The notes under the pieces were generated by a model. That model did not search any database, had not been told where the DNA came from, and was given only the letters and a program-made list of their open reading frames with translations. Positions 1 through 45,951 of a stretch of DNA of 45,951 bases are shown piece by piece (the first letter of the stretch is position 1; every line of letters begins with the position of its first letter). The DNA lies in contig CALUXS010000013.1 of the NCBI GenBank assembly GCA_944324805.1, positions 1-45,951 of the forward strand. The letters run 5' to 3'. A program made the translations under genes and the position numbers. This stretch comes from an uncultured Acholeplasmatales bacterium. Its GTDB lineage: Bacteria; Bacillota_I; Bacilli_A; Acholeplasmatales; Anaeroplasmataceae.

Positions 1-29
1 TAATTGCTTCGTTGAAAGCAACCTTTCAA

Positions 30-58
30 ATTATATCACAACGTTACTTCCTTGTCAA
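30..58 (-). promoter_or_regulatory. Strong promoter reading out of the left edge
   Basis: On the minus strand a perfect TTGACA (53-58) and a perfect TATAAT (30-35) are separated by 17 nt. The predicted transcript starts near position 23 and leaves the window. Its first bases can form either TTGAAAG/CTTTCAA (12-18 with 23-29) or TGCTT/AAGCA (5-9 with 16-20), which are mutually exclusive. Such a consensus promoter often serves stable RNAs or highly expressed genes, but the gene driven is not visible. Confidence 0.6.
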
Positions 59-84
59 CAATTATTTTTAGAATTTTTTATAAG

Positions 85-169
85 TGGTGGTTGGGGACGG
101 TTTCGAACCGCCGAACCCTTAGGGAGCAGATTTACAGTCTGCCGCGTTTAGCCTCTTCGCTACCCAACC
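85..169 (-). tRNA. tRNA-Tyr (GUA)
   Basis: An 85-nt cloverleaf with a long variable arm, as expected for bacterial tRNA-Tyr. The acceptor stem is GGTTGGG/CCCAACC (163-169 with 89-95), the discriminator is A, and CCA is encoded (85-87). The anticodon stem CAGA/TCTG encloses the 7-nt loop CTGTAAA, giving anticodon GTA at 133-135. The T arm contains GGTTCGAAACC. Seen directly in the sequence. Confidence 0.96.
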
Positions 170-226
170 ATTTATTAAAACACAATGTTAACTTTGTTTT
201 TGTTATTTAATTCATCGTGCCTTTGT

Positions 227-255
227 ATTTTACTATATTGAGAGCATAAAATCAA
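227..255 (-). promoter_or_regulatory. Candidate promoter of tRNA-Tyr
   Basis: Minus strand TTGATT (250-255), 17-nt spacer, TAAAAT (227-232). Transcription would begin about 50 nt upstream of the mature tRNA 5' end. No other gene lies between this site and the tRNA. Confidence 0.45.
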
Positions 256-324
256 GCCTTATTTTTACTTTTTTTAAAAAAATTATTTTTTAGTAAAAAG
301 ACACTTATAATTTATGTTTTTTAT

Positions 325-370
325 ACAAATAAAAAGTACCTCTAAATAGTTTTTCTACTTAGAGGTACTT
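325..370 (-). terminator. Intrinsic terminator of the mnmG-rsmG-DUF951 operon
   Basis: A 16-bp stem with one mismatch (334-349 with 355-370) and a 5-nt loop is followed on the minus strand by a U-rich run. The stop codon of the DUF951 gene lies inside the hairpin. Confidence 0.85.
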
Positions 371-588
371 ACTGTATTATTATTTTCTTTTTCTTCTTTT
401 ATAGCTAATTCCTTTTTACTTAGTGTAGGCTTAACTCTTTTATCTAGATCAAACGATGAAAGCATAATGATTCTACCACATCCCTGACACTCAAGTTTTA
501 TATCAACACCAACTCGCAATATTTTCCATTCGTTAGAACCGCATACATGTGGTTTCTTTGTAAATATAATTTCATTTAATCTATACAT
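355..588 (-). CDS. DUF951 family small protein
   Basis: A 77-aa protein of the DUF951 family, recognised from the N-terminal block with GCG-type cysteines: a single Cys near residue 16 in the KPHxCGSNxW-like segment and the pair in CQGCGR (residues 34-37), followed by the I/V-M-L segment and RVKP. Family members are short, soluble, of unknown function, and commonly sit next to rsmG/parB-type genes in Firmicutes. The cysteines suggest a small metal-binding fold (inference). It starts 3 nt after the rsmG stop with the ribosome binding site GAGGG overlapping the end of rsmG, so it is translationally coupled. The last codons run into the operon terminator. Confidence 0.85.
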   Translation of the reverse strand: MYRLNEIIFTKKPHVCGSNEWKILRVGVDIKLECQGCGRIIMLSSFDLDKRVKPTLSKKELAIKEEKENNNTVSTSK

Positions 589-591
589 AAA

Positions 592-1296
592 TTACCCTCG
601 CAACGGATTTTTTTTGATAGAAGCAAAACTTCTTGGATATGATTTTGGAGTTTCTTTAACCTTATTATATATAATAATAGTTCTATTCCCCATATTTTCA
701 GGAAGAAAAGTGTGAAAAATCTCTTTCTTTTTCCCTCCTAGTTTACTTATACAATAATCAGCTTCAGAAATCTCATCTTCATCATCACCCTTCAAAGCGA
801 TGAATTCACCATTTATTTTAACAAGTGGCAAACATAATTCTGCTAATATATTTAATCTGGCTACCGCTCTCGCAGTAACTATTTCAAAGCTTTCTCTTTT
901 TACTTTAGCAAAATCCTCAGCCCTATAGTGAAGAGCCTCTACATTAGATAATTTTAATTTTTCAATTAAATTATTTAAAAATGTAATTCTTTTTTGCAAT
1001 GCGTCAATAATTGTAACCTTTAAATTAGGAAAACAAATAGCAAGAGGAATAGAAGGAAAGCCAGCGCCAGCTCCTACATCACATAATGTAATATCATTCC
1101 TACTTAGGTCTGTTTTACTAGCTAAAATTAAAGAATCAAAAAAATGCTTTATATATACTTCATTTTCTTTTGTAATAGCAGTAAGATTCATAACCTGATT
1201 AACTTCTATCAAATAATTATAATAGATATTAAATTTATCAAGTTGTTCGGCACTAAGCTCTATTCCAAGCTTCTTAACTTCATCTACAAAATTCAT
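592..1296 (-). CDS. rsmG: 16S rRNA m7G527 methyltransferase RsmG
   Basis: A 234-aa SAM-dependent methyltransferase that makes N7-methylguanosine at position 527 of 16S rRNA. The SAM-binding motif CDVGAGAGFPSIPLAI is near residues 88-103, preceded by the conserved NLTAI segment and HFFDSL (residues about 38-56). Length is normal for the family (about 215-240 aa). The start codon overlaps the mnmG stop as TAATG, the classic mnmG-rsmG (gidA-gidB) pairing. It is transcribed with the upstream M42 peptidase and mnmG. Confidence rests on both motif and synteny. Confidence 0.97.
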   Translation of the reverse strand: MNFVDEVKKLGIELSAEQLDKFNIYYNYLIEVNQVMNLTAITKENEVYIKHFFDSLILASKTDLSRNDITLCDVGAGAGFPSIPLAICFPNLKVTIIDALQKRITFLNNLIEKLKLSNVEALHYRAEDFAKVKRESFEIVTARAVARLNILAELCLPLVKINGEFIALKGDDEDEISEADYCISKLGGKKKEIFHTFLPENMGNRTIIIYNKVKETPKSYPRSFASIKKNPLRG

Positions 1297-3167
1297 TAAC
1301 GTTTATTCCCTTCAATAAAAATTACTAATACAGTTATATCAGCAGGATTTACACCACTTATTCTAGAAGCCTGACCAATTGTAGTAGGTCTAATTTTTTT
1401 AAGTTTTTCTCTAGCCTCTAGTGCTATATTATCAACTTTATCATAGTCAAAATCAGCAGGTATTTCCTTATCATCGTAAAAATGCATCTTTTGAGCTAAT
1501 TCTTCAGTCTTTTTAATATATCCTTCATATTTTACCTGAATCTCAATTTGTTCTAAAACCTCATCATCTATTTCAGACACTTCATTATATTGCTCTAGAC
1601 CTACAATCATTTTTTTAATATCAACATATGAAAATTCTGGTCTCTTTAATAAATAAATTACAGATACTGATTCTTTAACATAATTTTCAGGATTTCCTAT
1701 ATAATCATTGATTACATTTAGTTTTATTTTTATTTCATTTAGACGATTTAAGTAATATGCTATTTGTTCCTTTTTTCTAACTAATCTATTGTGAGCTTCT
1801 TCACTAATAAGACCAACTTTATAACCATATTCCCTTAAACGCAAATCTGCATTATCATTACGTAACAACAAACGATATTCTGCTCTAGATGTTAATAGAC
1901 GATATGGCTCTTTAGTTCCTTTTGTAACTAAATCATCAATCATAACGCCAATATATGACTCATCTCTTTTTAACACTAATGGTTCTTTACCTAAAATACT
2001 ATTTGAGGCATTTATTCCAGCCATCAATCCTTGACCAGCAGCCTCTTCATATCCGCTTGTACCATTAATTTGACCTGCAGTATATAAACCATTTACAAAT
2101 TTTGTTTCTAAGCTAGGCCATAACTCAAGAGGATCAATTGCATCATATTCAATGGCATAAGCATATCTTTTAACACGGCAATTTTCTAGTCCTGGTAACA
2201 TATGAATCATCTTATCTTGAACTTCTACAGACATAGAAGTTGAAAAGCCTTGGATATAGGTTTCATCTAGTTCCATACTTTCTGGTTCAAAAAATATTTG
2301 ATGACGATCTTTATCTCTAAAACGAACAACCTTATCCTCAATAGAAGGACAATAACGAGGTCCAATTCCCTCTGCCACACCACCATACATAGCACTATCA
2401 CTTAAGTGCGCTAAGATATATTGATGTAAATTCTCGTTGGTATATGATAAATAACAAGGAATATTAACACCTAATATAGACTCATACCCAGGATCAAAGC
2501 TAAAATGATGTGTTTGTTTATCTCCTGGTTCCATTTTTGTTTTACTAAAATCAATAGAGTCTGTATAAATACGAGCTGGAGTACCTGTTTTTAAGCGTTG
2601 GATTGTAAAACCTAACTCTGCTAGTTGTTTAGAAATTCCATATGATGTCTTTTGATCATCAGGTCCTGATGGCGTTATAACCTTTCCTCTTAAAATACGA
2701 CTATTCAAATACGTTCCGGTTGTAAGGATTACCTTTTTAGAGTAAATTTCTTCTCCATCTTGAAGAACAACTCCCTTTACTGTCTTTTCATTTACTATTA
2801 ATCTTTCTACAATAGCTTCTTTTAAAGAAAGATTAGGAGTAGCTTCAAGGTGTTTTTTCATTTCTCTAACATATAAAAGCTTATCCTCTTGAAAACGTAA
2901 AGCTCTAACTGCAGGTCCTTTAGAGGAATTAAGCATCTTTGTTTGAATTTGACACAAGTCTGCATTTTTCCCCATATACCCGCCTAAAGCATCAATTTCA
3001 CGAACAACAACACCTTTAGCAGGACCACCAATTGATGGATTACAAGGCATTGAGCCAACCATATTTAAATTTCCCGTTATCAATAGTGACTTTAAGCCTA
3101 TCTTTGCAACTGCCAAAGCTGCTTCACAACCTGCATGTCCACCACCAACTACTATAACATCATACAT
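1296..3167 (-). CDS. mnmG: tRNA uridine-5-carboxymethylaminomethyl modification enzyme MnmG (GidA)
   Basis: A 623-aa FAD protein that, with the GTPase MnmE, installs the cmnm5 group on the wobble uridine of certain tRNAs. The N-terminal FAD motif is VVGGGHAGCEAA (residues 6-17). The conserved GxGPRYCPSIEDK block (about 268-280) contains the characteristic Cys. The second conserved signature, DDLVTKGTKEPYRLLTSRAE, lies near residue 410, and the C-terminal MnmE-binding helical region is complete. Length matches the family (about 620-630). Ribosome binding site GGAG lies just upstream. mnmE is not in this window. Confidence 0.97.
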   Translation of the reverse strand: MYDVIVVGGGHAGCEAALAVAKIGLKSLLITGNLNMVGSMPCNPSIGGPAKGVVVREIDALGGYMGKNADLCQIQTKMLNSSKGPAVRALRFQEDKLLYVREMKKHLEATPNLSLKEAIVERLIVNEKTVKGVVLQDGEEIYSKKVILTTGTYLNSRILRGKVITPSGPDDQKTSYGISKQLAELGFTIQRLKTGTPARIYTDSIDFSKTKMEPGDKQTHHFSFDPGYESILGVNIPCYLSYTNENLHQYILAHLSDSAMYGGVAEGIGPRYCPSIEDKVVRFRDKDRHQIFFEPESMELDETYIQGFSTSMSVEVQDKMIHMLPGLENCRVKRYAYAIEYDAIDPLELWPSLETKFVNGLYTAGQINGTSGYEEAAGQGLMAGINASNSILGKEPLVLKRDESYIGVMIDDLVTKGTKEPYRLLTSRAEYRLLLRNDNADLRLREYGYKVGLISEEAHNRLVRKKEQIAYYLNRLNEIKIKLNVINDYIGNPENYVKESVSVIYLLKRPEFSYVDIKKMIVGLEQYNEVSEIDDEVLEQIEIQVKYEGYIKKTEELAQKMHFYDDKEIPADFDYDKVDNIALEAREKLKKIRPTTIGQASRISGVNPADITVLVIFIEGNKR

Positions 3168-3186
3168 TAAAAATCATCTCCAAAAT

Positions 3187-4212
3187 TTACTTAGTTAAAT
3201 ATAAATAAAGTAACTTCATTGTTTCATCAATTGCTTCTAAATGTGTTCTTTCCATTCCATGAGAAGCATGTACACCTGGGCCAATCAAAGCTCCTTCACA
3301 ATCTACACCTGCACGCCATGCAGCACCAACATCAGAACCATAAAATGGGAAAATGTCCACTACGTAATTAAGCTTATTTTCCTTAGCTAGCATAATTAAC
3401 TTAGTAGTTAAATTATAACTATATGGTCCCCCACTATCCTTAGCAGCAATGCTTACAGCATATTCATTTCCAGCTAAATCCTTACCAACACATCCCATAT
3501 CAACTGTAACAAATTCACTAATATTTTTATCTAATGCTGAAGCACCATGTCCTACTTCTTCTTGATGTACAAAATAAACATATGTTTTATATTTAGGTTT
3601 TTCATTTTTCTCCTTTAATTCTTTTAAAACACCTAAAATAGCACATACTGAACCCTTGTCATCAATGAAGCGTGACTTTAAAAAGCCACTTTTTGTGATT
3701 GTAGTTTTTGGCTCAATAAAAATATAATCACCATTTTGGATTCCTAATTCTAAAGTTTCATTTTTATTTGTAACCTTCTCATCAATACGGACAACTAAAT
3801 GATCATAATCACGTGGTTCAGTTTTACTATTTTCATAAACATGAACTGATGGAGCAGTAGAAATTATAGTACCTGTATAAGTTTTACCAAAACGAGTTTG
3901 AATTTTACAATATTCACCATCTAATGTAGGAGCTAGAGGTCCACCAACATTTGTTACCCTTAGTGTACCATCAGCGTTAATTGATCTAACCATTAATCCT
4001 AATGTATCAACATGAGCAGATGTTGCCACAATTTTTGAATTATCTTTGCCATCTATTTTAACTAAAACAGTCTTTTTATTTAATATTTCATATTTATATC
4101 CTAAATTTGTTAATATTTCGCCAAGAACCAAGTTAACATTATCATTATAACCACTTGGTGAATCACATAAAAAAATCTTAGGTATTATATCTTTAACAAA
4201 ATTTTCTTGCAT
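3187..4212 (-). CDS. M42 family metallopeptidase (aminopeptidase/endoglucanase-type)
   Basis: A 341-aa cytoplasmic dinuclear-metal aminopeptidase of family M42 (FrvX/YsdC-like). Metal and catalytic residues are visible: HxD at H67/D69 (SAHVDTLG), D184 in FIDDKG, the catalytic/ligand pair E218-E219 in HQEEVGHG, D238 in VDMGC, and H324 in ERTHLE. Length is typical (about 340-360). It is the first gene of the operon that continues into mnmG (19-nt gap). It has its own promoter just upstream, and GGAGGT precedes the ATG. Natural substrates of M42 enzymes are usually short peptides; specificity cannot be read from the sequence. Confidence 0.93.
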   Translation of the reverse strand: MQENFVKDIIPKIFLCDSPSGYNDNVNLVLGEILTNLGYKYEILNKKTVLVKIDGKDNSKIVATSAHVDTLGLMVRSINADGTLRVTNVGGPLAPTLDGEYCKIQTRFGKTYTGTIISTAPSVHVYENSKTEPRDYDHLVVRIDEKVTNKNETLELGIQNGDYIFIEPKTTITKSGFLKSRFIDDKGSVCAILGVLKELKEKNEKPKYKTYVYFVHQEEVGHGASALDKNISEFVTVDMGCVGKDLAGNEYAVSIAAKDSGGPYSYNLTTKLIMLAKENKLNYVVDIFPFYGSDVGAAWRAGVDCEGALIGPGVHASHGMERTHLEAIDETMKLLYLYLTK

Positions 4213-4237
4213 ATTTTTTTACCTCCGCATTTAAAAT

Positions 4238-4266
4238 ATTATATCAAAAAATAAAAGGTATAGCAA
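4238..4266 (-). promoter_or_regulatory. Promoter of the M42 peptidase-mnmG-rsmG operon
   Basis: Minus strand TTGCTA (4261-4266), 17-nt spacer, TATAAT (4238-4243), 26 nt before the ATG at 4212. The -35 hexamer lies inside the terminator hairpin of the upstream MATE gene. Confidence 0.6.
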
Positions 4267-4279
4267 CATTACTATACCT
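4245..4279 (-). terminator. Terminator of the ABC-F/hydrolase/MATE operon
   Basis: Stem AGGTATAG/CTATACCT (4272-4279 with 4256-4263), 8-nt loop, then a U-rich run on the minus strand. The TAG stop of the MATE gene is part of the stem. Confidence 0.75.
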
Positions 4280-5666
4280 CAATTCTTAACCAAGCACGTG
4301 ACTTAAACCGCCAAATATTGGCCGATAATCTCATTGTTTGATCAATAAACATACCTATCCAGGCTCCTACTACACCAAGTGGAGTAAAATAGCATAAAAT
4401 ATATGCCACTATTGGTCTTATAATAGCTACACTTATTAAAGATGTTGTTGCCGTAAACTTTGTATCACCAGATCCTCTTAAAATACCTGTTAAAACCCAT
4501 TGAATATTTTGAGGAATTGTAGTTATAGCTGCAATAAGCATAATAAATTTAGCCTTATTTAAAGCATCTTCGGTTTCAGGCTTATATAGTTCAACTAAAG
4601 GAGTTCTCGCAAATATCATAATTAAACATACTAAAATTGCAACACATACTGAAATCATCATACTTACCTTTGCATAAACTATAGCCAAATCATTTCTTTT
4701 TTCCCCAAGTCTATGACCTACAACTGCCGCAGTACCTATAGCAAAACCATCTGCAATAGTAAACATCAAACTATTAATATCATTACATACACCATGAACA
4801 TAAGCAGCCTCAGTTCCTAAATAATTAACAATCATCGCAAAAATAATAAAACCAAAACGCATAACAGCTTGTTCAATCATAGCTGAAGGGAATAAACTTT
4901 TTATTTGTCTAAAAGATTCTTTATCTATTTTTAATCTTTTTATACTAAAGTGTAAATACTCATTCCCTTTTATAAGTGTCAAAAGACAAATCAAAAAGGC
5001 AACAATATTACCTATAACTGTAGCAATAGCTGCTCCCTTTACTTCCAATCTTGGAGCACCCCAATTACCTGTAATTAATAAATAATTAAAGAAAATATTT
5101 ACTAAGTTAGCAATGATATTTGTAACCATTGAAATTTTTGTTTGACCAATACCTCTTTGACAGGCATTGATTGTTAAACGTAGTGCATTAAAAACAAAAC
5201 CTGCTGCAATTATACGCATATAGTCATTTGCATAACCAATAGTATCTTCATTTGCACCTAATAAAAGATTTATTGGATTACAAAGTAAAACGACAAAAAT
5301 AGACAATAAAATTGCTATTACAAAAGAGCATATTAAAGATACATGAACTGTTTTATTAGCACTTTCAAAGTCTCCTGCTCCTTTTCGTCTAGAGATAATT
5401 GCTGTTACAGCAATATTTAGGGCAGTTATAAAACATATCATAAAATATACTGGTTGCTTAGTAATTGTAATGGCTGCTGTAGCACTATTTCCAAGTCCTG
5501 CAACCATAATACCATCAAACATTCCAACTAATGCAACTAAGAACCCCTCAACCATAGCAGGCCATACAATTTTCATCGTTTCTTTTGCGACCTTACCATA
5601 TTTTGGAATTGGTCCTTGCTTTTCATTTTCATGAACGAAACGATTTGTATCAAAAAGCTTAACCAT
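4272..5666 (-). CDS. MATE family multidrug/cation antiporter
   Basis: A 464-aa integral membrane protein of the MATE (MOP superfamily) type with about 12 hydrophobic helices and an extended, charged 30-residue N-terminus before helix 1. The two homologous halves are visible; PAMVEGFLVALVGMFDGIMV near residue 35 is the helix-1 block and IGTAAVVGHRLGE near residue 305 the equivalent in half two. Substrate is unknown; members exchange Na+ or H+ for cationic drugs or metabolites. It is the last gene of a three-gene operon (20 nt after the Ntn-hydrolase gene), with RBS GAGGGAG. One of three distinct MATE genes in this window; not a recent duplicate of the others. Confidence 0.92.
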   Translation of the reverse strand: MVKLFDTNRFVHENEKQGPIPKYGKVAKETMKIVWPAMVEGFLVALVGMFDGIMVAGLGNSATAAITITKQPVYFMICFITALNIAVTAIISRRKGAGDFESANKTVHVSLICSFVIAILLSIFVVLLCNPINLLLGANEDTIGYANDYMRIIAAGFVFNALRLTINACQRGIGQTKISMVTNIIANLVNIFFNYLLITGNWGAPRLEVKGAAIATVIGNIVAFLICLLTLIKGNEYLHFSIKRLKIDKESFRQIKSLFPSAMIEQAVMRFGFIIFAMIVNYLGTEAAYVHGVCNDINSLMFTIADGFAIGTAAVVGHRLGEKRNDLAIVYAKVSMMISVCVAILVCLIMIFARTPLVELYKPETEDALNKAKFIMLIAAITTIPQNIQWVLTGILRGSGDTKFTATTSLISVAIIRPIVAYILCYFTPLGVVGAWIGMFIDQTMRLSANIWRFKSRAWLRIEV

Positions 5667-5686
5667 ATATCTCCCTCATTTTTATA

Positions 5687-6742
5687 TTATTTTATTTCTT
5701 GGAATTTTACTTCCCCTTCTAAATTAAATGTAATAATTTTAGTCGAATCAAAATGTTTTTTCATATCCACAAAACGAATCATATTATTGTCATATGTTGT
5801 CCAATAAAAACAAAGTGAATCTAAAGACATTACTGATGTATAGACAGTATAATCAAAAGGGACAACACCCTTATCCTTAGAAGTAGGCTCACCAGGATTA
5901 GAGACTAGAACCATTCCAAGAGGGAAGCTAACATTTTGCATCAATCTAAATAAATAATTCACGCCTTCTACTTCATTTTTTCCCTTTGAAGCATATTTTT
6001 TGAAAAGTGCTAATCTGACAAAACGTGATGGAGAAGTAAAGTCACCCGGTAACCCAAGCATACCACTTCCTGAAAAGCATTGTTCTAAACTAACATTTTC
6101 AATTTTTAAGGTATCATAATCTAAATTTCTTAAATTTACATAATTCAACAAATTTAGCTCATGCCATTTATAACTAGGACTATTAGTCATAACACCTATT
6201 GTCTTGTCATAAATCTTGATGCCATCAACATCTGGTTCTACAATAATATTATTACCTTTTTTATCTCCGAATATAAAATGAATTGTAGGTACTGTTCCTA
6301 AAAGTGGCTTACCTACTAGACTAATATCTTCTTCAAGCATCTTTTTAACTTCTAATACATCTTTACATGTAGCTAGAGCATGCATTACAAAAAAAGGTGG
6401 TTGCACAGGATAGGTATTTTCTTTAAGCTCTGTACTAAAATGTGCAAAATTACGGTAGTATAGTTGAGCTCCACAAAGTCCCATCTCATTCATACCCTCA
6501 TACAAAGCTGGAGTTGGCTCTAAAATTGTTGTGCCTATACCTAAAATTCTATATTTACTTTTTCTCTTATTTTCTTCTAAAAGATCATTTTCTAGTTTTG
6601 CACCCATTGTATAATATTCATAATTGTTAGGTACATATATAACACTTGTCCCTTCAGAAACTCTATTAAAATCGTAATTTCTAGCAAACAAATGTTTATT
6701 ATCTAAAGTTTCCCATAAGAATGCGCTGCAACTTTCTTTCAT
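5687..6742 (-). CDS. Linear amide C-N hydrolase (choloylglycine hydrolase / penicillin V acylase family)
   Basis: A 351-aa Ntn-hydrolase of the bile-salt hydrolase/penicillin V acylase family, which cleaves linear amide bonds with an N-terminal Cys nucleophile. The protein begins MKES-Cys, so Cys5 would be exposed after removal of a short propeptide, as in the MLG-Cys arrangement known from Bacillus penicillin V acylase. Arg21 and Asp24 in the ARNYDF motif, and the Asn in the VMTNSPSY motif (residue about 187), are the expected active-site partners. No signal peptide is seen, so it is cytoplasmic. Substrate (conjugated bile salts, penicillin V, N-acyl homoserine lactones, other acyl amides) cannot be told from sequence. 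It lies between an ABC-F gene and a MATE gene with gaps of 17 and 20 nt. Confidence 0.88.
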   Translation of the reverse strand: MKESCSAFLWETLDNKHLFARNYDFNRVSEGTSVIYVPNNYEYYTMGAKLENDLLEENKRKSKYRILGIGTTILEPTPALYEGMNEMGLCGAQLYYRNFAHFSTELKENTYPVQPPFFVMHALATCKDVLEVKKMLEEDISLVGKPLLGTVPTIHFIFGDKKGNNIIVEPDVDGIKIYDKTIGVMTNSPSYKWHELNLLNYVNLRNLDYDTLKIENVSLEQCFSGSGMLGLPGDFTSPSRFVRLALFKKYASKGKNEVEGVNYLFRLMQNVSFPLGMVLVSNPGEPTSKDKGVVPFDYTVYTSVMSLDSLCFYWTTYDNNMIRFVDMKKHFDSTKIITFNLEGEVKFQEIK

Positions 6743-6759
6743 ATTAACACCATCCCCTA

Positions 6760-8499
6760 TTAATTTTTTAGTTCTTCTTTTAATTCCTCTAATTCTAAAA
6801 GACGACTAATACTAACATCTAATGTTTCTTCTAGTTTTTCAATTTCACTAGTCAATTCCATTATCCTTGTATATTCAGTTGTAAGAGTGTTTAACTCTTT
6901 TTTAAGATTTGCTATTTTCTCTTCTAACAAAGGAACTTCTTTTTCTAACTTGGCAAGTTCGTTACGATCCTTAGAAGACATCTTATTAGAGTTATCCTTT
7001 TTTCCTACTTGAACTTTCTTAGTTTCCTCTACACTAAATCCTTTAGCTAAGTATTCACTAAAAGACATCATATATTCTTTTATCCTTGTGTTTTCAAAAA
7101 CGAAAAGTTTATTACAAACTTTATCTAAGAAATAACGGTCATGACTAACAACTAATATTGGACCTTTAAAGCTTTCTAGATAATTTTCTAATATTTCTAG
7201 AGTATAAATATCTAAATCATTAGTTGGTTCATCTAATATTAATAAATTTGGATTTTTCATTAGGACACGAACAAGCTGTAATCTTCTTTTTTCTCCTCCT
7301 GAAAGCATCTTGACCTTAGTGTATTGCATCTCACCATCAAATAAAAAGTTTTCTAGTAGCTCACTTGCAGTTAAAGTTCCATCTAAGGTTTCGATTAAAC
7401 CATTTTCTTCCTTTATATAATCTATCACTCTAATTTCTGGATCAATTAAATCTAAGTGCTGTGAGAAATAGCCAATTTTTAGCGTTTCTCCTAAGACTAA
7501 TTCACCTTTATCTAATTTTTCTAAGCCCATAATTATTTTAAATAAGGTTGATTTACCAGCTCCGTTTTCTCCTACAAAGCCGATAACATCACTTCTTTCT
7601 AACTTCCAATTAAAGTCTTCAAACAAAATTTTATCAGCAAAAGCCTTATAGCCATGATGTATTTCAATTAATTTTTTCCCCAGTCTTGTTGTAATAGAAC
7701 TAAATTCCATTGTTTTTTGTTCATTAAATTCAATTTCGGATAATTTATTAAATCTTTCTATTCTACTTTTACTTTTAGTTCTTCTAGCCTCAACACTTCT
7801 ACTCATCCATTCCTTTTCAGTTTTAAGGATGCTTTTTAGTTTTTGCTTTTGTCTTGCCTCGTTTTCTAATCTTTCAACCTTTAATTCTAAAAATCTTGTA
7901 TAATTAGCCTCATATAAATATGTCTTACCAAAATCTAATTCTAGCATTTTATTACATACTCGTTCTAAAAAATATCGATCATGTGTTACCATTAACAAGC
8001 CTTTTTTCCATTTTGATAAATACTTTTCTAGCCATAAAATCATATCATTATCTAAATGGTTAGTAGGCTCATCTAAAATAAGCATATCAGAATATGTGAC
8101 TAAAACTTTTGCTAATGCAAGACGTTTTAATTCGCCACCACTATATTTATCAATTATAGAATCTGGATTAAGTTTTAGCTTAGTAATAATTGCTCGTGCC
8201 TCATATTCCATAACAGGATGCAAGGTATTTCCTGCCTCTAATACTATTTCAATCGCTTTTTTACCTTTTTGAAAATGAGGTTCTTGCTCTAAATAGTTAA
8301 TTTGCATTCCACCAGAAATTATTATTTCACCTTTATTTGGTTTTTCTAATCCACATATTAATTTAAGTAACGTACTTTTACCAGTACCATTTACACCAAC
8401 TATACCAACCTTGTCATTATCTGTAACCGAAAAACTCGCTCCATCTAGCAATTTTTTCTCAATATATTTAAAAGATACATTATCAAATGTAATAACCAT
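6760..8499 (-). CDS. ABC-F family ATPase (Uup-like)
   Basis: A 579-aa soluble protein with two ATP-binding cassettes and no membrane segments: Walker A GVNGTGKST and GENGAGKST, signatures YSGGELKRLALAK and LSGGEKRRLQLVR, Walker B LILDEPTNHLD and LILDEPTNDLD. The two cassettes are joined by the charged interdomain linker (EARRTKSKSRIERF region) that contacts the ribosomal P/E site in ABC-F proteins. A C-terminal coiled coil of about 75 residues is typical of the Uup branch, so a housekeeping translation role is more likely than antibiotic protection (inference). I place the start at ATG 8499 because GTGGAG lies 8-9 nt upstream; an upstream in-frame GTG at 8514 would add five residues and would destroy that spacing. 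Confidence 0.93.
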   Translation of the reverse strand: MVITFDNVSFKYIEKKLLDGASFSVTDNDKVGIVGVNGTGKSTLLKLICGLEKPNKGEIIISGGMQINYLEQEPHFQKGKKAIEIVLEAGNTLHPVMEYEARAIITKLKLNPDSIIDKYSGGELKRLALAKVLVTYSDMLILDEPTNHLDNDMILWLEKYLSKWKKGLLMVTHDRYFLERVCNKMLELDFGKTYLYEANYTRFLELKVERLENEARQKQKLKSILKTEKEWMSRSVEARRTKSKSRIERFNKLSEIEFNEQKTMEFSSITTRLGKKLIEIHHGYKAFADKILFEDFNWKLERSDVIGFVGENGAGKSTLFKIIMGLEKLDKGELVLGETLKIGYFSQHLDLIDPEIRVIDYIKEENGLIETLDGTLTASELLENFLFDGEMQYTKVKMLSGGEKRRLQLVRVLMKNPNLLILDEPTNDLDIYTLEILENYLESFKGPILVVSHDRYFLDKVCNKLFVFENTRIKEYMMSFSEYLAKGFSVEETKKVQVGKKDNSNKMSSKDRNELAKLEKEVPLLEEKIANLKKELNTLTTEYTRIMELTSEIEKLEETLDVSISRLLELEELKEELKN

Positions 8500-8523
8500 T
8501 AATACCAACTCCACATATATTTT

Positions 8524-8552
8524 AGTATAACATTTTTCTATTAATTAAACAA
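8524..8552 (-). promoter_or_regulatory. Promoter of the ABC-F/hydrolase/MATE operon
   Basis: Minus strand TTGTTT (8547-8552), 17-nt spacer, TATACT (8524-8529), about 25 nt before the chosen ATG. The -35 box sits in the U-rich tail of the upstream terminator. Confidence 0.6.
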
Positions 8553-8595
8553 TAAGCCCCTTTAGTCTATCTACTTAAGATATTCTAAAGGGGGG
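8547..8595 (-). terminator. Terminator of the 2-hydroxyacid DH/aspartate DH operon
   Basis: Stem CCCCTTTAG/CTAAAGGGG (8585-8593 with 8557-8565) is extended by an inner TATCT/AGATA helix, followed on the minus strand by CTTATTGTTT. The stem is GC-rich for this genome, so it should be stable. Confidence 0.75.
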
Positions 8596-8602
8596 ATATT
8601 TA

Positions 8603-9379
8603 TTAAAACATAATCGGAGATGCCAAATTTCTTAGTAGTGCAACTACACTATAACCAGCTATAATACCAGATTTTGAATACATATCTAATACAATATGAG
8701 CTGCATCATTTTTCATTTCTACCCTATGATCATCACCGACAAAATTTGGAACTGATGTAATGCTTACTAAAATATTTTCAGGTCCAACTGAAGCTAAGGA
8801 GGTAGCTACTGCTACATTTACCTTGCGAGGAAATAGATTTATCGCATCTACACCACTTCCTCTAAAAACCTCTTTTTCTACTGTTTCTAATTCTTCAGAA
8901 TAAATTGCTTTTGTATCTCTTAAAGAAGCAGGTCCTTTGTGTGTAGTGAACGTGGTTTTTGTTTCTCCCATTAAAGCAACTGTTCTTAATATATCAAATC
9001 CACCAACTGCTCCATTAGCAATGTGAATCTTTACCTCATTTTTCTTAGCCAAATTATACATTTCTTCATAAAATTTCTTATCAGCAAAAGCACCTATTGA
9101 AAGTAAAATCGCATTTGTTTTATTTTCTAATACTTTAGCTAAATTTTCCCACAAAAATTCTCTTGATGCCACTTCAATTAAATAATCTATTTTTTCAGAT
9201 AATAGACTAGATACATTCGAAAAGTATTTTGTCTTAGCAGCTTTTGCAAGCTCAGTTCCAGTTATTTCGTTACGACTATAAATACCTACTAATTCATAAT
9301 CATTTAATAAGCCTTTATTGTAGCATTCAACTACAATTTCAGCTAATTTTCCACTACCAGCTATTCCAATTCTTTTCAT
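8603..9379 (-). CDS. L-aspartate dehydrogenase-like oxidoreductase
   Basis: A 258-aa protein of the aspartate dehydrogenase (NadX/DUF108) family, which oxidises L-aspartate with NAD(P)+ to iminoaspartate. The N-terminal dinucleotide motif is GIAGSGKLAE (residues 5-14). The conserved GAVGGFDIL block lies near residue 124, KVNVAVA near 191 and the DDHRVEM segment, with the likely catalytic His, near 220. Length fits the family (about 255-270). No nadA, nadB or nadC is adjacent, so a role in NAD synthesis is not supported by context. It starts 2 nt after the upstream 2-hydroxyacid-dehydrogenase-like gene, indicating one operon and probably linked substrates. The substrate may differ from aspartate. 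Confidence 0.8.
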   Translation of the reverse strand: MKRIGIAGSGKLAEIVVECYNKGLLNDYELVGIYSRNEITGTELAKAAKTKYFSNVSSLLSEKIDYLIEVASREFLWENLAKVLENKTNAILLSIGAFADKKFYEEMYNLAKKNEVKIHIANGAVGGFDILRTVALMGETKTTFTTHKGPASLRDTKAIYSEELETVEKEVFRGSGVDAINLFPRKVNVAVATSLASVGPENILVSITSVPNFVGDDHRVEMKNDAAHIVLDMYSKSGIIAGYSVVALLRNLASPIMF

Positions 9380-9381
9380 TT

Positions 9382-10278
9382 CTATACCTCAGCAAAATAA
9401 TTTTTAATATTATCAAGCACTTTTTTATTTAATCTTTCAACTGCTTGCATTGTCATACCAGCTGATTGGTTTGCACATTTAACATTTTTATATTCTAATA
9501 ATTCCTTAGGTCCTAAAGCCATTAGTGTATCAGAGAAAAATCTATTATCTTTATTATCTAACCATTTCTTAAAAGGCTCTATATCATAGCAAGGGCTCAA
9601 TGATGTATTGAACATAATCTTGTGATTACCAAAAAGCTTAAATTCTTCTTCGTGTAATAATACGACATTCTTACTTAAACAAGAACATAAACAATCTACC
9701 TTAGGTAAAAGGTTAACTAATTCTAAATACTTTACACCCTTTTCTTCCATATCTTCTTTTCTTGTTCTACTATAGTAATATACATCGCAACCAAAATGAA
9801 GCAACGCATTAGCAACTATTTTTCCTGTCGTTCCCATTCCAAGTATACCAACTTTTAAATTTGTTAGTTCACTTGCTCTACCATAATAAAAATCATTGCC
9901 ACTATAACCATGAAGTAGCTGAACAAGTTCTGATACAACATACTCTCTAACGCCTTCATCGCCATAATCCCTAATACCTGTAACAGTTATGTTATGCTTT
10001 TCTGCATAGTCAATATCAACATTACAGCTAAATTTACTATAAAGGCTACAACACATTCCAACATATTTCAAATTAGGACATTTACTAAGAATATCCGCAC
10101 CAATTATTTGTGTATAACTAATTAGTATTGCATCTGCATCACCAATTCGTTTTACAATTTCTGAACTATCTTTTGGTAAGCTATCATAAAAAACAATTTC
10201 TTTAGCATACTTTTTTAGCTCTTCTTTACCACTTGGTAAAAAATTAACAGGTTCAATTGCAACAATCTTATTAAACAT
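9382..10278 (-). CDS. D-2-hydroxyacid dehydrogenase-like protein lacking the usual catalytic residues
   Basis: A 298-aa member of the D-isomer-specific 2-hydroxyacid dehydrogenase fold. The NAD(P)-binding motif VGILGMGTTGKIVANAL lies near residues 147-163, and SCLSKNVVLLHEEEF corresponds to the usual CLPxTxxTxxLIxxxxL strand-helix. Where active family members have NTARG, this protein has NTSLSP. Where they have DVFxxEP it has DTLMALGP, and where they have TPHIAGxT it has ANQSAGMT. The catalytic Arg, Glu and His are thus all apparently replaced. It may be a dehydrogenase with changed chemistry or a non-catalytic NAD-binding partner; the pairing with the aspartate-dehydrogenase-like gene 2 nt downstream is the main clue. 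The SD sequence is 32 nt from the ATG with a hairpin between. Confidence 0.78.
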   Translation of the reverse strand: MFNKIVAIEPVNFLPSGKEELKKYAKEIVFYDSLPKDSSEIVKRIGDADAILISYTQIIGADILSKCPNLKYVGMCCSLYSKFSCNVDIDYAEKHNITVTGIRDYGDEGVREYVVSELVQLLHGYSGNDFYYGRASELTNLKVGILGMGTTGKIVANALLHFGCDVYYYSRTRKEDMEEKGVKYLELVNLLPKVDCLCSCLSKNVVLLHEEEFKLFGNHKIMFNTSLSPCYDIEPFKKWLDNKDNRFFSDTLMALGPKELLEYKNVKCANQSAGMTMQAVERLNKKVLDNIKNYFAEV

Positions 10279-10318
10279 TTTTTTGTTAGTATTATAAAAA
10301 ATAATACTATCTCCCTTC
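10279..10318 (-). promoter_or_regulatory. Hairpin between Shine-Dalgarno and start codon
   Basis: The strong ribosome binding site GAAGGGAG (10311-10318) is 32 nt from the ATG at 10278. A perfect 9-bp stem TAGTATTAT/ATAATACTA (10301-10309 with 10287-10295) with a 5-nt loop lies between them. If the hairpin folds, the effective SD-AUG distance becomes about 9 nt. No ATG, GTG or TTG occurs in frame between SD and this ATG. Confidence 0.6.
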
Positions 10319-10403
10319 TAAATATTTATTAGCATACAAATGCTTTAATAATTATGATACCACATTTTAATTCTAAAAGCATCCCTTATTTATATTTAAC
10401 CAA

Positions 10404-10437
10404 CAAAAAAGCCAGAGGCTTTCACACCTCTAGCTTT
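10404..10437 (-). terminator. Terminator of the perR-hydrogenase operon
   Basis: Stem AAAGCTAGAGG/CCTCTGGCTTT (10427-10437 with 10410-10420 approximately), loop about 7 nt, followed by a T run on the minus strand. It lies directly after the hydrogenase-rubrerythrin stop codon. Confidence 0.85.
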
Positions 10438-10440
10438 CTA

Positions 10441-12492
10441 TTAGTAATTAGTTTTACGTCTTTCAAAATAAGCCTTAGGATACCCACAAGTTGGACAAAC
10501 CTCAGGAGCATCAACACCAAAATGAAGGTGACCGCATTGTCTACACATCCAGAATACAGCACCATTTTCTTTAAATACTTCTCCAGCTTCTAATCTTTCT
10601 AACAATTTACGATAACGTTCTTCATGGGCTTTTTCAATTGCTCCAACACGTTCAAATTTTTCGGCTAGTTCAAAAAATCCTTCTTCCCTTGCCTCTTTTG
10701 CCATTCTTTTATACATTTCTGTCCATTCATCATTTTCACCATTAGCTGCTGATTTTAGATTATCCTTTGTATCACCAATTCCATTTAATTCTTGAAACCA
10801 CAGCTTAGCATGTTGAGATTCTTGCTCAGATGTTTCCATAAAAATATCTGCTATTTGCTCATAACCCTCTATTGATGCCTTTTGAGCAAAATATTTATAT
10901 TTATTTCTTGCTTGTGATTCTCCTGCAAAAGCTTCCTTTAAATTTTTTTCTGTCTTTGTTCCTGCATATTTTGAAGAATTACTTTTTACTTCCTCAGGTA
11001 GTTCTTCAAACATTTCAGCTCCTACTTTACAAATAGGACAAACAAAATCTTTGTCTAGAGTGTCAGCTTCATGTATATATCCACAAACACTGCATTTATA
11101 TTTTTTCATTTTCTTTTCAATTCCCTTCTTTAAATCGTTACTTCTATCAACATAGCTTGTATGTAGCATTTCTTCTGCTAGCTTACTAAGTGGTTTTTCA
11201 TAAAAATCTTTATATAATTCAATAATTTCTTTATTTTTATAAGAAACCTTTAAATCAATTTCCTTATCCTTTTTATACAAACCTTGCATTCTTTTTTTAA
11301 TAAGTTCTTTATCTTTAAAAAGTAATTCCTTTGGTTGTCCGCCACCGCCAATACATCCACCAGGACAAGTCATTACCTCGATAAAATGATATTCTTCCTT
11401 ACTATCTTCTAAGTGTTTCAAGAATTTTCTTGCTGCACTTGTAGTGGAAATAGCGGCAAATTTGATTTTTAGTCCATCTATATCAATAGCCCCAACTTTG
11501 ACATCTTCAAATCCTCTAACCGGATTAAACTCTAATAATAAATCAGACGGATCCTTTTTTGTTATTATGTTATAAGCAGTTCTTAAAGCAGCCTCCATTA
11601 CCCCACCGCTATTACCAAATAGAATTCCTGCGCCTGAAGCTAAAGACATTAAATTATCATATTCACTATCTTCTAGGCTTGAAAAATCAATTTTAGCTTC
11701 ATTAGTCCATTTAACAAGTTCTCTTGCTGTAATTACAAAATCCATGTCCTTTAAATCTTTATTGTCTAAATATTTACTAGCACTATTTAGCTCTTTTCTA
11801 TTTATTTCATACTTTTTAGCTGTACATGGTGTTAATGCAACATTAATTATTTTATTAGGATCAATCCCCATTTTCTTAGCAAAATAGGTTTTTATAGTTG
11901 GTCCTTGCATTCCAATCGGACTTTTTGCTGTTGAAAGATTAGGAATATACTTTGGATAAAATGTCTCAACATATTTTACCCAAGCCGGACAGCAACTAGT
12001 AAATTGTGGTAAACTTTTTCTTACTTCAATTCTTTTAACTAGTTCATTTGCTTCTTCCATAATCGTTAAATCAGCTGCGAAATTAGTATTTAAAACATAA
12101 TTAAATCCTAGTTTTTTAAGTAATGTTACCATTTTACCTTCAACAAAAGTACCAGGCTCCATATTAAATGCCTCACCTAAAGAAACCCTAACTGATGGAG
12201 ATGTAGATACAATTACGACTTTATCATTATTGGCAATAATGTTTTTTACTTCCTCATAATTATAACGTTCAGTTATACTATTTGTTGGACAAACATTAGC
12301 ACATTGTCCACAATTAATACAAATTGCTTCATCTAAGGTATCTTTTAGATTATAAAAACCGTGGACACTTATCTTTTCCTCACATATGTTCTTACATTGT
12401 CCACATTTAATACATAACTCTTCATTTCTAACAATTGATAAGTTATCCTTTTCAATCGCCACCCTAACATCTAGTGGCAGGTGTTTACTCAT
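10441..12492 (-). CDS. [FeFe]-hydrogenase / rubredoxin / rubrerythrin / rubredoxin fusion
   Basis: A single 683-aa chain with five redox modules in order. Residues 22-75: two [4Fe-4S] clusters (C27, C30, C33, C37; C58, C61, C64, C68). Residues 92-390: H-cluster domain with TSCCPAW (C167 proton relay, C168 ligand), TPCTAKKYE (C223) and [15 protein letters not shown] (C376, C380). Residues about 393-450: small-subunit-type tail. Residues 464-497: rubredoxin-like (C467, C470, C485, C488). Residues 513-632: rubrerythrin four-helix diiron domain (GES E525, ExxH 558/561, ExxE 589/592, ExxH 620/623). Residues 646-680: second rubredoxin (C650, C653, C666, C669). ATG 12492 is preceded by a perfect AAGGAGG; the gene overlaps perR by 8 nt. 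Electron flow from H2 through FeS and rubredoxin to a diiron peroxidase is inferred. Confidence 0.93.
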
Positions 12493-12886
12493 TTTGTTCC
12501 TCCTTCTTTTTAGCACACTCTAAGCAAAGGCCTTGAAATAACATTGTATGACTAAAGACTACAAAATTTGATGTTTTTAATAGCATTTCATCAATATCTT
12601 TTTGGTAAGTTAAATTTAAATCGATTATTTTTCCACATTTTATACAGCGTAAATGGTAATGTGGCTTTAATATTAAATCATAGTGGGTTTCCTTATCATC
12701 GGTTATGACTTTTTTTAATGTGCCCATTTCCACTTCTTGTTGCATAATTCTAAAAACTGTTGCTTTAGAAATATTAGGATAAGTTTTGTGGATAAAATTA
12801 TAAACTTCTGTAGCCGTCGGATGAGTATTTAAATCTTCGATAGCCTTTATAATTATTTGCCTTTGGAATGTGTTTCTTGTTTTCAT
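12485..12886 (-). CDS. perR: PerR-type peroxide-sensing Fur family repressor
   Basis: A 133-aa winged-helix metalloregulator. The four structural zinc cysteines are C81, C84, C121 and C124. The five regulatory ligands of Bacillus subtilis PerR (H37, D85, H91, H93, D104) map with a constant offset of 15 onto H22, D70, H76, H78 and D89. The Asp at the last position favours PerR over Fur or Zur. H22 (in THPTATEVY) is one of the residues oxidised by H2O2 when Fe is bound. The DNA-recognition helix is around residues 38-50 ([11 protein letters not shown]). It is the promoter-proximal gene of a two-gene operon with the hydrogenase-rubrerythrin fusion, and a Per-box lies on its own start site, so autoregulation and control of the fusion are likely. 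Confidence 0.9.
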
Positions 12887-12899
12887 TATTTCACCTTAT

Positions 12900-12914
12900 T
12901 GATAATGATTATTA
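12900..12914 (-). promoter_or_regulatory. Per/Fur box over the perR transcription start
   Basis: TGATAATGATTATTA is a 7-1-7 inverted repeat with one mismatch, close to both the Per-box (TTATAATNATTATAA) and Fur-box patterns. It lies 7 nt downstream of the perR -10 hexamer, where bound repressor would block initiation. Confidence 0.8.
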
Positions 12915-12920
12915 TTTGAT

Positions 12921-12949
12921 ATAATATATCATTTATTTAAAATAGTCAA
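12921..12949 (-). promoter_or_regulatory. Promoter of perR-hydrogenase operon
   Basis: Minus strand TTGACT (12944-12949), 17-nt spacer, TATTAT (12921-12926). The start would be near 12914, inside the Per-box; the leader is short (about 28 nt) and includes AAGGTG before the perR ATG. Confidence 0.75.
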
Positions 12950-12977
12950 TATAAAAAGAGGCTAGAAAGCCTCTTTT
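12950..12977 (-). terminator. Terminator of the second MATE gene
   Basis: Stem AAAAGAGGC/GCCTCTTTT (12969-12977 with 12954-12962) with a 6-nt loop that contains the TAG stop codon, followed by T-rich sequence. The perR -35 box begins 5 nt beyond it. Confidence 0.85.
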
Positions 12978-14302
12978 GTTAATCCTTGTTTAATTTTAAA
13001 CCAACAAACAAGTGAAATTACTGCACATATACCTTCAGTAATTATAAATGCAACCCATCCTAAATCTAAGCCACCTGCTTTTGCTAATAAATAAGTTAAT
13101 GGAAGTAGCAATACTAATTGTCTTAATAATGTTATTACAAGTGATGTATTTGCATATGTCAAAGCTTGGAAGGCTGAACATAAAACAATTGTAATACCTG
13201 CTAATATAAAACTAATACTAATAATTCTTAAAGCAGGAATTCCTATCTCATACATAGATTCATTCGCATTGAATAAGGCTAAAAGTTGCTTAGGGAATAT
13301 TTGAAAAATAATTGTTCCTAACCCCATAATAATTGTAGATAAAATTAAAGCGAAAGATACTGAGCCTATAATTCTATCTATTTTTTTAGCTCCATGGTTA
13401 TAAGCAACAATTGGAACTAAAGCATTTGTCATTCCCATTACTGCCATAAATACAAATTGTTGTAACTTGTAATACACATTGAATACTGAAATTGATTCTT
13501 CTGAAAAAGTTTTTAGTATCATATTCATAAAAACAGTCATAAAGCTCATTATTGATTGCATAAGCAGTGCTGGTATACCAACCTTATAAATATTTTTAAT
13601 AATCTCTTTATCTAGTTTAAAGTTTTTAAAATCAAACCTTACTTCTTTTATCCTATACTTAACTATAAATATACCTATTAGCATTGCTGTAATTTGCCCA
13701 ATAATTGTCGCTAATGCAGCACCTGCTACCCCCATTTCCGGAAGTCCAAAATAGCCAAAAATAAAGATTGGGTCTAAAATTATGTTTATAATTGCACCAG
13801 CTGCTTGAATAATCATATTATACATTGTTTTTCCGGTTGCTTGCATAATTCTTTCATAGGTAATTTGGACAAATACACCAACTGATGCCATTGTACAAAT
13901 CCTTATATAAATACTTCCATCTTTTATAATATTTAAATCATCAGTAAACCAACCTAAAAATATTTCTGCAAAAAAATAACCTAAAACTGCAAAAATCAAC
14001 CAGTTTAAAATAGCAATTAATACCCCATGGATAAGTGTTAAATTAGCCCTATCAATTCTTTTTTGGCCAATATATCTAGCTAAAACTGTATTAAATCCAA
14101 CTCCCATACCACAAGCAACAGCAATCATCATTGTTTGTACAGGATAACATAAAGAGACTGCTAATAATGCTGAATCTGAGTATTGGGCAACAAATATACT
14201 ATCAACAATATTATATAATGCTTGCACAAGCATTGATATTATGATAGGCAGTGACATAGTAATAAGTAACTTTTTAATATTCATTGTTTCAATTTTGTGC
14301 AT
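12962..14302 (-). CDS. MATE family efflux transporter
   Basis: A 446-aa MATE/MOP-superfamily exporter with about 12 transmembrane helices. The N-terminal block LLITMSLPIIISMLVQALYN (residues 12-31) and IVDSIFVAQYSDSALLAVSL directly after it are typical of the DinF/NorM-like Gram-positive branch. The second-half counterpart VGIPALLMQSIMSFMTVFMN is near residue 240. It has its own promoter and terminator (monocistronic) and an unusually structured leader. Substrate unknown. It is upstream of perR but separated from it by a terminator. Confidence 0.92.
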   Translation of the reverse strand: MHKIETMNIKKLLITMSLPIIISMLVQALYNIVDSIFVAQYSDSALLAVSLCYPVQTMMIAVACGMGVGFNTVLARYIGQKRIDRANLTLIHGVLIAILNWLIFAVLGYFFAEIFLGWFTDDLNIIKDGSIYIRICTMASVGVFVQITYERIMQATGKTMYNMIIQAAGAIINIILDPIFIFGYFGLPEMGVAGAALATIIGQITAMLIGIFIVKYRIKEVRFDFKNFKLDKEIIKNIYKVGIPALLMQSIMSFMTVFMNMILKTFSEESISVFNVYYKLQQFVFMAVMGMTNALVPIVAYNHGAKKIDRIIGSVSFALILSTIIMGLGTIIFQIFPKQLLALFNANESMYEIGIPALRIISISFILAGITIVLCSAFQALTYANTSLVITLLRQLVLLLPLTYLLAKAGGLDLGWVAFIITEGICAVISLVCWFKIKQGLTKEAF

Positions 14303-14318
14303 AAGAAAAAATCCTCCT

Positions 14319-14361
14319 CGTTAAATTCTATTCCGCTTCGAGAGTTTCTAGCGTTTTAACG
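14319..14361 (-). promoter_or_regulatory. Structured 5' leader of the MATE gene
   Basis: Nested inverted repeats in the predicted 70-nt leader: outer CGTTAAA/TTTAACG (14355-14361 with 14319-14325) and inner CGCT/AGCG (14350-14353 with 14334-14337). The outer right arm directly abuts the Shine-Dalgarno GAGGAGG, so pairing changes could influence ribosome access. No known riboswitch class was recognised. Confidence 0.4.
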
Positions 14362-14381
14362 AAGGGATATAAACCTTTGTA

Positions 14382-14410
14382 ATTTTAGCACAAAGCGATT
14401 ATTCTTACAA
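14382..14410 (-). promoter_or_regulatory. Promoter of the second MATE gene
   Basis: Minus strand TTGTAA (14405-14410), 17-nt spacer, TAAAAT (14382-14387). The -35 box immediately follows the upstream terminator's T run. Confidence 0.6.
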
Positions 14411-14411
14411 G

Positions 14412-14440
14412 AAAAAAAAGAAGCCGAAGCTTCTTTTTTT
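14412..14440 (-). terminator. Terminator of the 323-aa lipoprotein gene
   Basis: Stem AAAAAAAGAAGC/GCTTCTTTTTTT (14429-14440 with 14413-14424) closed by a TTCG tetraloop, with a T run. The gene's stop codon overlaps the first arm. Confidence 0.9.
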
Positions 14441-15410
14441 AATTTGTTTGATTTGGTTTTTCCGTTAAATCAGGATATAATGCCTTTTCTTCAGCAGTCA
14501 ACTTTTTAAACTCTTGTTTGCCATAATTTAGTTCTAATTTTAAACTAGCATTAAACTTAGCACTATTCTCATCATACATTTCGGAATCTACATACTTTAA
14601 GAATAGTTTATTAGAATTTTCAAATGCAACTTCTCTTAAATATCCATTAGAAATATTAAATGCTAAATTTATTGTGAACAATATATCCTTTTCAATTGTA
14701 ATTTCTGAAGAAAGGCCACTAATTGAGAAAAAGTCCTTTAAAGATAAATCTAATTTTAATACATATAATTCTTTATTAACCTCAGAAATCACTAAACTTG
14801 AATTAGGCATGAAGGTATATAACATTTCTAGCATTTGATCTACAGCAACAGTTGTTGAACCATTACTAGCTGCCTTTTGAGGAGCAGGTGAGCTAGGAAT
14901 ACCTATAATGCCACTAACAAATTCTTCTATTGATAATTTACCCTTTTGATTTTCAGATGTTCCGTTTTGTTCAACTTTTCCATCTAGATAAATATATGGG
15001 TCATCTTTTTCAAAGTATAAATTACCATTTAATCCTAAAGACTCATTTTTTAAGCCTTCTTCACTTTCAACTCCTTTAACGTTAGCTTTAAAATCAACAT
15101 TACCATTAAATCCCTCATTAGTACCTGTTAATCCTAAACTTCCACTAAAAGCTAAACTATGCGTTTCGTTGAAAACCATCTCTACATTGCCGTTTGCAGT
15201 TACTGACATACCATCAATAGCATCATAATTTGCTTGTGAGGCGTACAATACGGCATTTTTCACTGTTTCCTTATCTTCAGTAGGAGTTAAAACAACTTCT
15301 ACTTTTTCCCCCTTATCATTAGTAACAGTGACTTTTTGTTCATCGTCATTACATGAAGCCAAACTAAAACTCATACAAAATAGTAACACGAATGTTAAAA
15401 TTTTCTTCAT
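14439..15410 (-). CDS. Lipoprotein of unknown function
   Basis: A 323-aa secreted lipoprotein. The signal peptide MKKILTFVLLFCMSFSLASC ends in lipobox LASC, so Cys20 would be lipidated and the rest is surface exposed. The mature part is rich in beta-strand-like alternation with many NGN, GSLGL and LNGNLYF segments, resembling LolA/LppX-like or DUF-type lipoproteins that form a curved sheet, but no family is firmly recognised. It carries an acidic N-terminal spacer (NDDEQ) and a Ser/Ala-rich stretch near residue 175-185. It has its own promoter containing a palindromic candidate operator, 58 nt downstream of the CoA-disulfide reductase stop, and a UUCG terminator. Confidence 0.8.
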   Translation of the reverse strand: MKKILTFVLLFCMSFSLASCNDDEQKVTVTNDKGEKVEVVLTPTEDKETVKNAVLYASQANYDAIDGMSVTANGNVEMVFNETHSLAFSGSLGLTGTNEGFNGNVDFKANVKGVESEEGLKNESLGLNGNLYFEKDDPYIYLDGKVEQNGTSENQKGKLSIEEFVSGIIGIPSSPAPQKAASNGSTTVAVDQMLEMLYTFMPNSSLVISEVNKELYVLKLDLSLKDFFSISGLSSEITIEKDILFTINLAFNISNGYLREVAFENSNKLFLKYVDSEMYDENSAKFNASLKLELNYGKQEFKKLTAEEKALYPDLTEKPNQTN

Positions 15411-15427
15411 TTTATCACCTCAGCTTC

Positions 15428-15456
15428 ATTGTATCATATATGATATTCTTTTACAA
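15428..15456 (-). promoter_or_regulatory. Promoter with palindromic operator upstream of lipoprotein gene
   Basis: Minus strand TTGTAA (15451-15456), 17-nt spacer, TACAAT (15428-15433). A perfect 14-bp palindrome TATCATATATGATA (15432-15445) fills the spacer and touches the -10 box, a typical repressor position. The regulator is unknown. Confidence 0.5.
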
Positions 15457-15468
15457 GTGCAAACGCTT

Positions 15469-17127
15469 TTACTTCTTCTCGTATATACGTTGGAAATTAT
15501 AACCACCCATTATTACATAAACCTCTTCAAAACCATTTTGCATTAAAATTCTAGCTGCATTATAGGCTCTTACTCCAATTGCACAATAAATCGCAATTTT
15601 CTTATTTTTATCTAATTCTATAAATCTTTTTCTTAATTCACCATAAGGTATATGAACTGAACCTTCTACAAATCCTTGCTCACGTTCCTTATTTTCTCTC
15701 ACATCTAATGTTAGATATTCATCTTTATTATCGTAATAAGAAACAACATCAACTAGCTTTACAAGCCCATTAACTACATTTTCTGCCACATAACCAAGCA
15801 TATTAATTGGATCCTTAGCTGAACTAAATGGTGGTGCGTATGCTAGTTCTAGTTCTTGTAAATCCCATGCCTTTAATTTTAGTCTTTGCGCTGTTGATAA
15901 AATATCAATTCTCTTATCAACTCCAGAAAAACCAACAACTTGAGCTCCTAAAATAAAACCTGTTTTTAAATCAAATAGCATTTTTATATATAAAGGCGTA
16001 GCGTTAGGATAATAACCCGCATGGTTATTTTGGGTAATCATTACTTCTTCATAATCAACATGTTTAACTAAATTTAATGCTTTAAGTTGTTTTTCATTTA
16101 ACCCTGTAGATCCACCAGACATTTCAAAGACTTTTAAAATTGAAGTTCCTTGACTACCCTTATATTCTTTATCTAAGCCTCCTAAAATATCAGCTAAAAT
16201 TCTACCTTGCTTATTAGCAGGACCGGCCAGAGGAATCATAACCTCAAGATTTGATACAAAATTTTTAACTGTTGCAACATCACCTAAAGCATAAATGTCA
16301 TTCTCACTAGTTCTAAGCTTAGAATCAACAATTATTCCACCTTTATTGTTGGTTAAAATTCCTGCGTTACTAGCAAGCATACTATTTGGTTTAACACCTA
16401 TTGCTAATATAACTAAATCTGTTATTAGCTTAGTATTATCATCTAATGAAACTTCTAGTCCTTCGCCTACATTTCTAAAAGCTATAGCCCCTTTACCAAT
16501 CACTAGTTTTACACCATTAGTTTTAAGATGTTCCTCTAAAACTTTTGCCATTTCTTTATCTAAATTTCCTAATATTTGATTAGATTTTTCAACAAGTGAC
16601 ACTTCAATTCCTAAATTCGCTAAATTTTCTAGCATTTCAATACCAATAAAGCCACCACCAATTACTAAAGCTTTTTTTACATTATTAACCTTTATTAGGC
16701 TTTTTATTGTATCTGTGTCTGGTACAGTCCATAAACTTACTATCCTTGAGTTATTGATACCTGGTATATTAGGAACTATTGGACTTGATCCTGTTGCAAT
16801 AATCAACTTGTCATAGCTTACTTTTTCTTCTATTCCTTTTTCTTTATTAAATACAACTAATTCTTTTGAATCCTTTAAAATAGCTAAGACCTCATGATTA
16901 ACATATACATCAATATTAAATCTATCCTTCATTAATTTAGGATTATTTAATAATAATGCATCTCGATTCTTTATAACATTACCTATGTAATATGGTAATC
17001 CGCAATTAGCATAAGATATGTAGTTACCTCTTTCATAGATAACTATTTCTATATCTTTTTTTAAGCGTCTTAATCTTGCTGCTGTTGTTGCTCCTGCCGC
17101 AACACCACCTATTATAACAACCTTCAT
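15469..17127 (-). CDS. cdr: CoA-disulfide reductase with C-terminal rhodanese domain
   Basis: A 552-aa FAD-dependent single-cysteine disulfide reductase fused to rhodanese. FAD motif VIIGGVAAGATTAARLRR (residues 4-21); redox Cys42 in SYANCGLPYYIG; NAD(P)H motif VIGGGFIGIEM near residue 155; ALGDVA near residue 281 binds the flavin. The rhodanese domain occupies about residues 465-552 with the persulfide loop YCAIGVRA (Cys515). Such CoADR-RHD enzymes reduce CoA disulfide, CoA persulfide or polysulfide, and help keep thiols reduced or handle sulfane sulfur in anaerobes. Length is normal for the fused form. RBS TAGGAGG precedes the ATG. It is transcribed divergently from the GNAT gene. Confidence 0.92.
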   Translation of the reverse strand: MKVVIIGGVAAGATTAARLRRLKKDIEIVIYERGNYISYANCGLPYYIGNVIKNRDALLLNNPKLMKDRFNIDVYVNHEVLAILKDSKELVVFNKEKGIEEKVSYDKLIIATGSSPIVPNIPGINNSRIVSLWTVPDTDTIKSLIKVNNVKKALVIGGGFIGIEMLENLANLGIEVSLVEKSNQILGNLDKEMAKVLEEHLKTNGVKLVIGKGAIAFRNVGEGLEVSLDDNTKLITDLVILAIGVKPNSMLASNAGILTNNKGGIIVDSKLRTSENDIYALGDVATVKNFVSNLEVMIPLAGPANKQGRILADILGGLDKEYKGSQGTSILKVFEMSGGSTGLNEKQLKALNLVKHVDYEEVMITQNNHAGYYPNATPLYIKMLFDLKTGFILGAQVVGFSGVDKRIDILSTAQRLKLKAWDLQELELAYAPPFSSAKDPINMLGYVAENVVNGLVKLVDVVSYYDNKDEYLTLDVRENKEREQGFVEGSVHIPYGELRKRFIELDKNKKIAIYCAIGVRAYNAARILMQNGFEEVYVIMGGYNFQRIYEKK

Positions 17128-17164
17128 TATTTTCCTCCTATTTTTTAACGATTATATTAATTTC

Positions 17165-17192
17165 ATTATACTTTTATTTATAACTATTGCAA
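17165..17192 (-). promoter_or_regulatory. Promoter of CoA-disulfide reductase gene
   Basis: Minus strand TTGCAA (17187-17192), 16-nt spacer, TATAAT (17165-17170). It lies in the divergent intergenic region shared with the GNAT gene. Confidence 0.5.
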
Positions 17193-17195
17193 ATA

Positions 17196-17224
17196 TTTTA
17201 CTTTACTAAAATATGCTATATAAT
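17196..17224 (+). promoter_or_regulatory. Weak candidate promoter of GNAT gene
   Basis: A clear TATAAT (17219-17224) lies 32 nt before the ATG; the -35 position at 17 nt spacing (17196-17201, TTTTAC) is poor. Only the -10 is convincing. Confidence 0.35.
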
Positions 17225-17255
17225 ATAAATAAATATTAAAAGTTTTGAGGTAAAA

Positions 17256-17723
17256 ATGATAGAAATAAAAAAATTTAACATTGCATATTTAGAAAAATTA
17301 GCTAACTTCTATGTAAAATGTTATCAAGAAACATATAAAGACTTATTACCTAAAGAATATTTAGATTCAAAAGATTATCAAAGTGCTTATAATACCTTTT
17401 CAAAGCCAGAAAATCAAAATTTACTAATTCTTCTTAATGGAAGCGAGATTATTGGCTTTTGTGGGTATGGTAAAGGTAGAGACAATAAAAACTATAATGA
17501 AATTTATAGTCTTTATATTGATTCACATTTTCAAAATAATGGTTTAGGAACTGCTTTATTAAAAAAGGCAATTGCAGAAATAAATAATAAGGGTATTTAT
17601 CTTTTTGTTCTTGAAAAAAATATAAATGCAATTAATTTTTATTTAAAAAATGGTTTTACAAAAACTAATTTAATAAAAAAATATGCTAATACCAACTGTA
17701 TTTGTTTAAAAAAAACAATTTAG
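17256..17723 (+). CDS. GNAT family N-acetyltransferase
   Basis: A 155-aa soluble acetyl-CoA-dependent acetyltransferase. The acetyl-CoA pyrophosphate-binding motif A is seen as IDSHFQNNGLGTALLKKAI (about residues 88-106; Q/N-x-x-G-x-G/A pattern), followed by the C-terminal motif B VLEKNINAINFYLKNGF (about 119-135). The substrate cannot be predicted. It is the first plus-strand gene, is monocistronic, has GAGG 8 nt before the ATG, and ends in a bidirectional terminator. AT content and codon use match the neighbours. Confidence 0.9.
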   Translation: MIEIKKFNIAYLEKLANFYVKCYQETYKDLLPKEYLDSKDYQSAYNTFSKPENQNLLILLNGSEIIGFCGYGKGRDNKNYNEIYSLYIDSHFQNNGLGTALLKKAIAEINNKGIYLFVLEKNINAINFYLKNGFTKTNLIKKYANTNCICLKKTI

Positions 17724-17754
17724 AAAAGAAAATTATCTAATCTAAATTGTTTTT
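17711..17754. terminator. Bidirectional terminator between GNAT and nucleoside hydrolase genes
   Basis: Perfect 14-bp stem AAAAACAATTTAGA/TCTAAATTGTTTTT (17711-17724 with 17741-17754), 16-nt loop. It serves the converging genes on both strands. Confidence 0.85.
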
Positions 17755-17758
17755 TATC

Positions 17759-18673
17759 TTAATTATTTTTTTTCGTAAATAAAGCTAATTTAGCTACTAA
17801 GTCATCTAAAATTAATCTACTATCAATGCCTCTATAGACTCTAATTGGACGATTTATCTTAGTATGGGCATATGTCATATCTGAGGTAATAAAAGGTGCT
17901 TGAGCCCAATCATACATAAAGCGATGTTCATATAATAATAAACCAACAGCAGGGCTATCACCTAAAACCCAAGTTTCTCCTGTTCTAAATGAATTATTAA
18001 CGGCACTTGGCTCATGGGCATGTCTATCTAATTGTTCAAGCAAATAGTTACCAATTTCGCCACAATTTGACATTTTCAATTCTATTTCTGCTAAACTTAT
18101 CGGTAACATTTCATACACATTTTTTGGTACCTGCCATAATTCAATTGGGCTAGAGAAAACTACATTCGCTGCATTAACATCATTTTGTAAATTAAATTCA
18201 ATTGCACCACTTGGATAACTACCACCACCAATCCAAATAGCTGTTAATCTTTTGGCAATACGAGGTTCAATAAGATAAGCTGATGCAAGATCAGTTAGTG
18301 GACCTAAAAACAAAACATATAATGGTCTACTATCATCCTTCATAGCCTCATCAATAATTAGTTTAGCTCCTTCACTCATAATTGGAGTTTTTCTATCTAC
18401 TAGTGCTTCATTAGCACCTTTATATATCATGTTTTCTTTAGAAAAATGCATTTTATCAAAAATTGTTTCTATTTCTTTATAGCTTTGCATAACTCCATCT
18501 TTTGCTCGTGGTCCAAAGTGAGCAGCAATAAAGCCCACATTTTCAAACTTTGGACTAAGTAAAGCATGAACAATTGCAAATTGATCATCAGCTTCATTTT
18601 TAGCATCTGTATCCATTATAACTCTAACAACTTTTTCTTCTGGAACACTAAATTTATAATTTGTATATCTCAT
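17759..18673 (-). CDS. Nucleoside hydrolase-like protein
   Basis: A 304-aa member of the nucleoside hydrolase (IUNH) superfamily, enzymes that hydrolyse the N-glycosidic bond of nucleosides using a Ca2+ ion held by an N-terminal Asp cluster. Here the cluster reads DTDAKNEADDQFA (residues 21-33), with two more residues between the Asp pairs than in the classical DTDPGxDD, so it belongs to an atypical subgroup. VLFLGPLTDLASA (about residue 119) and WIGGG (about 145) are further family blocks; the C-terminal LGDSPAVGLL segment would supply the last Asp. No signal peptide. It is divergent from a LacI-type regulator that probably controls it. Substrate may not be a standard nucleoside. Confidence 0.82.
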   Translation of the reverse strand: MRYTNYKFSVPEEKVVRVIMDTDAKNEADDQFAIVHALLSPKFENVGFIAAHFGPRAKDGVMQSYKEIETIFDKMHFSKENMIYKGANEALVDRKTPIMSEGAKLIIDEAMKDDSRPLYVLFLGPLTDLASAYLIEPRIAKRLTAIWIGGGSYPSGAIEFNLQNDVNAANVVFSSPIELWQVPKNVYEMLPISLAEIELKMSNCGEIGNYLLEQLDRHAHEPSAVNNSFRTGETWVLGDSPAVGLLLYEHRFMYDWAQAPFITSDMTYAHTKINRPIRVYRGIDSRLILDDLVAKLALFTKKNN

Positions 18674-18701
18674 ATTTTTCCCCTTTTCTATATCTAACTC
18701 A

Positions 18702-18779
18702 AGTATAATATTTTATTTTTTAAATGTCAATTAAATCTTTCTGAATTTATTTGACATTTTAATTATAATTTAGTAATAT
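18702..18779. promoter_or_regulatory. Mirrored divergent promoters with shared inverted repeat
   Basis: Minus strand TTGACA (18725-18730)-17-TATACT (18702-18707) drives the nucleoside hydrolase gene. Plus strand TTGACA (18751-18756)-17-TAATAT (18774-18779) drives lacI. The two -35 boxes are the arms of a 9-bp perfect inverted repeat AAATGTCAA/TTGACATTT (18722-18730, 18751-18759). Between them a partly palindromic 18-mer (18732-18749) is a candidate LacI-family operator. Confidence 0.75.
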
Positions 18780-18796
18780 TTAGTTGGGTGATTCAT

Positions 18797-19795
18797 ATGA
18801 GTATTTCTTCTAAAGAATTAGCAAATAAACTAAATATATCAAGAGCCACTGTTTCTATGGCTTTAAATAATAAAAAGGGTATTAGTGAGGAGACAAGGGA
18901 ATTTGTCCTAAATGCTGCTAAGCAATACGGATTAAAAATTCCTACTAAAACTAAACAAAAAATTGTTCAATTTATCATTTTTAAAAACAAAGGTTTTATA
19001 GTTACAGATACTCCATTTTTTTCTAAATTAATTGAAGGCATAAATAAAGAATGTAAAAAGAAACAAATTCAATTACAAATAAGCTATCTTTATAAAACAA
19101 ATTTAAAAGAAAATGAAACATTGTTAAATACTGAGGCAGACGGAATAATAATATTAGGAACTGAAATAGAAAAAGAGGATTTAACTCTACTTATAAATCC
19201 TAAAATACCAACCTTACTTTTAGATGCTAATTTCACTGATATCAATATTGACTCAATTACTATTAATAATAGTGATAGTTCCTATTTGGCTATTAAAAAA
19301 ATGATTGATAAAGATTACAAAGAAATTGGTTATCTTGCCTCTAATATTAGAATTACAAACTTTATTGCTAGAGAAAATGGAATTAAAAGAGCTTTAGATG
19401 AAAAAGGACTTTTTTTGAAAAAGGAATATATTCATTATCTTACTCCAACAATGGAAAATTCCTATCTAGATATGAAAAATATTTTAATTAATAAAGATAC
19501 TAAGCTTGCAAAAATATATTTTGCTGATAATGATCTTATAGCAGCCGGAGCAATGAAAGCTCTTATAGAATTTGGTTATAGCATTCCTAAGGATATAAAG
19601 ATTATTGGCTTTGATGATATGCCATTAGCAACCTTTATATCTCCTACTTTATCTTCTATTTCTGTCCCTAAAGAATATTTAGAAATTATAGCTATCAAAA
19701 GATTATTAGAACGTATTGAAAATCCAAATTTACCTACTTGTAAAATTATGATTAATACTTCATTCATTGAAAGAGAAACTACATTAGATGTTTAA
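18797..19795 (+). CDS. LacI/GalR family transcriptional regulator
   Basis: A 332-aa repressor. The N-terminal helix-turn-helix SSKELANKLNISRATVSMAL (residues 3-22) and helix 3 region are standard for LacI; residues about 58-330 form the periplasmic-binding-protein-like sensor, with GFDDMPLATFISPTLSSI near residue 275 as the conserved C-terminal block. The effector is unknown; the divergent nucleoside-hydrolase-like gene suggests a nucleoside or ribosyl ligand (inference). I chose ATG 18797, 6 nt after GGGTG, over an in-frame GTG at 18788 which would overlap that ribosome binding site. Terminates at a bidirectional hairpin shared with the MATE gene. Confidence 0.92.
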   Translation: MSISSKELANKLNISRATVSMALNNKKGISEETREFVLNAAKQYGLKIPTKTKQKIVQFIIFKNKGFIVTDTPFFSKLIEGINKECKKKQIQLQISYLYKTNLKENETLLNTEADGIIILGTEIEKEDLTLLINPKIPTLLLDANFTDINIDSITINNSDSSYLAIKKMIDKDYKEIGYLASNIRITNFIARENGIKRALDEKGLFLKKEYIHYLTPTMENSYLDMKNILINKDTKLAKIYFADNDLIAAGAMKALIEFGYSIPKDIKIIGFDDMPLATFISPTLSSISVPKEYLEIIAIKRLLERIENPNLPTCKIMINTSFIERETTLDV

Positions 19796-19829
19796 AAAAA
19801 TGGTTATGAAAAATCATAACCATTTTTTT
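19794..19829. terminator. Bidirectional terminator between lacI and third MATE gene
   Basis: Perfect 16-bp stem AAAAAAATGGTTATGA / TCATAACCATTTTTTT (19794-19809 with 19814-19829), AAAA loop, T runs on both sides. Confidence 0.92.
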
Positions 19830-21153
19830 AATAACTGCTATTTTTCTTGTAATAAAAGAAAAAGCAAATAGAGCTTAAAAACCAAGTAAGCGGATATACC
19901 CAATATACTACTTGGATATTTTTAAAGATTGGTACCATTATTGCTAAAAAGCTTACTCTTATAACACACCAACATATTAACATAACTAGCATTGGGACAA
20001 TTGATTTTCCTGCCCCACGTAATACTGCAGATAAAGCATGGGAATAGGCTAATAAAAAATAAAATAATGCTGATGTTCTAGCCTTATCAATGCCATACAT
20101 AATTACCTCAGGATTATCATCAAAAGCAGCAATTAATAAAGGCGCTAAAATAAAAATAAAAACACCTATAATTTCTGCCAAAATAATTGTAGTTAAAACA
20201 CCAAATTTAACTCCTCTTTTGACTCTATCATATTCTTTTGCGCCAATATTTTGCCCTACAAAGGTTGTTAAAGCCATTGTAAAGCTTGTTATTGGCAAAA
20301 ATCCAAAGCCTTCAATTTTTGCATAAGCTCCAACACCAGCCATTGCTGAACCACCAAAATAATTAACCTTTGATTGAACAACAACATTCGCAAAAGCTAT
20401 TATGGAATTTTGTAATCCTGAAGGTAAGCCATATCTTATTATTTCCTTTAGCATTTTAAAATTGAATTTTATTTTTCTAATATATATATGGTGGCTTTCC
20501 TTAGTTATTATTAACTGTAAGAAGCAAAGTAGTGCACTAACAAATTGTGAAATAATAGTAGCTATAGCAGCTCCATCTACTCCCATATGGAAACATAATA
20601 TAAAAACAATATCTAACACAACATTTATTATTGAAGAAACTATTAAATAATATAACGGATGCTTACTATCACCTACCGCTTGTAAAATACCAACAAAAAT
20701 ATTGTACATAACTGAGCCTAATGAACCCCAAAAATAAATTGTAAGATAGGTTTTAGAATCGTTCATAACCTCACTTGGTGTATCCATCCAAATTAATATT
20801 TGCGGAGTTAATAAAACACCTACTACCGTTAAAATAACTGAAGCAACTAAACCAAAAGCTACTGTAGTATGAATTGCAACTTTCATATTATCATAGTCTT
20901 TAGCTCCGAAGTATTTTGCTATTACTACACCAGCTCCCACTGAAATACCACTCAAAAAGCCAATTAATAAAAATGTTATATTACCAGATGATGTTACAGC
21001 AGCTAAGGGGTTTGATCCTAAAAAATTACCAACTATTAATGAATCTGCTGTATTATATAACTGTTGAAATAAGTTTCCTAAAAATATTGGTAGGGCAAAT
21101 AATGTCATCTTCTTCCATATACTGCCTGTTGTCATACTTCTTTTTTGTTCCAC
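19828..21153 (-). CDS. MATE family efflux transporter (third copy)
   Basis: A 441-aa MATE exporter with about 12 helices. The helix-1 region LFALPIFLGNLFQQLYNTAD (residues 18-37) with SLIVGNFLGSNPLAAVTSSG and the second-half YGLPSGLQNSIIAFANVVVQ (near residue 240) are typical of the VmrA/NorM-like Gram-positive group. The start is GTG at 21153 with GAGGGTGG upstream; an internal ATG at 21135 has a poorer ribosome binding site. Divergent from lrgAB, and its -10 box lies within an inverted repeat that looks like a repressor site, so expression is probably inducible. No MarR/TetR gene is adjacent. Confidence 0.92.
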   Translation of the reverse strand: MEQKRSMTTGSIWKKMTLFALPIFLGNLFQQLYNTADSLIVGNFLGSNPLAAVTSSGNITFLLIGFLSGISVGAGVVIAKYFGAKDYDNMKVAIHTTVAFGLVASVILTVVGVLLTPQILIWMDTPSEVMNDSKTYLTIYFWGSLGSVMYNIFVGILQAVGDSKHPLYYLIVSSIINVVLDIVFILCFHMGVDGAAIATIISQFVSALLCFLQLIITKESHHIYIRKIKFNFKMLKEIIRYGLPSGLQNSIIAFANVVVQSKVNYFGGSAMAGVGAYAKIEGFGFLPITSFTMALTTFVGQNIGAKEYDRVKRGVKFGVLTTIILAEIIGVFIFILAPLLIAAFDDNPEVIMYGIDKARTSALFYFLLAYSHALSAVLRGAGKSIVPMLVMLICWCVIRVSFLAIMVPIFKNIQVVYWVYPLTWFLSSICFFFYYKKNSSY

Positions 21154-21175
21154 AAAACCACCCTCTTACACACAT

Positions 21176-21211
21176 ATTAGGTATTATAAACCTTATACCT
21201 AATTAAAACAA
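21176..21211 (-). promoter_or_regulatory. MATE promoter with operator-like inverted repeat
   Basis: Minus strand TTGTTT (21206-21211)-17-TATAAT (21183-21188). A 9-bp perfect inverted repeat ATTAGGTAT/ATACCTAAT (21176-21184, 21195-21203) with a 10-nt spacer overlaps the -10 and spacer. Confidence 0.65.
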
Positions 21212-21216
21212 GTTTG

Positions 21217-21235
21217 TTTTGAAAACGTTTCAAAA
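21217..21235. promoter_or_regulatory. Palindrome between MATE and lrgAB promoters
   Basis: TTTTGAAA-ACG-TTTCAAAA, an 8-3-8 perfect inverted repeat, lies between the two divergent -35 boxes (6 bp from the MATE -35, 13 bp from the lrgA -35). It resembles LacI-family or similar repressor sites and could control both directions. Confidence 0.5.
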
Positions 21236-21248
21236 TAAAAACTGCTAA

Positions 21249-21277
21249 TTGTATTATAAAATCTATAAGACTATAAT
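21249..21277 (+). promoter_or_regulatory. Promoter of lrgAB
   Basis: TTGTAT (21249-21254), 17-nt spacer, TATAAT (21272-21277), 30 nt before the lrgA ATG. Confidence 0.65.
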
Positions 21278-21306
21278 ATTTTTTGTGTATTTATAGAGGT
21301 AGTAAT

Positions 21307-21678
21307 ATGAAATATGTTAAGGAATTTTTATTAATAATATTGATATCATTTTGTGGAGAACTTTTAAATTTATTAATCCCCCTTCCTATTCCTGGAAGTG
21401 TATATGGACTTGTAATAATGTTTACTTTACTTTGTCTTAAAGTAATAAAACTTGATAACATTAAAACGACTAGTAAATTTTTAATTGAAATAATGCCACT
21501 TATGTTTATTCCTGCTGGCGTAGGTTTAATGACTTCATTTTCATCTTTAAAGCCCATTTTATTAGAGGTTGTTATTATTACAATTATAACAACAATTATA
21601 GTTATGGCTGTAACAGGAATTGTTGCCGAGCTTTTAACTAAAAAGAAAGCTATAAAGGAGGAAAATATCAATGAATGA
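21307..21678 (+). CDS. lrgA: CidA/LrgA family holin-like membrane protein
   Basis: A 123-aa protein with four hydrophobic helices. The IPGSVYGLVIMF segment (residues 25-36) is the CidA/LrgA hallmark, and MPLMFIPAGVGLM follows near residue 60. The family forms small oligomeric membrane channels linked to control of murein hydrolases, pyruvate/acetate transport and programmed lysis. I chose ATG 21307 because AGAGGT lies 6-7 nt upstream; the longer frame from 21283 has no ribosome binding site. Its 3' end overlaps lrgB by 8 nt and carries the lrgB ribosome binding site AAAGGAGG. Confidence 0.9.
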   Translation: MKYVKEFLLIILISFCGELLNLLIPLPIPGSVYGLVIMFTLLCLKVIKLDNIKTTSKFLIEIMPLMFIPAGVGLMTSFSSLKPILLEVVIITIITTIIVMAVTGIVAELLTKKKAIKEENINE

Positions 21679-22363
21679 TTTACTTACAAATTCTCTTTTC
21701 TTTGGAATGTTTATTAGTGTAATTTGTTATTTTATAGGTATATTATTAAAGAAAAAATTGAAATTAGCCATTTTCAATCCCTTGTTAGTTGCTATTATAC
21801 TAGTAATACTGATTCTTTGGTTATTTAAAATTGACTATACTACTTATGAAAGTAGTGCTAAATATCTAAGCTATTTATTAACACCTGCAACAGTTGCTTT
21901 AGCTATTCCTCTTTACGAAGAACTATCATTATTAAAAAAACACTTTGCAGCAATCATAATAAGCATAACATCAGGAGTTTTAACAAGCTTAACTAGTATT
22001 TTTCTACTAGCTAAACTATTTAATCTAACTCATGAAGAATATGTAACATTACTTCCAAAATCAATTACAACTGCAATAGGAATGCAAATTAGTAGTGAAA
22101 TGGGTGGATATGTTACAATAACTGTCGCAGTTATCATTGTTACAGGTATTTTAGGAAATATGATTGGAACACTAATTTTTAGAATATGTCACATAAAAAG
22201 CTCTATTGCTAAAGGACTTGCCTTAGGTACAAGTGCTCATGCTATAGGAGCTGCTAAGGCTATGGAGCTTGGTAATATTGAAGGAGCAATGAGTAGTTTA
22301 TCAATTGCCGTTAGTGGTATTTTAACTGTTATACTTGCAAGCTTCTACGCAATGCTTATGTAA
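21671..22363 (+). CDS. lrgB: LrgB family membrane protein
   Basis: A 230-aa integral membrane protein of the LrgB/CidB/YohK family, about 7-8 helices. The conserved KSITTAIGMQISSEMGG block (near residues 130-146) and GTSAHAIGAAKAMELG (near 186-201) identify it. It acts with LrgA in the membrane; together the pair is implicated in lysis control and in pyruvate uptake in Bacilli. Translationally coupled to lrgA. No LytTR/LytS two-component genes, the usual regulators, are adjacent. Ends in a bidirectional terminator. Confidence 0.94.
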   Translation: MNDLLTNSLFFGMFISVICYFIGILLKKKLKLAIFNPLLVAIILVILILWLFKIDYTTYESSAKYLSYLLTPATVALAIPLYEELSLLKKHFAAIIISITSGVLTSLTSIFLLAKLFNLTHEEYVTLLPKSITTAIGMQISSEMGGYVTITVAVIIVTGILGNMIGTLIFRICHIKSSIAKGLALGTSAHAIGAAKAMELGNIEGAMSSLSIAVSGILTVILASFYAMLM

Positions 22364-22405
22364 AAAAGAAATTGCCATAGTAAAACTATGACAATTTCTT
22401 TTTTT
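22362..22405. terminator. Bidirectional terminator between lrgB and the large lipoprotein gene
   Basis: Stem about 19 bp with one mismatch/bulge (22362-22380 with 22386-22405), 5-nt loop, A/T runs on both sides. It also ends the polysaccharide-region transcript on the minus strand. Confidence 0.9.
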
Positions 22406-25400
22406 ATAAATAGTATCCTTTTATGTAAATATCAAAATTTTTATTTACAAGGTCAGACTCTGTTATTTCAATATACTCATCAACATCATTTTTAATATTA
22501 TAGACGAAAGGTTTAGGCAAATCTAATAATCCTAAATTTTCTAAAATTTTAGAATCATACTTCATAATAATATAATAAATTTCTTCTTTCTTATCACCTA
22601 AAATATCTATGTCTTTAACAAACAAACTTTCATTTGAAAAATCATCTTCTTTTACAATTGTGACTTTATAATATCCAGCTTCCATATCATCTACACTCTT
22701 ATATGTAGTAGTTACACCATACGTAGAAATATTAACATCAAATAATGTATTTTCATATATTTCTCGTTTTGCAGTTGGCAAAATTGTATCATCATCTGAA
22801 TCTAAAAGGAAAATATCTTTGTTATATTCTTCATTCTTATATTCATATTTATAGCGTTTTAAATCTAAATTAACACTTGGTTTATCATCATCTATATATA
22901 AATATTTTGAATTAAAATTGACATCAATTGATAAATCATATAAGTTAGAAATAGACACATTATTAAAGTAGTAGGTATATCTATCAAATTCATCATTTCT
23001 TAATGAATAATTATTGATTTTAACTGAATAAGATAAACAATTCATTACATCTATATTTTCTAAATCATAAACTGTAATATAAGTTTTATCAAAATTATCA
23101 GTTTGATTTAATTGATAATTTATACTTAAATCCTTGAAACTTATAAAATCAGTTACAACCCATTTGCTACTAAGTTTATTTCCTTGACCCTTTTGACGAA
23201 CTAATATACTATAAACACCAGATTCTAAATCAGATAATTCTATTTTATCAGATTGATTATAGTCATAAATACTTAAACCATCATATAGATTATTTTCATT
23301 CTTTAATATTATTTTATATTCAAATTTTGCAAGTCTCTCTTGATTTATTATATTTGCCTTGCTTCCTGTTATTTCTAAACTTAATGCTGTTTCAAGTCGA
23401 TTAGATAAATCAACCTCTAAAGTCCTAGAAACAATACTCATTCCTTCTGGAAGATATTTTTGTTCATAAACATTAAAATCATTTAGATTGTTACTATCAA
23501 TAAAATCTAGGATTCTGAAATAATCATCTTCTTTTGCACTTGTACCACTATCTTCATAGTAAGATTCACCAGTATATGAATATGTCGTTTCTTCACATTC
23601 AATGATTAAATTGTAAATTGAACCATACCCATTCACTACAAGTTTAGATCCATCAATTATATTATATGAAAGAGAATCTACTATACTTATTTTGTACTCT
23701 TCATAATTTGTATCTAGGTAAAAAATATTATCTCCTAATTGTTTTGTAACAACTTCAATGTAATCATAATTTCCAACATATAGTTCTACTTCACCTGTTG
23801 TGTTACTAGAAGAATAAACTGATTCTCCGTCCGCAATAACTTCATAACAATAATTATCATTATAATTATAAATTTCCAAGTTATTATTTCTAAAATTTAC
23901 TGATGTATAATTATTTTCACGCTCAAAATAATAATCTACTGCTTCAGACATTTCTTCATTTACTAATACATATATATTAATAGTAAATTTATTTGAGTCA
24001 AGATAAAAATCATTAAAATCAAATCTATTATTATATGTTTCATAACTATAAATTAATTTATCAGTATCTCTATTATAAATTTCTAAATAATATAATATTT
24101 CATTAAAAGCGTCTTTTGAATCATAATCCCATGATAGTAAACTTCCATTTATTTTCACATTTGAAACATACTCTTGAACGTATATGCTTTTATTCATTAA
24201 TTCAATTTCTCTTTGTTCACCAAAACAGAATATATTGATATATACAATAACTTGATTTTTACCAAATGTAATTGGTACAATTATTTCATTTTTCTCATTA
24301 GCATTTAAGTAATATATATAATTATTAACAAGATGTTTAGTAGTTATTGAATATTCATAATCTTGTAATTCATTCAAACTTATAATATTATCCCTAGTGT
24401 TAAACTCAACTTCTAATAAAGAATTTACAAATCTATCAATTTCACTTTCATTAACTTCTTTTACTAACTTATCTAAATTAACTGTAAAAGCAAACCCCAT
24501 ATAATTTCCTTTAACAGTGAAATTGAAATTATTCTTTCCAATAACTAGCTCTTTGGCAACATTAAATACATAACTATATTCACGTTTTGAAACCTTTTCA
24601 CAAGATACTAATTTATCATTTAGTGATAATTCAATGTTTAAATTTTGTAAATATGGAATGTATTTTTCTAAAATATTCAATTTAATTTCACTTTCTAATA
24701 ATTCTTGATTGAAGGCCTCATAAATAAATGTATTAGGATCATCAATCATAATAGTTGTCGTTAAGAAAGTGATATCATATACAACTTCATCATTATATTT
24801 TACAACTACATCAATGACTACTTTATTTTCTCCAATAACTAGGAATCCACTATTTAAAAAATCATATCTAAGTCCCTTATCTATAGCACCTGGAACATTA
24901 TAACCATTAACAAAATTATCATTTAAATATACTGAATATAAAAATGAATATTCATCTAAATTCTCTGCATTAATATTTACACTTAGATTGTCTTCTGATA
25001 CTATAACTTGATCATTAATAATTGAGATAAATAAATCATCAATATCAGAAACAATTATTTCATATGGTTCAATTTCATATTCTACAAAACCACCAAAAAT
25101 AGATCCTGATATATTAATTTTTACAATATTCATCTCATTATCATAATTTAAATTAGATAAAAAATTATAGGTAATAAAATTATCATTTTCGATTCCTTGA
25201 ATAGTTTTATTATTAACCTTAACATCATAATTTAATTTAGCATACTCAAGAATATTAATTTTTGCTCCATAATTATTAATTGTTAAAACAATGTTGTCTT
25301 TAACATATTCTTCTAAGTTAACAAATTTATAATTAATTTTACTAGACCATTCACTATTCAAATAATTATTGAAACCACAAAATTGCACTTCAACACTTAA

Positions 25401-26369
25401 TTTACCATCTAAAATATCTTTTTTAATAGAAACAACATCAATATTATTATCATCTTTAAGTAAGCCATTTACTAAATTTATTATATCGATTTTATAGTCA
25501 TCTGCACTATACTTAACATTTTTAAAAATCTTATCATTAATCTTAATATTTAGATAGCCATCTTTTGCATATGCTTCAATAAAATCATTAGATGTGAAAT
25601 TTTTGCTAACATCAATGTTATGTTCTCCACTAATTTTAGGAGTAGGTAATTTTTCTTGTTCACTATAAATAAATTCAACTATATTAGATGGTTGACTCTC
25701 TAATGAAAATGTCTTAGCTATAACAGATACAAAATATGTTTTTCCAACTTCAAGTGTAGGAATAACTTCTTCTTGCTCACCACTTTCATTAGTGATTTCT
25801 AAAGGTAAAAACTTTAATTCTGAGAAATCAATTTTAACTAATCCTTGATTTTCTTCAGTTACATAACTAGCTTTTATTCCTTCACCAAAATCAAACTCAA
25901 AACTCAAATAATTAGAAGTAACACTAAATTCATTACCATTTATTTGAAGTGTAGGAGTTTTCAATACTCTTGTTGCTGTGCTAACTTCAAACACTTTTGA
26001 CCAAGGAGATAGTTGTTTTTGAACGAATGAAGCAAATTTTACTTCATGAATGCCTTCGTTTAATGAAGATACATCCAAATTGTACTCACAAACATAATTT
26101 GTAATAGTACTGACTGCACCCATTGAATCTGTGATTACTTCATTTCTTTCAATTACAGGATTACCGATTCCTTTAACTTCTCCATCAATACTAATAACGT
26201 ATCCTTCTACACCATCAATAGCATCCCAGTAGAATAAATTTGTCAATTCATCTTTTTTAACATTAGGTGCTGTTAATGAGCTATAATCAACTTCATCGCT
26301 GCAAGAAGTGACTATAAATAAAGAAAGAATAACTACAACTAAAAATAAAATTTTATTAATTCTTCTCAT
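22404..26369 (-). CDS. Very large lipoprotein with repeated Fn3/Ig-like beta modules
   Basis: A 1,321-aa surface lipoprotein. The signal peptide MRRINKILFLVVVILSLFIV is followed by lipobox VTSC (Cys24 with this start). The mature chain has repeated beta-sandwich-like units of about 90-110 residues. The first, FYWDAIDGVEGYVISIDGE, is the Fn3-type W-(x)n-GYxVxIDG pattern; a late unit has LSWDYDSKDAFNEILYYLEI. The rest is very rich in N, D, I, Y and S with no enzymatic motif. ATG 26369 has GGAG 5 nt upstream; a longer in-frame start at 26429 would coincide with the predicted promoter (TATAAT at 26432-26437). It lies downstream of the EEP gene at the end of the polysaccharide region. Adhesin or matrix protein is only a guess. 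Confidence 0.85.
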   Translation of the reverse strand: MRRINKILFLVVVILSLFIVTSCSDEVDYSSLTAPNVKKDELTNLFYWDAIDGVEGYVISIDGEVKGIGNPVIERNEVITDSMGAVSTITNYVCEYNLDVSSLNEGIHEVKFASFVQKQLSPWSKVFEVSTATRVLKTPTLQINGNEFSVTSNYLSFEFDFGEGIKASYVTEENQGLVKIDFSELKFLPLEITNESGEQEEVIPTLEVGKTYFVSVIAKTFSLESQPSNIVEFIYSEQEKLPTPKISGEHNIDVSKNFTSNDFIEAYAKDGYLNIKINDKIFKNVKYSADDYKIDIINLVNGLLKDDNNIDVVSIKKDILDGKLSVEVQFCGFNNYLNSEWSSKINYKFVNLEEYVKDNIVLTINNYGAKINILEYAKLNYDVKVNNKTIQGIENDNFITYNFLSNLNYDNEMNIVKINISGSIFGGFVEYEIEPYEIIVSDIDDLFISIINDQVIVSEDNLSVNINAENLDEYSFLYSVYLNDNFVNGYNVPGAIDKGLRYDFLNSGFLVIGENKVVIDVVVKYNDEVVYDITFLTTTIMIDDPNTFIYEAFNQELLESEIKLNILEKYIPYLQNLNIELSLNDKLVSCEKVSKREYSYVFNVAKELVIGKNNFNFTVKGNYMGFAFTVNLDKLVKEVNESEIDRFVNSLLEVEFNTRDNIISLNELQDYEYSITTKHLVNNYIYYLNANEKNEIIVPITFGKNQVIVYINIFCFGEQREIELMNKSIYVQEYVSNVKINGSLLSWDYDSKDAFNEILYYLEIYNRDTDKLIYSYETYNNRFDFNDFYLDSNKFTINIYVLVNEEMSEAVDYYFERENNYTSVNFRNNNLEIYNYNDNYCYEVIADGESVYSSSNTTGEVELYVGNYDYIEVVTKQLGDNIFYLDTNYEEYKISIVDSLSYNIIDGSKLVVNGYGSIYNLIIECEETTYSYTGESYYEDSGTSAKEDDYFRILDFIDSNNLNDFNVYEQKYLPEGMSIVSRTLEVDLSNRLETALSLEITGSKANIINQERLAKFEYKIILKNENNLYDGLSIYDYNQSDKIELSDLESGVYSILVRQKGQGNKLSSKWVVTDFISFKDLSINYQLNQTDNFDKTYITVYDLENIDVMNCLSYSVKINNYSLRNDEFDRYTYYFNNVSISNLYDLSIDVNFNSKYLYIDDDKPSVNLDLKRYKYEYKNEEYNKDIFLLDSDDDTILPTAKREIYENTLFDVNISTYGVTTTYKSVDDMEAGYYKVTIVKEDDFSNESLFVKDIDILGDKKEEIYYIIMKYDSKILENLGLLDLPKPFVYNIKNDVDEYIEITESDLVNKNFDIYIKGYYL

Positions 26370-26469
26370 TTCTCTCCGAATATAATCGGAATACCCTCCC
26401 TTAAATTTTGTGACTAAAATAGTCCTCATTAATTATAACATTTTTTGCTAAAAAATAAATCAAAAAATA

Positions 26470-27549
26470 TTAACTTAAAGAAAATTTTAATAATACAGGA
26501 TTATGATCACTATATAAAAATTTTGTATCTATATTAGTTATTTGTTCAATTACAATGTTATCAGAAACAATAAAGCCATCAACTACACATAAGAAGTTTG
26601 TACCCTCTTCATATGGAATATCTGCACTTCTTAAGGTAGGTGCATTATTCTTAGCATCTGCAAAATGATATCCTGATATTAAATTTTCATTAGTTAAAGT
26701 CATTATTTCTGGTATGTCTTGTTTAGTAGGAAATGCTTCCTTAGAGTTTGCAATATCATGATTATAATCTCCACCTACTATTACATAATTGCCTTTTGTA
26801 GCTTCTTCTTTTAAAACTTCATTTAGCATATTTACCTGTAATGTTCTATAAACTCCACCCTCATCATATGCTGACATATGAATATTAATAATAACTAATT
26901 CTTTTGCTCCTGCCTGATATCTAGTAATAGAAAAGCATCTATCTAAATCAAAAAATTTAGATACAAAAGATGAAGTTATTGGTAATTGTCTTCTTATAGA
27001 GCTATTAGCCTTATATTTAGACATAGTTACTATTCCTGATTCAACACTTCCATGTGGTGGAATTGGATATGGCAAATAAACTGAATGAAAGTTTGATGCA
27101 TAAATACTTCCATAATTACTAAAGCTATTTTGGAAGCTTTCAACCATATTATACTTATATGAACGTGTAGACTTTTTATCAACCTCTTGTAATAGTATGA
27201 AATCAGGATCATATTCGCTTAAAGTTTCTATTTGTCCGTTAGTATTTTTTATAACATCATCCTTACTAATAGCACGTGAATATTTTCCCTTTGTTGCCTT
27301 ACCATTTGTTACTCCCTTATCCATAAAAAAGGAATATTCTTGTGAATAAGCACCAAAACCAGTATTATAAGTCATTATTTCATAACTATTTGCTGTATCA
27401 ATTTCTATAGTTGGATTATTTTCAATTGTTAATTCAAAATTATCCTCAATACGATAGTAATTTACTTGTAAATATATAATATAGCCACCAACTATTAGTA
27501 TTAAAACTAAAATAATAGCTAACAAAATCTTTAATATTTTCTTAATCAT
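26470..27549 (-). CDS. Membrane-anchored endonuclease/exonuclease/phosphatase (EEP) family protein
   Basis: A 359-aa protein with one N-terminal membrane anchor (residues 6-28) and an extracellular EEP (DNase I-like) domain. Visible active-site blocks: TYNTG near residue 60 (Asn/metal), LLQEVD (catalytic Glu) near 119, NIHMSAYD near 221 (His), GGDYNHD near 258 (Asp, Asn), and the C-terminal SDHNPV (Asp-His) near 347. All are intact. The family includes nucleases, sphingomyelinases and inositol-phosphate or sugar-phosphate phosphatases; substrate unknown. It follows the Wzy gene by 9 nt and so is probably in the polysaccharide transcript. Confidence 0.88.
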   Translation of the reverse strand: MIKKILKILLAIILVLILIVGGYIIYLQVNYYRIEDNFELTIENNPTIEIDTANSYEIMTYNTGFGAYSQEYSFFMDKGVTNGKATKGKYSRAISKDDVIKNTNGQIETLSEYDPDFILLQEVDKKSTRSYKYNMVESFQNSFSNYGSIYASNFHSVYLPYPIPPHGSVESGIVTMSKYKANSSIRRQLPITSSFVSKFFDLDRCFSITRYQAGAKELVIINIHMSAYDEGGVYRTLQVNMLNEVLKEEATKGNYVIVGGDYNHDIANSKEAFPTKQDIPEIMTLTNENLISGYHFADAKNNAPTLRSADIPYEEGTNFLCVVDGFIVSDNIVIEQITNIDTKFLYSDHNPVLLKFSLS

Positions 27550-27558
27550 CTTTTACCT

Positions 27559-28905
27559 CTACAAATTCTTTTTATAAATATATACATCAATACTTGCTAA
27601 AGAAATTACAAGTGGAATCATATAATAAAACATATGATAGGTATTATCAACCATACCATAAATATCAACATAAATATATCCTACTAGCATATACCAAAAG
27701 AAATACTTGTTAGTTTTAGCTAAATTTCGATATTTTTCATAAAAATGTAATAATAGCATCAACAAACCAAAAATGCCACCCATAACAATAGTTTGTACCA
27801 AAGTTGAATGATAAACAATCGGAACTAATTGGAATCCTGCTGAACTCATGTGCTCTTCTAATACTGCACAAATTCCACTTCCAAGCCACATATTTAGGCT
27901 ACTATCAGTAAATTCTTTAAAGCCCATTACCCAAAGCTCTTTTCTACCATTATCATCAAGGCCATTATAAAAAACATTATCCAAAATATTATTAATAAAA
28001 GCAACTGTTGATTTTGCATTTACTAATGCCACTAATATAAAAAGCATTAAGAAAACTATCACAAAATAAGTAAAAAATCTTCTTCTTTCTGACTTGATTA
28101 GTAACAATATTGTCGATGTAATAACTATAAATAAGAGCGCTAGATAAGAGCCTCGTGAAGTTGTTAATAAAACTCCTAAAATAGCAACTAGTAGCTTTAA
28201 GAATTCAAAAGCAATCATCTTTATACTTTTAGATGTTGCAAGCAAATAGTAAATAAAAGGAACAGAAAAGCATATCATTATTCCTGCTTCATTACATACT
28301 CCCCAACCTAAATAATAGGCAAGACTAAAAATACTTTCTGTCGTATCTTTTAATTCTATAACCTTAATTAAACACTCAAACATTAAGATAAAAACAAGAT
28401 ATGACATTACTGTTGCTAAATAGTGCAATGAAATATTTTTAATACCATTTACAAAAATAAAATAGATAAATAAATATCCTAAATCTGCAAAAAAGAAAAA
28501 ATAGAATACCTCATTTCCTGCTTCTATTGTCTTACACCAAAAGATTGGAATTAAATTCATAATTGCTAACCCAATTAAACCCCATAATGATTTCATTTTT
28601 TTAAGTTTAATTCCTTGAATACAAGTAAAAATTAGTAATACTAATACAAATATTGAAGCAACGATTATTAGTGGAATAGGAATCACATTGTTAGGAAAAC
28701 CATCTCTTATTGTAAAAACAAAAAAGATTGCAATTGGTATTATGAACTTTAAATCTTTAAGCAATATTAGTGTAAATGTTGCTAACAAAACTAAGACTAT
28801 CATTCCATTTATACTATTAAACATCCAACCTAATGCTGTTATGATTGCACAAATGAAAATGAATATTTCATCAAAAATATTATTATTTTTAACTTTTTCT
28901 AGCAT
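27559..28905 (-). CDS. O-antigen ligase/Wzy polymerase-like membrane protein, copy 1
   Basis: A 448-aa polytopic protein (about 11-12 helices) of the O-antigen ligase/Wzy family, which joins undecaprenyl-linked repeat units or transfers a finished glycan. The TTSRGSYLAL motif (near residue 246) in a large loop/helix is the family mark; VYHSTLVQTIVMGGIFGLLM near 370 is the second. It is a close paralogue of two genes at 43.2-45.95 kb; for example KMKSLWGLIGLAIMNLIPIF is identical in copy 2. The start ATG has GGAGG 9 nt upstream. It lies just after the Wzz terminator and is followed at 9 nt by the EEP gene. Confidence 0.85.
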   Translation of the reverse strand: MLEKVKNNNIFDEIFIFICAIITALGWMFNSINGMIVLVLLATFTLILLKDLKFIIPIAIFFVFTIRDGFPNNVIPIPLIIVASIFVLVLLIFTCIQGIKLKKMKSLWGLIGLAIMNLIPIFWCKTIEAGNEVFYFFFFADLGYLFIYFIFVNGIKNISLHYLATVMSYLVFILMFECLIKVIELKDTTESIFSLAYYLGWGVCNEAGIMICFSVPFIYYLLATSKSIKMIAFEFLKLLVAILGVLLTTSRGSYLALLFIVITSTILLLIKSERRRFFTYFVIVFLMLFILVALVNAKSTVAFINNILDNVFYNGLDDNGRKELWVMGFKEFTDSSLNMWLGSGICAVLEEHMSSAGFQLVPIVYHSTLVQTIVMGGIFGLLMLLLHFYEKYRNLAKTNKYFFWYMLVGYIYVDIYGMVDNTYHMFYYMIPLVISLASIDVYIYKKNL

Positions 28906-28934
28906 AACTAGCTACCTCCATAATCTATACTCGT

Positions 28935-28970
28935 AAAAATTCCCCATAAGAAACTTATGGGGTAATTTTT
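28935..28970 (-). terminator. Terminator of the Wzz-like gene
   Basis: Stem of 16 bp with one mismatch (28954-28970 with 28935-28950), AAA loop, T run on the minus strand. It separates the main polysaccharide transcript from the Wzy copy 1-EEP-lipoprotein segment, perhaps only partly. Confidence 0.85.
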
Positions 28971-30313
28971 TATTCACTTAACTTAGGAGCAGCTACCACC
29001 TTTTCTTCTTTTTTTACTTTTAAATAACCAGCAGTACCAGCTACAACCACACCAACAAATAAACCAACAAATGCACCAGCAACTAAAATCAATATTGTAC
29101 TAATACCGCCATTTGTGTCTACAATATTTGAATTTAAGTAAACAACATCTGCATCACGTGTATAAATATATTTACAAACTGAAGTATATGTTTTAGTTTC
29201 TTCCTTTAGCATTTCTTCAACACTCTTCAAACGTTCACCAAAGGCATTTGAAGCTGTTAAATCACTACTATTTATTGTTTCAATTTTCTTCTTACATGAT
29301 GTAATTTCAATTTGATTATTTACCTTTTTATTTGTTAAATCAGTTATTTGATTAACTAAATCTTTTATAGCATCTGTTACGATAATTTGATTTGAGCTAC
29401 TAGATTGTAAAATACTATCTAATTGAGTTTGTAATGCCTCAATTTTAATTTCTAGATTTTTATTTTCTTCTTCTAAACTAACAATTCTATTTTCTAAAAC
29501 TGCTTTTTCAGCTTCAGGATTTTTTACATATCCTTTCGCATTTAGCTCATTACTTAATGAATAAAATCCACTTTCTGTTAATTTATTATTTAATCTAGTT
29601 TTAAGCTGTGATAACTTATATTGAACACCACCAGTTGCATAATCAACAACTTGTTGATTGTTTAAATAAACAACAGTATCACCATACTCACTAATTAATG
29701 TTTCATATCCAGATAAAATTAAATTTACTTGATTAGTTAAAGATTCTAATTCTGTAGTGTATGATGTTGCGCTTTGCATAAGATCAAAGTTTGCATCAAA
29801 TGATAGATTATCAATTAACTCTCTATCCTTATTAATTGGATTCATAATTAAAGCATTTAAGAATTTTATTGCATCATCTTCACTATTAAATGCCTTATAA
29901 GGCGCTTTAATTAAATAATAATTCTCTAAAACTCCTGAAGTAGGATCTCCATCTTTTACGTATGTTGTTACCTCACTAATAGAAAAAGAATTTGTATTTA
30001 ATAAAGCATCTAAATCAACACTTTTAAATTCATCATTTTCCTCAACTAGCTTATTAACAGTATTACGATTAATAATATCACGATAATTAAAGGCACTACC
30101 ATCAACATATTTTCCACTAGCTAAATATGGTATATTTTCATAAGAAAATTTAACACTATAACTGATTGCACCAGGATTATAAACATATTTTAAACCTATA
30201 ACAATAAGTAAAAATAATACAACTGTAACAATCAATCCTATAATTTTTTTAGCCCATATCCATCCAAAAATCTCACCAAGACTTACGCCTTCTTCAATTT
30301 TATTATCTTCCAT
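28970..30313 (-). CDS. Wzz-like polysaccharide co-polymerase / chain-length protein
   Basis: A 447-aa protein with the bitopic Wzz/PCP plan: a short cytosolic N-terminus with GWIWAKKI just before helix 1 (residues about 14-38), a large extracellular domain rich in coiled coil (residues about 230-330), and helix 2 near the C-terminus (TILILVAGAFVGLFVGVVVA, about residue 410) with a short basic tail. It would set polymer length with the Wzy protein. No Walker motifs, so no fused tyrosine kinase. I chose ATG 30313 because GGGTG lies 5 nt upstream; a GTG at 30325 overlaps that site. Confidence 0.82.
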   Translation of the reverse strand: MEDNKIEEGVSLGEIFGWIWAKKIIGLIVTVVLFLLIVIGLKYVYNPGAISYSVKFSYENIPYLASGKYVDGSAFNYRDIINRNTVNKLVEENDEFKSVDLDALLNTNSFSISEVTTYVKDGDPTSGVLENYYLIKAPYKAFNSEDDAIKFLNALIMNPINKDRELIDNLSFDANFDLMQSATSYTTELESLTNQVNLILSGYETLISEYGDTVVYLNNQQVVDYATGGVQYKLSQLKTRLNNKLTESGFYSLSNELNAKGYVKNPEAEKAVLENRIVSLEEENKNLEIKIEALQTQLDSILQSSSSNQIIVTDAIKDLVNQITDLTNKKVNNQIEITSCKKKIETINSSDLTASNAFGERLKSVEEMLKEETKTYTSVCKYIYTRDADVVYLNSNIVDTNGGISTILILVAGAFVGLFVGVVVAGTAGYLKVKKEEKVVAAPKLSE

Positions 30314-30372
30314 ATTTTCACCCACAATTTTATTTTTTTAAGATTATACCATAATTAATATAAATATACAAC

Positions 30373-31290
30373 CTAGGCATTTAACTCCTCAATTATACCA
30401 CTTATTAGCATACATGAATTCATAAATGCTTGGTTTTCAACCTCAGATAAAACTAAAGGACTATCAACAATATAGCCTTCTTCGCCTAACAATGCTGGAG
30501 TTGATATATATATTATTTTCCCATTATATATGTAACTATGTGAATAAGGAATGCTAATTCTTTTATCATTTTTAATGCAGTCTATTAAATAAGCAGTAAC
30601 AGAGCCAATTCCATATTCTGTTGCACCTTTAACACTAAAGATATCCCAACCAGCTTGACTAACTAAAGATTTAATTTCATTTCTGTTAAATTCTATATTG
30701 TTTATTTCTAAATATTTTTCTAAATTAATGCCATATACATTGCAATTTGAATAAGCATTTACTTGAGATTCCCCATGCTCTCCAACAACAAGCGCATAAA
30801 TATCTTTAGGAGAAACATTTAATTTTTTAGATAAAACAGCCTTAAATCTAATCGAATCTAGTAAAGTCCCTGTACCAATAATTCTTTTTGATTCAATTCC
30901 TGTAATTTTATGAATAAGATATGAAATAATATCACAAGGATTAGATATATTAATAATTATTCCTTTAAAATTATCCTTATTAAAGTTTTTAAATAATGAA
31001 TATATTATTTCTTTTGTCCCTTCTAATTCCTTTAAGCGATCGCCACTGATAATTCTTTTAGATGCTGTATTAATTACAATATCACAATATAGTAAATCCT
31101 CTAAATTAGCTTTAATAAAACGAGGATTAGTATCTTCTAATAATGATGCCTGCTCTAGATCATTAATTTCTGCAATCAACTTTTTCTCATTTAAATCGTA
31201 TAAATATAATTCTGAAGCTAAATTTTTTTGAACAATCGCACTAACAACATGCGCCCCAACATGTCCTAAACCAATTACGCCTATTTTCAT
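30373..31290 (-). CDS. Lactate/malate dehydrogenase family (L-2-hydroxyacid dehydrogenase)
   Basis: A 305-aa NAD-dependent L-2-hydroxyacid dehydrogenase of the LDH/MDH fold. Rossmann motif VIGLGHVGAHV (residues 4-14), substrate-loop Arg in SGDRLKEL, NPCD near residue 127, LLDSIRF with Asp and Arg near 153-157, and the catalytic His in VVGEHGES near 181. The usual LDH/MDH specificity position lies in TASKRI, which matches neither a plain LDH (Q) nor MDH (R) context, so an L-2-hydroxyisocaproate-type substrate is possible. The stop of the HddC-GmhB gene overlaps its start as TAATG, so it is coupled to nucleotide-sugar synthesis. Confidence 0.85.
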   Translation of the reverse strand: MKIGVIGLGHVGAHVVSAIVQKNLASELYLYDLNEKKLIAEINDLEQASLLEDTNPRFIKANLEDLLYCDIVINTASKRIISGDRLKELEGTKEIIYSLFKNFNKDNFKGIIINISNPCDIISYLIHKITGIESKRIIGTGTLLDSIRFKAVLSKKLNVSPKDIYALVVGEHGESQVNAYSNCNVYGINLEKYLEINNIEFNRNEIKSLVSQAGWDIFSVKGATEYGIGSVTAYLIDCIKNDKRISIPYSHSYIYNGKIIYISTPALLGEEGYIVDSPLVLSEVENQAFMNSCMLISGIIEELNA

Positions 31291-32459
31291 TATTTATCTC
31301 CTAAAGTATCTAATATTTCGTAAGTAAAATCAACATCCTTTAATTCATAACGTGAAGGTACTAAGAATAATTTTTTTATACCTGCAGCATGAGCAGCTTC
31401 TAAATCTGTTATTTTATCTCCAATCGCTATAGAAAGCTCAGGACAAATGTTTAAATCATTTATAGCCTTCAAAAATAAACCAGGTTTCGGTTTGCGGCAT
31501 TCACAATTATCCTCAGGTTTATGTGGACAATAATAAACATTTGCTATTTTGATTCCATTCTTTAAAAATTCATCAAGCATATATGAATTTAAAGACAAAA
31601 AGTCGTTTTTAGAATATAAGCCCTTTGCTATTCCAGCTTGATTAGTAACAATTACAATTATATATCCTTTTTTAATATAGTTTTTACAAAAATCAAATAT
31701 ACCAGGTACGAATTTAAATTCTTCTTTTTTGTAAACATGACCAAAATCAATGTTTATCACACCATCTCTATCTAAAAATAATGCCTTTTTTTTAGATAAA
31801 TCCTTTTGAATCTTATCATAATCTTCAGGTATTCCTATATCAATAAAATAATCATTAGAAAGAAAAGCCCTTATATTAAGCTTATCCATGTAAACCTCAA
31901 AGAAGTCCTTTTCTAAAGAGAACTTCTTAGGAAGAGAATACTTAGAAAAAACATTCTTAGGAAGATAATATATTCCGCCATTAATATAACCTGCTTCTAC
32001 TTGCTTCTTTTCCATAAATCTTTCTATGATTCCGTTATTTATAATAACTTCACCATATCTATCAAAGTTAGTCATATATTTACAAGCAATAGCAATAGAA
32101 TTTAATTCCTTCATTTTAGCATAATCAACCTTAAATAAGGTATCTCCATTTATGATAAAAACATTATCATCAGATACTAAATCCATTGCTTTTTTGATAC
32201 ATCCTCCTGTACCTAGCGGTTCATCCTCAGTTGAATAAAGAATTTGCATTCCTTTATAATTATCCCCAAAATAATCCATTATTACTTCTTTTTTATATCC
32301 AACTGCCAAGATTACTTTATTAAAATTGTACTCTACAAGCTCATCTAAAATGTAAGTTAAAAATGGTCTATTTAAAACATCAGCCATTGGTTTAGGAACA
32401 TCCTTAACTACACTTTGAAGCCTAGTACCAAAGCCACCAGCTAAAATAATCGCTTCCAT
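31290..32459 (-). CDS. hddC-gmhB: HddC-GmhB fusion: heptose-1-P guanylyltransferase + heptose-1,7-bisphosphate phosphatase
   Basis: A 389-aa bifunctional enzyme. Residues 1-222 form a sugar-1-phosphate nucleotidyltransferase: LAGGFGTRLQ (6-15), KPMADV (23-28), LGTGG (82-86), NGDTL (104-108) and IDIGIPEDY (206-214), most like HddC (GDP-transfer to D-glycero-D-manno-heptose 1-phosphate). Residues 224-385 form a HAD-IIIA phosphatase of the GmhB type: nucleophile/acid D230/D232 in LFLDRDGVIN, VTNQAGIAKG (271-280), zinc loop C311, H313, C319, C321 followed by RKPKPG, and GDKITDLEAA (347-356). It supplies two of the four steps to GDP-heptose; GmhA and HddA are encoded at 39.5-41.2 kb. RBS AAGGAAGGGTG. 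Confidence 0.88.
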   Translation of the reverse strand: MEAIILAGGFGTRLQSVVKDVPKPMADVLNRPFLTYILDELVEYNFNKVILAVGYKKEVIMDYFGDNYKGMQILYSTEDEPLGTGGCIKKAMDLVSDDNVFIINGDTLFKVDYAKMKELNSIAIACKYMTNFDRYGEVIINNGIIERFMEKKQVEAGYINGGIYYLPKNVFSKYSLPKKFSLEKDFFEVYMDKLNIRAFLSNDYFIDIGIPEDYDKIQKDLSKKKALFLDRDGVINIDFGHVYKKEEFKFVPGIFDFCKNYIKKGYIIVIVTNQAGIAKGLYSKNDFLSLNSYMLDEFLKNGIKIANVYYCPHKPEDNCECRKPKPGLFLKAINDLNICPELSIAIGDKITDLEAAHAAGIKKLFLVPSRYELKDVDFTYEILDTLGDK

Positions 32460-32481
32460 CTAAACACCCTTCCTTCTTTAG

Positions 32482-33933
32482 TTAAAATATTTTTCTTTTT
32501 ATCATTTTAATAAAATTCTTTCTTTCAAATAAGAAAGTCATAATGCAAAAATATATTAAATACGAAATACCACCTATATAAACATTTTTAATTAAAAATG
32601 TAATAGCATAAAATCCAATAGCAATTAATAGCACATAAACTAAATTAGTAATAAAATTAAATTTCCAACGTCTAATCAAAGTAAATTCTGTTAATAAATA
32701 CCAAAATACCATAACTACAACAGAAGCTGCTGATATAGCAATTGGACTCTTAAAAATTATATAAGCTAAAAAATTAACTCCTGCTGATAATGCCAAAATA
32801 ATAATTGATTTAATAAAATAATTTTTTACTAATCCTAAAGATTTATAATAGTTTGTCATTACAACAGTTACTGCTGTATTAAATAATAATCCTGGGAATA
32901 TAACTTGAAATATCTTCAATGATTCGTTATATTGCGGTAAAAACCAATTAATTATTAGTACAAGTGGAAAATATGCTAGTAAGCAAAATGATACTATAAT
33001 AAGCATTATACCACTTAAATTAGAATATGATTTTTTTAAATCATCTTCATTTTTAGATTTTAAGGATGGATATAATACTGTTGATATTGCTGCAATAGCT
33101 GTTGTAACTAAACTTAGCATATTATACGCAAAGGCATATACCGCATAAACCTCAGTATCAAATAATATTGAAACAAACTGCCTATCAATATTTAAAATAA
33201 GATTGCCAATAATATTTGCTAATAATAACGGAAAACCTAAAGATATCAGTTCTTTAAGCAATTTTTTTTGTTCTTTAAACTTACTTACCTTACCAAATGA
33301 AATATCTCGATATAAAATTACATACCCAAATGTTAATAAGTAATTTATGACCGTAAATATCATCAAATATAACTGATAATGTATCAACCCAAAATTCAAC
33401 CATTTATATCCTACAAATAATCCTAATACGCTGATTGATAATAGGAATGAGCGTATTATATTCATTATTGTTAACTCTTTAAATCTAAATGTCATTTGTG
33501 AAACAAATTGATAGTAATTTGTTATATTATTAGAAAATAGATACAATGCTACAAATAAAAAAATGAAACCATAATTAAAATTAATGAAACAAAGAGCAAT
33601 AATCGTAACAATAATCGTTATAATTCCCTGAGTTACAAATAAAAATCTAGTGAAAAAACGAAACTTCTCTCTATCTAGGCTATCATAAGACCTACCTGCA
33701 AAGAATAGATATATTCCATCAATAATACCAAAATGAAAAAAACCAACATATCCTATATAAAGAGTATAAATCTTATAGTATCCATAATCTTCAATCCCCA
33801 TTATTTTAGGAATTAAAAACCCGACTAAAACTCCAGCTAAAATAGTTAATACATTACTGAAAGCCACCATTGCAACATTCTTCACTATTTTATTATCTTG
33901 AACATCATTTAATTCTTGATTATTTACTTCCAT
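32482..33933 (-). CDS. wzx: Wzx-type polysaccharide flippase
   Basis: A 483-aa membrane protein with about 12-14 helices of the MOP/PST polysaccharide export family, which moves undecaprenyl-diphosphate-linked repeat units across the membrane. The block LVGFLIPKIMGIEDYGYYKI (about residues 36-55) is characteristic; the central IGNLILNIDRQFVSILFDTE (about 240-260) is the second-half equivalent. Together with the Wzy-like proteins and Wzz it makes a Wzx/Wzy-dependent system. GGAGATG precedes the ATG. A 100-nt gap to the upstream GT2 gene holds AT-rich sequence with TATAAT-like elements but no convincing complete promoter or terminator. Confidence 0.9.
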   Translation of the reverse strand: MEVNNQELNDVQDNKIVKNVAMVAFSNVLTILAGVLVGFLIPKIMGIEDYGYYKIYTLYIGYVGFFHFGIIDGIYLFFAGRSYDSLDREKFRFFTRFLFVTQGIITIIVTIIALCFINFNYGFIFLFVALYLFSNNITNYYQFVSQMTFRFKELTIMNIIRSFLLSISVLGLFVGYKWLNFGLIHYQLYLMIFTVINYLLTFGYVILYRDISFGKVSKFKEQKKLLKELISLGFPLLLANIIGNLILNIDRQFVSILFDTEVYAVYAFAYNMLSLVTTAIAAISTVLYPSLKSKNEDDLKKSYSNLSGIMLIIVSFCLLAYFPLVLIINWFLPQYNESLKIFQVIFPGLLFNTAVTVVMTNYYKSLGLVKNYFIKSIIILALSAGVNFLAYIIFKSPIAISAASVVVMVFWYLLTEFTLIRRWKFNFITNLVYVLLIAIGFYAITFLIKNVYIGGISYLIYFCIMTFLFERKNFIKMIKRKIF

Positions 33934-34033
33934 AATTCATCTCCATAAATCTTAATAATTTACAATTTTGTACATATTTTATCAAGTTATACAAATTATA
34001 AAACACAATTAATATTAATTATATATACTTATA

Positions 34034-34993
34034 TTATTTCCACACACTCAAAATTTTAGGATAATTTTCTAACATTTCAGAAATAATATTATGTTTTGAT
34101 AATGTTTCTTCATATTTATTTTTTATGTTAAAAAATTTTAAAACATAAAGCCCTCTATTATATCTATAATTAAAAATTTCCAAAAATTTTTTACCATCTG
34201 CTTCACCATATGACTTAACAATACATTTTAGAGTTCCAAGCATAAACCAGTAAAATCTTCTTTCATTGAATCTAGTATCCTTTGTAAAACTTCCACCCTC
34301 TAAATGTTTAATAGTTGCATTAGGAATAGAATATACAAGACATTTAGTTTTACTCACTGCTCTATATGTAAATTCAGATTCTTCTGCATACATAAATATA
34401 TCTTCGTCAAAGCCACCAACTTCATCAATTATACTTTTTCGAATCATCATTTGAGCACCTATTATTACACCAACCTTCTTAGGTTTTTTAGTATAATTAA
34501 ACTCATAGCTGACTTGTTTTTTAAAAATTCTTCTAATTATTCTATTAAAAATATTTAAATCTTTTTTTATAAATTTAATACTAAGTAAATCATTAGAGTA
34601 AGAATGTGCAGGGGTGTTATTAAAGTCAATAACGTTGCCACCACAAATACCACAGTCTCTATTTTCTTCCATGAAACTATATAATTGATAAATAAAATTA
34701 GAGTTTATCAAAACATCAGTATTTAGCCATAAAATATATTTTCCATGAGCATATTTTAAACCTAGATTAAATCCTTTTGATGTTCCAATATTATCATTTG
34801 ATTTAACATAAATAATCTTATTATTGAATTTTTCATAAAGCCTATCGCCAGAACCATCTGGACTCGCATTATCTACCAAAATTATTTCATAACTTAAATT
34901 TTTAGTATAAGCAATAATACTATTAATTGCATCAACAGAAAAATCATATGTATTATAATTTATCATAATAATGGAAACATCAATTTGACTCAT
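34034..34993 (-). CDS. GT2 family glycosyltransferase
   Basis: A 319-aa cytoplasmic or membrane-associated inverting glycosyltransferase with GT-A fold. N-terminal VSIIMINYNTYDF (residues 6-18), LVDNASPDGSGD (39-50), and the metal-binding LNTDV near residue 94, then the acceptor-site EESEFTYRA block (about 210, ED-type catalytic acid). It is similar in outline to rhamnosyltransferases (WbbL/RfbF-like), but the sugar cannot be inferred. One nucleotide separates it from the stop of the Wzy-GT4 fusion gene, so the genes are co-translated. Confidence 0.9.
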   Translation of the reverse strand: MSQIDVSIIMINYNTYDFSVDAINSIIAYTKNLSYEIILVDNASPDGSGDRLYEKFNNKIIYVKSNDNIGTSKGFNLGLKYAHGKYILWLNTDVLINSNFIYQLYSFMEENRDCGICGGNVIDFNNTPAHSYSNDLLSIKFIKKDLNIFNRIIRRIFKKQVSYEFNYTKKPKKVGVIIGAQMMIRKSIIDEVGGFDEDIFMYAEESEFTYRAVSKTKCLVYSIPNATIKHLEGGSFTKDTRFNERRFYWFMLGTLKCIVKSYGEADGKKFLEIFNYRYNRGLYVLKFFNIKNKYEETLSKHNIISEMLENYPKILSVWK

Positions 34994-34994
34994 A

Positions 34995-37196
34995 TTAATT
35001 TAATACCTCAACTATAACTTTCTTTGTAAATATGTCCCAATCATATTTTTTTAGTAATTCACTTCTTTGTTCAACATCTAGTATTTTACCATTTTTTATT
35101 GAATCTAAGAGACTTTTTGGATCATTAGGATCAAAATAATTAGCACATTCGCCATAAACCTCATGATAAACCTTGATGTCTGATATAAAGATTTTCTTAC
35201 ATCCTAGTGAAATAGCTTCTAATGGTGTTAAACCAAAACCCTCATAAAAGCTTGGTGAAATGAAACCATCACAATTTAAATATAAGTAAGCAAGGTTTTC
35301 ATCTGTTATATATCCTGTAAAAATGACATTACTAGGAATATCAGAAAAATGATTTTCAATTTTTTCTTTTTTACCAATAACAACAAAATTTTTACTTGAA
35401 TCTAACTTTGCAGCTTCAACAATTAATTCAAAATTTTTATTTGGCAAAATAGATGAAACCGATAAATAGTAATTTTTAAATTCATGCTCAAATTTTTGAG
35501 GCTTAATGTCTAACATATGTAATGCAGATGGATTTGCGACAATAATTTGAGTTGAATCAACAATAGGCATTAATTCTAAAATTCGTTCCTTTGTGAATTG
35601 AGAAGGGGTAATTATCCTCTCATATCTACCAATATTTAAAATTGTCAAAATTCTATTCTTTAATGCCCAACTACCTTTATTGTAGTTCTTTTCAAAAAAG
35701 ATTATATCATGTATCATGACATAGCTAGGATTTAAAATAGGCGCTTGATTACCTAAATTTAATAAAATAGACTTAGGTCTAAAAATTGTATAAATAGGTA
35801 AAATTATTTGTTCCCAAAGTACCCCTTTTAAAAATCCAATCTTTAATATCTCTATTCCACCTATACTATCTTCTTTTACAGTTTTAGGTGCTAATATAAT
35901 ATATTTTTTATCATTATCAAATTTTTTTATTCGTTTAACAAATTCACAACATAGTCTTTGAATTCCTGTCCTTGGTTGAGTTAAAAATAAGCCATTAATA
36001 TAAACTGTTTTAATATTAGAAACTGTTTTATTTGACCAAACATCAGCTAAAGAGATTCCGATAAATAACCATAAATAAAGTCTCAAATAGTTTTGATTTG
36101 CTTGTAGTGTTATTAAGAAAATAATCAAAGCGAAAATCGCTGCGTAACTATTTTTAGTAGAAAATAATTTGTATAGAATCACACCAGGAATAAAATAAAA
36201 GCCTATTAAGCCAACTATTCCTGTTGTAGATAAAATTTCAAGTGTAATATTAGTAGGTTGATATGTACTAGGTTGTCCTAAAAATACATTGTAATTATTT
36301 GGACCTACACCAAATATTGGTCTATTTAAAAACATTTCCCATGACTCTTTATAATGATTAAATCTATCGCCACCGGCTTCAAATATTCCATCATTAAATA
36401 TGCGCATGAAGAAAGTTTCAAAAATATGGGGAGTAAAAATTGCCATCATTACAATAGCTATTATTCCTAAAGAAACTATTCCACCAATGACGCCTATTCT
36501 AATTTTGAAAGCAACCTTTTTTTGGAATAAAAAGAATATTATTCCGCAAAGGTATATTAAACCTACTGCTAAAAAAGCAGTTGATGATGTAGTCATGCAC
36601 ATTAAAAGTGTCATAAATATAGCATCAAAAATATACTTTTTATCTAAATCAACTAATAATTTATAAATTGAATATGCTAACCAAAAAGATAGGTATGTAG
36701 CCAAATAACTAGGTTCATAAAACCAAAGAGCCGGTCTATAAATACCTAAATGTTCTTGGTGAACTAAGAATGGTAAGTCATAATTAAATACCCATAACAT
36801 AATTGTTTGAATAACAATTAATCCACCAACAATCAAAAAGGAAAGTCGAATTATTTTTTCAGCCTTTGCTTTCCCCACTAGCTTGATATATGATGCTACT
36901 ACAAATACTATTAGAAATAGGTTATAGCACATCCATAAAAAATAGCTCAAACTATTTTTTATATTTAAACCAAATATCATTGATAAAAACATCCCAACTC
37001 CAAATGGTATAAAGTAACTAAACTTTTTAAAACTATATGCTCTTAAAAATATTAGATTAATAAAAGCTAAAGGAAATATAAATTGTACTAAGCGAATAGT
37101 CATATTATTTATACTAAAGCTTAAGGAATCCCCACCAATGAAAACTAAACATAATACCATTAAAATATCTAAACTAATTAATAAGTTCTTTTTCAT
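34995..37196 (-). CDS. Fusion of O-antigen polymerase/ligase (Wzy-like) and GT4 glycosyltransferase
   Basis: A 733-aa protein. Residues 1 to about 395 hold about 10-11 transmembrane helices of the O-antigen ligase/Wzy family, with GVGPNNYNVFLGQPS near 300 and TNITLEILSTTGIVGLIGF near 320. From about residue 400 (SNIKTVYINGLFL) the chain is a soluble GT-B enzyme of family GT4: RTGIQRL near the start, LSVSSILPNKNFELIVEAA (about 590) and FYEGFGLTPLEAISLG (about 665, the E-x7-E type motif). Both halves look complete. ATG 37196 has AGGAGG 8 nt upstream and overlaps the previous stop as ATGA; a GTG 9 nt upstream is unlikely. No frame break is seen at the junction. Confidence 0.88.
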   Translation of the reverse strand: MKKNLLISLDILMVLCLVFIGGDSLSFSINNMTIRLVQFIFPLAFINLIFLRAYSFKKFSYFIPFGVGMFLSMIFGLNIKNSLSYFLWMCYNLFLIVFVVASYIKLVGKAKAEKIIRLSFLIVGGLIVIQTIMLWVFNYDLPFLVHQEHLGIYRPALWFYEPSYLATYLSFWLAYSIYKLLVDLDKKYIFDAIFMTLLMCMTTSSTAFLAVGLIYLCGIIFFLFQKKVAFKIRIGVIGGIVSLGIIAIVMMAIFTPHIFETFFMRIFNDGIFEAGGDRFNHYKESWEMFLNRPIFGVGPNNYNVFLGQPSTYQPTNITLEILSTTGIVGLIGFYFIPGVILYKLFSTKNSYAAIFALIIFLITLQANQNYLRLYLWLFIGISLADVWSNKTVSNIKTVYINGLFLTQPRTGIQRLCCEFVKRIKKFDNDKKYIILAPKTVKEDSIGGIEILKIGFLKGVLWEQIILPIYTIFRPKSILLNLGNQAPILNPSYVMIHDIIFFEKNYNKGSWALKNRILTILNIGRYERIITPSQFTKERILELMPIVDSTQIIVANPSALHMLDIKPQKFEHEFKNYYLSVSSILPNKNFELIVEAAKLDSSKNFVVIGKKEKIENHFSDIPSNVIFTGYITDENLAYLYLNCDGFISPSFYEGFGLTPLEAISLGCKKIFISDIKVYHEVYGECANYFDPNDPKSLLDSIKNGKILDVEQRSELLKKYDWDIFTKKVIVEVLN

Positions 37197-38209
37197 TGTA
37201 AGCACCTCCTAATCTCAGAAAAAATACTATTAACAACAAATTCGAAACAATAGTTATTAAGTTCAATACTTTCAACATCTTTAGGAGCCTCTAAAAGCTT
37301 ATTAGCTAAATCTTCTATGCCAGAAAAAAATATAACCGGATATTTTTCATATATTTCTTTAAATACCTGAATGTTAGAGATAATTGGTACTGTCTTAAGA
37401 TATAAAGCTTCTAATGGTGGTAATCCAAAACCTTCATACAAGCTTGGTTGAACTAGATATTTAGCCTTTCTAATTATTAAAAACAGTTCATCATCAGAAA
37501 TTTTACCAGTAAAACTAACTCCTGGTAAATTTAAATACTTGTTTAATTCTTCATCTTTTGTTTTATGATTATTACTTCCAATTATAAAAAGTTTTAAAGA
37601 ATTATCCACATTTCTAGCCTTTTCAAAAGCTTTTAGTAATGTAATTATATTTTTATTTTTCTTTAAGTTACCAACAAATACAATACTATTATCCTTTTCT
37701 ATTTCCTTATTATTTGCATTAAGAACATTTTTGGCTAACCCTGTATAAGTGATAATAATATTTTTGGTCTTAGGAAAATAGTGTTTTATTCTTTCTTTTG
37801 AAAAATTAGATACTGTAAAAATAGCTCTACTTATTTTTGTAGCTCTTTTTAGTAAGTATTTTTTTATTCTATAATCTAAATAGTTGTTTGTCGTAGTCCT
37901 ATCGTCTAAGAAAATAACATCGTGGATTGTAGAAAAAATTGGTATTTTTATACCAAATGGAATAATAAAATTTGGTGTAAAAAAACAATCATATTTATTT
38001 ATTTCTTTTGCTCCTTCAAATAAAGCCTTAGGAGAAAATGGAGATAAAGTACATTCAATAATATTATTGGTTTCAACATATTTTTTTATTTTATTAGAAT
38101 CGCCATAATATATATATTCATGATCACTAGGTAATTTTTCAATAATTCCTTCTAAATATCGACCAATACCTGATAATCCTAAGTATCGACAATCAATTAC
38201 TACTTTCAT
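37193..38209 (-). CDS. GT4 family glycosyltransferase
   Basis: A 338-aa GT-B retaining glycosyltransferase. N-terminal CRYLGLSGIGRYLEGI (residues 7-22) is the nucleotide-sugar-side glycine loop; FVGNLKKNKNIITLLKAFEK (about 177-196) and the YEGFGLPPLEA E-x7-E motif (about 261-271) are clear GT4 marks. Resembles mannosyltransferase-type enzymes acting after the first sugar, but the donor is not predictable. It overlaps the upstream GT4 gene by 17 nt and the downstream fusion gene by 4 nt (ATGA), so three transferase genes form one translational unit. Confidence 0.9.
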   Translation of the reverse strand: MKVVIDCRYLGLSGIGRYLEGIIEKLPSDHEYIYYGDSNKIKKYVETNNIIECTLSPFSPKALFEGAKEINKYDCFFTPNFIIPFGIKIPIFSTIHDVIFLDDRTTTNNYLDYRIKKYLLKRATKISRAIFTVSNFSKERIKHYFPKTKNIIITYTGLAKNVLNANNKEIEKDNSIVFVGNLKKNKNIITLLKAFEKARNVDNSLKLFIIGSNNHKTKDEELNKYLNLPGVSFTGKISDDELFLIIRKAKYLVQPSLYEGFGLPPLEALYLKTVPIISNIQVFKEIYEKYPVIFFSGIEDLANKLLEAPKDVESIELNNYCFEFVVNSIFSEIRRCLQ

Positions 38210-39338
38210 TTTTTGTCTCCTCTTCTAATAGTTCTAATACATTTTCTTTAAATTTATTGAATAAGAAATTTTCATAAACTCGCATTCTAGCATTATTACC
38301 AAGCTCCTCACGAAGTTTATCATCCTCTAATAATTTATTAATTGCTTTTGCAAGCTCTTTATAATTAGAGTTTTCTACCTCAAGTCCAGTAACATTATTT
38401 ATAGACACATAGTTAACACCACTACCTTCAATAGTAAATGTTACAGCAGGACGTCCAAAATACATACCTTCAGCTAATGATAAACCAAAAGCCTCATTTT
38501 TTGTAATAGACGGGAATGCATATATGTCCATTGCTAGTAAATATCCTTTTAAATCCTCATCAGATATTCTACCTAAAAAATGTATATTATCATATCTATT
38601 GGCTGCTGATTTTAATTCATCCGTTAAAGGCCCTTTTCCCCCAATTAATATTACTGCATCTTTATTAATTAATTCTGCGGATTCAACTAAATAGATTAAA
38701 CCTTTATACTTTACATGACGTCCAAAGGCAAAAATTATTTTTTTATTTTCATATTGCTCCTTGATTTTTTTTGCCTTTATCTTGTCTTCTTCAGTAACAT
38801 ATAAACGCTCTTCATTTATACAACTTGGTATAACTTTTACCTTATCGCTATGTTTCTTTAAATTTTCACTAAATTGTGGATAAATAGGTGAAGTTGATAT
38901 TATAACCTCAGCTCTATTAAGTAACCATTTTGTCTGTCTCGTTAATAAAAAAGAAACTGATTTTTGTTTTATAATATCAGCATGATACCATAAAACTAAT
39001 TTACATTTTTTTCTTAATAAAATTTTTCTTAAATAATGTGATACGTATGGATTTGGATAATGAAAAATGACTATATCTGGATTAAAATTGTTAATAATTT
39101 CTTTCAATTTTTTAGGATAACTAAAAGAAATAGATTGTGATGCAATTTTTTTCCAAACCCCACACTTTGTAACCTCAATATCATCAATTATTTCAATCTT
39201 ATCTTCACTATTTTCACTAAAACAAATTACTTTTTGTTCAAACTTATTCTTGCATGACTCAACAATATCATGGCATGTTTGTTCTATGCCGCCAATATGT
39301 GGTTTATAATAATTTGGAATATGTAATATTTTTTGCAT
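38193..39338 (-). CDS. GT4 family glycosyltransferase
   Basis: A 381-aa GT-B glycosyltransferase. N-terminal ILHIPNYYKPHIGGIEQTCH (residues 4-23) includes the Gly-Gly donor loop; AFGRHVKYKGLIYLVESAEL (about 205-225) and NEAFGLSLAEGMYFGRPAV (about 283-301, E-x7-E) are GT4 motifs. Closest in style to the GT4 enzymes that transfer mannose or heptose-like sugars, so it is a candidate GDP-heptose transferase, but this is inference only. Start placed at ATG 39338, 7 nt after GAGGTG; the in-frame GTG at 39347 is itself in that ribosome binding site. First gene after the long-loop terminator-like hairpin. Confidence 0.9.
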   Translation of the reverse strand: MQKILHIPNYYKPHIGGIEQTCHDIVESCKNKFEQKVICFSENSEDKIEIIDDIEVTKCGVWKKIASQSISFSYPKKLKEIINNFNPDIVIFHYPNPYVSHYLRKILLRKKCKLVLWYHADIIKQKSVSFLLTRQTKWLLNRAEVIISTSPIYPQFSENLKKHSDKVKVIPSCINEERLYVTEEDKIKAKKIKEQYENKKIIFAFGRHVKYKGLIYLVESAELINKDAVILIGGKGPLTDELKSAANRYDNIHFLGRISDEDLKGYLLAMDIYAFPSITKNEAFGLSLAEGMYFGRPAVTFTIEGSGVNYVSINNVTGLEVENSNYKELAKAINKLLEDDKLREELGNNARMRVYENFLFNKFKENVLELLEEETKNESSN

Positions 39339-39441
39339 TTTTATCACCTCAACGCATAATAAACCACTTTATTTTAGCATATTTAGAATACAAATAATAT
39401 ACCTATACAAATTTATACATAATTTTACACAATTTTACCAT

Positions 39442-39519
39442 AAAAAAACTCTAAGGCATAAAATAACCCTAGAAACCTTTCATATAAAAAGTATCTATTA
39501 ATTATTATCCTTAGAGTTT
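39442..39519 (-). terminator. Terminator-like hairpin with a 52-nt loop after gmhA
   Basis: Arms AAACTCTAAGG/CCTTAGAGTTT (39509-39519 with 39446-39456) are perfect over 11 bp and are followed by a T run on the minus strand, but enclose 52 nt. The 179-nt interval between gmhA and the GT4 gene otherwise shows only AT-rich sequence with no convincing promoter. Confidence 0.55.
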
Positions 39520-39526
39520 AATAGTA

Positions 39527-40162
39527 TTAATGAGTGCCAAAAAATTCGTTTTCTAATACTAAACAAATAGTATGGTAAATTGGTAAATGTAATTCTTGTA
39601 TTTTAAATGTTTCGTACTCAGGAACCTTAATTGTAATATCTGATAAATCACTAAGCTTAGAATTTTTACATCCTGTCATAGAAATAACCTTTAATCCTAA
39701 TGCCTTCGCAACCTTAGCAGCATATACACAATTTAATGAATTACCAGATGTAGAAATACAAAGTAATACATCATCCTTTTGACCATAGCCTAAAACTTGC
39801 TGTGCAAAAACTGCAGTAGGTAGCTGATCATTTATAAACGCTGTAGATAAAGATGTATGTGAAACTAATGATATTGCAGGTAAGCCGTACTGTAATGCCT
39901 CACTTAATTGTTCATCATTTATTTTATCTTTTAACTCATCACTTATTTTTCTTGGTAAAATAAAGCCTTTCATTAACTCGCCAACTATATGCTCACTATC
40001 GGCTGCACTACCACCATTCCCACAAACTAGCAATTTTTTTTGCCCTTTATACATTTCAATAAGTATATTTGTAGCACTTAATATTTCATCTTTACAAGAA
40101 ACAAGTTCTTCATATCTTTCAAACAATTCATCTAGGAATTTTATACTAGTTTTCTTCATCAT
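39527..40162 (-). CDS. gmhA: Sedoheptulose-7-phosphate isomerase GmhA
   Basis: A 211-aa SIS-domain isomerase that converts sedoheptulose 7-phosphate to D-glycero-D-manno-heptose 7-phosphate, the first step of heptose synthesis. The conserved VCGNGGSAADSEHIVGELM block (about residues 47-65) has the Ser/Glu/His residues of the family; CISTSGNSLNCVYAA (about 133-147) is the sugar-phosphate loop; the C-terminal QELHLPIYH has the catalytic His region. Slightly longer than E. coli GmhA (192 aa). I chose ATG 40162 with GGA 6 nt upstream, giving a 17-nt overlap with hddA; a longer reading from 40195 has no ribosome binding site and would overlap hddA by 50 nt. Confidence 0.93.
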   Translation of the reverse strand: MMKKTSIKFLDELFERYEELVSCKDEILSATNILIEMYKGQKKLLVCGNGGSAADSEHIVGELMKGFILPRKISDELKDKINDEQLSEALQYGLPAISLVSHTSLSTAFINDQLPTAVFAQQVLGYGQKDDVLLCISTSGNSLNCVYAAKVAKALGLKVISMTGCKNSKLSDLSDITIKVPEYETFKIQELHLPIYHTICLVLENEFFGTH

Positions 40163-41183
40163 ATATTGTCCAAGCTTGAGTTCCATAATCAACAAAATTT
40201 ACAACTCTAGTTTTTCCTTCCTGACGTTTTTTCAAAGCTTCTATCAACTGATATCTATCTTTAGGATCGCACCAAATCATCATGAAACCACCACCACCGG
40301 CTCCACTTATTTTAGCTGCTTTACCACCATTAGCCATAATATAGTTGTAAGTTTCTTCAATATGTGGATTAGAAATAACGGAAGCTGTTTTCTTTTTAGC
40401 GAGCCAATTTTGATGTAATGATGACGCAATAGCAGCAAAATCACCCTTTAAAACTGCTTCCTTCATTAGACTTGTTTGTTTTTTTATTTCAAACATTGCT
40501 TCCATTGATTTTTCATTTTTTGTAGCCTTAGTTTGTTCTTCAATTATCTTTCCTGAATCTCTTGAGGTACCAGTATAAAATAATACAAGTGAATTTTCTA
40601 TTTCATTTTTTATCCACTTTTTCATTCTAAGAGGATTCACGATAACTCTATTATTAGCATAGAATTCCATAAAATTTAATCCACCAAAGGTAGCTGCATA
40701 TTGATCTTGTTTACCACCACTAAAGCCTAAGTCATTTCTTTCAATATCAAATGCTAAAGAAGCCATATCATACTCACCAAGTGGTAAATTTAACCACTCT
40801 TGGAAAGCTTTTAAAATAGTGACAACCATAGTTGATGAAGTACCTAAACCACTACCTGCAGGAGCATCACTATAAGTTGTCATCTCAAATGATAATGGTT
40901 CTCCTTTATTAAAATCCTTAACTATTCTATTATAAATACCGCAATGTAAAGGAAGTCCCTTATCAATTGGAAGTTTAACACACGCATCAAATTCAAGGAT
41001 TTCATTCCTATCAGGGGAAATAAATTTTACCTTACCATTATTTTTTGGAATAATAGTACAATAGGAAAACATATCTATTGTTACATTTAAAACACATCCA
41101 CCATATAAGTCGCAAAATGGAGAAACGTCTGTCCCACCGCCTGCTAGGCCTAGTCTAAGTGGAGTTTTACTTCTTATTATCAA
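40146..41183 (-). CDS. hddA: D-glycero-alpha-D-manno-heptose-7-phosphate kinase HddA
   Basis: A 345-aa GHMP-superfamily kinase. The N-terminal RSKTPLRLGLAGGGTDVSPF (residues 4-23) is the signature of heptose/fucose-type kinases, the ATP loop is PAGSGLGTSSTMV (108-120), and the C-terminal KISGAGGGGFMM (about 289-300) is GHMP motif 3. It phosphorylates heptose 7-phosphate at C1 in the alpha configuration, giving the 1,7-bisphosphate used by GmhB. The start codon appears to be TTG at 41183, 8 nt after AAAGGAGG; no ATG gives a full-length N-terminus. It is paired with gmhA and follows a terminator, so it begins a new transcript. Confidence 0.92.
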   Translation of the reverse strand: MIIRSKTPLRLGLAGGGTDVSPFCDLYGGCVLNVTIDMFSYCTIIPKNNGKVKFISPDRNEILEFDACVKLPIDKGLPLHCGIYNRIVKDFNKGEPLSFEMTTYSDAPAGSGLGTSSTMVVTILKAFQEWLNLPLGEYDMASLAFDIERNDLGFSGGKQDQYAATFGGLNFMEFYANNRVIVNPLRMKKWIKNEIENSLVLFYTGTSRDSGKIIEEQTKATKNEKSMEAMFEIKKQTSLMKEAVLKGDFAAIASSLHQNWLAKKKTASVISNPHIEETYNYIMANGGKAAKISGAGGGGFMMIWCDPKDRYQLIEALKKRQEGKTRVVNFVDYGTQAWTIYDEEN

Positions 41184-41212
41184 AATAATATCCTCCTTTA
41201 ATAATAACCTCT

Positions 41213-41218
41213 ATTATA
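41213..41218 (-). promoter_or_regulatory. Candidate -10 box of hddA-gmhA
   Basis: A perfect TATAAT on the minus strand 30 nt before the TTG start. The -35 position falls in the upstream terminator (TTCTTT-like) and is weak, so only the -10 is proposed. Confidence 0.4.
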
Positions 41219-41228
41219 ATAGCATAAA

Positions 41229-41261
41229 AACAAAAAAGAAGCGATATGTTTCGCTTCTTTC
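41229..41261 (-). terminator. Terminator of the SDR gene
   Basis: Stem AAAGAAGCGA/TCGCTTCTTT (41251-41260 with 41235-41244), 6-nt loop, T run on the minus strand, about 32 nt after the SDR stop. Confidence 0.88.
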
Positions 41262-41292
41262 ACAAAAAATCACATAATTTGATAAAATATTT

Positions 41293-41994
41293 TTATTTTA
41301 GACTTCTTCCACCATCGTAATTTAAAATCGTACCTGTCATATTTTTAAAACTGTCAGTAGTCATTTGAAAAATAATATCAGCAACCTCTGATGCTTCTAA
41401 TATTACATTTAAAGGAACCTTACTTTTAGCCTCTTCTTTTGTTTTGGGCTCTTTTATGAAGCATTCATTCATAGGAGTGGCAGTTGCTCCTATAGCGATT
41501 GCATTAACCCTTATTTTAGGTGCCAATGCCAATGCAAATTCTTTAGTCATCATGTTTATAGCTGCTTTTGAGGCATCATAACTAAATTTGTTAATTCTTG
41601 GATTTTCTCCATGAATTGAACTCACGTTAATAATTATACCTTTAGACATTTTATTTACGACTTCTTTTGTCATATAAAAAGTCCCATTCAAATTAGTATT
41701 TATTACCTTCAACCACTCATCAATTTTAATATCAAAAAATGAATCAACAAATTGAATACCAGCATTATTAACTAACACATCAATATCTTCGTGAATGTTA
41801 TCAAAAAAATCTAAGACATTAGAATAATCTGATATATCAACTACAAAGCCTTTACTATCTAAATTTTTAGCCACATCTAAAACCTTATCATCTATATCTA
41901 ATAAATAACAAAGGTAACCATTCTTTTTAAATATCTTTGCACATTCCAATCCAATGCCTTTAGCAGCGCCAGTTATAATTGCTTTTTTTAACAC
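41293..41994 (-). CDS. Short-chain dehydrogenase/reductase (SDR)
   Basis: A 233-aa classical SDR. Cofactor motif TGAAKGIG (residues 8-15), NNAG (about 76-79), catalytic Ser in NVSSIHG (about 125) and YxxxK in SYDASKAA (about 138-145), all intact. Asp at the end of beta-2 (LLDIDD) favours NAD(H). The substrate is unknown; its place in the polysaccharide region suggests a sugar or nucleotide-sugar, and it is not the NDP-sugar epimerase (extended) type. Start is GTG at 41994; GAGGAG, provided by the last codons of the upstream gene, lies 10 nt before it. The genes are separated by a single nucleotide. Confidence 0.88.
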   Translation of the reverse strand: MLKKAIITGAAKGIGLECAKIFKKNGYLCYLLDIDDKVLDVAKNLDSKGFVVDISDYSNVLDFFDNIHEDIDVLVNNAGIQFVDSFFDIKIDEWLKVINTNLNGTFYMTKEVVNKMSKGIIINVSSIHGENPRINKFSYDASKAAINMMTKEFALALAPKIRVNAIAIGATATPMNECFIKEPKTKEEAKSKVPLNVILEASEVADIIFQMTTDSFKNMTGTILNYDGGRSLK

Positions 41995-41995
41995 T

Positions 41996-43219
41996 CTACA
42001 TCATCTCCTCAACCTGCTGATAGAACACCTTTAGTTTTTGTTCTAAATAATAAATCATACTTTCATCTGAATAAATATTTAAATTTAGATATGATTCAAT
42101 TTCTTTCATATTAATATCTACTTCTTCAATAGGATTTCTAGCCTTTAATTCAGCAGGAAAATTCTTATTAGTTAGTTTTGATATTTCTTGAAGTATGCTA
42201 TTTTCTAAAATTAAAAGCTTTACATATCTATGTTTATTTGGGAAATTTTTGGCAATATTCTTCCATTTAGATATGTATTCAAGTGCACTTTTTAGATAGT
42301 TCATATTGACTATATCATCAGCTAGAACCTTATTTTTAAGTCTAAATTTGTATAATAGACATGTAGCAACACCATAATCTAAACCTGCTTCCATTTCTTG
42401 AAGCTTTCCTACATTATTTTTTTTATAATAATCATTAAACTCTTTTTCTACTAACAAATTTTTACCCTTGTATAAAAATTCAAGTGCCACATCAGGTTTT
42501 TTTCTATAAACATTATGATTACTACCAAGATGTCTATATGCCCTTATTTTTCTATAAATAGCATCAAATTTCTTATCCTCAGTCAAAAACTCATTATCTT
42601 TTAAATAATTATCAATTTGCATAATGCCTCTATTAATAGCTTTTTCAGCAGCATCAGTTTTACCTTTTAAAATATAACTCCAACCAAGAAAATCAATATT
42701 TGCCCTTTGAATATATTCATCATTAAAACTATATTTTTCTATATATTTGCCAAAACATATACGAAAATCATACTGCTCACATAAAAGTAAGACCCTATCT
42801 AATCCCATTACATTTTGGATAATAGTAAGACATATTTTCTCTTGATTTAAGTATCCTTTATCTTTTTTTGTATAAACTTCCTCTTTTGTTAACTTAGCAA
42901 TCAATTCTTTTCTTTTATTACGCATTAAATCTTCTTGTCTTAAGGATAAAGCCTTGTCAATTTCCTTACCATTAGCACGCATTATTTTATGGATTTCATT
43001 ACAAACCTTAGCGCATTCAATTGATACATTATCATTAGAAATAGATTTTGCATTTAATCTTTTTTTATTCAACCTAATAATAGAAACAAAGATAAAAAAT
43101 GCTAAAACTAAAAGAATAAAAATTAAAAACAAATTACTATTATAAGAAACTATACCACACGTAACCCCAAAACCAATAATAGAAATTATGAGTTGTATAT
43201 ACTCATTACTCTTTGACAT
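41996..43219 (-). CDS. Membrane-anchored alpha-helical protein of unknown function
   Basis: A 407-aa protein I do not recognise. Two adjacent hydrophobic helices (about residues 8-26 and 29-48) make a hairpin anchor; the remaining 350 residues are cytosolic, highly charged and almost entirely alpha-helical. The spacing of pairs such as LGWSYILKGKTDAAEKAI (about 178-195), the Tyr/Ala/Leu pattern and YRHLGSNHNVYRKKPDVALE (about 227-246) suggest TPR-like helix pairs, a protein-interaction scaffold. It lies between Wzy copy 2 and the SDR in one operon (27-nt and 1-nt gaps), so a part in assembly or regulation of the polysaccharide machinery is possible but not shown. Confidence 0.75.
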   Translation of the reverse strand: MSKSNEYIQLIISIIGFGVTCGIVSYNSNLFLIFILLVLAFFIFVSIIRLNKKRLNAKSISNDNVSIECAKVCNEIHKIMRANGKEIDKALSLRQEDLMRNKRKELIAKLTKEEVYTKKDKGYLNQEKICLTIIQNVMGLDRVLLLCEQYDFRICFGKYIEKYSFNDEYIQRANIDFLGWSYILKGKTDAAEKAINRGIMQIDNYLKDNEFLTEDKKFDAIYRKIRAYRHLGSNHNVYRKKPDVALEFLYKGKNLLVEKEFNDYYKKNNVGKLQEMEAGLDYGVATCLLYKFRLKNKVLADDIVNMNYLKSALEYISKWKNIAKNFPNKHRYVKLLILENSILQEISKLTNKNFPAELKARNPIEEVDINMKEIESYLNLNIYSDESMIYYLEQKLKVFYQQVEEMM

Positions 43220-43246
43220 TATAACATCTCCCTTATTATGAATGTA

Positions 43247-44626
43247 TTAGTTATGAATATCTTTTGTTTTATTATTAAAATTATGAGAATCAATGCTAGC
43301 TAAAATAATTACTAAAGGTATCATAAAATAATACATATGATATGTATTATCAATCATACCATATAAATCAACAACTAAATAGCCAACTCCAATAAAAAGA
43401 AGGAATTTAAGATTTGTTTTACACAAATTACGATATTTCTCATAGAAATGTAATATTAGCATTATTATACCAAATATACCGCCCATAACTAAAGTTTGAA
43501 CAATAGTTGAATGAAATACTAAAGGTACTAACTGAACACCAACAGCACTAGCATGCTTTTCAATAATAGAACAAATTCCAGAACCAAACCAAGTATATAA
43601 ATTATTTTGTTTAAATAAATTAATACCTTTTTCCCATATTTCTACTCTTCCACTGTCATCTAGGCCATTATAAAAAACACTACTTATAACCTTATCAATA
43701 AGCGGCAAGAAATAATTACTAAAAATAACTAAAATAGGAATCATAATTATTAAGATTGATAAAATAAAGTAACGAATAAATCTTTTTCTATTAGAGTTAA
43801 AAAACAAAATTATCACACTTAAAAAAACAATTACAAAACATGCTAAATATGATCCTCTAGATGTAGTTAATAAAACTCCAATTATTGATATTACTAATTT
43901 TAACAATTGTAAAAAAATAATTTTAATCTCATTTTCTGATGCAATCAAATAGAAAATAAACGGAATAGAGACACAAATCATTATTCCTGCTTCATTACAT
44001 AATCCCCATCCAAGATAATACCAAAGTTCAAATATATTTTCTACTGTATCCTTCAATTCAAAAACTCTAATTGCACATTCAATAGATAAAATTAAAGCCA
44101 AATAGGACATTGATATTGAAATGAACTTTAGACTTGATTTTTTTATTCCATTTACAAAAATTAAATAAAGAACTAAGTATCCTAAATCTGCAAAAAAGAA
44201 AAAGTAAAATACTTCATAGCCATTTTCTATCGTATTACACCAAAAAATAGGTATAAGATTCATTATAGCTAGCCCTATAAGCCCCCATAATGATTTCATT
44301 TTTTTGTATTTAATACCATTCTTAAAAGCATAAAACAAAAGGATTATTGCAAAAATAGAGCCAATTACTATTAGTTTAATTGGTATTTCATTATTAGAAA
44401 AGCCATATTTCATAGTAAATATAAAAAATATACCTATAGGAACAACATATAACAAATCATTAAATACTATTAAAATAAATATTGATATGATGATTAAACT
44501 AATCATACCAATTGTACTATTATACTCCCAGCCAAAAATTGTAATTAAAGCAATTATCAAAATAAAACATTCATCAAAATACTTTAAATTGGTAATTGAT
44601 GAAAGTTTACCTCTTATATCTTTCAC
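43247..44626 (-). CDS. O-antigen ligase/Wzy polymerase-like membrane protein, copy 2
   Basis: A 459-aa polytopic membrane protein (about 12 helices), close paralogue of copies at 27.6 and 44.6 kb. Family motif TTSRGSYLAC lies near residue 256; VFHSTIVQTLVMGGIFGIIM is the second conserved block near 385. I place the start at GTG 44626: GGGAGAG lies 8 nt upstream and the resulting N-terminus aligns with copy 1. An ATG at 44656 would overlap copy 3 by 26 nt and has no ribosome binding site. GTG 44626 lies 4 nt after the copy 3 stop. Whether polymerase or ligase cannot be told. Confidence 0.82.
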   Translation of the reverse strand: MKDIRGKLSSITNLKYFDECFILIIALITIFGWEYNSTIGMISLIIISIFILIVFNDLLYVVPIGIFFIFTMKYGFSNNEIPIKLIVIGSIFAIILLFYAFKNGIKYKKMKSLWGLIGLAIMNLIPIFWCNTIENGYEVFYFFFFADLGYLVLYLIFVNGIKKSSLKFISISMSYLALILSIECAIRVFELKDTVENIFELWYYLGWGLCNEAGIMICVSIPFIFYLIASENEIKIIFLQLLKLVISIIGVLLTTSRGSYLACFVIVFLSVIILFFNSNRKRFIRYFILSILIIMIPILVIFSNYFLPLIDKVISSVFYNGLDDSGRVEIWEKGINLFKQNNLYTWFGSGICSIIEKHASAVGVQLVPLVFHSTIVQTLVMGGIFGIIMLILHFYEKYRNLCKTNLKFLLFIGVGYLVVDLYGMIDNTYHMYYFMIPLVIILASIDSHNFNNKTKDIHN

Positions 44627-44630
44627 TCTA

Positions 44631-45951
44631 TCATCTCTCCCAATTATAGTTATCAAATACAGCTAACATTATCACTAGAGGTATCATGAAATAATACATA
44701 TGATATGTATTATCAATCATACCATATAAGTCTAACAAAATCATTCCAATACCAATAGTATAAAAACATAATTTATCTACTTTAATAATTGCACGATATT
44801 TTTCAATAAAGTGAATTACTAAACATACTACACCTAAAATACCACCCATTACTAATGTTTCAACAAATGTTGAATGAAAGACAAGTGGTACTAATTGCAT
44901 TACAATATCACCATCGACACCAGATTCTCTAACCTCTAAAACTGAGCACATTCCAGGACCTAATATAATAGTAAGTGGATTTTCTAGCCAAGCGTTAAAA
45001 CCTTTTTGCCATATTTCTACTCTTCCATTATCATCTAATCCGCCTACAAAAACTGAATCAATTGCCTTTTTAATAAGTGGAAATGTATATTTATATCCTA
45101 ATAAAAAAACTGCAATAAATCCAAACAAACATACAAAAAATATAGTTCTATATTGTTTTTTTAGATTAGCTTTAAATAATAAGATAATAGCTAAAATTCC
45201 AACTTCGGCAAAACCACATAAATATGCTCCACGTGATGTTGTAAGGATTAGTCCAACTAAAGCTATTAATAATTTAACTAAGTTCCAAATAATTTCTTTA
45301 ACCTCATCTGACTTTGCTATCAAATAGAAAATAAAAGGAATAGAAAAACATATCATAATACCTGCTTCATTGCAAAGCCCCCAACCTAAGTGGTAATATA
45401 CATTAAATATACTATCAAATTCAGGAAGCACCATTATAGCTTTTATGCAACATTCAGCAGCTAAAATAATTCCAAGCATTGAAAATGTAGAAAATAGCAT
45501 TCTTAAATTTACTTTTCTAATACCATTAACAACCAAAAAATAAACAAATAAATAAGCCAAATTCGCAAAAAATAAGAAATAAAATATCTCATATCCTTCT
45601 GTTATAGTTTTATTCCAAAAGATAGGCAATAAATTTACAAAGGCAAGCCCAATCAAACCATATGCACTTTTCATCTTACTTAGTTTTACTTTATTTCTAA
45701 ATAAATGAATAATTAAAACTAATGCAAAAATACTTCCTAGAACAACTAAAATTATTGGTATTTCTTTATTAGAGAATCCTTCATTAAAATTAAATAAAAA
45801 GAAGACAATCATTGGGATTATATTCATTAAATCATTAGTCAATAATAACACTATAATAGCTAGAACTATTAATGCACCCATTCCAATAGCGCTTGAAAAA
45901 CACCAACCAAGAATAGTTATTATAGCTAAAATTAATACATATATTTCTAAA
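44631..45951 (-). CDS. O-antigen ligase/Wzy polymerase-like membrane protein, copy 3 (partial, cut by window edge)
   Basis: At least 439 residues of a third paralogue. The reading frame stays open beyond the ATG at 45881 to the window end, and the extra residues (ending ITILGWCFSSAIGMGALIV) align with ITIFGWEYNSTIGM of copy 2. The real start therefore lies to the right of the window, and the ATG at 45881 is internal. Motifs: LTTSRGAYLCG and VFHSTFVETLVMGGILGV. This copy is the most divergent of the three and has an insertion (ESGVDGDIVMQ) in the loop before the second motif. Transcribed into copy 2. Confidence 0.85.
   Translation of the reverse strand, partial: LEIYVLILAIITILGWCFSSAIGMGALIVLAIIVLLLTNDLMNIIPMIVFFLFNFNEGFSNKEIPIILVVLGSIFALVLIIHLFRNKVKLSKMKSAYGLIGLAFVNLLPIFWNKTITEGYEIFYFLFFANLAYLFVYFLVVNGIRKVNLRMLFSTFSMLGIILAAECCIKAIMVLPEFDSIFNVYYHLGWGLCNEAGIMICFSIPFIFYLIAKSDEVKEIIWNLVKLLIALVGLILTTSRGAYLCGFAEVGILAIILLFKANLKKQYRTIFFVCLFGFIAVFLLGYKYTFPLIKKAIDSVFVGGLDDNGRVEIWQKGFNAWLENPLTIILGPGMCSVLEVRESGVDGDIVMQLVPLVFHSTFVETLVMGGILGVVCLVIHFIEKYRAIIKVDKLCFYTIGIGMILLDLYGMIDNTYHMYYFMIPLVIMLAVFDNYNWER

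Follow-up and report, generated by a model that had tools for sequence, protein, structure and literature searches.

Two adjacent genes in a 45,951-nt stretch of DNA from an uncultured Acholeplasmatales bacterium (hereafter the window) encode HDH, a protein with the D-2-hydroxyacid dehydrogenase (D2HDH) fold that lacks the catalytic Arg, Glu and His, and ADH, an aspartate dehydrogenase (AspDH) homologue. We are almost certain that HDH and ADH form a functional pair. The two genes are kept together across distant bacteria and therefore probably act in one reaction sequence. As judged from the alignments, the loss of the catalytic triad is conserved anatomy of the HDH family, and the active site is rebuilt, not decayed.

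Organisation of the HDH and ADH genes

HDH (298 aa) is encoded at positions 9382-10278 on the minus strand and leads the operon; ADH (258 aa; 8603-9379, minus strand) comes second, 2 nt downstream. An earlier reading of the DNA (the sequence-only reading) had given two genes at 8603-10278 that are 2 nt apart, with HDH as the upstream one, and we found both open reading frames at these positions, on the minus strand and with this spacing and order. A terminator-like hairpin (10406-10439, minus strand; z -6.75) sets the pair apart from the upstream gene, and a strong hairpin directly after ADH (8557-8593, minus strand; z -4.38), which is absent from the consensus terminator list, is the probable transcript end. 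Because of these two hairpins, the pair looks like a free-standing two-gene transcript. In addition, the interval from a GGGAG motif to the HDH start codon (ATG) contains a perfect dyad with 9-bp arms and a loop of 5 nt (10287-10309, minus strand), of which no second copy was found in the genome at up to one mismatch. This element could be an operator, a structured leader or a hairpin that sets the spacing of the ribosome site. An Rfam scan of the whole window gave a tRNA at 88-169 as the only match.

Several other genes in the window were noted. A 691-aa open reading frame (10441-12516, minus strand) combines ferredoxin-type, large and small [FeFe]-hydrogenase, rubredoxin-like and rubrerythrin domains and is a possible hydrogen-linked peroxide reductase. 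A protein of the choloylglycine hydrolase family (5687-6742, minus strand) adjoins what by sight is a MATE-like transporter. Also judged by sight, positions 27559-45881 harbour a gene cluster of polysaccharide type, in which three membrane proteins (27559-28905, 43247-44656 and 44631-45881) are O-antigen-ligase-like and resemble one another.

The active sites of HDH and ADH

HDH belongs to the D2HDH superfamily, as it scored above the gathering thresholds of the Pfam families 2-Hacid_dh (64.5 versus 24.6 bits) and 2-Hacid_dh_C (58.1 versus 25.1 bits). Against the named D2HDH equivalogs of NCBIfam its best score of 76 bits stayed below the cut-off (389 bits), and none of five HDH homologues passed the cut-off of any named NCBIfam enzyme. 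Active-site positions were taken from HMMER alignments to solved D2HDHs. The triad positions lie within residues 224-271 (9466-9609, minus strand; counted from the start of the open reading frame), where Arg is replaced by L227, Glu by L255 and His by Q271. The sequence-only reading had likewise described a replaced triad with Gln in place of His. Its Leu/Ser at the Arg position could be narrowed to L227, and its Ala at the Glu position proved to be one residue off, while the loss of the Glu itself was borne out. None of 42 homologues carries the catalytic Arg, Glu or His at the aligned columns, so that the triad is absent throughout the family. The Arg column holds Ile (40 rows) or Leu (2), the Glu column Val (21), Ile (10), Leu (7), Ala (2), Phe (1) or Ser (1), and the His column Val (17), Arg (11), Ala (7), Gln (2), other residues and one gap. 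Such family-wide conservation rules out chance, a frameshift or a sequencing error as the cause of the loss.

The glycines of the GxGxxG nucleotide motif (G147, G149 and G152) are present in 42 of 42 rows, in agreement with the earlier description of this motif as intact. Moreover, a different set of residues is conserved. S78, Y80, N86, D104, Y105, D107, E112, N224, T225, W239 and D250 are invariant in all 42 rows, C76, C77, R103, R171, K174 and G256 are found in 41, and K203 in 39, with Arg in the other three. The new signature of the family comprises the CCSLYS and RDYGD loops, K203, NTS-I-GP, W239 and D250. Residues 75-107 (MCCSLYS...N and GIRDYGD; 9958-10056, minus strand) form the rebuilt cleft loops, and the AlphaFold model of HDH (pLDDT 92.2) is weakest near residues 71-90 and 101-110, which correspond to these loops. 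R103 and K203 would be the likeliest stand-ins for the lost Arg and for the base, and R103 may represent the carboxylate-binding Arg at a new position. The position of E112 presumably holds a Glu in ordinary D2HDHs as well, and therefore E112 is not a relocated triad member.

The sequence-only reading had suggested either a new reaction or a regulatory subunit. A new reaction is well supported, with the triad gone family-wide and a different invariant set present. Two points make a purely regulatory HDH less likely: the cofactor motif and the cleft residues are invariant, and either gene is found alone in some genomes. HDH is likely an active enzyme. The signature is least well kept in the HDH of one locus (L073, 8364-9257; C76S, R103K, G101Y and G256P), in whose genome no ADH was detected and which possibly represents an offshoot with a different function. 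The remaining rows with HDH only retain the positions that are changed in L073.

HDH shares its fold, the GxGxxG motif and the cofactor motif YYSRTRK with glyoxylate reductase PH0597 (2dbq) and other D2HDHs, which in contrast to HDH have the Arg/Glu/His triad. The structure of PH0597 was solved with NADP, and its YYSRTRK segment is the same as that of HDH, in which R171 and K174 are nearly invariant. The motif points to NADP(H) as the rather probable cofactor and makes the earlier label 'NAD-dependent' doubtful for HDH.

ADH scored above the cut-offs of Pfam Asp_DH_C (51.4 versus 27 bits) and NAD_binding_3 (48.9 versus 24 bits). However, ADH was below every NCBIfam cut-off for aspartate dehydrogenase (best score 158.5 versus 267), as were five of five homologues. 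The best structural matches of its model (pLDDT 91.0) are the NadX proteins TM1643 (1h2h/1j5p) and A. fulgidus AspDH (2dc1), with which ADH shares the fold, most of the C-terminal domain and 22-26% identity (TM ~0.8). N188, the Asn of NVNVA, is kept in 35 of 35 ADH rows. The His of the NIH position of TM1643, which we take to be catalytic, is present in the window protein and in 24 of the 35 rows in total, with Gln or Tyr in the other 11. The NPKTS stretch of TM1643 is missing in ADH, and an invariant GD pair stands in place of the Asn region. Because of the missing stretch, the GD pair and the variable His, ADH has also moved away from classical AspDH, and the rows in which Gln or Tyr replaces this His suggest that its chemistry may have changed too. 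The ADH family, like the HDH family, thus retains its nucleotide motif but has other conserved positions rebuilt.

Linkage, co-occurrence and evolutionary history

In a first scan we found ADH adjacent to HDH in 22 of 24 orthologous loci; a 25th locus (L025, a distant D2HDH with a 23% match) was left out of all counts. In one of the two others (L002) only an ADH fragment was found, on another contig of the genome, and the HDH locus L024 is close to a contig end. Among 100 relatives, 29 matched HDH, from which the window's own copy and 10 others were counted as orthologues (E < 1e-70). In these 11 genomes ADH was adjacent in seven, on another contig in two (G010 and G020) and not found in two (G011 and G019). 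None of the 100 relatives had ADH alone. In a sample of 81 genomes from the spirochaete family, which overlaps the first scan in part, 15 had HDH, 18 had ADH and 14 had both, always adjacent. The linkage check named in the sequence-only reading was thus positive, with adjacency in 22/24 loci of the first scan and in 14/15 and 7/11 HDH-bearing genomes of the spirochaete-family sample and the relatives, respectively.

Co-occurrence was tested in both samples. Among the 100 relatives there were nine genomes with both genes, two with HDH only, none with ADH only and 89 with neither (Fisher p 3e-11, kinship ignored), and among the 81 spirochaete-family genomes 14, one, four and 62, respectively (p 2e-11, kinship ignored). 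HDH without a detected ADH was seen in G011, G019, G423, G451 and G777, and in G707 no ADH lies within 12 kb. ADH without HDH was seen in G730, G808, G815 and G759, and the G759 copy is located at a contig end. Some of these genomes with one gene only, and several in the whole set, are incomplete bins, and the open reading frames of the loci were picked mechanically (longest, with little overlap). In L102 (4351-6747), a lone HDH and a class I/II aminotransferase gene are arranged divergently.

Three arrangements of the pair were observed: an ADH-HDH tandem in spirochaetes and some Bacilli, an HDH-ADH tandem in the window, and divergent genes in the window's own family. The linkage outlasts gene rearrangement, which argues for a common function. 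Within the genus of the window, seven further genomes lack the pair, and in both the HDH and the ADH tree the window copy is on a long branch and does not fall within its own family's clade. Horizontal spread of the pair is likely, with the exact placement unsure given the long branches. The distance matrices of HDH and ADH correlated with r 0.97 over 33 loci, with r 0.36 within 22 spirochaete rows (3 of 2000 permutations were as high) and with r 0.92 within 10 Bacilli rows, all uncorrected for the species tree. L009, a near-copy of L008, and a second D2HDH open reading frame in L013 were dropped from the alignments, and L022, which is identical to L101, was excluded from the within-spirochaete correlation.

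Possible function of the pair

Bsp5 (6p2i), by its entry title an acyclic imino-acid reductase solved with NADPH and D-Arg, came first for HDH in both Foldseek and VIA-align (VIA-align Z 26.2, 3.4 Å, 281 aligned), tied with many D2HDHs. Like HDH, Bsp5 has the D2HDH fold and has lost the Glu and His of the triad, with Tyr and Gly in their places in a phmmer alignment. Unlike HDH, it retains the Arg (NTCRGN), which is Leu or Ile in the HDH family; the Bsp5-type signature of a lost Glu and His with a retained Arg is therefore not that of HDH, in which Arg is also gone. The identity is ~20%, and Bsp5 has neither the CCSLYS insertion nor the RDYGD loop. Going by the title of the Bsp5 paper (Guo et al. 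2019, JACS), the partner of Bsp5 is reportedly an oxidase, whereas that of HDH is an AspDH homologue.

We propose that HDH and ADH are both active NADP(H) oxidoreductases with a common unstable intermediate. ADH would most likely convert an amino acid to the imino acid and back, and HDH would be a Bsp5-like imino-acid reductase or dehydrogenase. Such chemistry would need no general-acid His/Glu pair in HDH because the imine is already protonated. Together the two enzymes would exchange hydride via the cofactor and either invert the stereochemistry of an amino acid without PLP or relay the imino acid before it is hydrolysed. Bsp5 is, by analogy, a precedent for a D2HDH fold that sheds its acid-base pair on turning to imines, and imino acids are what a partner of the AspDH type would naturally produce or consume; these two points, together with the YYSRTRK motif, are the reason that we favour two active NADP(H) enzymes with a common imino acid. 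Counting against this model are the tie within which Bsp5 leads, its Arg, which is absent from the HDH family, and the 11 ADH rows with a replaced His. Imine chemistry is a serious possibility that falls a little short of probable. The model as a whole reaches beyond linkage and conservation and is put forward tentatively, and inversion of an amino acid by the pair appears unlikely. As HDH or ADH occurs alone in some genomes, a relay between them would not be obligatory.

A role of ADH as NadX that supplies NAD synthesis, with HDH as a bystander, would fit the resemblance of ADH to the AspDH family. The sequence-only reading had stated that no NAD-biosynthesis genes are nearby, which holds locally but not genome-wide. 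Another contig (C6) of the window's genome carries consecutive genes for NadA, for an FAD_binding_2 protein and for a protein that has both QRPTase domains (nadC), and behind them one for a 3H-domain regulator; by context the FAD_binding_2 protein would be NadB-like and the regulator a putative NiaR. As the genome has its own nadA/nadC operon, ADH is not needed for NAD. In addition, NadA was present in nine and absent in 17 of 26 genomes that hold the pair or its HDH, and it was absent from all ten spirochaete genomes tested. With the scores below the NadX cut-offs, these results led us to reject this role, which we consider extremely improbable.

Gene neighbourhoods were compared as well. In five spirochaete loci the pair is flanked by a cluster of LarA, aminotransferase and amino-acid ABC transporter genes. 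LarA and HDH did not co-occur better than chance in the 81 genomes (2/15 versus 6/66, p 0.64, kinship ignored), and we rejected this cluster as a pathway partner; the co-occurrence of LarA with ADH was weak (4/18 versus 4/63, p 0.07, kinship ignored). The neighbours of the pair in Bacilli loci vary and indicate no substrate: they include a PTS, the 6-phospho-muramidase MupG and a Na/H exchanger in L071 and, by sight, uronate-type genes in L072.

The LarA and aminotransferase genes beside the pair, together with the aminotransferase next to the lone HDH of L102, would also suit an HDH that is an oxidoreductase of oxo and hydroxy acids and relies on substitute catalytic residues (such as K203 and D250, or C76), with ADH aminating the same 2-oxo acid and no imine involved. 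The fold and the cofactor motif that HDH shares with D2HDHs are consistent with this. However, the LarA link fails in co-occurrence, and the usual D2HDH mechanism of ketone reduction is hard to square with the loss of His and Glu, so that we regard this alternative as possible but rather unlikely. Tight linkage and correlated evolution, as well as the missing NPKTS stretch of ADH, could alternatively reflect an obligate hetero-oligomer in which HDH completes the active site of ADH and has little catalysis of its own. Against this stand the genomes with either gene alone, the two relatives in which the genes are on different contigs, and the intact nucleotide motif of HDH, and we find it improbable. 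More improbable still is an HDH without any catalysis that serves as a regulatory subunit and senses NADP(H): a triad lost in 42 of 42 homologues beside an intact nucleotide motif would fit such a protein, but the invariant polar residues in the cleft loops and at positions 203, 239 and 250 suggest substrate handling, and some genomes have HDH but no detected ADH.

In a literature search of an open library at the level of titles and listings, the pair was undescribed among the results. The Pfam-based names 2-hydroxyacid dehydrogenase and aspartate dehydrogenase are probably misleading for both genes. The most far-reaching form of the model would be a PLP-independent, redox-neutral stereoinversion of amino acids, in which ADH oxidises one enantiomer to the imino acid, HDH reduces this to the other, and the hydride is recycled through a single NADP(H) pool, with the two genes moving between Bacilli and Spirochaetota as a mobile cassette; this we regard as distinctly unlikely. 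The HDH family offers a clean case in which to study how a dehydrogenase fold might trade carbonyl for imine chemistry by losing its acid-base pair, and HDH and ADH are a small, assayable pair and a candidate for cofactor-recycling amino-acid inversion.
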